A DNA stretch of 64,000 nt from Chitinophagales bacterium. Its GTDB lineage: Bacteria; Bacteroidota; Bacteroidia; Chitinophagales; JADIYW01. The stretch spans positions 62,001 to 126,000 of the forward strand of contig JAMLHJ010000009.1 of NCBI GenBank assembly GCA_023957245.1. The letters are read 5' to 3'. Below, in pieces: positions 1 through 64,000 of this stretch. The notes under the pieces are model-generated. The model was not told where the DNA came from and made no database searches. It worked only from the letters and a program-made list of their open reading frames with translations. Numbering within the stretch: the first letter of the stretch is position 1; each line of letters begins with the position of its first letter. A program made the translations under genes and the position numbers.

Positions 1-184
1 TGTGCGCAACTAGCAGTATCACACCCAAACCAATCAACACTGCCCCTATTATGCTGAATAGTATAAATGCGATATTGGGGTTTGCCTTACTTTTAGATTT
101 ATAATACGCTCGAATATCATTTCCAACTTCAGCTGAAATAACACCCTTTTCTTGCAGTATATTTAAATCTTTTTCGATACTCAT
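1..184 (-). CDS. DUF2157 membrane protein, N-terminal fragment
   Basis: This is the first 61 codons of a minus-strand gene that continues past the left edge of the window. The translation starts MSIEKDLNILQEKGVISAEV, followed by an Asp-Ile-Arg-Ala-Tyr-Tyr segment and then a hydrophobic helix from about residue 39 (FILFSIIGAVLIGLGVILLV). A short N-terminal helical region leading into a membrane segment that begins with FxxxGaxLiGlGvill is the hallmark of DUF2157 (predicted multi-pass membrane proteins of unknown function). The ATG abuts the stop codon of the GH5 gene with no base between them, so the two are probably co-transcribed and translationally coupled. The family is recognised from the N terminus only, because the rest lies outside the window. 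Confidence 0.7.
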   Translation of the reverse strand, partial: MSIEKDLNILQEKGVISAEVGNDIRAYYKSKSKANPNIAFILFSIIGAVLIGLGVILLVAH

Positions 185-1684
185 CTATGATTCAATTCTG
201 ATTTCGTATTTACCATACACTTTAAAAGTAGCGACATAGCCACCCTCCACCTTATTTAAAAGTATCATTTCAAAATTTGAACCGCCAATAACAGGTTTTC
301 CTATCCAATCTGGAATCCATACTTCTGTTTCTCCCTCTGTTTCAGCTTCAGCAGTCAATTGAAAACGACCAGTATTGGTATCACTTGAAAATTTGGCTTG
401 CTTTCCGTGAATAGCTATTGGTCTAGTTCTAGATAAGACTTTCAGAAAAATATCATTTCTTACTCCAGTATATTGCCCTAATGCATTCAACTCCATCAGA
501 TGTAAAGATTTGTCTTCATAATTTCCATTCCATTCTACTCCGTGAGGATCGCCAGGAGCTTGTGCCCACTGCCAATAGGTACTACCCATCAAATATTTAT
601 CTTCTTGCTGAGCAAATCTTTTTACTTTCTCTACTGCTACTGACGGTTCGCTATAAACTCCCCATTCGCCAATAAAACAAGGAGTCTGATAAGAATCTGC
701 CAATCCTTTGTACAAAGAAAAACCTTGTTCTATTGTCAAAATATTAGAAATGACTTCAAAATAATTATGAGGTGCAAAAACAATATTTTTATCATAAGTA
801 AAATTAGCTCCAGAGACTGACGGAATTTCTTGACCATTAAAAGTTACTGCAGGTTCAAAAAAGACCATTTTAATTTTGAGTCCAGAGTTTAATTCTGTTT
901 GTCGAATTTGAGTAATCAATTTAGAATAAAAATTACTCAATTTTTGATGTTGATCATCTAAGTTTTTATATCCCAAACTCGGTTCATTTATCAAGTCATA
1001 AGCAATCAGATTTTCATGTTCGCCCAGCTCTTTGATTAAAAATATCCATGCAGTTATCAATGCATCCTGAATACCATCTTTATTGTCCCAAAGATTTTGC
1101 CACGCATGAAAAACTGCAGGTGTAGATTCTCTTGTTCCTGTCTGGCTACATACAGACGCACCATCAGTAAGACATGCCCATTGAGGTGCACCATCCCAAC
1201 CTTTTTGAGGATATGGACAATTATCGTCCGCTGTACTGAAAATAAATCTAGAATAAGCATCTTGGTGTAAATCCAAAATAACATCTATACCATATTTCTC
1301 AGCATCTCTAATTGTTTGCGATATTTTCTGGATATAATCTTGATTATACTTTCCCCTTTCTGGCTCCAATTGACTCCAATTGAATAACAAACGAATACAA
1401 TTAAACCCATAACTAGACATTATCTTGAATTGCTCAATGTCATGTTGAGCAGTTGCTGGTGCATTTACATTGCCTTGCCAATAATCTCCCAATACATTAT
1501 AATTGGCTCCTCTAAGTATAATTCGCCTCCCTTGATGATCAAAAATACCAGGTTGAAATCCTCTTTTAGAATAATATTTTCCCACTTGATATTCAATTTG
1601 AGGGGAAGAAGATTTCTCCTTTTTACAAGAATTTACAAAAACAAACAAGCTTATTAACAATATGCTAGCAAAAATTCTATTCAT
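185..1684 (-). CDS. GH5-family glycoside hydrolase lipoprotein, endoglycosylceramidase-like
   Basis: 499 residues. The N terminus is a lipoprotein signal peptide with a candidate lipid-anchored Cys20 followed by Lys-Lys (FVNSCKK), so the enzyme is probably anchored to a membrane facing outward. The catalytic part is a GH5 (clan GH-A) TIM barrel. The acid/base Glu is E234 in DLINEPSLG, and the nucleophile is probably E340 in FIGEWGVYSEP. The segment LDLHQDAYSR near residues 137-146 is typical of the endoglycosylceramidase and related branch rather than of classical cellulases. A small beta domain follows from about residue 420. The expected activity is hydrolysis of a beta-glycosidic bond in a glycolipid or other beta-glucoside; the substrate is inferred, not proven. 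The gene is transcribed toward the DUF2157 gene, which starts at the next base. The neighbouring TonB receptor is divergent. Family assignment is firm, exact specificity is not. Confidence 0.85.
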   Translation of the reverse strand: MNRIFASILLISLFVFVNSCKKEKSSSPQIEYQVGKYYSKRGFQPGIFDHQGRRIILRGANYNVLGDYWQGNVNAPATAQHDIEQFKIMSSYGFNCIRLLFNWSQLEPERGKYNQDYIQKISQTIRDAEKYGIDVILDLHQDAYSRFIFSTADDNCPYPQKGWDGAPQWACLTDGASVCSQTGTRESTPAVFHAWQNLWDNKDGIQDALITAWIFLIKELGEHENLIAYDLINEPSLGYKNLDDQHQKLSNFYSKLITQIRQTELNSGLKIKMVFFEPAVTFNGQEIPSVSGANFTYDKNIVFAPHNYFEVISNILTIEQGFSLYKGLADSYQTPCFIGEWGVYSEPSVAVEKVKRFAQQEDKYLMGSTYWQWAQAPGDPHGVEWNGNYEDKSLHLMELNALGQYTGVRNDIFLKVLSRTRPIAIHGKQAKFSSDTNTGRFQLTAEAETEGETEVWIPDWIGKPVIGGSNFEMILLNKVEGGYVATFKVYGKYEIRIES

Positions 1685-1758
1685 AGACTATTATTTATTT
1701 AATACATAAAGATAAACTTTATAAATTTTAGTAATTGTCAAAAAACAAATCTTCTCTC

Positions 1759-1788
1759 TTTGATTATATTGATTTAATGTTAAATTTG
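1759..1788 (+). promoter_or_regulatory. Bacteroidota-type promoter of the TonB receptor gene
   Basis: A TTTG (-33-like, 1759-1762), an 18-base spacer and TAAATTTG (-7 box, 1781-1788) match the Bacteroidota consensus TTTG/TTG-N18-21-TAnnTTTG. Transcription would start near 1794, giving a leader of about 15 bases before the ATG at 1811. Assigned by pattern only. Confidence 0.5.
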
Positions 1789-1810
1789 GGTATAGTCTAA
1801 ATTAACTAAA

Positions 1811-4800
1811 ATGAAAAAAGCAATACTCTTTTTATTCGTTCTAAGCATATCTTTAAATGCATTTGCCCAAATCACAATAGTCGGTAAAGTAACAGATAAT
1901 TCCAAAGAGCCTTTAATTGGCGCCAATGTTTTATTTAAAGAAACAGGGCAAGGAACTATCACAGATTACGAAGGGAATTTTTCATTAGTCATCAATAAAA
2001 AACCTCCTTTTCAACTCAATATCTCCTATTTAGGCTATCAAACTAAAGATATTAATATCAATGCATCTATCAACAATCTAACTATTGTGCTTGATGAAGA
2101 AAGTTCTATACTGAATGAAGTCGTGGTATCGGCTTCGAGAGTAGAAGAAAAGATACTTGAATCGCCTGTTACAATAGAAAAATTGGACTTACAAACTATC
2201 AAAACATCTGCATCTCCAGACTTCTTTGAACAGATGACTAAGCTCAAAGGAGTTACCACTGCTGCAGGTTCTATGACTTTCAATGCCATTAATACTAGAG
2301 GTTTTGGAGGTGTTACTAATAATAGATTTGTTCAGTTGGTAGATGGTATAGACAATTCTGCCCCATTATTGAATTTTCCTTTAGGCAATTTGATAGGTCT
2401 TGGTGAAACAGATATAAAAAATATAGAATTAGTGCCTGGAGCAGCATCAGCATTATATGGACCTAATGCTTTCAATGGAATCATGATAATGAATAGCAAA
2501 AGCCCTTTTGACTATGAAGGATTGACTGTTTCTGCTAAAGTTGGATTTTCTTCTTCAAGTCAAGAACGCACAAGTGGTAATAGTGGCAAAGCACATCCTT
2601 TATATGGTGCAGATATCAGATATGCTAAAACTTTTGGCAAGTTTGGTTTTAAAGTAACAGGTAGCTATTTTGGTGCAACAGATTGGTTGGCAAATGATTA
2701 TAAAACAGATTTAGTCACCAGACAAACCTATAACAAAGACACTTATGTTGATCCAGTAACAGGAGAAAAAGTATTTGGAGACAGACCTTTTGATTTCAAT
2801 GGTACAAATACTTATGGAGATGAAGGTGTTTTGGCAAATGTGCCATTGGGAGAATTACCCGTATTGGATCCTGCGACAGCACAGTTATTTACAGATATGA
2901 TATCTTCTGATGAATCCTTCCAAATGCTGTTTACTAGTCAGGAAGAAGCCAAAAAATTTATTACTAAAAACTTTGAATATTTACCGACTATCGGAATAAG
3001 AAGGACAGGGTTGACAGAAGAAGAATTATTAAATAGCAGAAAAGCTTCTAGTATAAAAGGTGGAGCATCATTACACTACAAACCTTTAGATGATATTGAA
3101 TTGAGTTATGCTTTCAGAATGGGTTCTGGCAACTCAGTTTATCAAGGTTCTGAAAGATTTGTCCTCAAAAATTTCTATGCATTTTCTAATAAAATAGAAG
3201 CTATAGGAAAAAATTTCATGGTCAGATCCTATATGACTCAGACCAATGCAGGTGATTCATATAATTTGACAGCATTAGGAAGTTATGCATTAGAATTGAT
3301 GTCTGGGACTGAAGATCAGTGGGCTTCAACTTATCTTGGAAATTTTGTCGCAACTCTAATGACCGAATCTAGATTGACTGGAGTGCGTATAGATAGAATG
3401 AATAGCCGACCTAATCTCATTCGTACAGCTTTTGAAGAAGCAAGACTAGCAGCAGATGCGACTATGCCTGCGAGAGGCACACAAGCATTTCAAGATGCTA
3501 TTGAAACCATCAGAGGTACTTACTTCCAGCATGCTGACCCTAGTAAGGGAATTTTAGGTGGAGCTTCATTTAAAGACAATTCTAGACTTTTCCATACTGA
3601 GGGTACTTATGATTTTTCATCTTTGCTAAAAGATAAAATCAGCATACTTGTCGGAGCCAATCACAGAATGTATAGTCTATTTACTGACGGTACTGTATTC
3701 AATGAAGACCCAGATGGAACAGGAGTCAATTCAAGAATTAAGATTAATGAATTTGGAACATTTGTTCAAGCAACAAAAAAATTATTTCAAGATAGATGGC
3801 GACTATCTGCATCCATCAGATATGACAAAAATGAAAATTTCAAAGGAGTTCTTTCTCCAAGAGTTGCTTCTGTAGTGAGCTTAGGTAAAAATCGCCAACA
3901 CAATATCCGTTCCTCATTTCAAACAGGTTTTAGGAACCCAGATACACAAGCACAGTATATTTATTTCCCTTCATCAAATATAGAGATAGGAGGCACAAAG
4001 AAAAATGCAGAACGCTATGGTCTTCACGAGGGAGGTGCATATTCTAGAGAGTCATTCAATAATTTCAAAGCAAGTTTTTTAAGTGGAAATCCTGATTACA
4101 GTCTTTTAGAAGAAGATTATATGGAATATATCAAACCAGAGAAATTGACTAACGTAGAAATAGGCTATAAAACAGTGATTAAAAATCTTTATATAGACTG
4201 GAATGCTTATTTCAACTGGTATAGAGATTTTATCTCACATGATTATGTTGTTGGGAAAAAAGGAACTAGCCAAAAAGGTGTTCACATCAATGGTTATGAA
4301 GATTTTATTAACTCAGGTGGACAGAAAGAGCCTTCTGTATTTTATGCATATACTAATATGAAAGAAAAAGTAAAATCTTGGGGTACAGCAATTGGTTTAA
4401 ATTACAAGGCCAAAAAAGGATTCAATATCAGAGGTAACTATAATTACATGGATTACAAAGCTGATAAAAGTCGTGAAAGAGATGGAGTGGATTTCAACTC
4501 ACCTAATCACATGTTTAACATCGGTGTAGGAAATGAAAACATCAGCAATTCAAATATTGGCTTTGATGTCAGTTACAGATGGCAAAGTGATATGCAGTGG
4601 TTTGCAAGCTTTGGAAATGGACTGGTTGAAGCATTTGGAACTTTGGATGCAGCTCTTTCCTATCAATTGAAAAAATATAATACAGTATTCAAAATAGGAG
4701 GAACCAACCTTATCGGGTCTGATTATCGTTCTATTATTGGAGGGCCATATATAGGCAAAACTTTCTTTGCAGGTATCACTTATGACGGCAGTATTTTAGG

Positions 4801-4819
4801 TGGTAGCAAAAAGAAATAA
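1811..4819 (+). CDS. TonB-dependent outer-membrane receptor
   Basis: 1002 residues. A signal peptide (MKKAILFLFVLSISLNAFA) is followed by a carboxypeptidase-D regulatory-like beta-sandwich at about residues 22-100 (VGKVTDNSKEPLIGANVLF ... TDYEGNFSL ... ISYLGYQ). The segment LNEVVVSASRVEEKILESPV then leads into the TonB plug, where PGAASALYGPNAFNGIM is diagnostic. The rest is a 22-strand-type barrel. The protein imports a ligand across the outer membrane using TonB energy; the ligand cannot be deduced. No SusD-like lipoprotein lies next to it, which argues against a classical SusCD glycan pair. The C terminus is odd: after the last strand (FFAGITYDG) it ends in SILGGSKKK rather than in an aromatic residue. 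It has its own promoter-like box upstream and a hairpin just after the stop. Confidence 0.93.
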   Translation: MKKAILFLFVLSISLNAFAQITIVGKVTDNSKEPLIGANVLFKETGQGTITDYEGNFSLVINKKPPFQLNISYLGYQTKDININASINNLTIVLDEESSILNEVVVSASRVEEKILESPVTIEKLDLQTIKTSASPDFFEQMTKLKGVTTAAGSMTFNAINTRGFGGVTNNRFVQLVDGIDNSAPLLNFPLGNLIGLGETDIKNIELVPGAASALYGPNAFNGIMIMNSKSPFDYEGLTVSAKVGFSSSSQERTSGNSGKAHPLYGADIRYAKTFGKFGFKVTGSYFGATDWLANDYKTDLVTRQTYNKDTYVDPVTGEKVFGDRPFDFNGTNTYGDEGVLANVPLGELPVLDPATAQLFTDMISSDESFQMLFTSQEEAKKFITKNFEYLPTIGIRRTGLTEEELLNSRKASSIKGGASLHYKPLDDIELSYAFRMGSGNSVYQGSERFVLKNFYAFSNKIEAIGKNFMVRSYMTQTNAGDSYNLTALGSYALELMSGTEDQWASTYLGNFVATLMTESRLTGVRIDRMNSRPNLIRTAFEEARLAADATMPARGTQAFQDAIETIRGTYFQHADPSKGILGGASFKDNSRLFHTEGTYDFSSLLKDKISILVGANHRMYSLFTDGTVFNEDPDGTGVNSRIKINEFGTFVQATKKLFQDRWRLSASIRYDKNENFKGVLSPRVASVVSLGKNRQHNIRSSFQTGFRNPDTQAQYIYFPSSNIEIGGTKKNAERYGLHEGGAYSRESFNNFKASFLSGNPDYSLLEEDYMEYIKPEKLTNVEIGYKTVIKNLYIDWNAYFNWYRDFISHDYVVGKKGTSQKGVHINGYEDFINSGGQKEPSVFYAYTNMKEKVKSWGTAIGLNYKAKKGFNIRGNYNYMDYKADKSRERDGVDFNSPNHMFNIGVGNENISNSNIGFDVSYRWQSDMQWFASFGNGLVEAFGTLDAALSYQLKKYNTVFKIGGTNLIGSDYRSIIGGPYIGKTFFAGITYDGSILGGSKKK

Positions 4820-4851
4820 TCTTTTATTTGACCACCTTAGGCATATTAAAC

Positions 4852-4885
4852 TAACACCCATCAACTGTATCTCAGATGGGTGTTA
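4852..4885. terminator. Hairpin between convergent genes
   Basis: A perfect 11-bp stem, TAACACCCATC (4852-4862) with GATGGGTGTTA (4875-4885), has a 12-base loop. It lies between the convergent stops of the TonB receptor (4819) and the phosphatase gene (4908), so it may end both transcripts. The following T-run is short (AATTTAT), so termination efficiency is uncertain. Confidence 0.65.
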
Positions 4886-4907
4886 AATTTATAACAACAA
4901 AATAGGA

Positions 4908-6152
4908 TTAAAAAAATCGTCCAATCAAGACACTCACATCGTCTGAAAAATCCCTATTACCCTTATAATCAATCAAATGAGCATACAAATGCTTCACTAA
5001 ATCATCGCTACTTTGATGAATATTAGCTTCTAAAAAATGAGCTAATCTTTCTTCTCCATACATTTCAGAAGAATTATTCTCTAATTCTGTCAAGCCATCA
5101 GTATAGCAAAAGACTGTAGCATTAGGTTTAAGTTTAATCTTCTGCGTGTGAACAATTGGGATATGTTCTAGGATACCCAACAATGCACAACCTTTATCCA
5201 AGCGAATAAATTCACCATTATTGTATAAAAATGGAGGATTATGACCTGCATTCAGATAGGTTAATTCATGTGTTAAAAGATTATACTTGGCAATGAATAA
5301 AGTAATAAATTTTTCACCATTTGTAATATTGAGAATTTTCTCATTGAGTCTATCCACCAAGGCTCTTCCATTGTCCAATTCTATAGGTGGACTAGCATTC
5401 AAATAGGCTTGAAGATTGGCCATTACCAAAGCAGCGGATACTCCTTTGCCAGATATATCACCTAAACAAAATATAAATTCATCTTTATTAATATTAATGA
5501 CATCATAATAATCACCTCCAATATTTCTATGTGGCAAATATAATCCAGCAAATTCATAAAGATGATTTTTAGGCAGTTTCTTAGGTATTAACATCCCTTG
5601 AATCTTAGATGCTAATTCCAATTCCTTCTTCATTTCATTATCTTCCAACTCCTTTTCTAACAATCGCTTATTTTCAATTGCCATCACTATGATATTTGTT
5701 ATTACCTGTGCATACTGAATCAAATAATCTTCATTACCTGTTTCATTATTTTTGAGTTGACCTATTAATGCTACTGAAACTGCTACATCATCAAGATATA
5801 CAGGTAAAACATATTGATATCCACCAATTTTAATTATATCACCATCATCTATCTTTGAATTATACTTATATTTTAATGCGACTGGCAAATCAATTTTAAT
5901 TTCTGGACTCAACTCCTTTTGCATGCTAGAAGCAATGCTCCACCCATCTTGATAATGATATAAAACAAAATCATCAATACCTAGAAACGATGTCAAACAG
6001 ATTTTATAATAATCGTACAGTTTCGTTACTTCTATGCCAGTATTAATAGCATTAGTGATCTCATAGATACTAGCCATGTGTTTATGCTTGGAAAACAATC
6101 TTGCTTCCAAATCATCCAATCTATCTTGTATATTGACAACATCAATAGGCAT
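4908..6152 (-). CDS. GAF-linked SpoIIE/RsbU-type PP2C serine phosphatase
   Basis: 414 residues, cytoplasmic, no membrane segment. Residues about 25-160 look like a GAF-type sensor (AINTGIEVTKLYDYY ... ITNIIVMAIENKRLLEKE). A short helical linker (about 160-185) ends in the LASKIQGMLIPKKLP motif that opens SpoIIE phosphatases. The catalytic metal-binding motifs are GGDYYDV (212-218), GDISGKG (231-237), LNAGHNPP and YTDGLTE. Such enzymes usually dephosphorylate an anti-sigma-factor antagonist in a partner-switching pathway. The matching kinase-like ATPase and STAS protein are not adjacent, although an anti-sigma-type ATPase is encoded at 61135. The response regulator gene lies 86 bases upstream on the same strand, suggesting a shared signalling module. 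Confidence 0.9.
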   Translation of the reverse strand: MPIDVVNIQDRLDDLEARLFSKHKHMASIYEITNAINTGIEVTKLYDYYKICLTSFLGIDDFVLYHYQDGWSIASSMQKELSPEIKIDLPVALKYKYNSKIDDGDIIKIGGYQYVLPVYLDDVAVSVALIGQLKNNETGNEDYLIQYAQVITNIIVMAIENKRLLEKELEDNEMKKELELASKIQGMLIPKKLPKNHLYEFAGLYLPHRNIGGDYYDVININKDEFIFCLGDISGKGVSAALVMANLQAYLNASPPIELDNGRALVDRLNEKILNITNGEKFITLFIAKYNLLTHELTYLNAGHNPPFLYNNGEFIRLDKGCALLGILEHIPIVHTQKIKLKPNATVFCYTDGLTELENNSSEMYGEERLAHFLEANIHQSSDDLVKHLYAHLIDYKGNRDFSDDVSVLIGRFF

Positions 6153-6238
6153 ACAACTCCGAGTAATATCTTGTTAAGATAAAAAAATATATTGACTAAT
6201 AAGAGAAGGATTCAAAAACCCATCAAAAATACCATTCT

Positions 6239-6886
6239 TTAGTTAGTCATACCATTATTAATAGCGAACAATATCATCTCAGAAGAAGAGTTCAGGTTGA
6301 GTTTCTTCATGATATTTTTCTTATGAGTATATACAGTATGAAGGCTCAAGAAAAGTTGAGAAGCAATATCTTTGGCTGAAAGACCTTTTGCTGTCAATTG
6401 AATAATCTCTACCTCTCTCAAAGAAAGTGGGAAAGGCCTACAATCAACATCATTGCCATGAGACATTTTTTTATGAATAATTATATCAATAATTCTATGA
6501 CAAATAAATTTCTCAGATTTTGAAGTTGCCATCAACGCATTAAAAATCTCATCATAGCCACATTCTTTTGTAAGAAAACTAACAGCTCCATAATTCAATG
6601 CCTGAAACACTTGGTCACTATCCGAATTAGAAGAAATAATTAAAATATTGATATTAGGAGATACTTCTTTTAAAAATTTCAAATCTTGAATACTAAAAGA
6701 GCCTTCTTGACCATAGTCTATTGTAACTACATCTGGAATCTCATATTTAACTGCATTTTGTAATTCTTCGGAATTAGAACATTCACCAATGCATTCAAAT
6801 CCATCCAATTTATTAATAACACTATTAATGCCTGCACGAATAAGAAATTGTGCATCAGCAATCATCACTTTAATCTTGTTACTCAT
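6239..6886 (-). CDS. NarL/LuxR-type response regulator
   Basis: 215 residues: an N-terminal receiver domain (about 1-125) and a C-terminal LuxR helix-turn-helix (about 150-212, LSLREVEIIQLTAKGLSAKDIA ... HTVYTHKKNIMKKL). The likely phospho-acceptor is D57 in VVTIDYGQEG, and the conserved Lys is in FLTKECG. The usual acidic pair near the N terminus is reduced to one Asp (IADAQFLIRAG, D11 with Ala next to it). Normal aspartyl phosphorylation may therefore be altered; I recall similar IADxQFL variants in other Bacteroidota regulators. No sensor kinase gene is adjacent. Being upstream of the PP2C phosphatase on the same strand, it may be co-transcribed with it. It presumably binds DNA as a dimer; target genes are unknown. 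Confidence 0.9.
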   Translation of the reverse strand: MSNKIKVMIADAQFLIRAGINSVINKLDGFECIGECSNSEELQNAVKYEIPDVVTIDYGQEGSFSIQDLKFLKEVSPNINILIISSNSDSDQVFQALNYGAVSFLTKECGYDEIFNALMATSKSEKFICHRIIDIIIHKKMSHGNDVDCRPFPLSLREVEIIQLTAKGLSAKDIASQLFLSLHTVYTHKKNIMKKLNLNSSSEMILFAINNGMTN

Positions 6887-7010
6887 TAGAATGAAACTAA
6901 ATTAAGTGTTTTGAATGAAATAAATAAATTTAGTACAACTACAAGGACAAAATTCATAATAATTTGATATTAGAGGATGGGGTTTCATCTTACTCTTCTC
7001 CATGGTTTCA

Positions 7011-7165
7011 GAAGGTGGTTGCTGAGTCTTGTCGAAGCACTCAACCACCAGCGTTTTCACTTCTTCACATTTCCAAACCTTCACATTGTTTCATTATCAA
7101 ACTATTACACAAAGGACGCTAAGTTTTACGCAAAGTTCACGGAGCTCAATGAGGTAATGTGTAAA
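7011..7165. repeat. Dispersed repeat island 1
   Basis: This non-coding stretch between the response regulator and parE carries two repeat types found again in the window. The first is an inverted repeat, GGTGGTTG (7014-7021) with CAACCACC (7042-7049), around a TTGTCGAAGCACT core. Its right part (7040-7058) recurs exactly, inverted, at 62005-62023. The second is a CAAAGGACGCTAAGTTT element (7110-7126) identical to 35006-35022. Short open frames through it are artefacts of the repeats. Confidence 0.75.
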
Positions 7166-7171
7166 TAGACA

Positions 7172-9046
7172 CTACCCTACACTCTCTTCTACTTCCTCAT
7201 TCGCTTTGACTTCGTCTTTCTCTACTTTCAAATTATCAATAATAAACAATTGCCTTTCCATAGAATTGGCGCCCATATAATAAGCGAGCATTTCTTCTAT
7301 CTTAGATTCCTTCTTCATCACCACAGGGTCTAATTGAATATTCTCACCAATAAATTTACCAAACTCACTTGGAGAAATCTCACCCAATCCCTTAAATCGA
7401 GTAATCTCTGGTTTGCCTTTTAATTTGTTGATTGCAGCCAGTTTCTCCTCTTCAGAATAGCAATAAATTGTTTCTTGTTTGTTCCTCACTCTAAAAAGTG
7501 GTGTTTCCAAGATATACAAATGTCCTTTCTTCACCACATCTGGAAAAAATTGCAAGAAAAATGTCAATAATAATAATCTGATATGCATACCATCCACATC
7601 AGCATCTGTTGCTATGACAATACGATTATAACGCAGATTGTCAATATCTTCTTCGATATTCAGCGCATGCTGCAATAAATTGAACTCTTCATTCTGATAA
7701 ACAATCTTTTTTGTCAAACCATAACTATTGAGTGGTTTTCCTTTAAGGCTAAAAACAGCTTGGGTTTCTACATCTCTTGCTTTAGTGATTGAACCACTTG
7801 CTGAATCTCCCTCTGTAATGAACAAAGTAGTTTCAAGATGTCTAGGATGTTTTTCATCATTATAATTCACTCGACAATCTCTCAGTTTTTTGTTATGAAG
7901 ATTGGCTGCTTTTGCTCTTTCACTAGCTATCTTACGCACACCAGCCATATCCTTGCGTTCACGTTCAGATTGTTGAATTCTTTTCAACAAAGCCTCTGCG
8001 ACATTAGGGTTTTTATGAAGATATGGGTCTAATTTTTCTTTAATAAAATCATTGACAAAAGATTTTAAAGACTCACCATCTGGAGACATATTTGTAGAAC
8101 CCAATTTGGTTTTGGTCTGTGATTCAAAAACAGGTTCTTGTACTCGGATAGCAATTGCCGCAATAATAGATTGACGGATATCTGTCGTATCAAAATTCTT
8201 CTTATAAAATTCTCTAATAGTTTTGACTATCGCTTCTCTAAATGCTGCAAGATGTGTCCCTCCTTGAATAGTATATTGACCATTGACAAATGAATAGTAA
8301 TCCTCACCATATTGATTGCCATGCGTCAAAGCTATTTCTATATCTTCACCTTTCAGATGAATAATAGGATACTTCAATTGTCCTTCATCGGTCTTATCAT
8401 CCAATAAGTCCAATAATCCATTTTTTGAAACAAAACGTTTTCCGTTATAATTGATGGTCAATCCCGAATTGAGATATGCATAATATTTGATTTGTTCTTG
8501 AATATACTCCTGCACATAAGTATAATTCTTAAAAATTGTTTTATCTGGGACAAATGAAATCATCGTTCCATTTTTCTCATCTGTCACTTCCAAAGGGCAA
8601 TCTTCAATTAATTCTCCACTTTGAAATATAGCCTTTTTCTTCTGACCATCTCTGATAGAAGTAACAGTAAAAGTAGTAGATAGTGCATTCACAGCTTTTG
8701 TACCTACACCATTCAGACCTACAGATTTCTGGAATGCTTTGGAGTCATATTTACCTCCAGTATTGATTTTTGATACACAATCAATCACCTTACCCAGAGG
8801 AATACCTCGACCATAATCTCGGACATTGACTTTCCCATCTTTCACTTCTACATCAATCTGCTTACCATAACCCATCATGTGCTCATCAATAGAGTTATCT
8901 ACCACCTCTTTCAACAAGACATAAATTCCATCATCGGGAGAAGAACCATCTCCTAACTTACCAATATACATACCTGGACGAATACGGATATGTTCCTTCC
9001 AATCTAATGTCCGTATATTATCTTCTTCGTAAATCGCTTCTGCCAT
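7172..9046 (-). CDS. parE: DNA topoisomerase IV subunit B
   Basis: 624 residues, the ATPase/Toprim subunit of a type IIA topoisomerase that decatenates chromosomes together with ParC. GHKL ATPase motifs are [10 protein letters not shown] (46-55, catalytic E47 and Mg-binding N51), DYGRGIP (77-83) and [11 protein letters not shown] (110-120). The Toprim domain shows [10 protein letters not shown] near residue 413 and [11 protein letters not shown] near 484. The opening [20 protein letters not shown], with a long loop before the ATPase helix, is the Bacteroidota ParE form; GyrB of this group has a shorter loop. A ParC (GyrA-like) gene, which often follows parE in this phylum, is not present: the next DNA downstream is a repeat island and the regulator gene. 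The ATG follows a short AT-rich leader. Confidence 0.93.
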
Positions 9047-9223
9047 AACAAAATAAATCCCTTAAATTTACGAATGTATTTGCTGATTCAAGCAGACATT
9101 TTTCCACAATAATGGAATAACACTTAAATCAATGATATAGTAATCAAATATTTTTCATTCAATGAGAAGAAAATTCACTTACTCATCAGAATTCACTTAT
9201 CTTAAATCAAATTTTATTACAGC

Positions 9224-10546
9224 ATGAATATCCCTAACATACAGGGCAATCTATTATACGAATTATACCTATTTGCCACAAATCCAATTGCTTTTCTAAA
9301 TAGTCAATTTGAGAAAAATGGAGATCTATTTCAAGCTGATATTCCACTGAAAAGGATAATTTGCACTCGTGACCCTCAATGGCTAGAACATATTTTTGTC
9401 AAAAACCAAAAAGATTTTACCAAAGATTTCACCATGAGGCATATAGAATTTATTCTAGGCAAAGGATTGCTCACAAATACGGGTGATGAATGGCTCAAAC
9501 AAAGAAAGTTGATTCAAACAGCTTTTTATAAGGGAAGGTTGGAAAGCCTTACTGAAATCATGGAAAATATTATTGACCAACAAATTGAGAAAATTCAGAA
9601 AATCAATAAAGGTGAAAAGATTTTTATAGACAAAGAAATGTTGGAAATGACTGCCACTGTTGCTCTTGAAACAATTTTTGGAGAAAAAATGAGCCCAGAA
9701 CTATTAGAAGTTCAGGAGAAAATGGCAGAGCTACAAAAATATGTAGTCAAACAAATTAAATTTCCTCTCTATTTTACTATCGCTCAATTGACTGGCGAAC
9801 ACAAAAAAGCACAAGAAAAACTGCAACAAATCAATCATTCTTTATCTAAAATCATCACCAAAAGGCAACTCCATCCTGACAATCAATCTTTCAACTTAGT
9901 ATCTCTATTAATTCAGGCAAAAGATGCAGATACAGGGGAAATGATGAGTCATACAAAGTTGATTGACGAACTCAAAACTTTTTATTTTGCTGGACATGAA
10001 ACAACCGCTTTTGGGTTAAGTTGGGCAATGTACGAACTATCTCAACATCCAGAAATTGTTCAAAAAATAAAAGACGAAGCAGCTTCAGTAATTATCAATG
10101 GCAAAATTGGTGTCGAAGGATTAAAAAAACTAACATATACTTCTGCTGTTGTTCATGAAGCACTTAGATTACATTCTCCTGCCTATCTCATTTCAAGAGA
10201 AAGTATTAATAACACTGAAATACAAGGTGTAAAAATCAATAAAGGCGATACTATTGCCGTTTCTTTATTACATTTGCACCGACATCCAGATTTATGGAAA
10301 AATCCTTTGCAGTTTCAACCAGAAAGATTCTTAAACACTGATAATCAAGCTTTACAGTATTGGCATCCATTTGGAATTGGACCTAGAATATGTATTGGTA
10401 AACACTTTGCATTGATGGAAATGACATTAGCAATTGCAAAAATCATCTCTAACATTGACTTCCAACTTTACCCACATCAAAAAATAGAACCAGAAGCCCT
10501 CATCGTTTTAAAACCTAAGAATGGAATCATTTTGGTCAAAAAATAG
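9224..10546 (+). CDS. Cytochrome P450
   Basis: 440 residues, a soluble-looking haem monooxygenase without a clear N-terminal anchor. All P450 signatures are present: the I-helix oxygen-binding motif AGHETTAFG near residue 256, the K-helix ExxR as EALR near 312, the PERF motif (QPERFLNTD), and the haem-binding loop PFGIGPRICIGKHF with the axial Cys near residue 390. The sequence resembles the CYP4/CYP102-like class that often hydroxylates fatty acids or terpenoids, but the substrate is unknown. No ferredoxin or reductase gene lies nearby, so electrons must come from partners encoded elsewhere. It stands alone, divergent from parE. The ATG start gives a full-length protein. Confidence 0.95.
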   Translation: MNIPNIQGNLLYELYLFATNPIAFLNSQFEKNGDLFQADIPLKRIICTRDPQWLEHIFVKNQKDFTKDFTMRHIEFILGKGLLTNTGDEWLKQRKLIQTAFYKGRLESLTEIMENIIDQQIEKIQKINKGEKIFIDKEMLEMTATVALETIFGEKMSPELLEVQEKMAELQKYVVKQIKFPLYFTIAQLTGEHKKAQEKLQQINHSLSKIITKRQLHPDNQSFNLVSLLIQAKDADTGEMMSHTKLIDELKTFYFAGHETTAFGLSWAMYELSQHPEIVQKIKDEAASVIINGKIGVEGLKKLTYTSAVVHEALRLHSPAYLISRESINNTEIQGVKINKGDTIAVSLLHLHRHPDLWKNPLQFQPERFLNTDNQALQYWHPFGIGPRICIGKHFALMEMTLAIAKIISNIDFQLYPHQKIEPEALIVLKPKNGIILVKK

Positions 10547-10682
10547 CACATGTCAGATTTTAAACACAAAATTGTGATAGACACTTTCATCTTTTACTCA
10601 GTAAAAAAAGGAAATGCACTATATTTGAATACAAATTAAAAAAAGGCACAATAAAAAAACATTTGCCAACTTATATAAGGAA

Positions 10683-11441
10683 ATGAAAAAAATAGGATAT
10701 CAGATATTAGCCATTATAGCCATCACCATTGTATTGATTATTTCACTCAATACATTTATGAAATTTATCACCAATCATGACCAAAAACTCCCTTTACCAA
10801 ATGTAATTGGACTTAATCTGGAAGATGCTATTCAATTGCTAGAAAAAAATAAAATGGGATATATTTTGGTAGATTCATTATTTGACCCTAATCTAAAACC
10901 TCATGAAATCATTGACCAAAGTCCTAAAAAAGGTTCTTTTGTCAAACAAAATAGAAAAGTATATCTCACTATCAATTCTATGCAGCCACCTATAATCCAA
11001 CTTCCCAATCTAGTTGATATGTCCAAAAGACAAGCTCAACTTACATTAGAAAGTTTGGGGCTGAAAATGGGTAGAGAAATATATCAGCCTGATATCGCCA
11101 AAGATGCAGTTTTATCTGTAAGAGTAAATGGAAAGACAGCAACAGAAAATATGTCTATCCCCAAAGGTACAGCAGTTGATTTAATACTTGGAGATGGATT
11201 GGGCACTATGGCCACCGAAATCCCTGACTTAATAGGTCTTACGGTCATGGAAGCAATGGCTGTACTTGATGCCGTACAATTAACTGTTGGTCAAATCAAT
11301 GCACAAGAAGGTGTAACTGACCAAATGAGTGCTTATGTATATTTCCAACAACCAGAATATGGAAGTTCTGTAACAGTATCTCCTGGCGACCCAGTCAACC
11401 TATTTGTTACCAATTCTATCCCTAAAAACATTATTAAGTAA
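10683..11441 (+). CDS. Membrane-anchored PASTA-domain protein
   Basis: 252 residues. One N-terminal transmembrane helix (about 7-28) is followed by three PASTA domains outside the cytoplasm: about 38-98 (LPNVIGLNLEDAIQLLEKN), 101-170 (LPNLVDMSKRQAQLTLESLG) and 178-247 (IPDLIGLTVMEAMAVLDAV). PASTA domains bind peptidoglycan or beta-lactam-like groups in Ser/Thr kinases and PBPs. Here there is no kinase or transpeptidase domain, only the anchored repeats, as is usual for Bacteroidota. The stop codon overlaps the ATG of the next gene by one base (taATG at 11439-11443), so the two genes are translationally coupled. The role is probably in the cell envelope; a precise function is not known. Confidence 0.88.
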   Translation: MKKIGYQILAIIAITIVLIISLNTFMKFITNHDQKLPLPNVIGLNLEDAIQLLEKNKMGYILVDSLFDPNLKPHEIIDQSPKKGSFVKQNRKVYLTINSMQPPIIQLPNLVDMSKRQAQLTLESLGLKMGREIYQPDIAKDAVLSVRVNGKTATENMSIPKGTAVDLILGDGLGTMATEIPDLIGLTVMEAMAVLDAVQLTVGQINAQEGVTDQMSAYVYFQQPEYGSSVTVSPGDPVNLFVTNSIPKNIIK

Positions 11442-13321
11442 TGAGAAAATATTGGATTTTAATACTTGTTTTGACCTTCAACTTGTTGAATTCACAAGCA
11501 CAGGAAAAATTGACTTCACTATCAAGTAATCCATTATTATTCTCAAATTTTTCTGTTCAAAAAAAATCGAGCATAGACAATCTGACTTTACCTTTTGCTG
11601 ATGATTTTTATCAAAATGGATATTATCCTAATGTTTCAAAATGGATAGACAGCAAAGTATTTATCAATAACACCTACCCTATCCTTCCTCCTACAATCGG
11701 CGTAGCTACTTTTGATGGACTCAATGCCCAAGGATTGCCTTATAGTGATTTCAATAATGACTGGGGACTAGCTGATGAACTTACTAGTCAACCTATCAAC
11801 ATATCTGGCTTGAACGAGACAGATAATGTATATCTCAGTTTTTATTGGCAAGCTGGAGGGCGAGGAGAAATACCCGAAAAAGGAAGAGATTATTTGAATG
11901 TAGAGTTTTTAGATAAAAATTCAAATTGGGTAACAGTGATGAAAATCAACCCAACAGATAGCGTAACAGATTTCAAACAAGAATTCATCAAAATATCTAA
12001 CAATTACTTTCACAATGCTTTCCAGTTGAGATTTTCAGCTTATGGCAATTTAGCAGGAAATACAGACCATTGGCATATTGACTATGTATTATTAGATAGA
12101 AATAGAAATCCTCAATTTGAATCTTCTGTAGCTGACGTAGCCTATATTGGAGGTAATGGCAGTTATTTTAAGTCATATTACCAGTTGCCATTTAAGCATT
12201 TCAGCAATGATTTATTAAAAGACACATTGAAAATTGCCATCAAAAATAATTTCCAAAACACAATAGATATAGTAGATAATTATACTGTCACTCTTTTGAA
12301 TAATGGACAAGTATTAAGAGCTTATAATGGCCCTTCTATTGATATTGAAAGCAAAAAGATAAAAGAATATCAATATCCTGGTTTAGATTTAAGCACATTA
12401 GAACCGACAAGTGACACTACAGAAATTGAAGTAAAATATTTCTTCCAAAGTTCTGCTGAAAACAATAGCCCTGAATTTGTCAGAGCCAATAATCAAGTCA
12501 TTGATAAGATAATATTTGGAAATACATTTGCTTATGATGATGGCTCAGCAGAAAGAGCCTATCGACTTGAAAATTATGACTTTGGTAAAATCGCAGTTAA
12601 ATATCACGCAAATGTCCCTGACACTTTAAGAGCGATACGCATACATTTTCCGCATTTTCCCAACTATACTTCTTCTTCAGCATCGCCATTTTTTAATATA
12701 GCTATATACAAATCTTTAGATACCATACAGGGCGAAAATGACCAAGTATTATACAAAGAATTATTGGTCAGCAAGGAAGATTTCCATATTCCACAAGACG
12801 AAATAATGAATGGATTTTCATATTACACATTCAAACCAGAACTTAATGATGGAAAAGATTTTTTGGTAGTTGATGGTGATTTTTACATTGCTATTGAACA
12901 TGAGAAATTCAATGATGTGGATTTAGGTTTTGACATGAACCAAAATAACTCCAGTAATATGTGGTACAATGCAGGTTATGGTTGGTATCGCAGTCAATAC
13001 CCTGGCTCAATCATGATGAATGCTATAATGGGCAAACCATTAAGTGGAAAATTCACTTCTCTTTTTCAACATCAAACAATATCGCCTCAGATACTCATCT
13101 ATCCCAATCCTACAAAAGAAATGATTATAATCCAAGGTGATATATCTACTACATTCAACTATTCCATTTTTAATATTGCAGGTATTCATTGCCAATCTGG
13201 TCAATCATTTTCAAACTCAGCTATTAACGTGGCAGATTTAAAAAGTGGGATGTATATCCTTCAAATTCAAGAAGCAGGAGTGAAAAATCGAATATCACAA
13301 GCAAAATTTATAAAAGAATAG
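11441..13321 (+). CDS. T9SS type A sorted secreted protein
   Basis: 626 residues. A signal peptide (about residues 1-20, ending NSQAQ) and a C-terminal type A sorting domain (about 552-626, starting IYPNPTKEMIIIQ and ending in a basic tail) mark it as cargo of the type IX secretion system, exported across the outer membrane and processed there. The centre is beta-rich, with segments such as VYLSFYWQAGGRGEIPEKGRD and FYIAIEHEKFNDVDLGFDMN. No catalytic domain is recognisable. It starts one base inside the PASTA gene stop and its own stop directly abuts the DCC gene, so PASTA, this gene and DCC form a tight operon. The link with the PASTA protein suggests an envelope-associated role, but this is inference. 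Confidence 0.85.
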   Translation: MRKYWILILVLTFNLLNSQAQEKLTSLSSNPLLFSNFSVQKKSSIDNLTLPFADDFYQNGYYPNVSKWIDSKVFINNTYPILPPTIGVATFDGLNAQGLPYSDFNNDWGLADELTSQPINISGLNETDNVYLSFYWQAGGRGEIPEKGRDYLNVEFLDKNSNWVTVMKINPTDSVTDFKQEFIKISNNYFHNAFQLRFSAYGNLAGNTDHWHIDYVLLDRNRNPQFESSVADVAYIGGNGSYFKSYYQLPFKHFSNDLLKDTLKIAIKNNFQNTIDIVDNYTVTLLNNGQVLRAYNGPSIDIESKKIKEYQYPGLDLSTLEPTSDTTEIEVKYFFQSSAENNSPEFVRANNQVIDKIIFGNTFAYDDGSAERAYRLENYDFGKIAVKYHANVPDTLRAIRIHFPHFPNYTSSSASPFFNIAIYKSLDTIQGENDQVLYKELLVSKEDFHIPQDEIMNGFSYYTFKPELNDGKDFLVVDGDFYIAIEHEKFNDVDLGFDMNQNNSSNMWYNAGYGWYRSQYPGSIMMNAIMGKPLSGKFTSLFQHQTISPQILIYPNPTKEMIIIQGDISTTFNYSIFNIAGIHCQSGQSFSNSAINVADLKSGMYILQIQEAGVKNRISQAKFIKE

Positions 13322-13723
13322 ATGACTCCAGAACATCTTATTTTCTTTGATGGTGTCTGCAATTTTTGCAACAGTTCAGTATTGTGGATTATCAAAAGAG
13401 ATAGGAAGAAAATATTTTATTTTGCTAGTTTACAATCAAAATATGCCCAAGAAATATTGAGTCAATTTAAAGTCAATACCCAAGAAATCGATTCAATTAT
13501 TTATATCAAAAGAAATAAAGTATTTATCAAATCTACAGCTGCATTAGAAATTGCCAAAGATTTAAAAAATAGCTGGTCTTGCCTTTATATTTTGAAGATT
13601 ATCCCTCAATTTTTGCGTGACATGGTTTATGATCTATTTGCTAAGCAGAGGTATCGCCTATTTGGTAAAAAATCTGAATGTATGATTCCAGATCCAGAGT
13701 TAAAAGAGAGATTTTTATCTTAA
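13322..13723 (+). CDS. DCC-family thiol-disulfide oxidoreductase-like protein (DUF393)
   Basis: 133 residues. The N terminus LIFFDGVCNFCNSSVLWII contains the DxxCxxC motif that names the DCC family (Asp, Cys, Cys), followed by the typical FASLQSKYAQEIL segment and a C-terminal part with the hydrophobic IPQFLRDMVYDLFAKQRYRLFGK. Family members have a thioredoxin-like fold and are presumed redox proteins; a defined substrate is not known. The ATG immediately follows the TAG of the T9SS protein, so it is the last gene of the PASTA operon. A hairpin lies 12 bases after its stop. Confidence 0.9.
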   Translation: MTPEHLIFFDGVCNFCNSSVLWIIKRDRKKIFYFASLQSKYAQEILSQFKVNTQEIDSIIYIKRNKVFIKSTAALEIAKDLKNSWSCLYILKIIPQFLRDMVYDLFAKQRYRLFGKKSECMIPDPELKERFLS

Positions 13724-13735
13724 TTTATTATAACA

Positions 13736-13767
13736 AAAGGAATTTATTTAAGAATAAAGATTCCTTT
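13736..13767 (+). terminator. Probable terminator of the PASTA-DCC operon
   Basis: An 8-bp stem, AAAGGAAT (13736-13743) with ATTCCTTT (13760-13767), has a 16-base loop and is followed by GTT; the stem can be extended with a one-base bulge. It sits between the DCC stop and the pth promoter box. The weak U-tract makes it only probable. Confidence 0.45.
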
Positions 13768-13780
13768 GTTGCAACTTACT

Positions 13781-13788
13781 TATCTTTG
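13781..13788 (+). promoter_or_regulatory. -7 box TATCTTTG just upstream of pth
   Basis: TATCTTTG is a perfect TAnnTTTG box only 7 bases before the pth ATG (13796). Transcription would start close to or at the start codon, giving a leaderless or nearly leaderless mRNA. A good TTG at the -33 distance is not visible. Confidence 0.5.
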
Positions 13789-13795
13789 TGCCCTT

Positions 13796-14359
13796 ATGAA
13801 ATACCTGATTGTCGGACTCGGTAATATTGGAAAAGAGTATGAAGATACTCGACATAATATTGGATTTAATATTTTGATTCAATGGGCTAAAGAAGCAGGC
13901 TTTTTATTTGAAATCAAAAGATATGCAGCTGTTGCTCATGTTTCATTCAAAGGACGACAATTATATTTTATCATGCCTACTACATACATGAATTTGAGTG
14001 GTAGAGCAGTTAAATATTGGATGAATGAATTAAATATTCCAATAGAAAATATTATAGTTCTCGTGGATGATTTAGCATTAGATTTTGGCACATTGAGATT
14101 GAGAGGAAAAGGAAGTGATGCAGGACACAATGGATTGAAAAATATTGATGCAGAATTGCAATCCAACCAATATGCAAGATTAAGGTTCGGAATAGGAAGA
14201 GATTTTGCAAAGGGAAGGCAAGTAGATTTTGTTTTAGGGAAATGGCCAAAAATTCAAATGGAGCAATTGCCTGAACGCATCAGTACTGCAATAGAAATAT
14301 GCCAATCTTTCTGTACTGCAGGATTAGCAAATACCATGTCAAACTACAATAATAAATAA
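13796..14359 (+). CDS. pth: Peptidyl-tRNA hydrolase
   Basis: 187 residues from the ATG at 13796. An in-frame TTG ten codons earlier (13766) lies upstream of the promoter box and would add a non-conserved extension, so I reject it. The enzyme releases peptides from peptidyl-tRNAs that drop off the ribosome. Visible family motifs are IVGLGNIGKEYEDTRHNIGF (catalytic His in RHNIGF), MPTTYMNLSG, the metal/proton-relay Asp in VDDLALDFG, GSDAGHNGLKNI, and RLRFGIGRD. Length and motif order match bacterial Pth. Three bases separate its stop from the FAH-family gene. Confidence 0.96.
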   Translation: MKYLIVGLGNIGKEYEDTRHNIGFNILIQWAKEAGFLFEIKRYAAVAHVSFKGRQLYFIMPTTYMNLSGRAVKYWMNELNIPIENIIVLVDDLALDFGTLRLRGKGSDAGHNGLKNIDAELQSNQYARLRFGIGRDFAKGRQVDFVLGKWPKIQMEQLPERISTAIEICQSFCTAGLANTMSNYNNK

Positions 14360-14362
14360 TCG

Positions 14363-14977
14363 ATGAAAATAATTTGTGTAGGTAGAAATTATGTTGAACA
14401 CGCTAAAGAACTTCAGAACGAAATTCCAACAGAACCTGTTATTTTCATGAAAGCACCTACTACCCTATTAAAATCTGAAGAAGCACTATATTACCCAGAA
14501 TTCACCAAAGATTTACATTACGAAGGAGAGTTAGTTGTAAAAATTGCTAAAAATGGGAAAAAGATTCAGGAAAAATTTGCACATAAATATTATTCCGAAT
14601 TGAGTCTTGGTTTTGACTTCACAGCAAGAGATTTACAAAATCAATTGAAGAGCAAAGGACTTCCTTGGGAATTGTCTAAATCATTTGATGGAGCAGCTTC
14701 AGTCGGCACATTTTTACCAAAAGAAAATATAATTGATGAGAACGGTCATTATAATTTCAAAATTTACAAAAATAATACACAAGTACAAGAAGGAAATACC
14801 GCAATGATGTTGTTTTCCATTGACAAAATCATTAGCTTCATATCCCAATTTATTACCCTTCAACAAGGAGATTTAATTTATACAGGAACACCTGCAGGAG
14901 TTGGAGCTTTAAAGGTGGGAGATGAATTAATTGGGAAAATAAATGAGCAAATTGTTATAAAAACAGTTATTAAATAA
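14363..14977 (+). CDS. Fumarylacetoacetate hydrolase (FAH) family protein
   Basis: 204 residues, consisting only of the FAH catalytic fold. Metal ligands are E54 and E56 in HYEGELVVKI and D85 in LGFDFTARDLQ. The GDLIYTGTPAGVGALKVGD loop near the C terminus is also diagnostic. Members act on 2-oxo acids (acylpyruvate hydrolysis, oxaloacetate decarboxylation or tautomerisation), and short forms like this one resemble FAHD1-type acylpyruvases. The actual substrate is not clear from the sequence. It follows pth by 3 bases and precedes metK by 33, suggesting a pth-FAH-metK transcription unit. Confidence 0.88.
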   Translation: MKIICVGRNYVEHAKELQNEIPTEPVIFMKAPTTLLKSEEALYYPEFTKDLHYEGELVVKIAKNGKKIQEKFAHKYYSELSLGFDFTARDLQNQLKSKGLPWELSKSFDGAASVGTFLPKENIIDENGHYNFKIYKNNTQVQEGNTAMMLFSIDKIISFISQFITLQQGDLIYTGTPAGVGALKVGDELIGKINEQIVIKTVIK

Positions 14978-15010
14978 AACACAATTTTTAAACTATTCAG
15001 TCAATAAAAA

Positions 15011-16336
15011 ATGTCATATTACTTTACATCAGAATCTGTTTCAGAAGGACATCCAGATAAAGTTGCAGACCAAATTTCAGATTCAATTCTTGATGCTATG
15101 TTAGCTCAAGACCCCAATTCTAGAGTAGCTTGCGAAACGTTAGTTACTACTGGACTTGTTACACTAGCAGGTGAAATCACTACCAATGCTTATGTTGATG
15201 TTCAAGATATCACTAGAAAAGCAATCCAAAACATAGGATACACTAAAGATGAATATATGTTTTCATCTAACTCTTGTGCAATTATTTCAGCATTACATAG
15301 TCAATCTCCAGATATTGCTCAAGGCGTAAATGAAGGAGATAATAAAGAGCAAGGTGCTGGCGACCAAGGTATGATGTTCGGTTATGCTACTAATGAATCT
15401 GACAATTTCATGCCATTAACATTGGAAATCTCCCACTTATTGGTAGAAGAATTGGCAAGAATCAGAAAAGAGGGTAAGGTGATGAAATATCTTCGTCCCG
15501 ATGCCAAATCTCAAGTCACTATTGAATATGATGAAAAACATCGTCCTATAAAGATTGATACTATTGTTGTATCTACCCAACATGATGATTATATTCAACC
15601 ATCTCAAGGTCGCTGCAAAGCTGAAGTAGAGTCAAAAATGCAAGAAGATATAAAGAACGATATCTTAAAATATCTGATTCCTGCCGTCAAAAAAAGACTT
15701 CCAAAGAGAATTCATAAGCTTTTCAATGAAGGAATAAAATACTATATCAACCCAACTGGTGTATTTATCATTGGAGGTCCTCACGGAGACTCTGGACTTA
15801 CTGGAAGAAAAATCATAGTGGACACTTATGGAGGAAGAGGAGCACACGGTGGAGGAGCATTTTCTGGGAAAGACCCTAGTAAGGTAGATAGATCTGCTGC
15901 TTATGCTGCTAGACACTTAGCCAAAAATCTTGTTGCAGCAGGTATTGCAGAACAGGCTTTGGTTCAATTATCTTATGCTATTGGTATTGCAGAGCCTATC
16001 TCTATCAATGTCAATACATTCAGAACAGCCAAAATCAAAAAAACGGATGGACAAATTTCTGATAAGATTATAGAAATCTTTAAAGATGATTTTAAACCTA
16101 AATCTATCATCGAAAGATTGAAATTAAAAAATCCTATCTATACCGAAACTGCTGCTTATGGACACATGGGTCGTCAACCTTACGAGAAAGAAGTTGATGT
16201 AGCTTATGTGACTATTGAGGAAAAAGAAGGTCATAAAATCGAAACAAGAAACTATCAAAAAAAGAAAGTTGAATTTTTCACTTGGGAGAAATTAGACTAT
16301 GTAGATAAGATTAAAAAAGCATTTGATATTGCTTAA
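15011..16336 (+). CDS. metK: S-adenosylmethionine synthetase
   Basis: 441 residues. The enzyme makes S-adenosylmethionine from methionine and ATP. Motifs include [17 protein letters not shown] at the N terminus (catalytic His), [12 protein letters not shown], and the P-loop-like [21 protein letters not shown] and [19 protein letters not shown] segments, with GYGxxGR-like ending [14 protein letters not shown]. It is longer than the E. coli enzyme (384), partly from the segment around residues 215-245. The product probably feeds, among others, the methyltransferase at 31964. A strong hairpin follows 34 bases after the stop. Confidence 0.97.
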
Positions 16337-16369
16337 AACATAATCGTTTACAACAATTCACTATAAAAT

Positions 16370-16396
16370 GAGCTTTTCAACTGAGAAGCTCTTTTT
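16370..16396 (+). terminator. Intrinsic terminator after metK
   Basis: The 9-bp stem GAGCTTTTC (16370-16378) with GAGAAGCTC (16383-16391), with one G-T pair, closes a 4-base loop and is followed directly by TTTTT. Confidence 0.85.
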
Positions 16397-16446
16397 ATTT
16401 TTCATCAAATATATAGTGGAAGCTTGCAACCTAATTCAACCAATAT

Positions 16447-16505
16447 CGTCACCCGAACTCAATCCAAGGTCTATATCTTAGATTCTGAAACAAGTTCAGA
16501 ATAAC
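16447..16505. repeat. Dispersed imperfect inverted repeat
   Basis: CGTCACCCGAACTC (from 16447) and TTCTGAAACAAGTTCAGAATAAC (to 16505) form an imperfect inverted pair around a CTATATCTTAGA centre. It looks like a worn copy of a common intergenic element of the type TCACCCTGAACTTGTTTCAGG. It lies between the terminators of metK and der. Confidence 0.5.
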
Positions 16506-16524
16506 AGTTTGTGATACAAATTAA

Positions 16525-16550
16525 TAAGGGCGAATTACAATTCGCCCTTA
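16525..16550 (-). terminator. Terminator of the era-der direction
   Basis: A perfect 12-bp inverted repeat, TAAGGGCGAATT (16525-16536) with AATTCGCCCTTA (16539-16550), lies 21 bases beyond the der stop codon. It has almost no loop, so the innermost pairs must open. On the minus strand it is followed by TTAA rather than a long T-run. Confidence 0.7.
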
Positions 16551-16571
16551 AAATCTAAATAAATTATTTAA

Positions 16572-17885
16572 CTACTTCTTCCTCATAAAGATATTGATAG
16601 GAACACCTGTAAAGTCAAAATGCTCTCTTAGACGGTTTTCCAAATAACTTTTATATGCCTGCTTAACATAATCAGGATGATTACAGAAGAATGCAAAAGA
16701 TGGTACTTTAGTAGGTAACTGTGTAACAAATTTAATTCTGATATACTCTCCTCTATATGTTGGTGGTGGATATTTTTCAATCTCTTCCAACATTACTTCA
16801 TTTAATTTAGAAGTAGAGATTTTGCGTTGTGTATTATCATAAACTTTCAAGATTTCATCTATTGCTTTATGTATTCTTTGTTTTTCAACAGCAGAAATAA
16901 ATATGATAGGAACATCTCTGAAAGGAGCAATTTTCTCACGAATAGCTTTTTCATATTGTTTCATGGTATTAGTGTCCTTTTCTACTATATCCCATTTATT
17001 TACCAATATTACAACACCCTTTTTCTTCAATTGAATCTGTCTAAAAATTGACATATCCTGAGCTTCAATACCTAAAGTTCCGTCAATAACTAATAGACAT
17101 ACATCTGCTTCATCAATTGCCTTTATCGCACGAATAACAGAATAAAACTCTAAATTCTCATTGACTTTATTTTTCTTTCGAATACCAGCAGTATCTATCA
17201 ACAAAAATTCTTTCCCATATAGATTATAATAAGTATGGATAGAATCTCTAGTAGTCCCAGCAATATCTGTTACAATATTTCTATGCTGTCCTGTCAATGT
17301 ATTCAGCAAAGTAGATTTACCAACATTCGGCTGACCGACAATTGCAATTTTAGGTAAATCTGCATTTTTATCTTCAAACTCCGCTTCTTCCTCACTGATA
17401 CATACAGTAATTTCATCCATCAATTCGCCAGTACCCCCACCACTTATTGAAGAAATAAAAGTTACATTTTCAAAACCAAGCCCATAAAACTCCTGACCTT
17501 GATACAACCTTTGTGAATTATCTACTTTATTGACTGCTAACAAGATAGGCTTTTTTGACCTTCTCAATTCTTTAGCCATTGCATCATCCAAATCAGTAAT
17601 ACCAGTAGTCACATCTACAACAAAAACCACTAGTGACGCTTCATTCAATGCCAATCTTACTTGCTCTCTTATTTCAGACTCAAAAATATCAGCTGTATTG
17701 GGAACAAATCCTCCTGTATCAACAACGTTAAACACCTTGCCATTCCATTCAGAAATACCATATTGTCTATCACGAGTCACTCCACTAACATCATCAGTAA
17801 TCGCTTTCCTATACCCTACCATTCGATTAAAAAGCGTTGATTTACCGACGTTTGGCCTTCCTACTATTGCTACTGTAAAACTCAT
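16572..17885 (-). CDS. der: Ribosome-assembly GTPase Der (EngA)
   Basis: 437 residues with two tandem G domains and a C-terminal KH-like domain, the unique Der architecture. The first P-loop is GRPNVGKS (8-15) with DTGG and NKVD. The second is GQPNVGKS (near 181) with DTAG and NKWD. The C-terminal part contains YPPPTYRGEYIRIKFVTQ and ends with PINIFMRKK. Der is needed for late 50S ribosome assembly. It lies 37 bases downstream of era on the same strand, with a TAnnTTTG box in between, so it can probably be transcribed alone as well as with era. Confidence 0.97.
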   Translation of the reverse strand: MSFTVAIVGRPNVGKSTLFNRMVGYRKAITDDVSGVTRDRQYGISEWNGKVFNVVDTGGFVPNTADIFESEIREQVRLALNEASLVVFVVDVTTGITDLDDAMAKELRRSKKPILLAVNKVDNSQRLYQGQEFYGLGFENVTFISSISGGGTGELMDEITVCISEEEAEFEDKNADLPKIAIVGQPNVGKSTLLNTLTGQHRNIVTDIAGTTRDSIHTYYNLYGKEFLLIDTAGIRKKNKVNENLEFYSVIRAIKAIDEADVCLLVIDGTLGIEAQDMSIFRQIQLKKKGVVILVNKWDIVEKDTNTMKQYEKAIREKIAPFRDVPIIFISAVEKQRIHKAIDEILKVYDNTQRKISTSKLNEVMLEEIEKYPPPTYRGEYIRIKFVTQLPTKVPSFAFFCNHPDYVKQAYKSYLENRLREHFDFTGVPINIFMRKK

Positions 17886-17905
17886 AAATTATAAAAAGTA
17901 AAATG

Positions 17906-17913
17906 CAAAGATA
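17906..17913 (-). promoter_or_regulatory. -7 box upstream of der
   Basis: The minus-strand sequence reads TATCTTTG followed by C, a perfect TAnnTTTG box in the era-der gap, 20 bases before the der ATG. No TTG sits at the best -33 spacing, so it is a candidate internal promoter. Confidence 0.4.
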
Positions 17914-17922
17914 AGTCTATAA

Positions 17923-18807
17923 TTATTCTTTATAGCCAAAATTTCTTAAACTTCTATCATTATTTCTCCAATTAGGCATCACTTTGACATAAGTTTCAAG
18001 AAAAATTTTCTTTTGAAAGAACTCTTCCATATCCTTACGAGCTTCTGTTCCTACTTTTTTAATCATAATTCCGCCCTTTCCGATAATAATTGGTTTTTGT
18101 GATTCTCTCTCTACATAAATCACTGCTGCAATCCTGATAATATCTTCTTCCTCTTTAAAACTTTCTACAGCAACCTCACAAGAATAGGGTATTTCCTTAG
18201 TATAGTTCTGTAAAATTTTTTCACGAATAATCTCAGTTACAAAGAAACGTTCTGGTTTATCTGTGAATTGGTCTTTATCAAAATATGGTTCGCCTTCAGG
18301 CAATCTCGCCCTCATCCAATCAAAAGCCATATTGACATTTGCCTTTTCTAATGCCGAAATAGGTAAAATACTTGCATGAGGAAAATCTTGTGCATACAAC
18401 TCCACCCATTCATCTAAAACGGTTGGTTCAATCGTATCTATCTTATTAATTATCAACAAAACAGGGATATTCATCTTTTTTATCAACTGATACTCAGCAG
18501 GTTGACCTTCAATTTTATCACCTGCTTCAATCATATAGACAAAAGCATCTGCATCTTCCAATGATGTTTTCACAAAATCCATCATAGACTCTTGCATCTT
18601 ATAGGCAGGTTTTTCTATAATTCCTGGAAGATCTGAAATCACCATTTGAAAATCCTCACCATTCAATATCCCAAAGATTCGATGCCTAGTTGTTTGCGCT
18701 TTGGAGGTAATAATAGACAACTTCTCGCCTATTAAAGCGTTCATCAAAGTAGATTTTCCGACATTAGGTTTGCCTAGAATATTTATAAATCCAGAAAAAT
18801 GTTTCAT
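17923..18807 (-). CDS. era: Ribosome-assembly GTPase Era
   Basis: 294 residues. The N-terminal G domain shows GKPNVGKS (12-19), an effector-region TTRHRI segment, DLPGI (DxxG) and NKID. The C-terminal KH domain carries IIIGKGGIMIKKVGTEAR, which binds the 3' end of 16S rRNA during 30S maturation. Length and motifs are standard for Era. It is divergent from the initiator tRNA gene, with only 58 bases between the era ATG and the tRNA, so two promoters are packed back to back there. Confidence 0.97.
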   Translation of the reverse strand: MKHFSGFINILGKPNVGKSTLMNALIGEKLSIITSKAQTTRHRIFGILNGEDFQMVISDLPGIIEKPAYKMQESMMDFVKTSLEDADAFVYMIEAGDKIEGQPAEYQLIKKMNIPVLLIINKIDTIEPTVLDEWVELYAQDFPHASILPISALEKANVNMAFDWMRARLPEGEPYFDKDQFTDKPERFFVTEIIREKILQNYTKEIPYSCEVAVESFKEEEDIIRIAAVIYVERESQKPIIIGKGGIMIKKVGTEARKDMEEFFQKKIFLETYVKVMPNWRNNDRSLRNFGYKE

Positions 18808-18815
18808 AATTATTG

Positions 18816-18823
18816 CAAATATA
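18816..18823 (-). promoter_or_regulatory. -7 box upstream of era
   Basis: The minus-strand sequence is TATATTTG followed by C, 8 bases before the era ATG, implying a very short leader. It is adjacent to the -33 element of the divergent tRNA promoter (18825-18827). Confidence 0.45.
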
Positions 18824-18824
18824 C

Positions 18825-18854
18825 TTGTTTATTTAAAAAACATGCTTACCTTTG
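18825..18854 (+). promoter_or_regulatory. Promoter of the initiator tRNA gene
   Basis: TTG (18825-18827), a 19-base spacer and TACCTTTG (18847-18854) match the Bacteroidota consensus TTG-N19-TAnnTTTG exactly. The mature tRNA begins 11 bases after the box. This is the best-formed promoter in the window. Confidence 0.75.
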
Positions 18855-18865
18855 CACTACCAAAT

Positions 18866-18938
<73 letters not shown>

Positions 18939-18943
18939 CAAAG

Positions 18944-18973
18944 AAAAAAGCCCTGAATTATCGGGGCTTTTTT
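18944..18973 (+). terminator. Intrinsic terminator of the tRNA gene
   Basis: The stem AAAAAAGCCC (18944-18953) with GGGCTTTTTT (18964-18973) ends in a run of six T, five bases after the tRNA. Confidence 0.85.
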
Positions 18974-19174
18974 AATTTCAATTCAATCCTCTTAAATAAA
19001 TTTCATTAAGAATCAATTTGACGTATTAACTGGTTTGAATCATAGTTATTTATTTTTTCAAAATTTATGGTAGCTACAATAGCTGTAATCATTCTCGCTT
19101 TTCACAAAGAAAAGAAGATAGTAGAACAGGATAAGTAAGTATTGATAAAATTTGAATAACAAAATTGATTGCTT

Positions 19175-19303
19175 ATGTCAGTTCCAGTAAAATTTTTCAC
19201 TGACGAAGAAGGAAAAGAAATGGTTCTAGCTGAATCAATCAAAAAAGGTATAAAATCTCCTAAAGTAAGCCGAGAATCGGTCGTGAAATCTTTGGGTAGA
19301 TGA
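19175..19303 (+). CDS. Small antitoxin-like protein upstream of a relE remnant
   Basis: 42 codons from ATG 19175, starting MSVPVKFFTDEEGKEMVLAE and ending VSRESVVKSLGR. Its stop overlaps the ATG of the relE-type reading frame in an ATGA junction (19300-19303), the usual arrangement of type II antitoxin-toxin pairs. An in-frame stop lies 9 bases upstream, so the ORF is not obviously cut at its 5' end. I do not recognise the family and the protein is shorter than most RelE antitoxins, so it may be a worn or partial antitoxin. The role is inferred from position only. Confidence 0.4.
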   Translation: MSVPVKFFTDEEGKEMVLAESIKKGIKSPKVSRESVVKSLGR

Positions 19304-19559
19304 AAACCGAATTCCGAAAATCCTTTATCAAGGACATCAAGAAAATTAAAGGTGTCAATCTAAAAACACAATAGCAGACTGCATCACAAATTTAGAAGAC
19401 GCTAAGGACATCACAAAAATCAAAAATCTCAAAAAACTATCTGGATACACTATTTATTACCGGATTAGAATAGGTAGCTATAGAATAGGTTTGGCAATAA
19501 TAGATGACATTGTGTATTTCATTACTGTAGGTAGCCGGGGAGATCTCCTGTTCCCCTAG
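19300..19559 (+). pseudogene. RelE/ParE-type toxin, frameshifted
   Basis: The reading frame begins MKTEFRKSFIKDIKKIKGVN and stops after LKTQ at a TAG. The following DNA continues in another frame as ADCITNLEDAKDI ... IKNLKKLSGYTIYYRIRIGS, YRIGLAIIDDIVYFITVGSR and ends DLLFP-stop at 19559. These are the classic pieces of a RelE/ParE-fold mRNA interferase (L-x-G-x3-YYRIRIGxYRIG core). Adding one base near 19371 would restore a single 86-residue protein, the usual length. The gene therefore looks inactivated by a 1-base deletion. The break would leave a 24-residue peptide, so no toxin is expected. The upstream antitoxin-like ORF overlaps its start by four bases. Confidence 0.8.
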
Positions 19560-19586
19560 TAATAAATTGTTAATTTATACAACTAT

Positions 19587-20354
19587 TTGGTAATCATCAT
19601 TTTAAGAGTGTTAGCTGATGCTGGTCTGCTATCAAAAGACAATGTGGCTCAATTACAACAGAAAGGGTATGAATACATATTAGGTGCTAAAATCAAAACA
19701 GAATCAGTACAGATAAAAGAAAAAATTTTCCAGTTAGACTTAAAAAATGGAACAACTACTGTGATAGATAAAGATGAGCACACACGACTAATTATCAGCT
19801 ATTCAGATGCAAGAGCACGCAAAGATGCATACAATAGACTACGTGGAATAGAAAAACTCAATAAACAAATCCAATCTGGAAAACTATCCAAAACACAGAT
19901 AAATAACAGAGGCAATAATAAGTTTTTAGAGATGGAAGGTAGCATTCATATCCAGCTCAATCAGGATAAAATAGAAGCAGATGAAAATAAAAGGATACCT
20001 AACCAATACAAGTCTTAGCAACGACGAGGTATTGGATAAAAACAAGCATAAATGGCGTATTGAGAAAGCCTTTAGAGTGCAAAAACAGACTTGAAAATAC
20101 GTCCAATATAGCATCGCTTACAAAGAAGAATAGAAGCTCACATCTGCATTTCGTTTATTGCTTACAAAGTGTACAAAGAGTAGGAACACAAGTTATAAGA
20201 AAAACAATCAAGTCTAAGTCCCGAAAATGTAATAGACATAGCCAAAACTATATTTACCATCAAGATTGTCCATCCAATCTCGAAAGATGTGTACTTCAAA
20301 ACGCTTATTATTACTGAGGAACAGCGACTATTAGCAAATATGTTCGGATTCTAG
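19587..20354 (+). pseudogene. Decayed IS1634-like transposase, C-terminal part
   Basis: The first 140 codons read LADAGLLSKDNVAQLQQKGY, EYILGAKIKTES, SYSDARARKDAYNRLRGIEK and INNRGNNKFLEMEG, the internal part of an IS1634/IS4-superfamily DDE transposase (the D of ADAGLLS is a catalytic residue). The amino-terminal half is missing. The frame is then broken several times, but recognisable pieces follow in other frames: GYLTNTSLSNDEVLDK, WRIEKAFRV, AKTDLKIRPI-stop-HRL (TAG at 20109-20111), EAHICISFIAYKVYKE, and IVHPISKDVYFKTLIITEEQ ending NMFGF-stop at 20354. At least two frameshifts and one nonsense change are needed to explain this, so the element is dead. It lies between the relE remnant and the terminator of the giant surface-protein gene. 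Confidence 0.82.
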
Positions 20355-20384
20355 ACTTGGGTGTCCCAGTGAGGAAAATAAAAA

Positions 20385-20412
20385 AAAGGGCAGTCATAAA
20401 AGACCACCCTTT
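20385..20412 (-). terminator. Intrinsic terminator of the giant secreted-protein gene
   Basis: On the minus strand AAAGGG and GTC pair with GAC and CCCTTT across a small internal loop, followed by TTTTTTTATTTT. It lies 22 bases past the stop codon at 20435. Confidence 0.75.
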
Positions 20413-20434
20413 AATCAATAATACTTGATAAAAA

Positions 20435-23400
20435 TTATTGTTTCACAAACTTAGCATCAAAGCTTTCTAGAGTTGCTTTATTGACAATAGATATCATATA
20501 AGCACCTTGAGCATATTTCTGTGCATCTATCACAAAAGTATTTTTGCCTTTTACTAATGGTTTAATTTCTGAATGCATCACCTGACCAAGTGTGTTCACA
20601 ATTTTTACTTCAAAGTCTGAATCCTGAACAACAGCCATTTCTACAGTTGTCAAACCATCTGTAGGGTTTGGATAGACAGATAAAATTGCAGTATGATTAT
20701 CATTCGAAACTTTATCATCCAACTCGATGTCAATAATATTGCTGTATTCAAATTTACCATCAAAATCTACAATTTTAAGTCTGTAGTAATTATGACCTTG
20801 AACAGGTTCTTGATCTACAAACATATAATTATTAACTTGGTTGGAATTACCATTTGCAGCTACAATACCTATTGCACCAAATGATTTAGCATCAACTGAT
20901 TTTTCTACAATAAAATGTTCAGTATTTTTCTCTGAAGCTGTCATCCAGTTTAAGATATTTTCCTTCTCGTTATTATATCCTGTAAGAGATATTAACTCAA
21001 CAGGTAATACTGGAGGCTCTAATGGTGATTTGAAAATATAAATCTGACCACTACTTCCATCATTATCATCATCTTGACCTAAAATCTGTACAACATAAGT
21101 TTTACATTCGTCCAATTTATAAGTCTGAGAGAAAGTCATAGAAGGACTACATCCTATACAAGTACCAAACGGCACACAGTTGATAAGTGTTCCATCTGAA
21201 ACACCATCACAAGGTGTTACATCTTCATAAATCGCCAATGCAGTATTGGAACCGACATTATTCACGCTAAATACAATACTTAAAGTATCTGGGTGTCCAT
21301 CTGCAGTAGCACCGCACTCTGTATTGAATGTAAAATAGTTAGCAGAAGTAGCACCACCTGGAAGACAATTACCATAGATACCTCCACTGTTATTCAAAGG
21401 AGAATTGTCTTCATCTAGATTCCAGCATTGAGGAACATCATATTCCAAAGTAGGTACCGAAGAACAAGCTATTTTAGGTTCACAATGAGTAGAAATACAC
21501 AAACCATAAGTAGGTCTAGATGGGTTAGGTGCATTATCATTAAACACTTGCAAGTAGATAGTTTCACCAGGAGAAGCTGCGATATCAAATTCTATATCTT
21601 TACCTAGTCCACCATAATCACAACCCAAGAATTGTAATTGACCAGTACAAGGATTGCCTCTATATGCACCTATTACTTGTTTGGAGTTATTTACTCCTCC
21701 AGCACCAAATTCATCATCTCCTTGTATTTTCACACCACCTTCTGCATCTGAAGGTACTGTAAACTTGTACCAGTAATCACTACAATTGGTAATACTACCA
21801 CAACTCAAACCTACAGAAGAACGATTAGCACAATCTATACGTGGAGTTGAAGATGAAGAAATAAAGTTATTTGTATAATTCATAGAACCATCAGAACAAG
21901 GAGCATCCACCACATAAGCAGATAAGTCATAAGCTCCTGGAAGATTGCAAGGTTCATCATTTGGTACTGCACTACATACAACAGGAATTGTTTGATATTG
22001 GTTAAGTACTTTGACTGTATAGTTACCTCTATCATCCAATGCATCTTGCCCATCTATCTTAAACACATAGGTACGACCAGGAATCAAACATTCGTTTTCA
22101 TAATCCAAATCTCTCGTTAAAACATTAGCACTCTTCTCTCCTATTTTGCTCAACAGTGACCAATTAGGAACACCACCCGTACAAATTGAAGTAACACCAG
22201 CAGGTAGCTCGTACAAGTTCATATTCATATCAATAGGATCTGAAGCTAAACTACGACCTTCTATTTTCACATATCCTTCAGCAGGGGCAACAAATCTATA
22301 CCACATCGTTTCATCATAAGGTTTGATTCCACTATTGAAAGGATGTTGAGGACTTGGAGAAATATCTGGCTCACCATCTTGTGTACCTGCACAGATATTA
22401 TTATCTGAATAAGATGTACCAATAGTTAATAATTGAGGAGTACAAACATTATCATTATTACCTACCACAGCAGGCGTATGTGTCACGCTGACATTAAAGT
22501 TTGTTCCTACTTCACCAAATACACCAACATCTTCACCTTGAACTTGAATATAATAATAAGTATTAGGTCTAAGTCTGAAACACTCTAAAGAGATATCAGC
22601 ATTACCGTTGACAACATTAGCTATTCCAGAATTGGTTCTTTCTGTCAAACTACTCCACACTGGCACACCACCACTACAGATAGGAGATCCAGTCGCTTCA
22701 TATAATACAGCAGATGCGCTGATTCTATCACTATATGGACTTTGATTGGCAATAGAGATATTCCATTCTCCTATTTGAGCAGGAGTTCTAAATCTATACC
22801 ACAATGTTTTATCATAACCAACAGAATTGATATTATAGTAGTCTCCATTTACATTCGGCTCACCAATTTCTTGAGTAGCACAAATATTATTTTGAGCAGG
22901 AGCAGTTTGAGTAGTATTATTGATTGTACCTAAATCTAATGCACTACATATCATATCATGATTTGGAATCGAAGCATCTACATGTTTCACCACCAAATTA
23001 AATGGTCCTACATCATCACCTGGTCCATCATCTCCATCTACTTGAAGATAGTACCACACATTATTATCCAAACAACTGAACTCTGCAGTATTCAATCCAA
23101 GCGATGTACTCATTTGAGTAAGATTACTCCAGTTAGGGTCAGTACAGTCAAAAGTGCCTATCGGAGAACGATATAAAATATAGTTATGAGAATTATTGAC
23201 TGTTATTTCATACTGACCTTCCCAAGCTGGTCTAAATTTGAACCACACTGTTTCATCATAAGCATTGATGGTTACATCATCACCAGAGCCACTCATATTG
23301 CCAGAAGTATTAGGCTCTCCCATTTCTTCCCATGAGCAATAATTTGTACGAGGCAAGGTTACCGTTCCATTTTGAATAAGTGATGGAGTTATATTTTCTG

Positions 23401-26400
23401 CTTGACAAATCAAATCACTTGTAGGCGTATTACCCGCAATAGCACCATCTCCATTATCTGCAACAGTAAGGATAAAATGTCCTTGATCTGATCGAGTAGG
23501 AACTAAATCATTTCCATCAATCTGGATAAAATATCTAGTATTTGGTAATAAACAAGTATAGTTTTTATTGGTAGTTGTACCTGTAATCGCAGAGGATTCT
23601 AAGCCTTCTTGAATCAGTTGAGGCGAAGGAGCTTCAGTGATACGGTAGGTTGGATTAGAGCCATTATTATAAAAAATAGCAAAATTAGGAGTAAAGCTTT
23701 CTGCAAATGCAGGATCATCAGCAACTTTAACATTTATCACACCTGGCTTAGCTGGCGTAATAAATGAGTACCATACTGTTTCATCTTCCAACTCATTTCT
23801 ATGGTCAGTTGTATTAGAGCCATTATAAGCGGCATCGATTCGAGGTTCGTTATCTTCACCAGTCGCACATAAGTTATGACCATTGACTACAATTGTTTCA
23901 CCTGGAGTCAATGCAGTAGGTTTAATTTCAATTGCATTAGCTAGCTTGTCATTTGCTGGACGAGGGCTACCACTACCATTATCTTTCACTTCAAGATTAT
24001 AAGTAAAATTATCTGAGAACAACCAACCAGGAGGTGTTATTCCCCAAAGTGCCATATCATAGCCATCTACTTGAACAAAATAAGTCCAATTGGCAGATGG
24101 ACAATCTAAAGTGACTGTTGGTTTAATCTTAGTAAATCCACCCAATGGTGTCCATGTACCCATATCTGAAGCCACATTAATCAGTCCACCAAAACCACTA
24201 ATACAAGGATTGTAATTTGCAGAAGTTCCTTTATAGACAGTAATACTTGGTAGCGACACAGCTCCTGCAGATAATAATGCTTCTATAGATACTTTAATTT
24301 CACCAGGATTACTAGGAGTTACAAATCTATACCACATCGTTTCATCAAATTCTGGTTCACTCTGAACTGCACTTTGCGAAGTCTCTGGTTCACCTAATTC
24401 TTGCGAAGCACAGAAGTTATTATGATTATTTCTTACTAATGTCCCACCTGAACTCAATAGACCCAAATTACCTGGGGCAGTTCCAACAGGACTAGCCATT
24501 GAACCACATATATCATCATTTTCATTGGCCATGATGGAAGTATTATCCATCTGTAATTTGACATCAAAAGTACCCATTGTTGCACCAAATCCTGGACAAA
24601 CTGTAGAGCCTACTACTCTCAAGAAATAAGTAGTATTGGGACTAGGACAATCAATTTCTATCGTCTCACTTCTAGGAGATAAAACAATTGGTTGACCTTT
24701 ACCAACTTTCAATAGATTATTGAATTGAGTATTTGTATTCGCTTGTGTATTACATGTCGCAGTAGTGAAAGTGCCATTGTATTCAAATAAATCAATATCC
24801 AAATCCATACATACCCCACTCGGATTATTGACTGTAATTGTAAATTTACCTGGAGCCAATACTCCTAAGTTAGCACCTGTATTGAATCTATACCATACAC
24901 TTCTTATCTGATCATCAAATAAACTAAAATTCCATCCTGAGCTACCTGGTTCATTAATCTCTTCAGTAGAACATCTGTTATTATCCTGAGTTACTGTTTT
25001 AGTTCCTCCCGGATTGAGCTGTCCTAAGTTAATAGCATCACATAAGTCGTCATGCGCAGAGTGTCCACCTACAGGAGGCGTATGTGACAAATCAGATCTC
25101 GGATCTCCAGCTAAATGAGTAATCTTAATACTAAACTCACCTGTAGCACAAAGAGAAGCTGGGATACAAGCCACAGGATTATTTGAGCCATCCACTTGTA
25201 AATAATAATATCTTCCTGGAATCAAACATTCTATTTCTACTTTTTCGTCATGCAAAGAGGTAATAATTGCAGGATCATAATCTTCATCTACTTTAAAACC
25301 AGATGCAGCCAAATTACAATCTTCACCAGGGAAGTCAAACAATGCTAAACCTAAATCAATTTTATCATTACCTGAATTGATAGCCTCAATTTCCACTTTT
25401 CCAGAAGACGGTGCTCTGAACTTAAACCATAATGTTTTTTTGGCAGTAAGATTAATCAAGTTAGGAGTTAAAGAATTTCTAATTTTTTCAGCCACCTTAC
25501 CCGAGCCTTCAATATTAGGTTCGATAGTAGCACATTCATTATTAAATAACCCAGTCGCTCTAATACCATTAACTGGCAATGTATTGACATTCATGATCTC
25601 ATAAGCATCACACACATTGTCATTGAGACTAGCAGCCACCGTTGCATAATCTTGAATAGAAATTTTAAAGTCTCCAACTACATCTTTAATAGTAGAACCG
25701 AGGCCTACTCCAGCACCAATACCTAAATCAGGGTCATTTTCACCATCTACCATGATATAGTAAGTCCTACCAGGTTCTAAACATTTCGCCACCAAATATT
25801 CTTCATAACCGAAAGTAGTAAAACTGACAAAATCATCATTATTTGTAGAGTTCATTTCTACTAGCATACCATCATAAGAAGACGCTACTTGTGATAATGT
25901 ACTTTTATCCAAACAGTTGCCCATAGTGAACACTGCCAATTGAAGATTGAGTCTTTCGTGATAATCTTTATCAGATACAGATAGCAATCCACTTGGACTA
26001 TTAGGATTGGCTTTGTCTCTTCTGTTTAGCTGAGGAATATTTTCAGCTCTAATCTTTACTTTACCAGAAGCTGGTGCAACAAATTTATACCATACAGTAG
26101 CATCTGTAGAGAACCAACCAGAAGGCAATGGATCATTGATACCTGTAGCACAAAGATTACTACCATTGCGCCAATTTAATGAATTATAATCCACTCCAGC
26201 ACCTTGAATAGGAAGTGGTTTTGCATAACAAGGTTCATCATTACCAAAAGCAGTTCCATTCTGTACATCTGCCCAACTATTGGATGCCATATCATACAAT
26301 CCAGCATCTTTTACTTGCATAGAGAAATATCCCATCGTACAATCTCCTCCATTGAGGAAATCGCACATAAAATAATCCTCACCATCCACTTGGATATAGT

Positions 26401-29400
26401 ACATCTTACCTGGGTTAAGACAAGTGGCAATCAAGCTATTACCTTCTAAAACGATATTAGCTTTAGTATCTAAAATGTCATAATAAGTAACACTTACATC
26501 CCCTGCATCTGTATAATCTTCTATTCCATGATTTCTAGAGATTAATGGTGACCATAAATATCTAGGATCAGAACAATTAGGATTTTGATTGGCTTGACCG
26601 AGTACTGGATCCCATACTGCTATATCTAAATTGATTTGTTTGTCAGCAGCAGGAACTCCACTTGGAGCAGATTGAGCTGTTATCAATACAGAACCAGAAG
26701 GAGGAGCAATAAATGTAAACCATACATCTCTATCAAGTACTTGACTAGGGTCTGCCAAAAATCCTTTGGTAGGCGTAGCACAGAAGTTGTCAAATGTTTT
26801 ATTTCCACCTGGATCAGAATCTACTGTGCCACCGACAGGAACAGTACCTAAGAAGATAGCACCACAAGGGTCATCATTGACAGGAATATTTCTTGTTGTA
26901 GGTGCAGTTTTTATAGTAGGCTCATAAATCCCTTCAAAACATGGAGAAGCAGGAGCATCCAAAATCTGAACATAATAAGTTGTGTTAGGTTCAGGACATC
27001 TCAATCTAAACTTTCCTGGAATAGATGATGCTTGATCCACCAAAGGAACCTCCCATGCCAAGTCATATTCTGATTGTATTTGGAAAGAAGGATAAACGCA
27101 AGTATCTATTTTTGATTTATAAATATTGACTTTTGAATTAAATAATAATCCAGCACAAACTGTACCCCTTATACCTCTTGAACTAGTATAATCATCTTGC
27201 TCCCATTCTATCCATTCAGCAGGATTGGCATCCGTAGTAAATTGATACCACACCGATGAAGTGTGATTACCACTTGAGCTTGGCCCTCCAGGTGTAACAT
27301 TATCTGGCTCACCTGGATCAGCAGAAGCACATTTATTGGTATGAGGCAAACCAAAGAACGGAACACCAGTCAAAGGAGCATTAGCCACTGTTGTTGTCTT
27401 ATTCAATCCACTCACAACAGATGTGGCAATAGTAGTAGCATCACAAACCAAGTTGCCTGGTCGGAAAGCAGATTTTTTTACACGGATATTAAAATCCACA
27501 TATTCACCGACTCCTATAGGATCTACTTGAATATAATAGTCCGTATTAGGAGTCAAACAGACATCTTTAATTTGTCCATTGTTATTAATAATATCTCCAG
27601 CATCACCATCTATATAAGTAAGATTACTATAATCGGAGGAATTGTCACCACAAGCTCTCGGAGCAGTAGAAGTAGATTTATACAAATATACATCTGGAAA
27701 AGTAGTCGGAACTCCTAGAGCTGAAGGTGAAGATGAAAGACGCTCAGCAATGATATCATAAACATGCATCAATGTATTATCTGAATAATCAGCAGGAGGA
27801 GTAGTGAACTTATACCATACTGTAGCATTTATACTGCTAGTGAAATCTGTATTATCAGGCTCACCACCTGAAGTTGTTGCACAACGAGTAGTCTGATTGT
27901 TTAATAGTAAATCAGTATTATTTGAACTATTTAAAGTTCCCATAAAACCATCAGTTCCAATAGTACTAGAACTTGCAGGAAGACAAATATAATCTGGGCC
28001 TTGCTTTAAGTCTGGACCACCTTTAAGTCTGATATCAAAACTTCCATCATCACAAATTGATCCTGCTCCAGTATAAATCTGAACATAATACCAAGAATTG
28101 GGATCCAAACAAGATACTTTAAAAGAACCTTGAGTTGGGTCAATACCTAATAACAATTCATCATCTGATACAGCAGTCAAACCAGCAATACCTGTACAAG
28201 CACCTGCAATAGCTCTATTGCTTTTATACACTCTCACTCTAGGGAAGAAAGTACCATTGGCAAGACCAAACCAGAAGTTACAATTTCCTCTAGTATTAGT
28301 TAATGAATTATTATAAGATGCATCAATGATAGCTTCAATAGGAGGATTAGCATCTGTTTTAAAACTATACCATATTGTTCTATCAGAAGAATTGGCACCA
28401 CCTAAGGCGGCTTCTCCTACTTGAGTAGAAGCACATTGATTATTTCCTGTAACTTGTGGGTCTGTCACATTTGGGTTGACAATTTGGTCAGCACCTCCAA
28501 TGTTAATTGCATTACAGATATCATCATTAGACGGTCTAGTCAAAGCCCCAGTGAGATTATCCATGCGAATTCTTACATTAAACTCTTGTTCTTCACAAAG
28601 TGCTGGGAATGAATTTCTTGCTTGAATTTGAATATAATAATAAGTGTCAGGTGTAGGACATTCAATTTTCATGTCGCTATCATCACCAAAAGTAGTTGTA
28701 CCTACCTTTGTAACTAAACTATCTTTAGAACATATACTAGGGTCACTTGTAGCCATAGAATAAATATCTACTTTAGCACCTGACAAAGCTGAACCTCCAC
28801 CCTTTGAAGTACAAAATTCTCTGACACCTGATGCATCTATATAAAGATTATCTCCAACATTGGCTCCAGTTTTCACTTTAAACCAAATTGTTCTATCACT
28901 TGAACCAGAGTTTGGTTCACCTGCATCTCTACCAGCACAGAAATTATAAAAGTTACCAGCATTGACCCATGCTTGATTTACAGAAACAGCACCACCAGGC
29001 ATCATATACGACAAATCATAAGCATTACAGATTTTATCGTAAGCAGGGTAATCGCCAAATTTCAACTGAAATTGAAAACAACCTTCATCACCACCATTCA
29101 AATCTAAAGCACAATTATCATCAGAATATCCTGCCTGAACATAATATTCACTTCCATATTGTAAACAAACATTATTGAACCATTCGTCAGAATTGGCAGA
29201 TGAACAAGTATAATCACCTTGCACTCTATTCAAATTAGTAGGAAATGTACAAGCCACAGCACCATTAGCTTTGTATAACTGAACATTCACGTTATCAGAA
29301 CCACATCCATTTTCTTTAATATATACCTTCAATGGTAAAGATGTTTCTCCAACTGGAGCAGCTGGAGTAGTAAACTTATACCAAAGAGTATTCTTCATAC

Positions 29401-30028
29401 CATTATATATTGGTTCACTTCCCTGCGTTGAAGCACATCTATTGTCATAATTCACAGTGGCAGTACCAGAGCCAGGACCTTTAATACCTAAACTTTGGGC
29501 ATTACAAACAACGTCATTAGAGTTATCAACGGTAAAAGAACCACTTACCTCCCACCTATAAGTCATTGTAAAATTCTTCCCACTTTGACAACCTGAGCCA
29601 CCAGAAGTAGCTGTCCTTGTGATGTTAGATCCAGTACCATTAACAGTAGGCAAAGTTTCTGTCCATGAATTATCTACGTTATCTCCATCACAGATAGGAA
29701 CTGAACAACTAGTAGCTCCATCATTCTCACAACCTCTCAGCCTTGTCCCTATTGAAGTAGGCACATCAGAAGCACAAACATACGATTTGTCAAAAATCAC
29801 AACATCAACAGAACTTGTACAACCATTACACGTAGTTTCGTATGTGTGACAATCGCCGTCACCATACATTCTCCACAAAGGGTCAGAATCGCCTAATGGC
29901 CAAACATCACAATCACCAATATTAGTGGATACAGAGACTACTCTTAAAATATAGCGTCTATCTGCATGAGCTTCACTTAAAATAAAGAAGACAAGAAAAG
30001 CGGTTAATATTTTGTATAAAGTATTCAT
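20435..30028 (-). CDS. Giant T9SS type A protein with about 15 PPC-like repeat units
   Basis: 3197 residues, the largest gene here. A signal peptide (about residues 1-22, ending EAHA) is followed by a cysteine-rich N-terminal region. Fourteen units share the pattern N-D-x-C-x-A ... C-A-T-x-E-x-G-E-P ... W-Y-x-F ... C-L-x-P-x-x-x-Y-Y-x-Q-V-D-G. A more divergent unit follows, with its aromatic motif near residue 2753. The aromatic W-[YF]-[KR]-F motif recurs from about residue 216 to 2753 with a mean spacing near 180 residues. This pattern resembles bacterial pre-peptidase C-terminal (PPC)-like beta-sandwiches. Near residues 2995-3100 there is the ELISLTGYNNEKENILNWMT segment common in Bacteroidota surface proteins, and the end (from about 3112, YPNPTDGLTTVEM) is a type A sorting domain. 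No protease or other catalytic domain is visible. It is probably a long cell-surface adhesin or structural protein with many disulfides. The small secreted-protein gene lies 49 bases upstream and is probably co-transcribed. Confidence 0.88.
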   Translation of the reverse strand: MNTLYKILTAFLVFFILSEAHADRRYILRVVSVSTNIGDCDVWPLGDSDPLWRMYGDGDCHTYETTCNGCTSSVDVVIFDKSYVCASDVPTSIGTRLRGCENDGATSCSVPICDGDNVDNSWTETLPTVNGTGSNITRTATSGGSGCQSGKNFTMTYRWEVSGSFTVDNSNDVVCNAQSLGIKGPGSGTATVNYDNRCASTQGSEPIYNGMKNTLWYKFTTPAAPVGETSLPLKVYIKENGCGSDNVNVQLYKANGAVACTFPTNLNRVQGDYTCSSANSDEWFNNVCLQYGSEYYVQAGYSDDNCALDLNGGDEGCFQFQLKFGDYPAYDKICNAYDLSYMMPGGAVSVNQAWVNAGNFYNFCAGRDAGEPNSGSSDRTIWFKVKTGANVGDNLYIDASGVREFCTSKGGGSALSGAKVDIYSMATSDPSICSKDSLVTKVGTTTFGDDSDMKIECPTPDTYYYIQIQARNSFPALCEEQEFNVRIRMDNLTGALTRPSNDDICNAINIGGADQIVNPNVTDPQVTGNNQCASTQVGEAALGGANSSDRTIWYSFKTDANPPIEAIIDASYNNSLTNTRGNCNFWFGLANGTFFPRVRVYKSNRAIAGACTGIAGLTAVSDDELLLGIDPTQGSFKVSCLDPNSWYYVQIYTGAGSICDDGSFDIRLKGGPDLKQGPDYICLPASSSTIGTDGFMGTLNSSNNTDLLLNNQTTRCATTSGGEPDNTDFTSSINATVWYKFTTPPADYSDNTLMHVYDIIAERLSSSPSALGVPTTFPDVYLYKSTSTAPRACGDNSSDYSNLTYIDGDAGDIINNNGQIKDVCLTPNTDYYIQVDPIGVGEYVDFNIRVKKSAFRPGNLVCDATTIATSVVSGLNKTTTVANAPLTGVPFFGLPHTNKCASADPGEPDNVTPGGPSSSGNHTSSVWYQFTTDANPAEWIEWEQDDYTSSRGIRGTVCAGLLFNSKVNIYKSKIDTCVYPSFQIQSEYDLAWEVPLVDQASSIPGKFRLRCPEPNTTYYVQILDAPASPCFEGIYEPTIKTAPTTRNIPVNDDPCGAIFLGTVPVGGTVDSDPGGNKTFDNFCATPTKGFLADPSQVLDRDVWFTFIAPPSGSVLITAQSAPSGVPAADKQINLDIAVWDPVLGQANQNPNCSDPRYLWSPLISRNHGIEDYTDAGDVSVTYYDILDTKANIVLEGNSLIATCLNPGKMYYIQVDGEDYFMCDFLNGGDCTMGYFSMQVKDAGLYDMASNSWADVQNGTAFGNDEPCYAKPLPIQGAGVDYNSLNWRNGSNLCATGINDPLPSGWFSTDATVWYKFVAPASGKVKIRAENIPQLNRRDKANPNSPSGLLSVSDKDYHERLNLQLAVFTMGNCLDKSTLSQVASSYDGMLVEMNSTNNDDFVSFTTFGYEEYLVAKCLEPGRTYYIMVDGENDPDLGIGAGVGLGSTIKDVVGDFKISIQDYATVAASLNDNVCDAYEIMNVNTLPVNGIRATGLFNNECATIEPNIEGSGKVAEKIRNSLTPNLINLTAKKTLWFKFRAPSSGKVEIEAINSGNDKIDLGLALFDFPGEDCNLAASGFKVDEDYDPAIITSLHDEKVEIECLIPGRYYYLQVDGSNNPVACIPASLCATGEFSIKITHLAGDPRSDLSHTPPVGGHSAHDDLCDAINLGQLNPGGTKTVTQDNNRCSTEEINEPGSSGWNFSLFDDQIRSVWYRFNTGANLGVLAPGKFTITVNNPSGVCMDLDIDLFEYNGTFTTATCNTQANTNTQFNNLLKVGKGQPIVLSPRSETIEIDCPSPNTTYFLRVVGSTVCPGFGATMGTFDVKLQMDNTSIMANENDDICGSMASPVGTAPGNLGLLSSGGTLVRNNHNNFCASQELGEPETSQSAVQSEPEFDETMWYRFVTPSNPGEIKVSIEALLSAGAVSLPSITVYKGTSANYNPCISGFGGLINVASDMGTWTPLGGFTKIKPTVTLDCPSANWTYFVQVDGYDMALWGITPPGWLFSDNFTYNLEVKDNGSGSPRPANDKLANAIEIKPTALTPGETIVVNGHNLCATGEDNEPRIDAAYNGSNTTDHRNELEDETVWYSFITPAKPGVINVKVADDPAFAESFTPNFAIFYNNGSNPTYRITEAPSPQLIQEGLESSAITGTTTNKNYTCLLPNTRYFIQIDGNDLVPTRSDQGHFILTVADNGDGAIAGNTPTSDLICQAENITPSLIQNGTVTLPRTNYCSWEEMGEPNTSGNMSGSGDDVTINAYDETVWFKFRPAWEGQYEITVNNSHNYILYRSPIGTFDCTDPNWSNLTQMSTSLGLNTAEFSCLDNNVWYYLQVDGDDGPGDDVGPFNLVVKHVDASIPNHDMICSALDLGTINNTTQTAPAQNNICATQEIGEPNVNGDYYNINSVGYDKTLWYRFRTPAQIGEWNISIANQSPYSDRISASAVLYEATGSPICSGGVPVWSSLTERTNSGIANVVNGNADISLECFRLRPNTYYYIQVQGEDVGVFGEVGTNFNVSVTHTPAVVGNNDNVCTPQLLTIGTSYSDNNICAGTQDGEPDISPSPQHPFNSGIKPYDETMWYRFVAPAEGYVKIEGRSLASDPIDMNMNLYELPAGVTSICTGGVPNWSLLSKIGEKSANVLTRDLDYENECLIPGRTYVFKIDGQDALDDRGNYTVKVLNQYQTIPVVCSAVPNDEPCNLPGAYDLSAYVVDAPCSDGSMNYTNNFISSSSTPRIDCANRSSVGLSCGSITNCSDYWYKFTVPSDAEGGVKIQGDDEFGAGGVNNSKQVIGAYRGNPCTGQLQFLGCDYGGLGKDIEFDIAASPGETIYLQVFNDNAPNPSRPTYGLCISTHCEPKIACSSVPTLEYDVPQCWNLDEDNSPLNNSGGIYGNCLPGGATSANYFTFNTECGATADGHPDTLSIVFSVNNVGSNTALAIYEDVTPCDGVSDGTLINCVPFGTCIGCSPSMTFSQTYKLDECKTYVVQILGQDDDNDGSSGQIYIFKSPLEPPVLPVELISLTGYNNEKENILNWMTASEKNTEHFIVEKSVDAKSFGAIGIVAANGNSNQVNNYMFVDQEPVQGHNYYRLKIVDFDGKFEYSNIIDIELDDKVSNDNHTAILSVYPNPTDGLTTVEMAVVQDSDFEVKIVNTLGQVMHSEIKPLVKGKNTFVIDAQKYAQGAYMISIVNKATLESFDAKFVKQ

Positions 30029-30077
30029 ACTTTTTATATTCTATTTTAGATAATCTTAAAATTACTTTGGCAGTATT

Positions 30078-30506
30078 TTAAGGTTTCGAATTGTCTATTT
30101 GCTGACTAAATACCTCTTTACTTATTGTAGTCAAATTAATTCCTGAATTTAATGCAGCTTTAACTAGTCTATTAATATCAAAGCTCTTTTGAGTGAGGAT
30201 AGCTATTTTATCTTGATTAGGTTGTAGTTTAAGCACTAAAGGATCTTGATATAACTGTATAATCATCCTATCAAAAGCTTCTCCATTATCAGCATATACA
30301 GTAAAATAATGTACAGCATTAGCTTGTTCTTCTTCAGAAGAAATCAACTGTATAAATTTCTTCCAATAATTCTCAGTTTTAAACACTGAAAGTTCTTCAT
30401 CTGTCAATGGTTCGGAACGAAATGCAACAACATCATCCGAACTTTGCGCAAAAACATGAATACTACTAATGAAAAAAAGCAATAAAAAAGTGTATAAAAA
30501 TTTCAT
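30078..30506 (-). CDS. Small secreted protein of unknown function
   Basis: 142 residues. A clear signal peptide (MKFLYTFLLLFFISSIHVFAQ) is followed by about 120 mostly helical, charged residues (AFRSEPLTDEELSVFKTENY, VHYFTVYADNGEAFDRMIIQ, KIAILTQKSFDINRLVKAAL). There are no cysteines in the mature part, in contrast to its neighbour, and no sorting domain, so it would stay in the periplasm. It lies 49 bases upstream of the 3197-residue gene on the same strand. I do not recognise a family. The closeness suggests a role connected with the giant protein, for example during its export, but nothing in the sequence proves it. Confidence 0.65.
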   Translation of the reverse strand: MKFLYTFLLLFFISSIHVFAQSSDDVVAFRSEPLTDEELSVFKTENYWKKFIQLISSEEEQANAVHYFTVYADNGEAFDRMIIQLYQDPLVLKLQPNQDKIAILTQKSFDINRLVKAALNSGINLTTISKEVFSQQIDNSKP

Positions 30507-30902
30507 TTCTCTAATTTTAATTTATTTAAAAATTGATAACTTATCTAATCAAAACACATGTAAAACCTGACAAAAACCTTACAAAATAACCTTAAGCAAC
30601 AAAAAATACAATCTAATTTAGCATAAGTTTAAGACAAATTTAATAATCAAAAAACGATTTCACCATATAATTAATAAATCTACAACATATAGAGTTAGCT
30701 ATAAATTATGTTATTAGATAATAAGTTAACAAATACTAATACTTTAGACATGCTTAATCAAAATACCAATTTATTTTTTTTGACAAAAATCAATCAAATT
30801 TATACAGTAATGAAATTAAAAATTATACACTAAAAGGAAATAGAAGAATTGGATATTGATATCTTTATTTATATCTTGATTTAACGTTGTCAATAAGAAA
30901 TT
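30507..30902. other. AT-rich divergent intergenic region
   Basis: 396 bases between two divergent genes. It is very AT-rich with no credible ORF. Two minus-strand TATA-like boxes of the form TAAATTTG (complement at 30635-30642 and 30795-30802) could serve the secreted-protein operon, but neither has a clear -33 TTG. No RNA fold stands out. Confidence 0.4.
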
Positions 30903-31967
30903 TTGCTTATCAATATTCCATATATCCGTGCAAATCACTGGTGGTCATACAAGACAACACCTATTCTCGGGTTTATCTATTTATATTGTAGTTATTTCAA
31001 TATGCTACCTACACAATTAGTAGCAGTTATTTTTTTCTTTATTGTTTCTTATATAGGCTTTGCTGGTACAGGTTATGCCATCAATGATATTTACGATATA
31101 GAAATAGATAGAAAAGCAGGAAAAAGAAATCCATTTGAAGGCAAAAGTAAATTCTTTAAATTCAAGCTGTTATTTTTTCTATCCTTATTAGCATGGGCAC
31201 CATGGATCTATCTCAGAATGCCTTGGTATATCATTATTTGCTTTATTAGCTTACTCCTATTATTACTGACTTATTCGCATCCTAGTACAAGATTTAAAGA
31301 ACATCCATTTTGTGGACCTATATGGGATGCGATGTATGGTCATGTGCTTCCAGTGCTCATCACTTGTTTTACTTTTCAGCAATATGTTGTCAAAGTCCCT
31401 TATAATGAATGGTCATTTTATTTGAGTTTGATAATTTGGCAGTTTTTTAAAGGGATAAGAAATATACTTAACCATCAATTGGATGATTACGACAATGACA
31501 TTTGTTCAGATACTCAAACACTAGTAACAATACATGGTAGGACTGCCATACACCACAGAATAATGGTATATATTCTGCCTTTAGAAATAGGTTCTCTTAT
31601 TGTGTTTTTAATGACGATAAGCTCTCAGTTTAAAAGTATATGGGCTTTTATTATCTTGTTTTTATTGGTATATAGATTTGGTCACGGCTTATTTAAAAGT
31701 AAAAAATGGGATAAAGAAAATCATCAAAAGAATAGTTATCTCTATTTTCTCAATGATTTTTATGAGTTGTATCTTCCATATTATTTCCTTTTAGCATTTT
31801 GTTTTAGACAATCAGAATACATTCTTTTTTTGGTCGTCCATATCCTTTTATTTCCCACATTTCTTCCAAAAATTTGGATGGAATTTTCTTTAGCAATAGT
31901 GGAGTTTAAAAACCATGTAAAAGATAATATTTTTGTATTGCTACATAGAATTTTTAAAAAGGATTAA
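30903..31967 (+). CDS. UbiA-family prenyltransferase
   Basis: 354 residues, an integral membrane protein with about eight or nine hydrophobic helices. The first Asp-rich motif is NDIYDIEIDRKAGKRNP near residues 60-76, the classic UbiA NDxxDxxxDxxxxRP pattern that binds Mg and the prenyl diphosphate. The second is LDDYDNDICSDTQT in the middle of the protein. UbiA enzymes move a prenyl chain to an aromatic or sugar acceptor; which acceptor is used cannot be read from the sequence. The start is taken as TTG 30903, because an in-frame stop lies just upstream and the first ATG would remove the first 33 residues including helix 1. The 3' end overlaps the convergent methyltransferase gene by four bases. 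Confidence 0.85.
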   Translation: MLINIPYIRANHWWSYKTTPILGFIYLYCSYFNMLPTQLVAVIFFFIVSYIGFAGTGYAINDIYDIEIDRKAGKRNPFEGKSKFFKFKLLFFLSLLAWAPWIYLRMPWYIIICFISLLLLLLTYSHPSTRFKEHPFCGPIWDAMYGHVLPVLITCFTFQQYVVKVPYNEWSFYLSLIIWQFFKGIRNILNHQLDDYDNDICSDTQTLVTIHGRTAIHHRIMVYILPLEIGSLIVFLMTISSQFKSIWAFIILFLLVYRFGHGLFKSKKWDKENHQKNSYLYFLNDFYELYLPYYFLLAFCFRQSEYILFLVVHILLFPTFLPKIWMEFSLAIVEFKNHVKDNIFVLLHRIFKKD

Positions 31968-32776
31968 ATTTTCTCTAAAAGTGTTTCATAATAGATTAAA
32001 AATATAGGCCCAGTGCCGTCATATAATCCTTTTTGACTTTGATGAATAGTTATGCCATTTTCTGCTACAAATTGAGTACCTATCTCAGTATAATAAGGTA
32101 TTTGTAATGGACGACACATCTTAATTCTGAAACCAGCTTGAAGTGCGGCTTCTTTCACTACAGAAATATTTTCAATATGGAGAAAAAAATCTCTATTGAC
32201 ATTTTGGACAGCGATATCCACTTCTTTTCTCATCTTTTTATCATCTACCTCGTTGTAATACAAGTCTTTAATATAAACCTTAGCTCCAAGTTTTAATACT
32301 TTATAACAATTTTCAAACACCTTTGGGATATCTATAGAATGTGTAAGAGCTTCCAAAAAATAGATTAAATCAATTGATTCGGCTAGATAATAGTTATCCA
32401 AATGATGAAAATCTCCCTGTCTTACGTCAACTTTCCCTTTAAGAGGGGCCGCTTCTTGGATATTTTTTTGAGCTATTTGAGATTGGTACTCTGAAATTGT
32501 GATTGCTTGAATATTTACATTCATTTTTTTAGCAAAATAAATAGCTGGACCACAGACACCACAGCCAGCATCAATCACATTTTGCCCATCTTTCATCTCA
32601 GATCCAGCGATAATATAGTCAAACAAAGTAGGTAAATCTACCGTCCTAAAAGATTGAAATGTATCGCCAAAAACTTTCATATACCTATCAGTCCACTCAT
32701 CATAATACGACTGTACTTTCTGGGGAGTCAATTCTTCCTTAGGTTTTCTTTTGAATAGATTTTTAAAGAAATTCAT
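31964..32776 (-). CDS. SAM-dependent class I methyltransferase
   Basis: 270 residues. The Rossmann methyltransferase motif I is VIDAGCGVCGPAIYFAKK, followed by ITISEYQSQIAQKN (motif II region), VRQGDFHHL (motif III) and IYFLEALTHS (motif IV). The overall style is that of the sterol/cyclopropane-fatty-acid/geranyl methyltransferase superfamily, including a GCG...P loop and an SIDxxKVFxNCYKVLKLGAK helix. The acceptor is unknown. It is the last gene of an ABC exporter operon (38 bases after the ATPase gene), so capping or modification of an exported glycan or of a lipid carrier is a reasonable guess. S-adenosylmethionine would be supplied by metK. It overlaps the end of the UbiA gene on the other strand by four bases. 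Confidence 0.82.
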   Translation of the reverse strand: MNFFKNLFKRKPKEELTPQKVQSYYDEWTDRYMKVFGDTFQSFRTVDLPTLFDYIIAGSEMKDGQNVIDAGCGVCGPAIYFAKKMNVNIQAITISEYQSQIAQKNIQEAAPLKGKVDVRQGDFHHLDNYYLAESIDLIYFLEALTHSIDIPKVFENCYKVLKLGAKVYIKDLYYNEVDDKKMRKEVDIAVQNVNRDFFLHIENISVVKEAALQAGFRIKMCRPLQIPYYTEIGTQFVAENGITIHQSQKGLYDGTGPIFLIYYETLLEKI

Positions 32777-32814
32777 TACAATTCAATTTTTCAGTTTTAA
32801 TTAACGCAAAAAAA

Positions 32815-33915
32815 TCAACAAACATTCCAATCTGCGAACAATCTTAATGGATTGGGATAAAATTGCAAAAAAGGCATATTACTTTCGTCATAATTCAAAT
32901 CCAAGTGATAACAGCTTTGAAAGAATTTAGAAATTGATTTTCTTTCTTTAATTACAGCTAGAGATACAGAATAGCTATCAGGTTTAATACTTTGAATGGG
33001 GATATGCATTTGAAAAGAGATTTTTTTATCTGTAGACAAAAAACTCAATTTATTCATATTATGTATAGAAGTCAAACTAAATCTACTGTGAATAGATTTC
33101 GCTCCTTCAAAAATCAACCCCACATCTATCAAATTATAGTTTTCAATATTGTTGAGTTCTATATTTACTTGCAATATATCATTATCTATACGGTGAAAAA
33201 TCTTCTTTAATTCCACTTGTTCATCTTGCTCAAATCTTGGAAACAAGTCTGTAAATGTTTTTTGTTCAACAATACCACCATTTTCTATAGCAATAATCCT
33301 ACTACATATTGCAATCAATAGTTCAATATCATGGCTCACTATCAAAATAGTTAATCCCTCTTGTTTCTTTTTTCTGAGAACATCTAGACATTTTTTCATA
33401 AAATACTGATCTCCTACTGCTAGCACTTCATCCAATAAAAGAATATCACATTTCAAATGGATAATAACACTAAAAGCCAATCGCAAATACATCCCATTGG
33501 AGTAGGTTTTTACAGGTTGGTCAATAAATTTACCTATTTCGCTAAAATCAACTATGGTATCAAAAGAAGATTCAATTTCGGCCTTAGTAAAACCTAAGAT
33601 TTGTCCATGAAGATACACATTTTCTCTACCTGTCAATTCTGGATGAAAACCCGCACCAATATCAAGAATAGAGGCAACTTTCCCTTTAATAAAGATATCT
33701 CCGTCAGAAGGCTTGGTGACTCCTGAAAGAATTTTGAGCAATGTACTTTTTCCACATCCATTGGGCCCTACAATACCCACTATTTCACCTGATTGAACCT
33801 CCAGATTGATATGCTTCAAAACCTCTAAGTTAATGTTTTCGCTATCATCAATTGGAGTACGCAAAACATAAGTCTTGGAAAGATTCTTTATTTCTATCAC
33901 AGTGGTATCTATCAT
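32815..33915 (-). CDS. Polysaccharide ABC exporter ATPase (Wzt-like)
   Basis: 366 residues. The ATPase domain (about 1-240) has Walker A GPNGCGKST, signature TYSNGMYLRLAFS, Walker B DILLLDEVLAVGD and the switch His in IVSHD. The segment LDIGAGFHPELTGRENVYL is typical of the Wzt/TagH/RfbE subfamily that exports O-antigen, teichoic acid or capsule chains. The C-terminal 120 residues (from about 245) form an extra beta-rich domain, as in Wzt proteins that recognise the glycan end. The start codon overlaps the stop of the permease gene by four bases, so the pair is translationally coupled. The specific glycan is unknown. Confidence 0.9.
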   Translation of the reverse strand: MIDTTVIEIKNLSKTYVLRTPIDDSENINLEVLKHINLEVQSGEIVGIVGPNGCGKSTLLKILSGVTKPSDGDIFIKGKVASILDIGAGFHPELTGRENVYLHGQILGFTKAEIESSFDTIVDFSEIGKFIDQPVKTYSNGMYLRLAFSVIIHLKCDILLLDEVLAVGDQYFMKKCLDVLRKKKQEGLTILIVSHDIELLIAICSRIIAIENGGIVEQKTFTDLFPRFEQDEQVELKKIFHRIDNDILQVNIELNNIENYNLIDVGLIFEGAKSIHSRFSLTSIHNMNKLSFLSTDKKISFQMHIPIQSIKPDSYSVSLAVIKERKSISKFFQSCYHLDLNYDESNMPFLQFYPNPLRLFADWNVC

Positions 33916-34727
33916 AAAAAATCAATATATTTTGTTTCATTTTTGGTAAAAATCCATAATCCACTGAAAAAAAATGGCACAATCACTAATATGGAATAAA
34001 TATAGTTCCAATCAAAAATATAATTAGCAAATAGACAAGCACGCCAAGCATCTAGTAAACCTGCAATAGGATTGAAATATAGCAGAGTCTTTAAAAAATC
34101 AGGATAGGTTTCTATGGGAATAAAAACTGGTGTAAACCAAATCAAAATATTAATAGCATAAGGTAATGCTTGAAGAATATCTCTATTTTTAAATGAAAAA
34201 GCTCCTATCCAAATACTCACTGCAATCGAAAATAACAATAAAAAAAATACGATAACAGGAATTAATAATATCTTCAAAGAAATCTCCTCTCTATAAAGTA
34301 ATATCAATAAGCACAACAAAACAAAACTGGCTAATATCTCCATTGTGACTACAATTGATTTAGAAATAGGAATAATCAATCGGGGAAAATATATTTTCCT
34401 GATAATAGAGGACGATTCACTCAATCCACTCAATCCTTGGCTCATGGAGTTGGAAAATAAATTCCAAACTATCAACCCACTTAAAACATACAAAGGATAA
34501 TTTACTTGAGAAGAATCTATTTTAAATAGATATTGAAAGAAGAAAACGTATAATGAAGCATGTATAATCGGGTGAAATACAAACCATAATGAACGTAATC
34601 TTGTTTGAGAATATTTGACTTTAACATCTCTCGTCACAAATACTCTCACCATTGATTTAAACTCCCACACTCTTCTCAAGTATTGTAGAATAGTATCTTG
34701 TTTGGCACTGATGTGTTTGGTAATCAT
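33912..34727 (-). CDS. Polysaccharide ABC exporter permease (Wzm-like)
   Basis: 271 residues, an ABC-2 type membrane subunit with about six hydrophobic helices. The N-terminal cytoplasmic part (RRVWEFKSMVRVFVTRDVKV) and the conserved FNPIAGLLDAWRACLF segment before the last helices are typical of Wzm/TagG/RfbD permeases. It forms the membrane channel for the ATPase encoded directly downstream (four-base overlap). No glycosyltransferases are present nearby in the window, so the glycan assembly genes must lie elsewhere. Confidence 0.9.
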   Translation of the reverse strand: MITKHISAKQDTILQYLRRVWEFKSMVRVFVTRDVKVKYSQTRLRSLWFVFHPIIHASLYVFFFQYLFKIDSSQVNYPLYVLSGLIVWNLFSNSMSQGLSGLSESSSIIRKIYFPRLIIPISKSIVVTMEILASFVLLCLLILLYREEISLKILLIPVIVFFLLLFSIAVSIWIGAFSFKNRDILQALPYAINILIWFTPVFIPIETYPDFLKTLLYFNPIAGLLDAWRACLFANYIFDWNYIYSILVIVPFFFSGLWIFTKNETKYIDFL

Positions 34728-34872
34728 TTGTAAAATAAAACTGTAGTCAATATAGTGAATTATGGGTTATGAATTATGAGTTATGAGTTGTCAAATTAAA
34801 AATTTAAAAGTTCGAGGTACGAAGTACGAATAAAAAAAGCAGGTGGTTGTCGAAGCCCTATCTTCCATTTTT

Positions 34873-34946
34873 GTCATTCCCATGAAAATGGGAATCTCCA
34901 ACCTAATTTTACCTTTCATGAGATTCCTGCTTTCGCAGGAATGACA
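34873..34946. repeat. REP-like palindrome pair
   Basis: Two perfect 8-bp hairpins stand in inverted orientation: ATTCCCAT-GAAA-ATGGGAAT (34876-34895) and ATTCCTGC-TTTC-GCAGGAAT (34923-34942). With their flanks (TGTCATTCC ... GGAATGACA) they form one larger inverted repeat, as in bacterial interspersed REP doublets. A translated frame across it gives the well-known spurious HSCESRNL sequence. Confidence 0.8.
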
Positions 34947-35000
34947 TTGCTCTTTTTGGACATTTTGCTCTAAATACAACAAGAAATTCAAAATACAATT

Positions 35001-35040
35001 AACCGCAAAGGACGCTAAGTTTCATGCTAAGTCCACTGAG
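35001..35040. repeat. CGCAAAG-type dispersed repeat
   Basis: ACCGCAAAGGACGCTAAG followed by TTTCATGCTAAGTCCACTGAG. The 17 bases 35006-35022 are identical to 7110-7126, and the element is related to the units at 62037-62205. Confidence 0.7.
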
Positions 35041-35063
35041 CATATTTTTAAAATGGATTACCA

Positions 35064-35128
35064 CGTCGTCGTTCCTCCTCCTCGCAATGACGGAATTTAG
35101 TACGTCACTGCGAGGCACGAAGCAGTCC
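35064..35128. repeat. Dispersed repeat, TTGCGAGG/ACGA type
   Basis: CGTCGTCGTTCCTCCTCC with TCGCAATGACG (to 35092) is followed by its imperfect inverse CGTCACTGCGAGGCACGA (35103-35120). It belongs to the CATTGCGAGGxACGAAGCAxTCC type of intergenic repeat that I recall from many bacterial genomes. Confidence 0.65.
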
Positions 35129-35177
35129 AGATTAATTAAGTAATGTGGAGATGTGAAATGTAAAAATCCAACAAAAA

Positions 35178-35197
35178 AAGGAGCTAAAGAGCTCCTT
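35178..35197 (-). terminator. Intrinsic terminator of the 75-residue membrane-protein gene
   Basis: AAGGAGCT (35178-35185) and AGCTCCTT (35190-35197) form an 8-bp stem with a 4-base loop. On the minus strand it is followed by TTTTT. It lies 24 bases past the stop of the gene at 35221. Confidence 0.8.
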
Positions 35198-35220
35198 AAA
35201 AAATAATATAAATCTATATA

Positions 35221-35448
35221 CTAGTGTTTTGAGTCTAATTCTCTATCTCTCAATAGAAAAATTCCCAAAATCAATGTAATAAAAGCAACAAAAAATGGAT
35301 AAAATACTCCAGCCTGAGCCATTGACTCCAAGCCTTTTGAGCTATTATAATCTAAATAAGCTGAGCTATTCCAATATAAGAATGTATTCACTGTAATTAC
35401 GCCTAAGCTCAAAATTGTAATTGCTACACCAAAAACACGTGTCATCAT
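35221..35448 (-). CDS. Small two-helix membrane protein
   Basis: 75 residues. Two hydrophobic helices (about 5-25, FGVAITILSLGVITVNTFL, and 46-66, AGVFYPFFVAFITLILGIFL) flank a short polar loop, and the C terminus is charged (RDRELDSKH). The protein has its own strong terminator directly downstream, which supports it as a real gene. I do not recognise a family. It stands between the repeat cluster and sbcC, with about 90 bases separating it from the end of sbcC. Confidence 0.6.
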   Translation of the reverse strand: MMTRVFGVAITILSLGVITVNTFLYWNSSAYLDYNSSKGLESMAQAGVFYPFFVAFITLILGIFLLRDRELDSKH

Positions 35449-35540
35449 GTCAAATCAAATTTTGTCCAAAAATAAAGTTTTTATTCAATAAGAAAAAAAT
35501 AAAAATGAAAAATTTATCTACATCTACTCAAACTTCACAC

Positions 35541-38500
35541 TTATCCTACTATTTCAATTGTACTAGTGCCAGAATTCATTCTCTTCACTTGAATTTGAAC
35601 AGGTATGCGCTCTGTCATTTCTTGCACATGCGATATAACACCGACTCTTCTACCTTGTTGGTATAAATTTTCCAAAGCATCCATAGCAATGCCTAAAGTT
35701 TTGGCATCTAATGATCCAAAACCTTCATCAATGAATAAAGATTCTACTCTTATCTGCTGAGAAGATAATGAAGCCAATCCAAGAGCCAATGCCAATGAAA
35801 CCAAAAAGGATTCCCCTCCCGACAAAGAAAAGATACTTCTAATTTCTTCTCCCATATCCAAATCTTTGACTTGCAATGCTAGACTATCTTCAATACGTTC
35901 CAATAAATATCTAGGCGTTAAGGTCCTTAAATGAATATTGGAATATTGTATCAAAATATCTAATGTATATTCCTGAGCAATTTGTTTAAATTTCTTACCA
36001 TCAGAAGAACCAATTATTTCATTCAACCTAGCCCATTGTTCTGTTATTAATCGTTGCTGGTCAATCTGAATCAAAATATCTTTTTTATCTTCCTTAGCTT
36101 TCTTATCAGCATTCAATTGGTATTCTAATTGAGCTATCTCCTGACCGAGAACTTTCAACTTTCCTTCATTCACTTCTATTTGCTTGGAAACTTCATCTTC
36201 AGGCACACTCCAATCGTTAGACAATTCAAAATCCTTCCAGTTTTTCGTTGCTACTTCCAATACTTTAGAAGATGATATCTGTTTCTCCTTAAGATGTTGA
36301 AAATATAGAGTTTCTCCTTCCCACCATTCTTCCGTATAGTTCAATGTCTGAATTAAGTTTTCAATAGTGTAAGAAATATTTTTTTGGGACAACCAAAGCT
36401 CTATAGCCTTTTCTTTTTCGTTTATAGCCAATTGATTCGTTGCAAATTCCTTGCTCAATAATTTTTGTGATGAAGTCAATCCACTCATTTCACTATTGGA
36501 ATGATTTAACTTTTCGTTGCTTTCATTCAGTGTTTTTTGAGCATTATCCAACCTTCCTTTCAATTCCTTTTCAACAGTATTAGTATCATTCCCATTCAGC
36601 AACAAACCTCTCTCCTTCTTGATATTTTCAAATTCATCCAAAAACTTTTTAAAATTTTCATTGATGGTAATAATTTGTTTTTCCTTTTCACTATTACCCT
36701 TTTCATATACTGCACATTCAATTTCCAATGATTGAATATGAGTATCCATCTCTTTCTCAGCAGATTTTTTTTCTTGCCATTGAATACTAAATTGAATGAC
36801 TTTCTCTTTAAAATCATTAGGTTGGCTACTCCAACTTTGCCACCAATTTTCTTGTAAAAAATAGAAATTAAGATAGGACTGTATATCAGTCAAATGTTTA
36901 TTATGCTCCTGAATATCTTTCAGATGGGATATCCTTTTAGTATCATCTTCTTTTAACTGTACTTTGATATTATTGAGTTGCTGCTCGACTTTTTGAATAT
37001 TTTCTTTTATTTCATTCAGTTGATTTAATGTATCATCTTTCTGCTTTGATAGATTTCGGTGCTTCAAAATTTCTTCATCTAATATTTTAATATCACCATT
37101 CAATGAACTGAGTTGAGCCAACCAAAATGAAGTAATAGCTTCTTCATCTAATTGAGACAATTGGTCTTTATAAATTGAGCTGAATATTGATTTTTTGTTT
37201 GCGTCAGCAATAGCTTCCTTTTGTTCAATTATTTGTTGTCTATCCTGATTTGCCTTCAAATTACTTTCAATAATGGTACTCCATCGTTCCAATTGCAATT
37301 TACCAGTTTGAATCTCATTCTTTAATCTTTTAAAATCTGCAATCAAAGTATTTAATACTAAATTATTTTCATGTTTAGTGCCAGAATAAGGATGATCTTC
37401 ACTTCCACAAACAGGGCAAGGTTGCTTATCTACCAGTTGTGCTCTCAAATTTTCTACACTTTCAGAAGATTCGATTTTCATCCGCTCTATCACTTTTTCT
37501 GTCGCATTTAGATTTTCTTCTTGTCCTAAAATAAGGATTGACAGCTCTTGGCTTTTTGTAGAAAAATCGAGATTCTCATTTTCAGCACGAACAGATTGAG
37601 ATAATAAATCATCGATTTCTTTTTTCAAATCAATGTATTTCTTCCAATTTTCATTCAATTGATTGACTACTTCTCTTTGAATATTAAGTTCTCCAATTTT
37701 ACTGAGAGAAGCATCAATTGAATTTTTCTTCAATTCATCTTCAAAAAATATTTTTTGCTTTTCAATAATATTTTTTTGCTCATCTAAATTTTCTTTGCTT
37801 TTCAAAAAATCAGCAATTACAGATTGATGTTCAAGAATACTTTTGCTCAATTTTTCTTCAGATTGAATTAACTCATTCAGTTCATCTTTATAGCGATGTG
37901 CATCTAGCAGTTTAGATTTTATTGCTTCAATATTCAGAGCAATCTGTTCTCTAGACTTATTGGATTCAAACCATTTTTGAATAATTGAATAATCTTCCTT
38001 TGACTTTTGAAGTAATTCTTTTACACTATTTTCTTCAATCTTATCTTTTTTAAAGTTTTCTTCCAGTAACTGAATATTTTCATGCAACTTCTTATATTCT
38101 TTATATTTAGAGACAATCAGCGTATCCATTTCTTTTGCTTTTTCAATGTTAGGCTGTTCATTGTCCAAAATGTTTTTGGCTTGAAGGAGTGCATTTTTTG
38201 CTGATTCTACATGATGTTCATTGACTTCAAGAACTCCTTTCAAATCTTCTATCTGCTGTTTAATTATTTCAATATTTTCTAGGTTTTGCTTTTGCTTATT
38301 CAGCAAACCAATATATTCATTGGCTCGAACTTTAACCCCTTGAAGTAGATTCAATTCCTCATAAATATCTCCTCTTTCTTTCGATAAAAGAATTTCATTT
38401 TGAACAGTATCAAAATCTACTTTGGCATTGTTCAACTTTTCTTTTAAACTATTCAATTGCTGATAGGCTGCTCGCTTATCAATAATCCCTTTCTGATTGA

Positions 38501-39260
38501 TTGTTAATTGATTGTATTCCGAATTCAAATTTTGAATATCCGATTGAATGAACTCAATCTTTTCCTCTGTCAACAATTGAATTAGGTCACCTTGCAATTG
38601 TAGTTCTTTGAGAATGGTATTATGTTTTGAATAATTATTGAAAACCTGAATAGATATTTTAGAATAAATCTCTGTTCCAGTTAATTTTTCTAACAAAGCA
38701 GCTTTTTGTTCTTTTTCGGCTTTCAAAAATGCTGTAAATTCACCTTGAGCTAATAAAACAGACCTAGTAAATTGTTCAAAATTCAGCCCTATCAACCTTG
38801 AAATATGTTCTAAAGTTTTTTGCTTTCCGTCACTGAGGTTGATATTTGTTTCGAGATCAAACAATTGAATAGTATCAGATTGAAGTTTGCCAGTACTACT
38901 ATTTCTAGCTCTATAAACGCGCCAATTTGTTCGATATCTTCTATTGTCCACTCCTACAAACTCAACCTCTGCGTATCCTTCAGCTGCTCCATCTCTCAGA
39001 ATAGACCTGACATCAGAAAGTGACAAATCAGATCCATCCACATCTTTCAACTTAGTTCCTATTTCTTTAGCCTGATTATATCTTGGGGTTTTGGCATATA
39101 AAGCCAGACACAAAGCATCTAAAATCGTGCTTTTACCAGCTCCTGTCGGTCCAGTAATAGCAAAAACTCCTGCGCTTTGGAGTGGTTCTTTTCCAAAATC
39201 TATCTCATGAAATCCTTCTAAAGAAGCAAGATTATATATCCGTATTACTAAAATCTTCAT
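35541..39260 (-). CDS. sbcC: SbcC-type ATPase subunit of the SbcCD nuclease
   Basis: 1239 residues. Rad50/SbcC architecture: N-terminal Walker A GPTGAGKSTILDALCLALY (near residues 37-55), two very long coiled coils, and a zinc hook QPCPVCGSEDHPY near residue 615 at the turn between them. The C-terminal half-site has signature LSLSGGESFLVSLALALGL-like residues and Walker B SLFIDEGFGSLD. With SbcD it opens hairpins and processes blocked double-strand ends. The ATG lies two bases after the sbcD stop, so the two are one operon. Length is in the range of Bacteroidota SbcC proteins. Confidence 0.95.
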   Translation of the reverse strand: MKILVIRIYNLASLEGFHEIDFGKEPLQSAGVFAITGPTGAGKSTILDALCLALYAKTPRYNQAKEIGTKLKDVDGSDLSLSDVRSILRDGAAEGYAEVEFVGVDNRRYRTNWRVYRARNSSTGKLQSDTIQLFDLETNINLSDGKQKTLEHISRLIGLNFEQFTRSVLLAQGEFTAFLKAEKEQKAALLEKLTGTEIYSKISIQVFNNYSKHNTILKELQLQGDLIQLLTEEKIEFIQSDIQNLNSEYNQLTINQKGIIDKRAAYQQLNSLKEKLNNAKVDFDTVQNEILLSKERGDIYEELNLLQGVKVRANEYIGLLNKQKQNLENIEIIKQQIEDLKGVLEVNEHHVESAKNALLQAKNILDNEQPNIEKAKEMDTLIVSKYKEYKKLHENIQLLEENFKKDKIEENSVKELLQKSKEDYSIIQKWFESNKSREQIALNIEAIKSKLLDAHRYKDELNELIQSEEKLSKSILEHQSVIADFLKSKENLDEQKNIIEKQKIFFEDELKKNSIDASLSKIGELNIQREVVNQLNENWKKYIDLKKEIDDLLSQSVRAENENLDFSTKSQELSILILGQEENLNATEKVIERMKIESSESVENLRAQLVDKQPCPVCGSEDHPYSGTKHENNLVLNTLIADFKRLKNEIQTGKLQLERWSTIIESNLKANQDRQQIIEQKEAIADANKKSIFSSIYKDQLSQLDEEAITSFWLAQLSSLNGDIKILDEEILKHRNLSKQKDDTLNQLNEIKENIQKVEQQLNNIKVQLKEDDTKRISHLKDIQEHNKHLTDIQSYLNFYFLQENWWQSWSSQPNDFKEKVIQFSIQWQEKKSAEKEMDTHIQSLEIECAVYEKGNSEKEKQIITINENFKKFLDEFENIKKERGLLLNGNDTNTVEKELKGRLDNAQKTLNESNEKLNHSNSEMSGLTSSQKLLSKEFATNQLAINEKEKAIELWLSQKNISYTIENLIQTLNYTEEWWEGETLYFQHLKEKQISSSKVLEVATKNWKDFELSNDWSVPEDEVSKQIEVNEGKLKVLGQEIAQLEYQLNADKKAKEDKKDILIQIDQQRLITEQWARLNEIIGSSDGKKFKQIAQEYTLDILIQYSNIHLRTLTPRYLLERIEDSLALQVKDLDMGEEIRSIFSLSGGESFLVSLALALGLASLSSQQIRVESLFIDEGFGSLDAKTLGIAMDALENLYQQGRRVGVISHVQEMTERIPVQIQVKRMNSGTSTIEIVG

Positions 39261-39262
39261 AC

Positions 39263-40504
39263 TTAATCTATATTTTGAGCTTCTTCATAGGCTTGGACAA
39301 ATAAATCATTCAATTCTTTGGACGGAGCAGTATTAAATTTTCTCACAAAGATTCTTTCAAAAACATCATTGGGATTCAGCTGCTCTAGCTCTTTCAATTC
39401 TTCAAATATTAGTTCATTATTGTTATCACTATTTGACTTAGTAATACTAATCTTGGCTAATTTGACATGCTTGCCTTTCAATACATTTTCTATGCTGAAT
39501 CGCAGTGTTGGTTCTGGTTGTGTCAAAAGCACTTTCACTTCCAAATAAGGTGCAGCAGTGTCTGGTCGAGTATCTTCCAATTGAGATAATCTATTCAATA
39601 CTTCATCCAATGGGATAGGCTTTTGTGGAACTTGAATCATCATAGTATGTATCGGAACAAACACATCTTCAATATTTTGAACTTTTCTACCATTTAGCTC
39701 GAAAGTAAGCACTCTATGTCGGTAATTTATCTCCGAAAAAGACATTGGTATTGGACTACCTGAGTACCTAATATGCTCCTTCCCTCCTATTCTCTGCGAT
39801 TTATGTATATGACCTAATGCTACATATTGGACATCTGGATGAAATGAAGAAGTTTTAATATTTTCAGCACCGCCCATAATTTGTCTTTCAACATTATTTT
39901 CATCTTCTCCTACTTCTGCATTCAAAGCATGGAGATGTCCCATTGCTACTACTGGAATATTTGTATCCAAATAGTCTAAATAATATTGATATGCAGACAA
40001 ATACATTTTCTCAACTCCTTCACTATAAGAAATAGAAACTCCATCATTATTAAGGAAATCACCCATTCTCAAAAATGGAATTGCTAGGCAATACGCTTTC
40101 AGTTGATTGTTTTCATCTTTAATAGGAACCCAAAACTGCTCTAGTGGAATTTCACCATTTTCATCTCTACTGACAACTCCAATTATCCGTATTCTATTCT
40201 CATCTAGTAAAGGTTGAGGAGATTCCAATCGGATAGCTGAATCATGATTTCCTGCTATCACAATTATCTGCAATTGTCTTCTTAATTCACAAGCATCACT
40301 CAAAAATTGATACCAAGCTCTTACACTTCTAATATTGGGATGGGCATGATCAAAGACATCACCGCTAATCAATAAGACATCTATTTCATGTTGAACAATT
40401 ATTTGTTTCAACCAATTTAGAAAAACATCATGCTCTTCAAATCTTTCGTAATTCTGAAACATTTGCCCTAAGTGCCAATCAGCAGTGTGAAGAAATTTTA
40501 GCAT
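39263..40504 (-). CDS. sbcD: SbcD nuclease subunit
   Basis: 413 residues, an Mre11-type metallophosphoesterase nuclease. Metal-binding motifs: ADWHLGQ (7-13), ISGDVFDHA, AGNHDSAIRLE, GHLHA and LGHIHKSQ, in the standard order. The C-terminal region (from about 280) is the capping/SbcC-binding part. It is the first gene of the sbcDC pair and its substrate DNA is as described for sbcC. No nearby regulatory box is evident. Confidence 0.95.
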   Translation of the reverse strand: MLKFLHTADWHLGQMFQNYERFEEHDVFLNWLKQIIVQHEIDVLLISGDVFDHAHPNIRSVRAWYQFLSDACELRRQLQIIVIAGNHDSAIRLESPQPLLDENRIRIIGVVSRDENGEIPLEQFWVPIKDENNQLKAYCLAIPFLRMGDFLNNDGVSISYSEGVEKMYLSAYQYYLDYLDTNIPVVAMGHLHALNAEVGEDENNVERQIMGGAENIKTSSFHPDVQYVALGHIHKSQRIGGKEHIRYSGSPIPMSFSEINYRHRVLTFELNGRKVQNIEDVFVPIHTMMIQVPQKPIPLDEVLNRLSQLEDTRPDTAAPYLEVKVLLTQPEPTLRFSIENVLKGKHVKLAKISITKSNSDNNNELIFEELKELEQLNPNDVFERIFVRKFNTAPSKELNDLFVQAYEEAQNID

Positions 40505-40599
40505 AAAAAATCCAATTTTAAAAAATGAATATCTATTACCACATTTGCATGCAGTAAATCTCTATCAATTCAAAGAAAGAAGATAAAAGACCTCTTCAA

Positions 40600-43500
40600 T
40601 TATCTCTCCAAATGTATATAACCATTCTGCTGGATAAGAGATTGGTCATGTGCACTCAATCCTTCTAAGATATAGAAGTAAACTCCTTCAGGCACATCTT
40701 TGTCCTTATAAGTTCCTCTCCAATCTTCTGAAGAACTTTCTGATTCAAATACAATATCTCCCCAACGATTGATAATTTTAATACGATATTCAGATAAACA
40801 TTCAGTTCCTTTCAATTTCCATTTATCATGCTGACCATCACCATTGGGTGTAAAATAATTGGCACCAGATATTTGACATGCATTAACACTAACGGCAATA
40901 CTCACTTTTTGAGAACAACCATTGATTCCACTACCCGTAACTGTATATATAGTACTGACTGTCGGCCTCACCACAATTGAAGGACTTGTCTCTCCAGTAC
41001 TCCATGCATAAGTATATGCTCCACTAGCAAATAATGTCACAGCACTTCCAGGGTTGACAGTCGTATCTGCACTATAGGTCATCTCCATAGCAGGCAATAC
41101 TAATATCGTATCTACTACCAAACTATCACATCCTTGACTACTAGTAAATTGCTGAACAAAGATTGTATCCTTTGTTATTGGGACATTGAGATATTCGGAA
41201 CCATAACAAATTTCTAAATAGCGTTCTGTAATCTTCTGACTGACCGCTTTAAGCTGCAAATGAACAATACTATCACAACCGTAATAAGATTTTAAATTCA
41301 GATGCAATAATGTATCTCTTTCTATTAATACATTATAAACTGTACTACCAATACATGCATTTTGCTGCACATTCAAATTATATTTTGGATAAAACTTCAA
41401 TCTATATTCAATCGTACTATCACAACCATATTGATTGGAAAATTTGGTAACAAATATTGTATCTCTAGAATAATTTACATTGCCAACTTTTATAGTTTTA
41501 CCTTCACAACTATTCAATTCTTTTACTTCATAACTACTTTCAATTAAGCTGACATTCAGTGTCACGATACTATCACAAGCATAGATGCTTTGATATTTAT
41601 TAGTAAACTGACCACCAGATTTTATGATTTTATTGCCAAAAATGATACTATCTCCTTGACATAAATTTCTATCAAATGAGTGTTGAAAAACTGGGCGTAT
41701 AGTTACTTTGGTTGTCACCACGCTATCACAACCTCCAGAGCTGACTAATGTATCTATATAAGTACCAGTTGTTTTATACACATTGCCACCAATAACTATA
41801 CTATCACCTTGACATACATTGACTGATTGGCTAAAGGTAATAACATCTTGAACCATCAATCTCAACTTTATTATACTGTCACATCCAAAAACCGAGTGGA
41901 GCGTATCCGTATAAAGACCTTGTTGACTATATGTATTCGAACCGATAGTGATACTCTGACCGGTACAGATTGTTCTTGTAATTTGTTCAGAAGTAGGGTT
42001 TTGAATAGTCAAATGAGTAGTGATGATACTATCGCACAAACTAACATTCAACAAGGTATCGTAATAGGTTCCAGTAACTGAATATAAATGTGTTCCTACT
42101 TGATACTTTTGACCTTTACACAATGTCGGACGCAGCGTAGTATAAGATTTTAATGCTACTTTCAAATTCAGATTCACAATACTATCACAACCATTTTGAG
42201 CTTTGAGTATAACTGTATAAATTCCTGCCGAAGTATAAACAGAATCTCCCACTGCAAAAGATTTTCCCTCACATATAGTTGCATTTACAGATTGAGTAAT
42301 TTTATTTAATACCGTCAAATTCAATTTAACAATACTATCACAACCAAGAGTACTTTTCAATGTATCAATATAGTTCCCTGACACTGAATACGAATGAGTA
42401 CCAACCATATAAGATTGCCCATTACAAATCGTGGCAGCAATCTCTTTCTGAGTAGGTGCAAAAAATGTAATTATCAAGGTTACAATACTATCACAACCTA
42501 TTTGACTGACAAGCGTATCTTTATACACACCATTCTGTTGTATATCATTACCATTCCAATGATACACATCGCCTTGACAGAGATTGATTCTCTTAGTGAC
42601 GTTATAAGCATTTGTTACTGTCAGATGAGTAGTTACAATACTATCACAATTGGATTGAGAACGGAGTGTATCAATATATGTTCCACTTACTGAATAAAAA
42701 TTATTCCCAACCTGGAAAGAAGAACCTGCACAAATAATTGGGTCTAATATTGTTCTTTCTCGTGGCAATACTGTCAAATTGGTGATTACTATACTATCAC
42801 AACCTTTAGACGAAATCAAAGAATCTGTATAATTGCCCGTAACTGTATAGGTATGTGTACCCACTTTGACCTTTTCACCTTCACAGATAATAGGATTCAA
42901 TCGAGTAGTAACGGGATTAATCACTTTTAAATTCAGAGTGACTATGCTATCACAACCTAATGTATTCTCATAAGTATGTGAATATACTCCAGATGTTGTG
43001 TAAGTCTGACCTGCAAAAACATAAGATTGACCTTTACAGATAGACTTATAAATACTGAGAGTGTCTAATTTTAACACATTCAATTGTAAATGAATAATAC
43101 TATCACAACCATTACTAGTGGCTACCAAAGTATCAGAATACGACCCAGTTGAAGTATAAGTATGATTGCCAACAGTATATGAATTGCCATGACATACAGT
43201 TACATTGATATTTCGTTCTTGAGAATTGATAACAGATAATTTTAATACCAATATACTATCACAGCCCAAATGTGAATTCAAGGTATCACGATATGTACCT
43301 GCTTGTGTGTATAAATTTCCATTCCATGAATAAGATTTCCCTTTACAAATAGAAGCGACAGTTTCATTAATTACAGGCTGAATAACAGTCAATTGCGTAT
43401 AAACAATACTATCACAACCTAAGTTGTTTTTCAAAGTATCCACATAATTTCCCGAAACCGTATAGGTGTGATTACCGACTTTAATTGATTCCCCTTTACA

Positions 43501-43923
43501 TATTACAGGGCTCTTACTTGATGAAAGTTGAGGAAGTACTGTTAGTTGTAGATATACCAAACTATCACAATCATTTAATGTACTCAGATGCAGTTCATAA
43601 AGTCCACTTTCATTAAAAGTATCACCTCCAGCATGATAAGATTCCCCATAACATATAGTAACAGCTTTCTGTATAAGATAGGAAGGGTTGACAGTCAGAT
43701 TCAATGCAACAATACTATCATATCCAGCAGTATTGACTAAGGTATCCATATAAACACCAGTTGCGACTAATTCCTTTTCATTAAAATTATATTTTTCACC
43801 TTGGCAGATAGTAGCATCTAATTGTGTAAAAGATTCCTCTGCTCCCAAAAGTGAAGTGCAAAATAACATAGCACATACCATTACAATCATAGAGTACAGC
43901 TTGGAATATTGAGTATTGAACAT
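40600..43923 (-). CDS. T9SS type B protein with 18 CDSI-type repeats
   Basis: 1107 residues. A signal peptide is followed by 18 tandem units of about 51 residues, each with the pattern I-C-x-G-x-S/K-x-x-[VI]-G ... Y-x-x-x-G-x-Y-x-D-T-L ... G-C-D-S-I-V-x-L-x-L-x-V. Each unit has two cysteines, which suggests one disulfide per unit. After the repeats comes a PKD/Ig-like segment (YAWSTGETSPSIVVRPT) and then a type B (CHU_C, gliding-motility-associated) sorting domain beginning ANYFTPNGDGQHDKWKLKG and containing IINRWGDIVFES and PEGVYFYILEG. The protein is probably displayed on the cell surface as an extended stalk. No enzymatic domain is visible. It sits alone between sbcD and the flippase gene. 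Confidence 0.9.
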   Translation of the reverse strand: MFNTQYSKLYSMIVMVCAMLFCTSLLGAEESFTQLDATICQGEKYNFNEKELVATGVYMDTLVNTAGYDSIVALNLTVNPSYLIQKAVTICYGESYHAGGDTFNESGLYELHLSTLNDCDSLVYLQLTVLPQLSSSKSPVICKGESIKVGNHTYTVSGNYVDTLKNNLGCDSIVYTQLTVIQPVINETVASICKGKSYSWNGNLYTQAGTYRDTLNSHLGCDSILVLKLSVINSQERNINVTVCHGNSYTVGNHTYTSTGSYSDTLVATSNGCDSIIHLQLNVLKLDTLSIYKSICKGQSYVFAGQTYTTSGVYSHTYENTLGCDSIVTLNLKVINPVTTRLNPIICEGEKVKVGTHTYTVTGNYTDSLISSKGCDSIVITNLTVLPRERTILDPIICAGSSFQVGNNFYSVSGTYIDTLRSQSNCDSIVTTHLTVTNAYNVTKRINLCQGDVYHWNGNDIQQNGVYKDTLVSQIGCDSIVTLIITFFAPTQKEIAATICNGQSYMVGTHSYSVSGNYIDTLKSTLGCDSIVKLNLTVLNKITQSVNATICEGKSFAVGDSVYTSAGIYTVILKAQNGCDSIVNLNLKVALKSYTTLRPTLCKGQKYQVGTHLYSVTGTYYDTLLNVSLCDSIITTHLTIQNPTSEQITRTICTGQSITIGSNTYSQQGLYTDTLHSVFGCDSIIKLRLMVQDVITFSQSVNVCQGDSIVIGGNVYKTTGTYIDTLVSSGGCDSVVTTKVTIRPVFQHSFDRNLCQGDSIIFGNKIIKSGGQFTNKYQSIYACDSIVTLNVSLIESSYEVKELNSCEGKTIKVGNVNYSRDTIFVTKFSNQYGCDSTIEYRLKFYPKYNLNVQQNACIGSTVYNVLIERDTLLHLNLKSYYGCDSIVHLQLKAVSQKITERYLEICYGSEYLNVPITKDTIFVQQFTSSQGCDSLVVDTILVLPAMEMTYSADTTVNPGSAVTLFASGAYTYAWSTGETSPSIVVRPTVSTIYTVTGSGINGCSQKVSIAVSVNACQISGANYFTPNGDGQHDKWKLKGTECLSEYRIKIINRWGDIVFESESSSEDWRGTYKDKDVPEGVYFYILEGLSAHDQSLIQQNGYIHLER

Positions 43924-44027
43924 ATCTATTGTAAATGCTTAAACGCATAAAATTACAAAACATCTGAACTCTAAGAATAATATTGAGAGATATTTACTCA
44001 ATATCTTTCAAAGATATTCTTGATACA

Positions 44028-45518
44028 CTACAATCTCAACCATTGAGGGAAGTGAAAACGTGTAAGATTGTCATTGACAAGCTCAATCAAATCTTTAGAT
44101 ATCTGCGTGGATTTTAAGAAGAAATACAAAGCTATTGAGCCTATAATCCCTTTTAAAATAATAGAAAAAATAGGATGAAAAATTTCTGGAATGAAAAATA
44201 AGCATACACCTAAAAAGATATAAAACAGAATGACTTTCAGAATATTCCTATCATAAACGATATGATTGAAAAGCCTTTTAAAAACTAAGAACTTTATTAT
44301 TACAATCGTTATCGAACATATCAAAGTAGCAAGTGCAGCACCTGGCAAACCATATTTGGGGATAAGAAAATAATTTAAACTAACAGCTAAAACCATCAAT
44401 ATGACTATAAAAACCAAATTGACTATATAAAAACGTGATGCTAAAATAATCTCATCATTGCTTCCTGCCAGCATTTCTATCAATTTGGACAAACCAAGAA
44501 ATAATACTACAGCAGTACCACCAATATATAAGTGACCATTGGGAATAACAGCATATATGGAATGGATATTGCTTGCTAAAATCACAAAAATAAACCCACT
44601 GATTATCATCAAGTTGAGAATAGTTTTATAATGAATCTGAAACACTTTATCCATTTCATGATTTTTCATAAATGACCTGATGATAGGTGCCGATGAAGAC
44701 AAGATAACCCTTTTGGGGATTTCAATAATCGTAGCCATAAACAACGCAATCGTATATACTCCTACCCCTTTCAATCCATCCATAGAACCCAACATAATCA
44801 TATCTATGCGTATAGCTATCACTGATGCCAAACCAGAAAGGATGGTCAATGCACCAAACTTTGAAATGTTTTTTTTCTGTTGAAGACTAAAAATTGGCCA
44901 TCTAAATTTGAAATCAAATAAATGATTCCATCTTAGATACACCAAAATCAAAAAGCCTATTATTGCATATATAGTATAATACAAATAGACATAAAAATTA
45001 AAAGAAAACAAATGCATAGCATAAGCTCCTAACAAAACAAATACTCCAACCCTTATCAGTACTTCTTTGAAGAAAACCGTCACATGATATTTGCCATGAA
45101 TGATTGCAAAATATTCTATTAAAGTAGCCCAGCTAAATAAAACTGACACAACGTAAATCCACCAATAATAAGGCAAAATGAGTGGAGAATTTTCTTGATA
45201 ATAATGAACAAAAACGGGTTTAAACAATGCAAATAGCAGTAAAAAAAGCATTGCACCAACAAGAGCTAGAATGAATGAAAAATTAAAAATCTCTTGTTTA
45301 TCTTTAACATGAGTGAAATATCTATTCATAATATGCAATGCACTCAAATCTAATACTGGATATACTAGCGTTATCACAGAAAAAATGAGATTAATCAACC
45401 CTATTTGCTCTGGCAATAAAATATAGGGCATTATGATCATGACATTCAAAAATCCTAGTAATATCCCAAAATAATTGGCGACCAAGCCCAGACTGCTTTG
45501 CTTTACTATAGAACTCAT
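44028..45518 (-). CDS. Wzx-type polysaccharide/lipid flippase
   Basis: 496 residues, with about a dozen or more hydrophobic helices spread over the whole length and short loops, the layout of the MOP-superfamily polysaccharide transporters (Wzx, RfbX). The N terminus SSLGLVANYFGILLGFLNVMIIMPYIL and the segment GLPGAALATLICSITIVIIKF are characteristic. These proteins flip undecaprenyl-linked sugars across the inner membrane. It lies 22 bases downstream of the MATE gene on the same strand and is probably co-transcribed with it. Its glycan partner genes are not in this part of the window. Confidence 0.85.
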   Translation of the reverse strand: MSSIVKQSSLGLVANYFGILLGFLNVMIIMPYILLPEQIGLINLIFSVITLVYPVLDLSALHIMNRYFTHVKDKQEIFNFSFILALVGAMLFLLLFALFKPVFVHYYQENSPLILPYYWWIYVVSVLFSWATLIEYFAIIHGKYHVTVFFKEVLIRVGVFVLLGAYAMHLFSFNFYVYLYYTIYAIIGFLILVYLRWNHLFDFKFRWPIFSLQQKKNISKFGALTILSGLASVIAIRIDMIMLGSMDGLKGVGVYTIALFMATIIEIPKRVILSSSAPIIRSFMKNHEMDKVFQIHYKTILNLMIISGFIFVILASNIHSIYAVIPNGHLYIGGTAVVLFLGLSKLIEMLAGSNDEIILASRFYIVNLVFIVILMVLAVSLNYFLIPKYGLPGAALATLICSITIVIIKFLVFKRLFNHIVYDRNILKVILFYIFLGVCLFFIPEIFHPIFSIILKGIIGSIALYFFLKSTQISKDLIELVNDNLTRFHFPQWLRL

Positions 45519-45540
45519 TAAATGTAAATATAAGAGAATA

Positions 45541-46887
45541 TTACGCTATCTGGCTATTCTGTCTTTCCAACTTTTTCACTTGAAGATAGAATCTCGTATT
45601 CATCAAGACAGAAGAAACAGTCAATCCTAATACCAATCCTATCCAGATGCCAAATGCTTCCATCTTATGCTGAACACCTAAATAGTACCCCAAAGGCAAG
45701 CCAATCACCCAATAAGCAATAGAAACACTAATTGTTGGAACTTTTACATCTTTTATTCCACGAAGCAATCCCACACCAATCGCTTGTGTTGAGTCTGAAA
45801 TCTGAAATATAGCTGCAAAAAGCAATAACTGACCAGCAAGAACGACAACTTCAATATCTTGGTTGAAAATATAAGGCAACTGCTTATGAAATACGACAAA
45901 AAACAATGCAAAGGTCATCCCTAATGCCGCACCTAATATGAGCGTACTGAAACCTATCTCTTTCATCTTTTTTATATTCCCACGACCATAAGCATTGCTC
46001 ACTCTGATAGAACCAGCAGTAGATAGTCCGAAAATAATCATAAATGTGAACGAAGCCATACTCAAAGCTATCTGGTGAGCGGCTTGCTGTGTAGCACCAA
46101 ACCAACCTATAATAATGCCCGAAACAGAAAATGCTCCTACTTCCATCCCATATTGCATCGCACTAGGTATTCCAAGATGAAGTATCTGCCGAAATGTATC
46201 TTTTTTGAGTTTCCACATTTCTTTTCTAATAGCAACATACTGCTGAAATCTATGATATTTTAATATCACCATCACCATTGCTATTGCCATCAATACACGA
46301 GTAATCAAAGTCGCTAACCCCGCACCTTCTAGTTCCATTCTAGGAAAACCCCAATGCCCAAAAATCATTATCCAATTGAGAAACACATTCACTGGTAATG
46401 ATAAGAGAGATAAAAACATAGCAATTTTAGTCATTTCCAATGCATCACAAAATTGTTTCATTGACAAGAAAAATACCATAGGAATCAACGACCATCCCAT
46501 CACTCTTAAATATGGAATTGCCAACTCTACAACATCTTTGTCTTGACCTAAATGGTACATAATATCTTTAGAGAAATAAATCCCTATTGCAATACAAACT
46601 GCTATTATTGTACATAATATGACTCCATTATAAAGCGTATGGCTCACTTGGCGAACATTACCCTGACCATTAGCTATTGCAATCAAAGGAGAAAGAGCCA
46701 TCGTCAAACCTATCGTTGCTATCATAGGAATACCAATTACATTATTGACTAAAGCCGAAGCCGCAAGTAGCTTATAATCAATATATCCTACCATTGCAGC
46801 ATCTATTAGACCCAAAGCCATTTGAGTGATATTTCCTAAAATAATGGGCAAAGCTATTTTTAATGTATTTTTTAGCTCAATCTTCAT
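45541..46887 (-). CDS. MATE-family efflux transporter
   Basis: 448 residues, twelve hydrophobic helices, with the two-fold MATE layout. The N-terminal half has LPIILGNITQMALGLIDAAMVGY and the second half has HLGIPSAMQYGMEVGAFSVSG, which are the typical first and seventh helix motifs of NorM/DinF-like exporters. It expels a cationic or amphipathic compound using an ion gradient; the substrate is unknown. The gene starts right after a TACTTTTG box on the minus strand and ends just before the Wzx-like gene. Confidence 0.9.
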   Translation of the reverse strand: MKIELKNTLKIALPIILGNITQMALGLIDAAMVGYIDYKLLAASALVNNVIGIPMIATIGLTMALSPLIAIANGQGNVRQVSHTLYNGVILCTIIAVCIAIGIYFSKDIMYHLGQDKDVVELAIPYLRVMGWSLIPMVFFLSMKQFCDALEMTKIAMFLSLLSLPVNVFLNWIMIFGHWGFPRMELEGAGLATLITRVLMAIAMVMVILKYHRFQQYVAIRKEMWKLKKDTFRQILHLGIPSAMQYGMEVGAFSVSGIIIGWFGATQQAAHQIALSMASFTFMIIFGLSTAGSIRVSNAYGRGNIKKMKEIGFSTLILGAALGMTFALFFVVFHKQLPYIFNQDIEVVVLAGQLLLFAAIFQISDSTQAIGVGLLRGIKDVKVPTISVSIAYWVIGLPLGYYLGVQHKMEAFGIWIGLVLGLTVSSVLMNTRFYLQVKKLERQNSQIA

Positions 46888-46891
46888 GGTG

Positions 46892-46899
46892 CAAAAGTA
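46892..46899 (-). promoter_or_regulatory. -7 box in front of the MATE gene
   Basis: The minus strand reads TACTTTTG followed by CACC and then the ATG, so the box ends 4 bases before the start codon. This matches TAnnTTTG and again implies a leaderless or nearly leaderless message. No good -33 TTG is visible at 18-21 bases. Confidence 0.4.
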
Positions 46900-47218
46900 A
46901 AATGCTTTTTGATTTATTAAATAAACGAATCAATATAAGCCTGTTATAAAATCGCTATTCTACAATTTATTGCCTATACGATAAACAAATAATATTTATT
47001 ATGTACCTAGTGGGTATTTCAGAAACAAGCCTAATTCAGAACTTTATGTTTTATGCAAACAAAAAGTTGTTTTTAAAAACTTAGGTAATTCTTTCAATAA
47101 AAAATAAAATAGATTGCTTTGTAAAACAAATACACTCAAACATAAAAAATAAGTCATTAATATAAATTATAAATTTATGCTTGAGTGTTGCTAGTTAAAC
47201 TCAATGAAACAATTGTGC
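46900..47218. other. AT-rich intergenic region
   Basis: About 320 bases between the MATE gene start and the end of the large T9SS gene. It is AT-rich with several short T- and A-runs. I see no ORF, tRNA, strong hairpin or copy of the dispersed repeats. Confidence 0.4.
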
Positions 47219-50200
47219 CTATCGTTGAACAACAAAGTGCTTTTGAATTACCATATCATAATCTTTAAACTTTAATGTAATTAAATATGTACCTACAGGC
47301 AAATCGTTAATAGAAAATGAAGCACTCTTAGAACTATTGCTTAAAGACCTTTTAACGAGCTTACCCAAAGCATCAAAAATCAGTATATCAAATACACCAT
47401 GACTCTTACTTAATTTAATTTTTAAAATTTCAGAAGCTGGATTAGGATATAATTTAAGGTCAATTTTTTCATTACAATTTTCATCTTCTAAGTAAATAAC
47501 CTTTGACAATTCTGATTGTCCATCATAGTCTTGCTGAAATAGCTGGTAGTACACTCCATCAGAATAAATCTCATCATCAATAAAAGAATAAGAATGTGGA
47601 AGAGATGAAGTACCATTCCCATTGACTTTCCCTACCGTCTGCCAATTCACTCCATTTTCACTTTTTCTAATTTCAAAAAAATCATTATTTAATTCAGAAG
47701 CTGTCTCCCAAGTCAGAAGAGATGTACAATTTATAATTTTCCCAGAAAAAGACACTAATTCTACTGGAAGTGCGTTATCAGTTACAATGATATAGTCTTT
47801 GGGTTGACTAGCAAAATGAGCATTATCAACTATGGAATATCTAAATCCTATATTTCTTAATTCACCATCATCCATAGCATTTCCTGCACCATCCATGGCA
47901 TAAATTACAAGTTTGTCAGGTTGATAATTTTTGATTGTATCCATAGGATTAATCATCACCACTCTCTTCTCTCCACCAAAATCATAAAACAATTTAGTTG
48001 TTGGAAATAATTCATCTATAACGAAAGTACGATTGGTGTTGCAAGACTGCAGGTCAGGGCAATCTTCGGCATCAGACCCAGTGAGACTTCCTTTGTGAAT
48101 ATAACCTCCATCTAGATTTTCATCAGCTGTAGATATAGTATAGAAATCCACAATGTCACCATTTATCAATTCAGAATAAGGCACAAAGCCTACTGGAGGA
48201 ATAATGCTAAAAACAGAAGCTGGGACATTAAAAAATTTAGCATCTGCAACTGGTGGTCGTTGAATACCAAAATCTACATTATTATAATCTGAATCACCCA
48301 ATGGGATAGAAATATTTATCACACCATCAATTAAAGTATCCCCTTCACCAGTATAAGCCCAACCTGATATTGGACTACCATCAGGAATAATAAGACTAAT
48401 CTTATAATTGTTACCTGATTCAGCTTCAAACTCATAAGTACCATCCTCTGTCACATCCACTTCTGCATAAGCAGTATCTCCTTCTAATCTAAGTCTGGGT
48501 TTTGTTGAGAGACTAGATAATATCCCTACTCCAGGTTCTACACTTTCTTGGACACCATTTCCATTTGCATCATTAAATACAATACCAGTAATGCGAATAG
48601 GACATTTAGATTGATTGACATGTACTTCAACTGGCCTACTATAATTGTTTAATTCAGTATCAAAAAACCTTGCTACATAGACTCCTGGTCCAACACTTGT
48701 AATTTGAGAGGGAGACAAAAGCACATCATTGTTAAACCATCTTAACTCAAATTCTGGCACAATTTTAACAACAGCATCATTTAAGTCAACAGTCAATTCT
48801 CCACAAGGAATATCCAAATCTCGCACTTTAGGAACTTCAAACAATTTAAGTCGAGAATTTACGCAATGTGCTGCATCATTCACATTTGTAGGTTGGGAAT
48901 TTGAAAGAAACTCTCTTTCTCCAGTTAATCTGTCAAACTTGTAAAATCCACCAGTATTTGAGAAGCCATAAATATCTCCACCTGCTCCCACCATCGCTCC
49001 AAAATCAGTCGGAAATAATTTTGCTCCAATAAACCCACCATTTCCGTCTTTATCAAACCAATACATTTTTCCTATATTAGCTGAATTTGGAGTAGCAATC
49101 ACAACACCATAAAATTTTTGATCTGTAACGCTATAAGCATAGTCTGGAATATGGACTTGATTAGGGATGGTAATTGTAGTGGCAGACATCGTTTCCAAAT
49201 CTATCTTATATACTAGATTGTTCACATTCTCCTCTTTTACAAAGTAAATTCCATCATCAGTTATTTCTCCTGCATTATACATCTTAGCAGGAGGCAAACC
49301 AGTCACGGGGTCAAGAACTTGAATTAATCCATCTCTCGAAATTTTTATTACTCTGGATGGAGGATCTCGTCTCATTGCATATAGATAATTATCCTTAGGA
49401 TTATATGCAAGTCCATTATAACGTATTCCTAAACCATTGCCTTCAGCATAATATCCTAGCTTCACAAAATCCAAATTTGACAAATCACTCACATCTACAT
49501 TATAAAGATTTGTATTTTCTAATTGTGATAAATACATGTTTTCATCACAAACAAATGTATTGGGCTGGATACCAAAATCAGCATTATTATGGTCAGTAGA
49601 GCCTCCCAACTGAAGAGAATTGATATAAATAATTCCAATTTGATTAGTACCTGACGCTCTTTGAGTGATCAACCATCCTGATTCTGGTACTAGAAAGCCT
49701 GGGTTCGTTAGCACTAAACGAAATAAGTTACCAGACACCACGTCAAACTCAAAAGTTCCATCTGAAGCAACTTCCAACTCATCAATCAAATTAAAGTTAT
49801 TATCTTGCAATTGCACCATAGGCTTTGTTAATGGGCCAGGTAACACTCCCATGCCCACATCAACACCATCCTTGATTTGGTTTCCATCAATATCATGAAA
49901 AACAGTTCCTCTTATTTTTACTGGGCATTTGCTATAATGAACTCCAATAAGATATCTAATAAATTCTTGTTGTTTTTCGATATCGTATAATACTGCATGA
50001 TAATAAGGCTTTTCATAACCCAATCCACCAGCTGGTCCTGCATTAGCAACCTCAGAAGGCGTCATCTGTATTAGGTCGTTGGATAATGGATCATTACTTT
50101 GATACCAATATATTTCCATCCAAGATGGCAATGGAATCTGTGTAGCTTCATACTCGTCTTGTAAATTAACTGTTTCATCTCCACACTTAATAAAAAATAA

Positions 50201-52033
50201 TGGAAATATTTCTGCTGGAAGATAACCCAAAGGATAATCAGTTGATATTTTATAAGTTACAGTCGAACTTTTAAATCCTCCACTATTAGTTAAAGAATAT
50301 GTGAATCCAAATTCATTCCACTCTTTATTTTCTTCATCAACAATACTCTTTTCTGTATATACTACCAATTTGTCAGAATTGAAATTTGAGATAATATCTC
50401 CTGGAATCAGCACACGAACCCCAGTGCCTCCACCAAAATCATAATACAATCTCGTCTTTGAGAATATAGATTCTATAGTAAACATTTTACCTATATTACA
50501 AGAACTCGACATAGGGCAGTCGAAAACATCTGAACCCGAAAGACTACCATCTCCATTAAAAGCAGAATTAGCTGTTGAGATTGAATAAGGGAAAGCAGGA
50601 TCAGCAGGAAATCCAATTGGAGTGCTAGTACTCATAGCATTGGCATGAATTAAAAAAGACTTAGCATCTGCTTTTGGTCTTTGGCTGATACCAAAATTGA
50701 CATTCTGATAGTCTAAATTTCCAGCAGGAAGGCTTATGTTTAATATACCATCAGGATTACCGTCTCCTTCGCTCATATAATTCCATCCTGATGCAATAGT
50801 ACCATCTGGACGTATAAGTTTGATAATATAATCAGAATCTGATAAAGCACTAAATCCAAAAGTCCCATCTGAATTTACTTCAACAGTACTTAATTCTTGT
50901 CCCAAAGAAGTTTCGAGACGTACTTGAGGTTTTATATTTGTACCTATTAGAAGTCCTATACCTGAATCAGAACCATCTTGCACACTGTTTCTATTAATAT
51001 CATTATAAACTATTCCAGAGATCTGAACTAGACAAGCAGAATTACTAACAGTTACTTGAACAGAATCACTGTAAGAAATCAATTCTGTATCAAATAATCT
51101 TACCTGGTAAACCCCTGCCTCTGCAAAAGCTATTTCATTGGCATTCATCAACACTCCATTCTTATACCATCTTAACTGTTCCCATGTTTGAAGATTTCTT
51201 CCTATGTAGGCATCAGTTAAATCTACTTTTAGATTAGTGCAATCAGTAAGCAAATTTTGCACATCAGGCTTTTCAAAGACATCAATACGAGAAGTCACAC
51301 AATGTGCAGCATCGTTTCTCACCGATGATGGAGTGCTTGCAACAAACACCCTCTCACCTGTAGAAAGATTAAATTTATAGAATCCTCCTGCATTTGTGAT
51401 TCCATATATCTCACCAGCAGCACCTATCATAGCAAAATTATTGGGCGTATGACTCTGACCTAGAAATCCACCCTGACCATTTTCATCAAACCAAAAAACT
51501 TTCCCAACATTACTTGGAGCTGGAGCTTGATAAACTACTCCATAAAATCTATTATCAGTTGTATTATATGCAAAATCTGGAATATGAACAGAAAAGGGGA
51601 GGGTGATAGTAGTTGCAGTCAAAGTTTCCAAATCAATCTTATAAACCTTATTACCTACAACATTTTCTTTTATATAGTAATACCCATTGACGTCTATCTC
51701 ACCTCCATTAAAGGTTACATTATTGGGAAGTCCAGATATAGGCCCTAAAAGTTGATATGAACCATCACTTTTAATTTGCACTACTCGACTAGCTCCCACA
51801 GGAACTGTTCTCATAGCATATAAATAATTATCTTTAGGGTTATATGCCAAACCATTGTAATCAATTGGAAAGTTAAACATTTCTCCATAAACCAAATTTG
51901 TCCGATTGTCTGTTTGAACAACATATAATCGAGAGTCTTGTGAAAGATACATCATTTTATCACAAGAAAAAGTGTCCTGCGCTTGCGAATAAAGAGAAAA
52001 TAATAAAAAGATTACCGTAAAGATTTTATTCAT
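47219..52033 (-). CDS. Large T9SS type A protein with duplicated beta-propeller/SdrD-like modules
   Basis: 1604 residues from the ATG at 52033. A longer frame opens at 52117, but its 28 extra residues are basic and poorly conserved, whereas MNKIFTVIFLLFSLYSQAQ is a normal signal peptide. The protein holds two large related halves. The first begins FSCDKMMYLSQDSRL near residue 22, the second FVCDENMYLSQLENTNL near 828. Each half has a propeller-like region (YNGLAYNPKDNYLYAMR; GGFYKF; DAAHCV), an Ig-like stretch ending near the LRWYKNGVL/LRWFNNDVL motif, an SdrD/CNA-B-like module (VYNDINRNSVQDGSDSGIG or VFNDANGNGVQESVEPGVG) and a segment with KLFYDFGG or RLYYDFGG. A third SdrD-like unit (VFHDIDGNQIKDGVDVGMG) lies between them. 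The end has the Bacteroidota LLTWETASELNNDFFEIRKS segment and a type A sorting domain (YPNPASEILKIKLSK). Confidence 0.88.
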   Translation of the reverse strand: MNKIFTVIFLLFSLYSQAQDTFSCDKMMYLSQDSRLYVVQTDNRTNLVYGEMFNFPIDYNGLAYNPKDNYLYAMRTVPVGASRVVQIKSDGSYQLLGPISGLPNNVTFNGGEIDVNGYYYIKENVVGNKVYKIDLETLTATTITLPFSVHIPDFAYNTTDNRFYGVVYQAPAPSNVGKVFWFDENGQGGFLGQSHTPNNFAMIGAAGEIYGITNAGGFYKFNLSTGERVFVASTPSSVRNDAAHCVTSRIDVFEKPDVQNLLTDCTNLKVDLTDAYIGRNLQTWEQLRWYKNGVLMNANEIAFAEAGVYQVRLFDTELISYSDSVQVTVSNSACLVQISGIVYNDINRNSVQDGSDSGIGLLIGTNIKPQVRLETSLGQELSTVEVNSDGTFGFSALSDSDYIIKLIRPDGTIASGWNYMSEGDGNPDGILNISLPAGNLDYQNVNFGISQRPKADAKSFLIHANAMSTSTPIGFPADPAFPYSISTANSAFNGDGSLSGSDVFDCPMSSSCNIGKMFTIESIFSKTRLYYDFGGGTGVRVLIPGDIISNFNSDKLVVYTEKSIVDEENKEWNEFGFTYSLTNSGGFKSSTVTYKISTDYPLGYLPAEIFPLFFIKCGDETVNLQDEYEATQIPLPSWMEIYWYQSNDPLSNDLIQMTPSEVANAGPAGGLGYEKPYYHAVLYDIEKQQEFIRYLIGVHYSKCPVKIRGTVFHDIDGNQIKDGVDVGMGVLPGPLTKPMVQLQDNNFNLIDELEVASDGTFEFDVVSGNLFRLVLTNPGFLVPESGWLITQRASGTNQIGIIYINSLQLGGSTDHNNADFGIQPNTFVCDENMYLSQLENTNLYNVDVSDLSNLDFVKLGYYAEGNGLGIRYNGLAYNPKDNYLYAMRRDPPSRVIKISRDGLIQVLDPVTGLPPAKMYNAGEITDDGIYFVKEENVNNLVYKIDLETMSATTITIPNQVHIPDYAYSVTDQKFYGVVIATPNSANIGKMYWFDKDGNGGFIGAKLFPTDFGAMVGAGGDIYGFSNTGGFYKFDRLTGEREFLSNSQPTNVNDAAHCVNSRLKLFEVPKVRDLDIPCGELTVDLNDAVVKIVPEFELRWFNNDVLLSPSQITSVGPGVYVARFFDTELNNYSRPVEVHVNQSKCPIRITGIVFNDANGNGVQESVEPGVGILSSLSTKPRLRLEGDTAYAEVDVTEDGTYEFEAESGNNYKISLIIPDGSPISGWAYTGEGDTLIDGVINISIPLGDSDYNNVDFGIQRPPVADAKFFNVPASVFSIIPPVGFVPYSELINGDIVDFYTISTADENLDGGYIHKGSLTGSDAEDCPDLQSCNTNRTFVIDELFPTTKLFYDFGGEKRVVMINPMDTIKNYQPDKLVIYAMDGAGNAMDDGELRNIGFRYSIVDNAHFASQPKDYIIVTDNALPVELVSFSGKIINCTSLLTWETASELNNDFFEIRKSENGVNWQTVGKVNGNGTSSLPHSYSFIDDEIYSDGVYYQLFQQDYDGQSELSKVIYLEDENCNEKIDLKLYPNPASEILKIKLSKSHGVFDILIFDALGKLVKRSLSNSSKSASFSINDLPVGTYLITLKFKDYDMVIQKHFVVQR

Positions 52034-52303
52034 GGTTAAATATATTTTAATTACTTTAAAACTGAACCAAAATAGGGAAAAATGACCTTTGTTCAATTTG
52101 AAAGCGCAAATATGCAATCTTTATTTATATTAACAAGTTTAATATAAAGTTAAAAAATCACAATAATTATAAATACCAAATAATAGTGAGGTTAAAATAA
52201 TTATATTTATCATTTACTTTTTTAAAAATATATTTGAAATTAAGCGAATTTCGTCGATAATCTCAATTAAATTATTTGGACTTAATTGTTGTAAATCAAT
52301 AAC

Positions 52304-53677
52304 TTAATTGGACTTTACAATAGTGAGTACAACTACACTTTGAGTAGCTTCAGTCACTTTAAATCTATCATCAATCCTATGAGGAAGCACCCAAAGTACT
52401 CGTTCTTTACTCAATAAAATAGGTGTACGTTCTCTTTCAGCTAGAGGAATCTGTTCGTCTTTAAAGAATTTGGACAATTTCTTTTTTCCAGCTTTTTCAG
52501 GATTTTGCTTTTTGCCCATACCAAAAGGATAGAAATAATCTCCCATTTCTGCAAATCGCATTTGTACAGGAAATGATATTTTATCAGCATCCAAATATGC
52601 ATACTTACTAGATTTATGCATATTCAATTTTTCAATAGGACAAAGTCGAACATCTATTTTATATTCATTAAAAAGGATTTGTTTAGGCCATTTATCAATG
52701 GTCAAAATAGAAGTCAATTCAGTATTTAAGGGAAGAATATAAAGCGATTTTTTATCCAATATAACCCGATATTGAGAAGATAAAAATGTCTGTCCAGAAG
52801 CGTTTTCCTTTTTCAATCCTTTAATCGTACTCAACATTTCTTTCACTTGCTCTTTACCAAATGCAAAAGGCGACAATAATTCATAGAATAGAGTATCACA
52901 AGAAGGATGATTGAGTAAATAAGTGAAAAATATTTGATAGCCTTCTTTCCATGGTTTCATGACTTTTTTGCGAACTCGCTGAACATATTCTTCAAACATA
53001 TACTCAGCTTCTCTCATCCGCTGCCCAAAATCAGTAAATTCCTGAAGATAATTGGGATTCATCTGAGCTATCAAAGGTGTCAATTCATGACGTATCAAAT
53101 TCCTTTTATAATGAGTAGTAGCATTTGAACTATCTTCACGGAAACCAATATTATTCTCTGTAACATATTGATTGATTTGCTCTCTGGAAACAGTCAATAA
53201 TGGTCTGACAATTTTATCATTTTTATCCAACATCCCTTTCAAACCATGAATTCCTGTTCCTTTTATCAATTGCAATAAAATCGTTTCATATTGGTCATCT
53301 TGATGGTGGGCAACTGCAATTAAATGCAAGCCATTTTCTAAACGTATTTTTTCCAGCCATTCATAACGCAATGTTCTGGCAGCCATCTGAGTAGAAACAC
53401 CTTCTTTCTTAGCCAACTCCTTAGTTTCAAATCGAACAACATGAAAAGGAATCTTATTGTGCTTACAATATTCTTCTACAAATATTTGATCTCCATCCGA
53501 CTCCTCTCCTCTCAATTGAAAATTGCAATGAGCCACTTCCATGTGATTAAATTCCAACTTATGTAGCGCATACAATAAAGCCATTGAGTCTCTTCCTCCA
53601 CTACAAGCAATAAGTATTGGAGTGGATTTTGAGAGCCATTTGAACGATTTGATGGCAGATTCAGGATTTGTATGCAT
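52304..53677 (-). CDS. tilS: tRNA(Ile)-lysidine synthetase
   Basis: 457 residues. The PP-loop SGGRDSMALLYAL near residues 26-38 binds ATP. The following AHCNFQLRGEESDGDQIFVE and VAHHQDDQYETILLQLIKGTG segments are the TilS N-type ATPase core, and the TilS C-terminal domain is present (residues 350-457, ending with RFKVTEATQSVVVLTIVKSN). It modifies C34 of the tRNA-Ile with a CAU anticodon so that it reads AUA. The last conserved motif QIPLAERERTPILLSKERVLWV fits the family. It follows the TPR gene by 32 bases on the same strand. Confidence 0.95.
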   Translation of the reverse strand: MHTNPESAIKSFKWLSKSTPILIACSGGRDSMALLYALHKLEFNHMEVAHCNFQLRGEESDGDQIFVEEYCKHNKIPFHVVRFETKELAKKEGVSTQMAARTLRYEWLEKIRLENGLHLIAVAHHQDDQYETILLQLIKGTGIHGLKGMLDKNDKIVRPLLTVSREQINQYVTENNIGFREDSSNATTHYKRNLIRHELTPLIAQMNPNYLQEFTDFGQRMREAEYMFEEYVQRVRKKVMKPWKEGYQIFFTYLLNHPSCDTLFYELLSPFAFGKEQVKEMLSTIKGLKKENASGQTFLSSQYRVILDKKSLYILPLNTELTSILTIDKWPKQILFNEYKIDVRLCPIEKLNMHKSSKYAYLDADKISFPVQMRFAEMGDYFYPFGMGKKQNPEKAGKKKLSKFFKDEQIPLAERERTPILLSKERVLWVLPHRIDDRFKVTEATQSVVVLTIVKSN

Positions 53678-53709
53678 TAAATTATGTTTATCAATAGATT
53701 TAATATTGT

Positions 53710-54036
53710 TTAATTATCCATTTCCAATTGAAGATTTAAGAAAGCATTTTTCAATTCACTCAAGGCATGGAGCTCACTATTTTTTTTCGCCACATCAATT
53801 CCCATTTCATAAATTTCCAATGCTTTTTTCTCCTGATTGTCATATTCTAAAAGCTTACCCAAGTGATAATACACTCCAACATAATTTGGATTTATATCAA
53901 TAATCTGAAAATAATATTGAAGTGCATCATGAATTTCACCGACTTTTTCCAGCTCTTTAGCGAGGGCAAAGATAGTAAATACATCATCTTTCCTTTCTTG
54001 AAGAAGAACTTTTAGCTTTTCTAACTTGTTAAACAT
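53710..54036 (-). CDS. Small TPR protein
   Basis: 108 residues with about two tetratricopeptide repeats: EIHDALQYYFQIIDINPNYV and GKLLEYDNQEKKALEIYEMG, flanked by helices. No signal peptide or membrane segment, so cytoplasmic. TPRs mediate protein-protein contacts; the partner is unknown. It is divergent from etfB with 60 bases between the two start codons, and precedes tilS by 32 bases on the same strand, so the pair may be co-transcribed. Confidence 0.8.
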   Translation of the reverse strand: MFNKLEKLKVLLQERKDDVFTIFALAKELEKVGEIHDALQYYFQIIDINPNYVGVYYHLGKLLEYDNQEKKALEIYEMGIDVAKKNSELHALSELKNAFLNLQLEMDN

Positions 54037-54096
54037 TATAATAAATTCTTAAAATTGTATATTTTCGCAAAGTTTAAATAAAATTCATTCAAAAAT

Positions 54097-54840
54097 ATGA
54101 AATTCTTAGTATGCATTAGTTTAGTGCCGGATACAACTACAAAGATTTCTTTTGTAGATAACGACACTAAATTCAACAACGATAAGGTTCAGTGGATTCT
54201 GAATCCTTACGATGAGTGGTACGCTTTAGTGCGTGCATTGGAGTTAAAAGAAGCTAATGGAGGCACAGTTACTGTTGTCAATGTTGGACCAGCTGCTAAC
54301 GACCAAGTCATTCGTAAAGCATTGGCTATTGGTGCTGATGATGCTATCCGTATTGATGGTTCTGATGACTTAGATTCTTATGGTATCGCTGCGAATATCG
54401 CTGCTGTAGCTAAAGAAGGTGCTTATGATTTAGTTTTATTAGGTAAAGAAACTATCAGCTATAACGGTTCTAACATCGGTGGTATGGTTGCTGAAATCTT
54501 AGGACAACCTTTCATTTCTTACGCAACTAGCTTAGACTTAAACGGTAATACTGCAAAAATCTCTCGTGAGATTGAAGGTGGTAAAGAAATCGTAGAAGCG
54601 AATGCTCCATTTGTATTAAGTGCTGCAAAAGGTATGGCTGAACAAAGAATCCCTAACATGAAAGGTATCATGCAAGCCAAAACTAAACCTTTGAAAGTAG
54701 TTCCTGCTACTGCAACACCTACATTGACTTCAACTGTGAAATATGAATTGCCTCCTGCAAAAGCAGCTGTTAAATTGATATCTCCAGACAATGTAGAAGA
54801 ACTTGTAACATTATTACATAACGAAGCTAAAGTGATATAA
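54097..54840 (+). CDS. etfB: Electron transfer flavoprotein beta subunit
   Basis: 247 residues. With EtfA it carries electrons from acyl-CoA and other dehydrogenases to ETF:quinone oxidoreductase; EtfB holds the AMP site. Diagnostic pieces are VQWILNPYDEWYALVRALEL, ALAIGADDAIRIDGSDDLDS and LVLLGKETISYNGSNIGGMV, followed by the C-terminal AEQRIPNMKGIMQAKTKPL. Codon use differs sharply from the neighbours, with GCT, GGT and CCT dominating, as expected for a highly expressed gene. Its stop is four bases before etfA. Confidence 0.95.
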   Translation: MKFLVCISLVPDTTTKISFVDNDTKFNNDKVQWILNPYDEWYALVRALELKEANGGTVTVVNVGPAANDQVIRKALAIGADDAIRIDGSDDLDSYGIAANIAAVAKEGAYDLVLLGKETISYNGSNIGGMVAEILGQPFISYATSLDLNGNTAKISREIEGGKEIVEANAPFVLSAAKGMAEQRIPNMKGIMQAKTKPLKVVPATATPTLTSTVKYELPPAKAAVKLISPDNVEELVTLLHNEAKVI

Positions 54841-54844
54841 TCTC

Positions 54845-55816
54845 ATGTCAGTATTATTTTTAATAGACGTTGTAAAAGGTCAGGTAAAAAAAGATGGTTT
54901 GGAAGCTGCTTCTTATGCTGCTGCTATTGCCAATCAATTGGGAACTGAAGCTGTAGGTTTGGCTTTAGGTACTATCAATGATAGCCAACTTGCTGAATTA
55001 GGTGAGTATGGTGCTAAAAAAGTATTACATGTTGCTGACGCTGCATTAGATAATTTCGACTCTGGAGTTTATACTTCTGTAGTTGCAGAAGTTGCTAAAT
55101 CTGCTGGAGCATCTGTAATTGTAATTTCTCAAAACTCTACAGGTAAAGCTGTTGCTCCAAGATTGTCAGCAAGATTACAAGCTGGTTTGGTATCAGGTGC
55201 TGTTGCATTGCCAGATACTTCAAATGGTTTTGTAGTGAAGAAAACTGCTTTCTCAGGAAAAGCATTTGCTTATGTAAAAGTTGAAACTGATGTTAAAATT
55301 GTTGGTTTAGTACCTAATGCATTTGGTGTTGTAAAAACTGGTGGTTCTGCATCTGTTGAAGCTGCATCTGCAAACATTCCTTCTTCTGGAGTAAAAGTAC
55401 TAGAAGTGAGCCGTGCAGTTGGAGATACTCTTCCATTGCCAGAAGCTGAATTAGTAGTTTCTGCTGGTCGTGGTATGAAAGGTCCTGAGAACTGGGGTAT
55501 TATCGAAGATTTAGCTAAATCTTTAGGTGCTACTACTGCTTGTTCTCGTCCAGTAGCCGATATCGGTTGGAGACCTCATCACGAGCACGTAGGACAGACT
55601 GGTGTTGCTATCCGTCCAAACTTATATATTGCTATTGGTATCTCTGGTGCTATTCAGCACTTAGCAGGTGTCAATCAATCTAAAGTAATTGTTGTTATCA
55701 ACAAAGACCCAGAAGCACCATTCTTCAAAGCAGCTGATTATGGTATTATAGGAGATGCTTTTGAAGTAGTTCCTAAATTGACAGAAGCTATCAAAAAATT
55801 CAAAGCAGCTCAATAA
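54845..55816 (+). CDS. etfA: Electron transfer flavoprotein alpha subunit
   Basis: 323 residues. The N-terminal domain (about 1-190) matches EtfB in fold. The C-terminal FAD-binding domain contains VVSAGRGMKGPENWGIIEDL, SRPVADIGWRPHHEHVGQTG, PNLYIAIGISGAIQHLAGVN and VVINKDPEAPFFKAADYGI, which are strongly conserved in EtfA. It shares the GCT/GGT-rich codon use of etfB, and the four-base gap implies one transcript. A strong terminator follows. Confidence 0.96.
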   Translation: MSVLFLIDVVKGQVKKDGLEAASYAAAIANQLGTEAVGLALGTINDSQLAELGEYGAKKVLHVADAALDNFDSGVYTSVVAEVAKSAGASVIVISQNSTGKAVAPRLSARLQAGLVSGAVALPDTSNGFVVKKTAFSGKAFAYVKVETDVKIVGLVPNAFGVVKTGGSASVEAASANIPSSGVKVLEVSRAVGDTLPLPEAELVVSAGRGMKGPENWGIIEDLAKSLGATTACSRPVADIGWRPHHEHVGQTGVAIRPNLYIAIGISGAIQHLAGVNQSKVIVVINKDPEAPFFKAADYGIIGDAFEVVPKLTEAIKKFKAAQ

Positions 55817-55836
55817 TCACCGAGTTTCTTTTATAA

Positions 55837-55869
55837 AAAAAAGCCCTTGAGATAATCGAGGGCTTTTTT
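55837..55869 (+). terminator. Intrinsic terminator after etfBA
   Basis: The stem AAAAAAGCCCT (55837-55847) with AGGGCTTTTTT (55859-55869) is followed by the end of the T-run. It can work in both directions, between etfA and the convergent esterase gene (stop at 55874). Confidence 0.85.
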
Positions 55870-55873
55870 ATTG

Positions 55874-56794
55874 TTATATATTATCCAAAAACACTTTTAT
55901 ATCCTTATACAAATCCATACCATTGGGAGCGATAAGAGGAATATTGGCAAACGCATGAATCAAGTCTTCATAATTGACATAGGTAGTCGGTACGCCAGCC
56001 TGAATAAGATGATCTGCATAATCCTTACCTTCGTCTCTTAATGGATCTAAACCTGCTGTAGCTACAAAAGTAGGAGCCAAATCTGAAAAATCAGTATGAT
56101 GAAGCGGCGCTGCCAAAGGATTTAATCTATCTTCAACACGAGGTACATAAGTCTTTTGCAACCATAATATATTTGCTTTAGTCAACATATAGCCTTCTTT
56201 CAGCTCTTCCATAGATTTTGAATTGACTCGCCCATCTACCCATGGATATATCAACACTTGACCTGCCAACTTTACCTTACTATGATGTTTAAAATGATGC
56301 GCAGCACAAGCAGAAAGCGTCCCGCCTGCACTATCACCTGCTACAATGATTTTTTGGGCATTAATCTTTAATTCATCAGCATGCTCATAAATATATTCTA
56401 TCACTTTGAAAGCATCTTCTTGCGCTGATGGAAAAGTGTGTTCAGGTGCTAAACGATAATCAACAGAAATAACAGTGCATTGATTCATTTTACTCAACCT
56501 ACGAGTTACATAATCATGAGAATCAATATTATAAAAACAAAAACCTCCACCATGAAAATAGACGATTACCCTTTGGCTGGGCAAATCACTGTTGCGATAA
56601 ATCCGCACAGGAATCCCCAAAAACTGTTTATCCTCAATAGAAAAAACATCTTCCTTTCTATCAAATAATACTTGACCTAAACGGCTGACTTGAATATTCT
56701 TTGCTCTTTCATCATTTATTTTTGAAATATTGACCTCACCCACCGGCTTCAAATATTTCATTATCCATAGCAAAGATTTTAATTTCCAATCCAT
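55874..56794 (-). CDS. HSL-family alpha/beta-hydrolase (esterase/lipase)
   Basis: 306 residues with no signal peptide. The oxyanion-hole motif HGGGFCFYN and the nucleophile elbow GDSAGG (catalytic Ser near residue 153) define the hormone-sensitive-lipase family. The Asp is in the motif DPLRDEG and the His in DLIHAFANIP. Such enzymes hydrolyse short acyl esters in the cytoplasm; the natural substrate is unknown. Its 3' end shares the bidirectional terminator with etfA. Confidence 0.9.
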   Translation of the reverse strand: MDWKLKSLLWIMKYLKPVGEVNISKINDERAKNIQVSRLGQVLFDRKEDVFSIEDKQFLGIPVRIYRNSDLPSQRVIVYFHGGGFCFYNIDSHDYVTRRLSKMNQCTVISVDYRLAPEHTFPSAQEDAFKVIEYIYEHADELKINAQKIIVAGDSAGGTLSACAAHHFKHHSKVKLAGQVLIYPWVDGRVNSKSMEELKEGYMLTKANILWLQKTYVPRVEDRLNPLAAPLHHTDFSDLAPTFVATAGLDPLRDEGKDYADHLIQAGVPTTYVNYEDLIHAFANIPLIAPNGMDLYKDIKVFLDNI

Positions 56795-56866
56795 AACAAT
56801 ATTTTAATCCTAAATATAATAAATATAGCTCATAGGGCATCCTAAGTTCATTTTTAAAAAAATATA

Positions 56867-57703
56867 TTATAAGAACAAATTAAAACAAGTAATTTCTGCC
56901 CTTGCTCCTATTCTTATTGGGAAAATACTTGTTCCCACTCCTTTTGATACATACAGTTGACTATCAGGAAAATCATACCAACCTCTAATAAATCCTCCAC
57001 AAGCTCCTGGCAAGTGAGGCATAAAACCCAAAATATTTATCTGACCTCCATGGGTATGACCAGACAAAATAAGATTTACTGGAATTGAAGTATTTTCTCG
57101 ATGAGCTATAAAAGGTGCATATCCTGGACAATGACTCAATACAATATGATAGTCACTTTCTCGATAAGTTTCCAATGCTAAATTAATATCAGGATGGCCA
57201 TCCAAAAAATCATCGACACCTGTAATAGATATTTTTTTTGACCCAATTTCCAATTGAGTACTTTCATTATTCAATAACAGACAATTGTGCTTTTTATAAA
57301 TGGTATTTAATTTTTGAAAATCTACTTGACCAAAAATCTCCCAATTTCCATTAACTGCTATTTTGGGAATATGGTGTTCTATTAAAGATAAAAACTGATC
57401 CAACAAAGGCAATTGACTGGGATTTTCTAACATATCGCCTGTCAATAAAAGCAAGTCTGGAGAAGCACTATTGATTTTTTCAGCTACCTTGAAGACTGGA
57501 TAGTTTATTGACTTTAAGTGCATATCAGTCACTTGAAAAATCTTTATTTCTGAATTGCATTTGTTTTTATCCTTGCCAATATCAAAGCTATTCGTTTCAA
57601 CAAAATATCTTTCAAAAAACAAAACATACAAAAGAATAAGCCCAAAGATGACAACGCCTAAAATTATCAGCATAAGAATAAAAATATCAAATTTTCTTTT
57701 CAA
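56867..57703 (-). CDS. Membrane-anchored metallophosphoesterase, YkuE-like
   Basis: 278 residues from a TTG start at 57703; the next in-frame ATG (57673) would cut into the first hydrophobic helix. After an N-terminal membrane anchor (about 7-27), the catalytic domain has QVTDMHLKS, LLTGDML, VNGNWE, LSHCPGYAP and SGHTHGGQ, the five metallophosphoesterase motifs. In the third motif the usual GNHD/E is GNWE, known from some members of this branch. The anchor places the active site on the outer face of the cytoplasmic membrane. The substrate may be a phospho-lipid or lipid intermediate but is not known. Confidence 0.88.
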   Translation of the reverse strand: MKRKFDIFILMLIILGVVIFGLILLYVLFFERYFVETNSFDIGKDKNKCNSEIKIFQVTDMHLKSINYPVFKVAEKINSASPDLLLLTGDMLENPSQLPLLDQFLSLIEHHIPKIAVNGNWEIFGQVDFQKLNTIYKKHNCLLLNNESTQLEIGSKKISITGVDDFLDGHPDINLALETYRESDYHIVLSHCPGYAPFIAHRENTSIPVNLILSGHTHGGQINILGFMPHLPGACGGFIRGWYDFPDSQLYVSKGVGTSIFPIRIGARAEITCFNLFL

Positions 57704-57821
57704 TAAAAAAACTTGAACCTCAAATGGTGAATATTAAAGTCTGTAAAAAATTAAAATCAAGTAAAAACTATACGAAAACGCATAAATTTTGATATGTTTA
57801 TATCCATAAAGTCCCATTCGC

Positions 57822-60800
57822 TTGTATCAAGAAATTGTAACACAATTAGACCAATTTATTAGAAAATATTATCTCAGCAAGGTAATAAAAGGGATATTAT
57901 TGTTTACTGCAAGTATTATTAGCATATACATTTTGTTTAGCATAGGTGAATTTGCGTTCTATTTCCCTACATGGATGAGATGGATACTTCTTTTAGGTTT
58001 TTCAGTGACAAGTATTTTTGCACTTATCTCTTGGATAGGTATTCCTATCGCTCAATACTTCAAACTTGGGAAAACATTATCCTATCAACAAGCTGCAGAG
58101 ATTATTGGAAAATATTTCCCTGAAATCGATGATAAACTGCTCAATATTCTTCAACTCAATTCCCAACAAGCTACCACGGGAAGCCAAGAATTATTGCAAG
58201 CAAGTATTCAGCAAAAAATTCAACAGATTCATTATCTCCCATTTTCAAATGCCGTTGATTTAAAAGACAATAAAAAGTTTTTCAGATATACTTTACCTCC
58301 ACTAATTGCTCTATTGGCTATCCTTTTGATTGCTCCCAATATCCTCAAAGAGAGTAATGCTAGATTAATTCAACCATCAAAAACCTTTGAAAAACCTGCT
58401 CCTTTTGAATATTTTATTGAAGAAAATTTTTTAAAAGTCAATCAATTTGAAGATGCTGAAATCATTATAAAAGTAAAAGGTAAAATATTGCCCGAAAAAA
58501 TCGAATGGGTTCAAAATGGGCAGACATTTCATCTTCTAAAAAAAGACGCTAATACATTTACCTACAAAGTACAAAATGTAGAACAGAATACTGATTTTAA
58601 ATTATTAGCAAATGGATTTCTCTCTAAAACATACACTATTCAGGTCGTTAAAAGACCAGTAGTAGCCACTATGAATATCCAATTGACCTATCCTTCTTAC
58701 ACTAAAAGAAAAAATGAAAGTATCAAAAATACTGGTGATTTGGTTGTTCCAATTGGCACTAAAATCAATTGGAATTTAAGCACTACAAATACTAATCAAT
58801 TGGCAATCCAATTTTTAGATGAAGAAAAACAATTTTTAAAATCGCAAGATGGGAAAAATTATACCTTTCAAAAGACTGCTTTAAAAGATTTTAGTTATAA
58901 AATATACGCTTACAATAATGACAAACCCAAAGGTGATTCCGTTTTATACAATATCTCTATCATCGAAGACCAATTTCCAGCTATTCAGGTTCAACAAGTA
59001 AATGATAGTACACAAAAAGATATTTTATTTTTCTTGGGAAATGCATCAGATGATTATGGCATATCGAAAGTATCTTTTCACTTAAATATTAAAAACGACA
59101 AAGGTCAAATCAGAAAAAATATCACTTCCAATATCGCTATTAAAACATCTGATTTAGTAGATTTTACACATTATATTCAGCTGAATAGCCTTAAATTACA
59201 AGCAGGTGAAATGATAGAATATTACTTTATCACTTGGGATAATGACGCTATCAATGGGAATAAATCAACAAAATCTCCAACATATACTTACTCTACACCT
59301 AGTATTCCTGAATTAAAAGATCAAGAAAATGCCAATAATGAGAATATTAAATCTTCTCTACAATCTTCTACAAAAGAAATTCAAAAGCTTTCAAAAGAAT
59401 TACAATCATTAAAAGAAAACATTCTCACCAAAAAGAGTCTTAATTGGGAAGATAAAAAGGAAATCAACAACTTACTAGATAAACACGAACAAATCAAGAG
59501 AGACATTCAAGATATCCAAGAGAAATTTAAAGAAAATATCAAAAATCAAGATTTATTCAAAGAAGTCGATCCTGAAATTATGAAAAAACAAGAATTGATT
59601 CAGCAAATGATGGAGGATTTACTGAGTCAAGAAATGAAAGATTTAATCAAAGAAATTGAAGACCTTTTAGAGAAATTTCAGAAAGAAAATGCATTTAATA
59701 AATTGGAAAATGTACAAATGAACAATGAAAAGCTCAATAAAGAACTAGACAAAATGCTAGAGCTTTTCAAAAAACTTGAATTGGAACAAAAAGCTACTGA
59801 CCTAGCTCAACAACTAGAAAATCTCTCCGAAAAGCAAAAAGATGCTCAACAAAAACCTGATGCTGACAAACAAAATCAACTCAATCAAGAATTTCAAGAA
59901 ATTAAAAAAGATTTTGAACAACTACAACAACTCAACCAGCAACAAGACAATCATTTAAACCTTGATTCTCCTTCTAAAGAAAAAGAAGAAATCGAGGAAA
60001 ACATGAACAAAGCCAAAGAAAATCTCGAAAAAAATCAAAATCAACCTGCAAAAAGCCAGCAGCAAAAAGCGAGTGATGGCATGAAACAAATGGCAGAAAA
60101 CATCAGAAGCCAAATGAGTCAAATGCAAATGCAACAACAAGCTGAAGATATTAATACCATTAGACGAATATTGAGTAATCTGATTAAATTTTCAAAAAAT
60201 CAAGAAGACCTCATGCAGAGAGTCAAAAAGTCTTCTGAATATGATACAAAATACTCCAGACTCATACAAGAACAGCAGCGACTAAAAGAAGAATCTGTTA
60301 TCATCGAAGATAGTTTGACTGCTTTAGGGAAAAGAGTTTTTCAGTTACAAAATTTTATCACAGATGAATTATATCAACTCAAAAGAGAATTGAAAAAATC
60401 TACCGATTTACTGGATAAAAAACAGAAAGGCCCAGCTACGGCTGCTCAACAATTTTCTATGACCCACGCCAACAATCTGGCATTAATGCTGAGTGAAGTA
60501 ATGAATCAGATGCAGCAACAGATGAATAAAATGAGCGGTAGCGGTTCATGCAAAAATCCTGGTGGCAATCAACCCAAAATGCCTGGAGCTGGTGAGATGC
60601 AGAAGTTGCAAGAGCAAATGGGACAAGACCTCAAAAAAATGAGCCAGCAACTAAAAGAAGGTCAATCAGGTTCAAAAATCAATAAAGAACTAGCTGAAAT
60701 GGCACAACGTCAAGCAGCAATCCGTGAGGCACTCAGTCAAATGAAAGAAGGGATGTCACAACAACAAAAAAAGGAAGGAAATATTGATAAACTACTTGAA

Positions 60801-61094
60801 GATTTAGAAAAAAATGAAGCCGATATCGTCAATAAACGTATCAATCAAGAAACTTTATTAAGGCAGAAAAATATTGAAACTAGAATGTTGGAAATGGAGA
60901 AATCTATGAGAGAACAAGATGAGAAAGAAGACCGTTCATCACAATCTGCTCAAGATTTTCCAGCTACTACTCCACCCCAACTTGAAGAATTTTTGAAAAA
61001 AAGAAAAAGTAATTTAAATTTATCTGATAATTTACCTCCTGAATTGAAACTATTTTATAAAAGACTCGTAGATAGATACAATGCAAATCAGTGA
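57822..61094 (+). CDS. DUF4175-family large membrane protein with Gln/Lys-rich helices
   Basis: 1090 residues from TTG 57822 (an in-frame stop lies 15 bases upstream). The N-terminal part has hydrophobic helices near 22-44, 50-75 and 150-172. A beta-rich, Ig-like region (about 180-480, with PYLTYPSYTKRKN-like and FQKTALKDFSYKIYAYNN segments) follows. From about residue 505 to 1040 the protein is extremely rich in Gln, Lys, Glu and Met (MSQMQMQQQAEDINTIRRIL; EMQKLQEQMGQDLKKMSQQL), probably long coiled coils. This matches DUF4175, known by name but without a defined function. It begins the order DUF4175 - anti-sigma ATPase - ybeY, an arrangement I recall from other Bacteroidota. Confidence 0.82.
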   Translation: MYQEIVTQLDQFIRKYYLSKVIKGILLFTASIISIYILFSIGEFAFYFPTWMRWILLLGFSVTSIFALISWIGIPIAQYFKLGKTLSYQQAAEIIGKYFPEIDDKLLNILQLNSQQATTGSQELLQASIQQKIQQIHYLPFSNAVDLKDNKKFFRYTLPPLIALLAILLIAPNILKESNARLIQPSKTFEKPAPFEYFIEENFLKVNQFEDAEIIIKVKGKILPEKIEWVQNGQTFHLLKKDANTFTYKVQNVEQNTDFKLLANGFLSKTYTIQVVKRPVVATMNIQLTYPSYTKRKNESIKNTGDLVVPIGTKINWNLSTTNTNQLAIQFLDEEKQFLKSQDGKNYTFQKTALKDFSYKIYAYNNDKPKGDSVLYNISIIEDQFPAIQVQQVNDSTQKDILFFLGNASDDYGISKVSFHLNIKNDKGQIRKNITSNIAIKTSDLVDFTHYIQLNSLKLQAGEMIEYYFITWDNDAINGNKSTKSPTYTYSTPSIPELKDQENANNENIKSSLQSSTKEIQKLSKELQSLKENILTKKSLNWEDKKEINNLLDKHEQIKRDIQDIQEKFKENIKNQDLFKEVDPEIMKKQELIQQMMEDLLSQEMKDLIKEIEDLLEKFQKENAFNKLENVQMNNEKLNKELDKMLELFKKLELEQKATDLAQQLENLSEKQKDAQQKPDADKQNQLNQEFQEIKKDFEQLQQLNQQQDNHLNLDSPSKEKEEIEENMNKAKENLEKNQNQPAKSQQQKASDGMKQMAENIRSQMSQMQMQQQAEDINTIRRILSNLIKFSKNQEDLMQRVKKSSEYDTKYSRLIQEQQRLKEESVIIEDSLTALGKRVFQLQNFITDELYQLKRELKKSTDLLDKKQKGPATAAQQFSMTHANNLALMLSEVMNQMQQQMNKMSGSGSCKNPGGNQPKMPGAGEMQKLQEQMGQDLKKMSQQLKEGQSGSKINKELAEMAQRQAAIREALSQMKEGMSQQQKKEGNIDKLLEDLEKNEADIVNKRINQETLLRQKNIETRMLEMEKSMREQDEKEDRSSQSAQDFPATTPPQLEEFLKKRKSNLNLSDNLPPELKLFYKRLVDRYNANQ

Positions 61095-61134
61095 TTTATT
61101 GACAATTTCTACTCCAAGTTTATTTTTTTAGCTA

Positions 61135-61533
61135 ATGAATGATAAGATACAAATACCTTCATCACTTGAAAGTATATATATAATTGAAAATCACATTTGC
61201 CAGATGCAAGATAAATTCAATTTAGACGATTGTATTTATGGCAATATACATTTGGCTGTCGTTGAAGCTGTTACAAATGCCATCATCCATGGCAATCACA
61301 TGGATATCAACAAAAATGTTATTTTAAAAAGTGAGGTAAATAGTTCTTCAATTACTTTCATTGTAAAAGACCAAGGTTCAGGTTTTGATGAAACAAGTAT
61401 CCCAGATCCTACCTTGCCAGAAAATAAAGAAAAGCTCAATGGTCGAGGTGTATTTCTCATTAAAAAGTTGGCTGATAAGGTTTCTTTCAATGAAAATGGT
61501 ACTGAACTTCAAATGATTTTTCATCTTTCTTAG
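61135..61533 (+). CDS. Anti-sigma-type serine kinase ATPase (RsbW-like HATPase)
   Basis: 132 residues, a single GHKL ATPase domain. The N box is EAVTNAIIHGN (Mg/ATP-binding Glu and Asn), G1 is KDQGSGFDE and G2 is NGRGVFLIKKLAD. The small size and the absence of sensor and dimerisation domains match RsbW/SpoIIAB-like anti-sigma kinases. The natural partners would be a STAS-domain antagonist and a PP2C phosphatase; a phosphatase of this class is encoded far away at 4908. It lies between the DUF4175 gene and ybeY, with 40- and 26-base gaps. Confidence 0.88.
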   Translation: MNDKIQIPSSLESIYIIENHICQMQDKFNLDDCIYGNIHLAVVEAVTNAIIHGNHMDINKNVILKSEVNSSSITFIVKDQGSGFDETSIPDPTLPENKEKLNGRGVFLIKKLADKVSFNENGTELQMIFHLS

Positions 61534-61559
61534 ATTTTCTATTAGCCTACTCTCCTTTT

Positions 61560-61991
61560 ATGCCTATCCAATTTCATTATGCCGATGTTCCAAAATTCAA
61601 TTGGAAAATCAATCCTTTAAAACAATGGTTAAAGTCTATCGCTCTTGAAGAAGGTTTCAAGATTGAAGACCTCAGTTATATTTTTTGTTCAGACGAATAT
61701 TTATTAAATATCAATATTGAATATCTTCAACATAACACCTATACTGACATCATCACTTTTGATTTATCTACTTCACCTCAAAGCCCAGAGATAGAAGCTG
61801 AAATCTATATCAGCATTGATAGAGTAAAGGAGAATGCTCAAACTTTACATCAATCTTTTGAAAGTGAAATTTCTAGAGTATTGGCACACGGGATACTCCA
61901 TTTGTGTGGTTACAAAGACAAGACTGATGAAGAAGAAATTTTAATGAGGTCAAAAGAAGATTTTTATATCAAAACATCTCCGCTTGTATAG
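61560..61991 (+). CDS. ybeY: Endoribonuclease YbeY
   Basis: 143 residues. The enzyme takes part in 16S rRNA 3'-end processing and ribosome quality control. Family motifs are INIEYLQHNTYTDIITFDLS and the metal-binding LAHGILHLCGYKDKTDEEE. In the classical motif HxxxHxxGYxH the third ligand is His; here the sequence is HGILHLCGYKD, so an Asp occupies that place. I believe this is usual in Bacteroidota YbeY, so it is probably not a defect. It is the last gene of the DUF4175 cluster. Repeats start immediately downstream, where mnmG would be expected from the order I remember in related genomes. Confidence 0.9.
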   Translation: MPIQFHYADVPKFNWKINPLKQWLKSIALEEGFKIEDLSYIFCSDEYLLNINIEYLQHNTYTDIITFDLSTSPQSPEIEAEIYISIDRVKENAQTLHQSFESEISRVLAHGILHLCGYKDKTDEEEILMRSKEDFYIKTSPLV

Positions 61992-61994
61992 TAA

Positions 61995-62210
61995 AATGAG
62001 AAAGGAAAACGCTGGTGGTTGAGGTTTTCGAAATCAACCGCAAAGAACGCTAAGTCATTCCACAAAGTTTCACAAAGAAGCACTGAGTTTCACAAAGAAT
62101 TTGCTTTGAGTCTTTTGTGCCTTCTTAGTGTCTTTTGTGTAATAATTTCAACCGCAAAGGAAGCTAAAATTTAACCACAAAGTTTCACAAAGAAGCACTG
62201 AAATGTTACC
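61995..62210. repeat. Dispersed repeat island with tandem CACAAAG units
   Basis: Several related CGCAAAG/CACAAAG units are packed in 200 bases. A 27-base segment beginning CCACAAAGTTTCACAAAGAA is present twice, exactly, at 62060-62086 and 62175-62201. ACCGCAAAG occurs at 62037 and 62151, and inverted copies (CTTTTGTGCCTTCTTAGTG) lie between. The segment 62005-62023 is an exact inverted copy of 7040-7058. No coding frame is credible. Confidence 0.8.
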
Positions 62211-62233
62211 TTAAATTTAATAATCCATTTGAA

Positions 62234-62869
62234 TCAATAATTTTCACCAGATTGTAATTTTTTAAGCTTTCTATTCAAATCAACCTTTTTATTAAATTGT
62301 TTACATCTTGCTATTTCAGATTTCAATTTTTCTATTTCTTTCAAAATAGCATCACTGTTTTTTTGTTTTTCTACTAATTCACTTATCGATTTTGAATTTG
62401 TATCAACAGATTTTAATTGTTCACAAAAGTTCTTGAAAATCCAATCCAAATTATTTTTTAGCTCGATTTGATAGACATTTTCTTCAATGGATTTCCAGTT
62501 AGAAGTAAATGTATAATCTATCACTGCAATATCTTCGTTTTGTGGATGTAGATGCTTAACAGAAGTTGAAATATAAAATTCATCTTCAAACTCAATCCAA
62601 AATATGATATGATAAGGTATGGCTTTTTCTATAATCGAGAGTAAATCTTTAATTATTGTTTTTTCTTTCAATTCAATTTTAAAAATTTGAATTTCAGAAA
62701 CATCAACACCAGTAAGATTAACCGTATCAAAAGCTATTTTATTAGTCCAAATAATACGCTGAATTTTATCGGAAAGTGACTTCCTTTGCTTCGTATTGGT
62801 ATAACTGTCAAAAGCATTTTTGGGTACTACTTTCTGAACGATAGTCGATTTTGGAAGTTTAAAAGTCAT
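62234..62869 (-). CDS. DUF4391-domain protein
   Basis: 211 residues, cytoplasmic. The N terminus (FKLPKSTIVQKVVPKNAF) is followed by the DKIQRIIWTNKIAFDTVNLT segment and IQIFKIELKEKTI, which I recognise as DUF4391. A basic helix-rich tail (KSEIARCKQFNKKVDLNRKL) ends the protein. Its start codon is one base away from the helicase stop on the same strand, so they form an operon. From memory, DUF4391 genes often sit beside SNF2-type helicases and DNA methyltransferases of type III-like restriction or defence loci. Its function is unknown. Here no methyltransferase follows; the repeat island does. Confidence 0.72.
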   Translation of the reverse strand: MTFKLPKSTIVQKVVPKNAFDSYTNTKQRKSLSDKIQRIIWTNKIAFDTVNLTGVDVSEIQIFKIELKEKTIIKDLLSIIEKAIPYHIIFWIEFEDEFYISTSVKHLHPQNEDIAVIDYTFTSNWKSIEENVYQIELKNNLDWIFKNFCEQLKSVDTNSKSISELVEKQKNSDAILKEIEKLKSEIARCKQFNKKVDLNRKLKKLQSGENY

Positions 62870-62870
62870 T

Positions 62871-64000
62871 CTATTTTACAATTAAAAATGAAATTAATTT
62901 AAAATCTTCCATACCCTTAAAATTATCCTTCCCGGAAATGGTGCCACCAGATTTAAACAAACTCAACACCTCTTTTTCTTCTTCAACCTTTAAGACAGAG
63001 CCTATTGATTTCCTCAACAATTCAGAATATTGTTTCATTTGATGATAATCATCTGTCTCCATCTCCACTTGTTTACAAAGATGAGTGATGGGTTCAGTTT
63101 TTCCTTTGGCAAGAGCACGCATGGCATCTAAGATCTTTTTCGATTCCACATGTCTTTGTATCAAGTCGCCATTTTCAGCCATGTACACCAAATAATACGG
63201 GTGCAGACGGTTGAGTTTATTGATATTGACTTCAGGATTTATGTTTTTCAAAACATAAATAACGCCGGATTTCAGCGTTCCTGTAGCTGCCACCACCGCA
63301 TGCAAACCTTCGGGAATAGCTTTTAGTTCGCCATAGGTTTTAAAGAAATTGGACAAGTCTATACGAAAATCATTCAGACCTAAATCGGTAATATCAATTC
63401 CTTCTCGTAAATCTTCTAAATCAGTTACATCCTCTTGTAATTTCTGTAACTGAAGCTTTCTGTATTCTAAGTCCTTTTGATTTTCATCAATGATATTTCC
63501 ACCACCTGTGGAAGTCATTACTGTGATTTTCATTCTGTCTTCTACCCTTTGCTTTAGGTTGATGTAGCTGTCTAGGGTCATGTCTGGCCAGAAATTGACC
63601 AAGGTAATGGTATCATTCTTAGAGCCAATCCTATCGATACGCCCAAAGCGCTGAATAATGCGTACCGGATTCCAATGGATATCGTAATTGATGAGGAAAT
63701 CGCAATCTTGCAGGTTTTGCCCTTCAGAAATACAGTCGGTGGCTATGAGGATGTCTATTTCTTCATTCAAATTTGGAAATAACAAGTCCTTAGATTTTGA
63801 ATTAGGCGAAAAGCAAGTCAGCAGAGTATTGAGATCTGAAGGAATATATTTGGTGGTACTTATTCTTCTGGAACCTGTAATCAATGTGGAATTTAACTGA
63901 CTGCTTTCCTTGAAATGTGCACCGATGTTTTGATACAGATATTCGGCTGTATCTGCAAAGGCAGTAAAGATGATGATTTTTTTATTCTCCGCATTAAAAG
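62871..64000 (-). CDS. SNF2-type helicase, C-terminal part (5' end outside window)
   Basis: The reading frame is open to the right edge; at least 376 residues are visible. A TTG at 63884 could be mistaken for a start, but the frame continues upstream with KKIIIFTAFADTAEYLYQNI, a conserved helicase motif IV region. Motif V is IDILIATDCISEGQNLQDCD and motif VI is RIIQRFGRIDRIGS, both typical of the second RecA domain of superfamily 2 SNF2/Rad54 enzymes. The remainder is a C-terminal region without a known domain. The stretch around 63200-63750 looks visibly richer in G+C than neighbouring genes, which may indicate transfer. With DUF4391 it is the edge of a probable restriction or antiphage locus. 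Confidence 0.85.
   Translation of the reverse strand, partial: FNAENKKIIIFTAFADTAEYLYQNIGAHFKESSQLNSTLITGSRRISTTKYIPSDLNTLLTCFSPNSKSKDLLFPNLNEEIDILIATDCISEGQNLQDCDFLINYDIHWNPVRIIQRFGRIDRIGSKNDTITLVNFWPDMTLDSYINLKQRVEDRMKITVMTSTGGGNIIDENQKDLEYRKLQLQKLQEDVTDLEDLREGIDITDLGLNDFRIDLSNFFKTYGELKAIPEGLHAVVAATGTLKSGVIYVLKNINPEVNINKLNRLHPYYLVYMAENGDLIQRHVESKKILDAMRALAKGKTEPITHLCKQVEMETDDYHQMKQYSELLRKSIGSVLKVEEEKEVLSLFKSGGTISGKDNFKGMEDFKLISFLIVK

Follow-up and report, generated by a model that had tools for sequence, protein, structure and literature searches.

A putative type IX-exported stalk in Chitinophagales with a variable C2-like tip and a dedicated tip partner, probably a periplasmic export or assembly factor

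What is the role of a small secreted protein encoded directly upstream of a giant one? This question is raised by a two-gene unit on the minus strand of a 64-kb stretch of DNA (hereafter, the window) from a Chitinophagales water bacterium. An earlier note on this DNA had described a 3197-residue open reading frame (ORF) with a 142-residue secreted ORF 49 bases upstream, and the ORF coordinates and the gap agree with that description (Table 1). The neighboring listed ORFs (19587–20018 and 30903–31967) both lie on the opposite strand to the pair, and no terminator-like site was found in a scan of 29800–31000, which spans the gap between the small and giant genes; the two genes therefore probably form one transcription unit. 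In the genus relative Chitinophagales bacterium ACE_NR_BACT6 (G012), the pair is found in the matching place, with proteins of 3,189 and 148 residues.

Table 1. Features of the small gene–giant gene pair, with positions in the window.
Feature	Position	Strand	Remark
Small partner ORF, 142 aa	30078..30506	-	Signal peptide by eye; no T9SS tail
Gap between small and giant genes, 49 bp	30029..30077	-	
Giant ORF, 3197 aa	20435..30028	-	
Giant signal peptide, residues 1–22	29963..30028	-	By eye
N-terminal C2-like domain, residues 23–166	29531..29962	-	Predicted; no Pfam family
14 PPC-like units U1–U14, residues 167–2686	21971..29530	-	
Divergent units U15–U16, residues 2687–2989	21062..21970	-	Best GBD_T9SS_assoc stretch falls in U15
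128-residue stretch preceding the tail, residues 2990–3117	20678..21061	-	No Pfam match
T9SS type A C-terminal sorting domain, residues 3118–3197, and stop codon	20435..20677	-	

The giant had been read as about 15 repeated units, each with two or more cysteines, ended by a domain of the type IX secretion system (T9SS), type A. Both points hold: the array resolves into 14 mutually recognizable units, two divergent ones and the tail, and U1–U14 contain 2–8 cysteines each (98 in the whole giant). These 14 units measure 151–212 aa and share on average 25% pairwise identity. Each of them, when left out, was found at 63–113 bits by an HMM of the other 13, and the divergent U15 and U16 scored 15.8 and 7.8 bits, all the left-out rows being drawn from a single alignment of the 16 units. 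Unit order is kept between the window and G012, where the pair occupies the matching place and every unit is 75–92% identical to its counterpart; the array is thus old and fixed. A length-variable array produced by tandem-repeat slippage was considered and rejected, since the giant gene showed no tandem repeat at the DNA level, the order is kept and the identity of counterparts between genomes far exceeds that of units within the protein.

The proposal that the units are PPC-like beta-sandwiches stands for the protein as a whole and for the modeled first unit, but not for single units at the level of Pfam. Over the whole giant, the Pfam PPC family (PF04151) scored 30.7 bits against a cut-off of 25.9, all single stretches lying below the cut-off; similarly, GBD_T9SS_assoc scored 39.5 bits against a cut-off of 27, with no stretch passing alone. 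In a model of the head and first unit (mean pLDDT 66.1, pTM 0.49), the best structural neighbors of this unit were collagen-binding domains from clostridial collagenases (5iku, Z 10.7, 109 aligned residues, 2.7 Å), and the PPC domain present in a Bacillus collagenase was also similar (5sv5, Z 9.2). In contrast, none of the 8 units scanned singly (of 16) exceeded the PPC cut-off, the best being U8 with 16.4 bits. The predicted fold and the whole-protein match support the description of the units as PPC-like, with no claim on what they bind. The window giant differs from the collagenases in having 14 tandem divergent copies, in being cysteine-rich and in having no peptidase. On this last point the earlier note was right: no peptidase domain was among the Pfam and NCBIfam families matched by the giant as a whole, and the sole protease-named match, NF052323, reached 15.5 bits (cut-off 600) and covers the sorting tail only. 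When compared by sequence with solved structures, neither the giant (best E 0.53) nor the A5 (E 1.5) or A6 (E 0.11) profile gave a convincing match, and no report of such arrays was found in the literature on the PPC domain and type IX secretion or on giant genes in Bacteroidetes. A role for the giant as an adhesin or stalk is plausible.

The giant has the features of a type A substrate, namely a signal peptide (by eye) and a C-terminal sorting domain over both family cut-offs (PF18962, 36.2 bits, cut-off 27; TIGR04183, 29.8 bits, cut-off 23), and its own genome encodes the T9SS translocon SprA (TIGR04189, 2422.8 bits).

The earlier reading, correct as to the array, overlooked the N-terminus: the first ~145 residues past the signal peptide form a separate domain and not a PPC unit. 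No Pfam family was found for this head, and none of 12 head members matched a C2 family by sequence at E up to 1. The head model, which is of moderate confidence, aligned with the C2A domain of myoferlin (6eel_A) at Z 9.9 over 125 residues; other near structures were cytosolic phospholipase A2 and the N-terminal C2 domain of Jagged-1 (4cc0, Z 9.2). With Foldseek, the best C2 rows had a probability of 1.00 and E values of 6e-4 to 2e-3, and other beta proteins ranked higher with low TM-scores. The head is thus predicted to be C2-like. Acidic residues 101 and 103, as well as cysteines 40 and 108, are kept in all 12 aligned heads. The head shares with the C2 domain of Jagged-1, a Notch ligand, its predicted fold, an N-terminal position on a surface protein and a conserved acidic pair; it differs in being bacterial and without a sequence family match.

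Across the 298 genomes of the order, a profile of the head (A1) matched 25: 9 from the window's own family, with 13 places, and 16 from one other family, with 18 places. In the latter (L061–L076, L080), the same kind of head occurs without the small partner, mostly in proteins of ~1,150–1,180 residues by open frame. Also related, at 27% identity in A7, is the head of a giant of at least 3,782 residues in an Aureispira MAG (L094 9002–20347, cut by the locus end). There, the head is followed by PPC-like units and then by SprB repeats (PF13573, 605.9 bits, at least 23 stretches); nothing convincing was found for this protein among solved structures by sequence (best E 0.03).

In the small protein of the window, the signal peptide (by eye) precedes short helices and a core predicted as beta-alpha-beta-beta-alpha-beta. 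Neither Pfam nor NCBIfam holds a family that matches it, and no T9SS tail was recognized in it with either collection. It was modeled from nine sequences (pLDDT 80.4, pTM 0.72), in an alignment that joins three subfamilies on weak evidence of kinship (hhalign E 0.0025, 0.0043 and 0.0093, with probabilities of 4–12%). Both fold lists are headed by HMA domains, with a best Foldseek E of 0.018 (none at or below 0.001) and Z scores up to 7.0, which is in the range that may reflect merely a common arrangement. Because further ferredoxin-like folds, for example ribosomal protein S6 permutants, come next at Z 5.8, the claim made here is of a predicted ferredoxin-like fold with HMA as the nearest shape only. 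The likeness to HMA domains such as those of MerP, Atx1, ATP7B and Pik-1 concerns the predicted fold; unlike them, the window protein is secreted and has neither a CxxC motif nor sequence similarity (no HMA family match for 10 members at E up to 10). The mature protein contains no cysteine in the window form, in the genus relative or in G011, and the CxxC metal-binding pair of HMA domains is therefore absent. Six g3 forms and the G009b form have 2–3 cysteines, which in the g3 forms lie mostly outside the core.

Is this small protein a constant companion of such giants? Within the window's own family, 11 of the 13 C2-headed genes, in three genera, are directly preceded, at −14 to +59 bp, by a small ORF whose product starts with a signal peptide (by eye). 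Nine of these 11 ORFs belong to the three weakly related subfamilies; that of G011 has the same order of elements by eye, with unsupported similarity, and that of G001a (199 residues) looks unrelated to the small partner. The two C2-headed genes without a partner are both in G001. In the other family, 17 of the 18 C2-headed places were inspected and none has a convincing small ORF upstream, a doubtful 107-aa ORF 48 bp upstream of L080 being scored as not convincing and L065 being judged from its locus. Since these 17 genes have no convincing partner and two of the 13 lack it, the C2 head does not need the partner. In G004 (L048), a partial giant-like gene has a C2-like start by eye, and an ORF of at least 136 residues overlaps this start by 4 bp; the gene has no match to the A1 profile and was left out of the 13.

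In the 298 genomes, a profile of six g3-type small proteins matched those six, each directly upstream of a giant, and no free-standing g3-type gene. The family profile, applied to 13 genomes, gave nine matches at E < 1e-36 and two weak, unconvincing ones (E 0.02 and 0.05); the nine, like the six, are the profile's own source proteins and match by construction. With the window protein as query, only the genus relative was found (2 of 13 genomes), there too upstream of the orthologous giant, and among 395 genomes of the class the protein was found in its own genome only. The same query gave 70 pattern matches in genome contigs, none of which was confirmed, and the small protein was not found in plasmids. 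In viral contigs, none of 31 pattern matches was confirmed. Overall, no copy away from a giant was found at E 0.001 in the 298, 395 and 13 genomes searched. The small partner is a real, co-conserved and new protein group: the earlier note had singled it out as the novel element and had proposed its co-conservation with similar giants as a test, and both expectations are supported, the second within the family.

Comparisons between giants indicate which part of the giant the small gene accompanies. G003b and G009b share an identity of 80.4% over the body, against 39.9% for the C2 head and 20.2% for the small protein. Between G003b and G003a, the corresponding values are 36.8, 75.3, and 50.7%, and the switch in identity occurs in G003b near residue 345–350, past the first PPC unit. 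In trees, the body of G003b groups with that of G009b (100/99), and its head (97/98) and small protein (93/93) group with the A types; G011 and G001a were left out of A6 and the small-protein tree, and the contig-cut G006 was left out of the body tree. The body of G011 is 64% identical to those of both G003b and G009b, and its head and small protein are different again. Judged from these alignments and trees, the small gene, the head and the first unit are one exchangeable block on a conserved shaft, a type A block having been placed on a type B body in G003, which supports the view that the small gene travels with the C2-like head rather than with the repeat array.

The surroundings of the block limit what this exchange can say about binding. 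In G002 (L039) and G006 (L045), the A-type small gene has a ferritin gene as its neighbor; in G009 (L038), the two are one gene apart, and in G003 (L035/L049), the ferritin gene sits upstream of the moved small gene of the B giant. The block thus probably moved with its flank. As the small gene and the tip-coding end are adjacent, a single recombination could move both without any binding between the products. The cassette was accordingly rejected as proof of binding, for linkage alone could explain the swap.

Evolutionary rates were estimated by simple NG86 counts and, at pS values of 0.53–0.71, are rough: between the window and G012, dN/dS is 0.47 for the small gene, 0.26 for the head and 0.10 for the rest, with similar dS in all three (1.21, 1.32, and 1.23, respectively). 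In three g3 A-type pairs, dN/dS is 0.18–0.31 for the small gene, 0.07–0.09 for the head and 0.07–0.10 for the rest. By these counts, the small protein changes fastest, and small protein, head and body are all under purifying selection. Only in the window's genus does the head outpace the shaft; in the g3 pairs, the rate of the C2 domain does not exceed, or hardly exceeds, that of the body.

The joint inheritance of partner and tip suggests that the partner helps to build or complete the tip. More generally, we propose that the two-gene unit builds a long surface stalk, that the small protein stays in the periplasm, binds the head and aids export, and that tip and partner are exchanged together, a reading to which we give somewhat less than an even chance. 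Both proteins would cross the inner membrane by means of their signal peptides. Only the giant has a type A tail, by which it would be exported and then held at the surface through its C-terminus; from general knowledge of the T9SS, this would make the head the outermost part and the PPC array the shaft. The small protein, made first and without a sorting tail, would remain in the periplasm. During synthesis of the giant, the head would reach the periplasm first, and the export signal comes last. With its metal-free HMA-like fold, the small protein may bind this head (the C2 domain and the first PPC unit) and keep it folded, soluble or unliganded until the 3,200-residue chain is complete and exportable. 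Tip and partner would vary and be exchanged jointly on the conserved shaft. In this scheme, the T9SS exports the giant as a stalk whose C2 tip varies, and the partner dedicated to that tip is probably a periplasmic export or assembly factor. A narrower version is somewhat unlikely: in it, the partner would be a periplasmic chaperone specific to its substrate, with an HMA-like fold free of metal, that serves the N-terminal tip of the type A giants and is exchanged with it as a recognition cassette.

The main rival gives the small protein a structural place in the tip, as a subunit that would be exported while bound to the C2 head and would take part outside in adhesion or self-assembly. Its evolution, the fastest of the unit and together with the tip, and its swapping with the tip would fit such a role, as would the plant Pik receptors, present in the fold lists in complex with effectors, in which the HMA fold serves to bind proteins. 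However, a protein without a T9SS tail would need piggy-back export, and we judge this alternative unlikely. Slightly less probable again is that the small gene is a functionally independent neighbor kept by shared transcription, its swap with the tip being due to linkage alone. The ferritin gene adjoining the moved block and the near absence of sequence relationship between the small subfamilies speak for this explanation, but adjacency in 11 of 13 genes across three genera, with short gaps that include an overlap, and the lack of any giant-free copy in the genomes searched speak against it.

Another possibility is that the giant is not a static stalk but a gliding or prey-catching filament like SprB. 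In the Aureispira giant, PPC-like units and a head of this type are indeed combined with SprB repeats; the window giant, however, has no PF13573 match, and its tail is of type A and not type B. Ixotrophy with grappling hooks in Aureispira is reportedly T6SS-based, and such a mechanism is unlikely here since the window's own genome has no match to the T6SS protein VipA. We consider a filament of this sort improbable. Finally, a role in metal delivery to the giant, as a carrier of the MerP or Atx1 type, would suit the predicted HMA-like fold, but it is largely refuted for the window by the missing CxxC pair, the cysteine-free mature forms, the position of the g3 cysteines mostly outside the core and the lack of an HMA family match, and is extremely improbable.

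The proposed periplasmic partner of the head has counterparts in known systems, with clear differences. According to one source, type B cargo has cognate, genetically linked PorP/SprF shuttles, and type A cargo is recognized by the common shuttle PorV (PMC12618676). The same text describes the SprB–SprF pair of Flavobacterium johnsoniae, which is similar to the window pair in combining a very large T9SS surface protein with a linked, dedicated partner (PMC12618676). In the window, however, the giant has a type A tail, and the partner is linked to the N-terminal head rather than to the tail; it is small (142 aa), has a predicted soluble, alpha/beta ferredoxin-like fold and no family match, and does not class as a PorP/SprF-like shuttle. 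SkpA of F. johnsoniae, a periplasmic Skp homologue, is presented in another source as a general component of the extended translocon, needed for large substrates including SprB (PMC10994853). It is comparable to the proposed partner as a periplasmic export factor, whereas the window protein is linked to one substrate and has a different fold. As far as these texts describe them, SkpA and the SprF-type shuttles both differ from a partner that is linked to a type A giant and directed at its head, and no description of such a partner was found in the literature searched on T9SS export and giant surface proteins. The stalk is of a known kind, that of the T9SS surface giants; what is new is the partner and the block that it forms with the head. 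If the proposal is correct, the export or finishing of very long surface proteins would include an additional cargo-specific step, at the end opposite the sorting tail, and the tip-plus-partner cassette on a conserved shaft offers a directly testable pairing.

Other large genes were observed near the pair and in related genomes. The window contains, on the minus strand, a 1,107-residue ORF (40600–43923), whose counterpart in G012 (L004 2412–5732) is built of ~45-residue repeats with C-x-G ... G-C-D-S-I motifs (by eye), and a 1,632-residue ORF (47219–52117), whose C-terminal part matches that of the giant (G000:C23:109276-109776, 61.9 bits). For both, the next ORF upstream on the same strand is a large gene and not a small one. 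At L046 11412–11955, the region upstream of another large T9SS-tailed gene in the same genome is an intergenic, dense, short tandem DNA repeat, which in several frames reads as a short repeated peptide (SSIVHRP / MDDGQWT).
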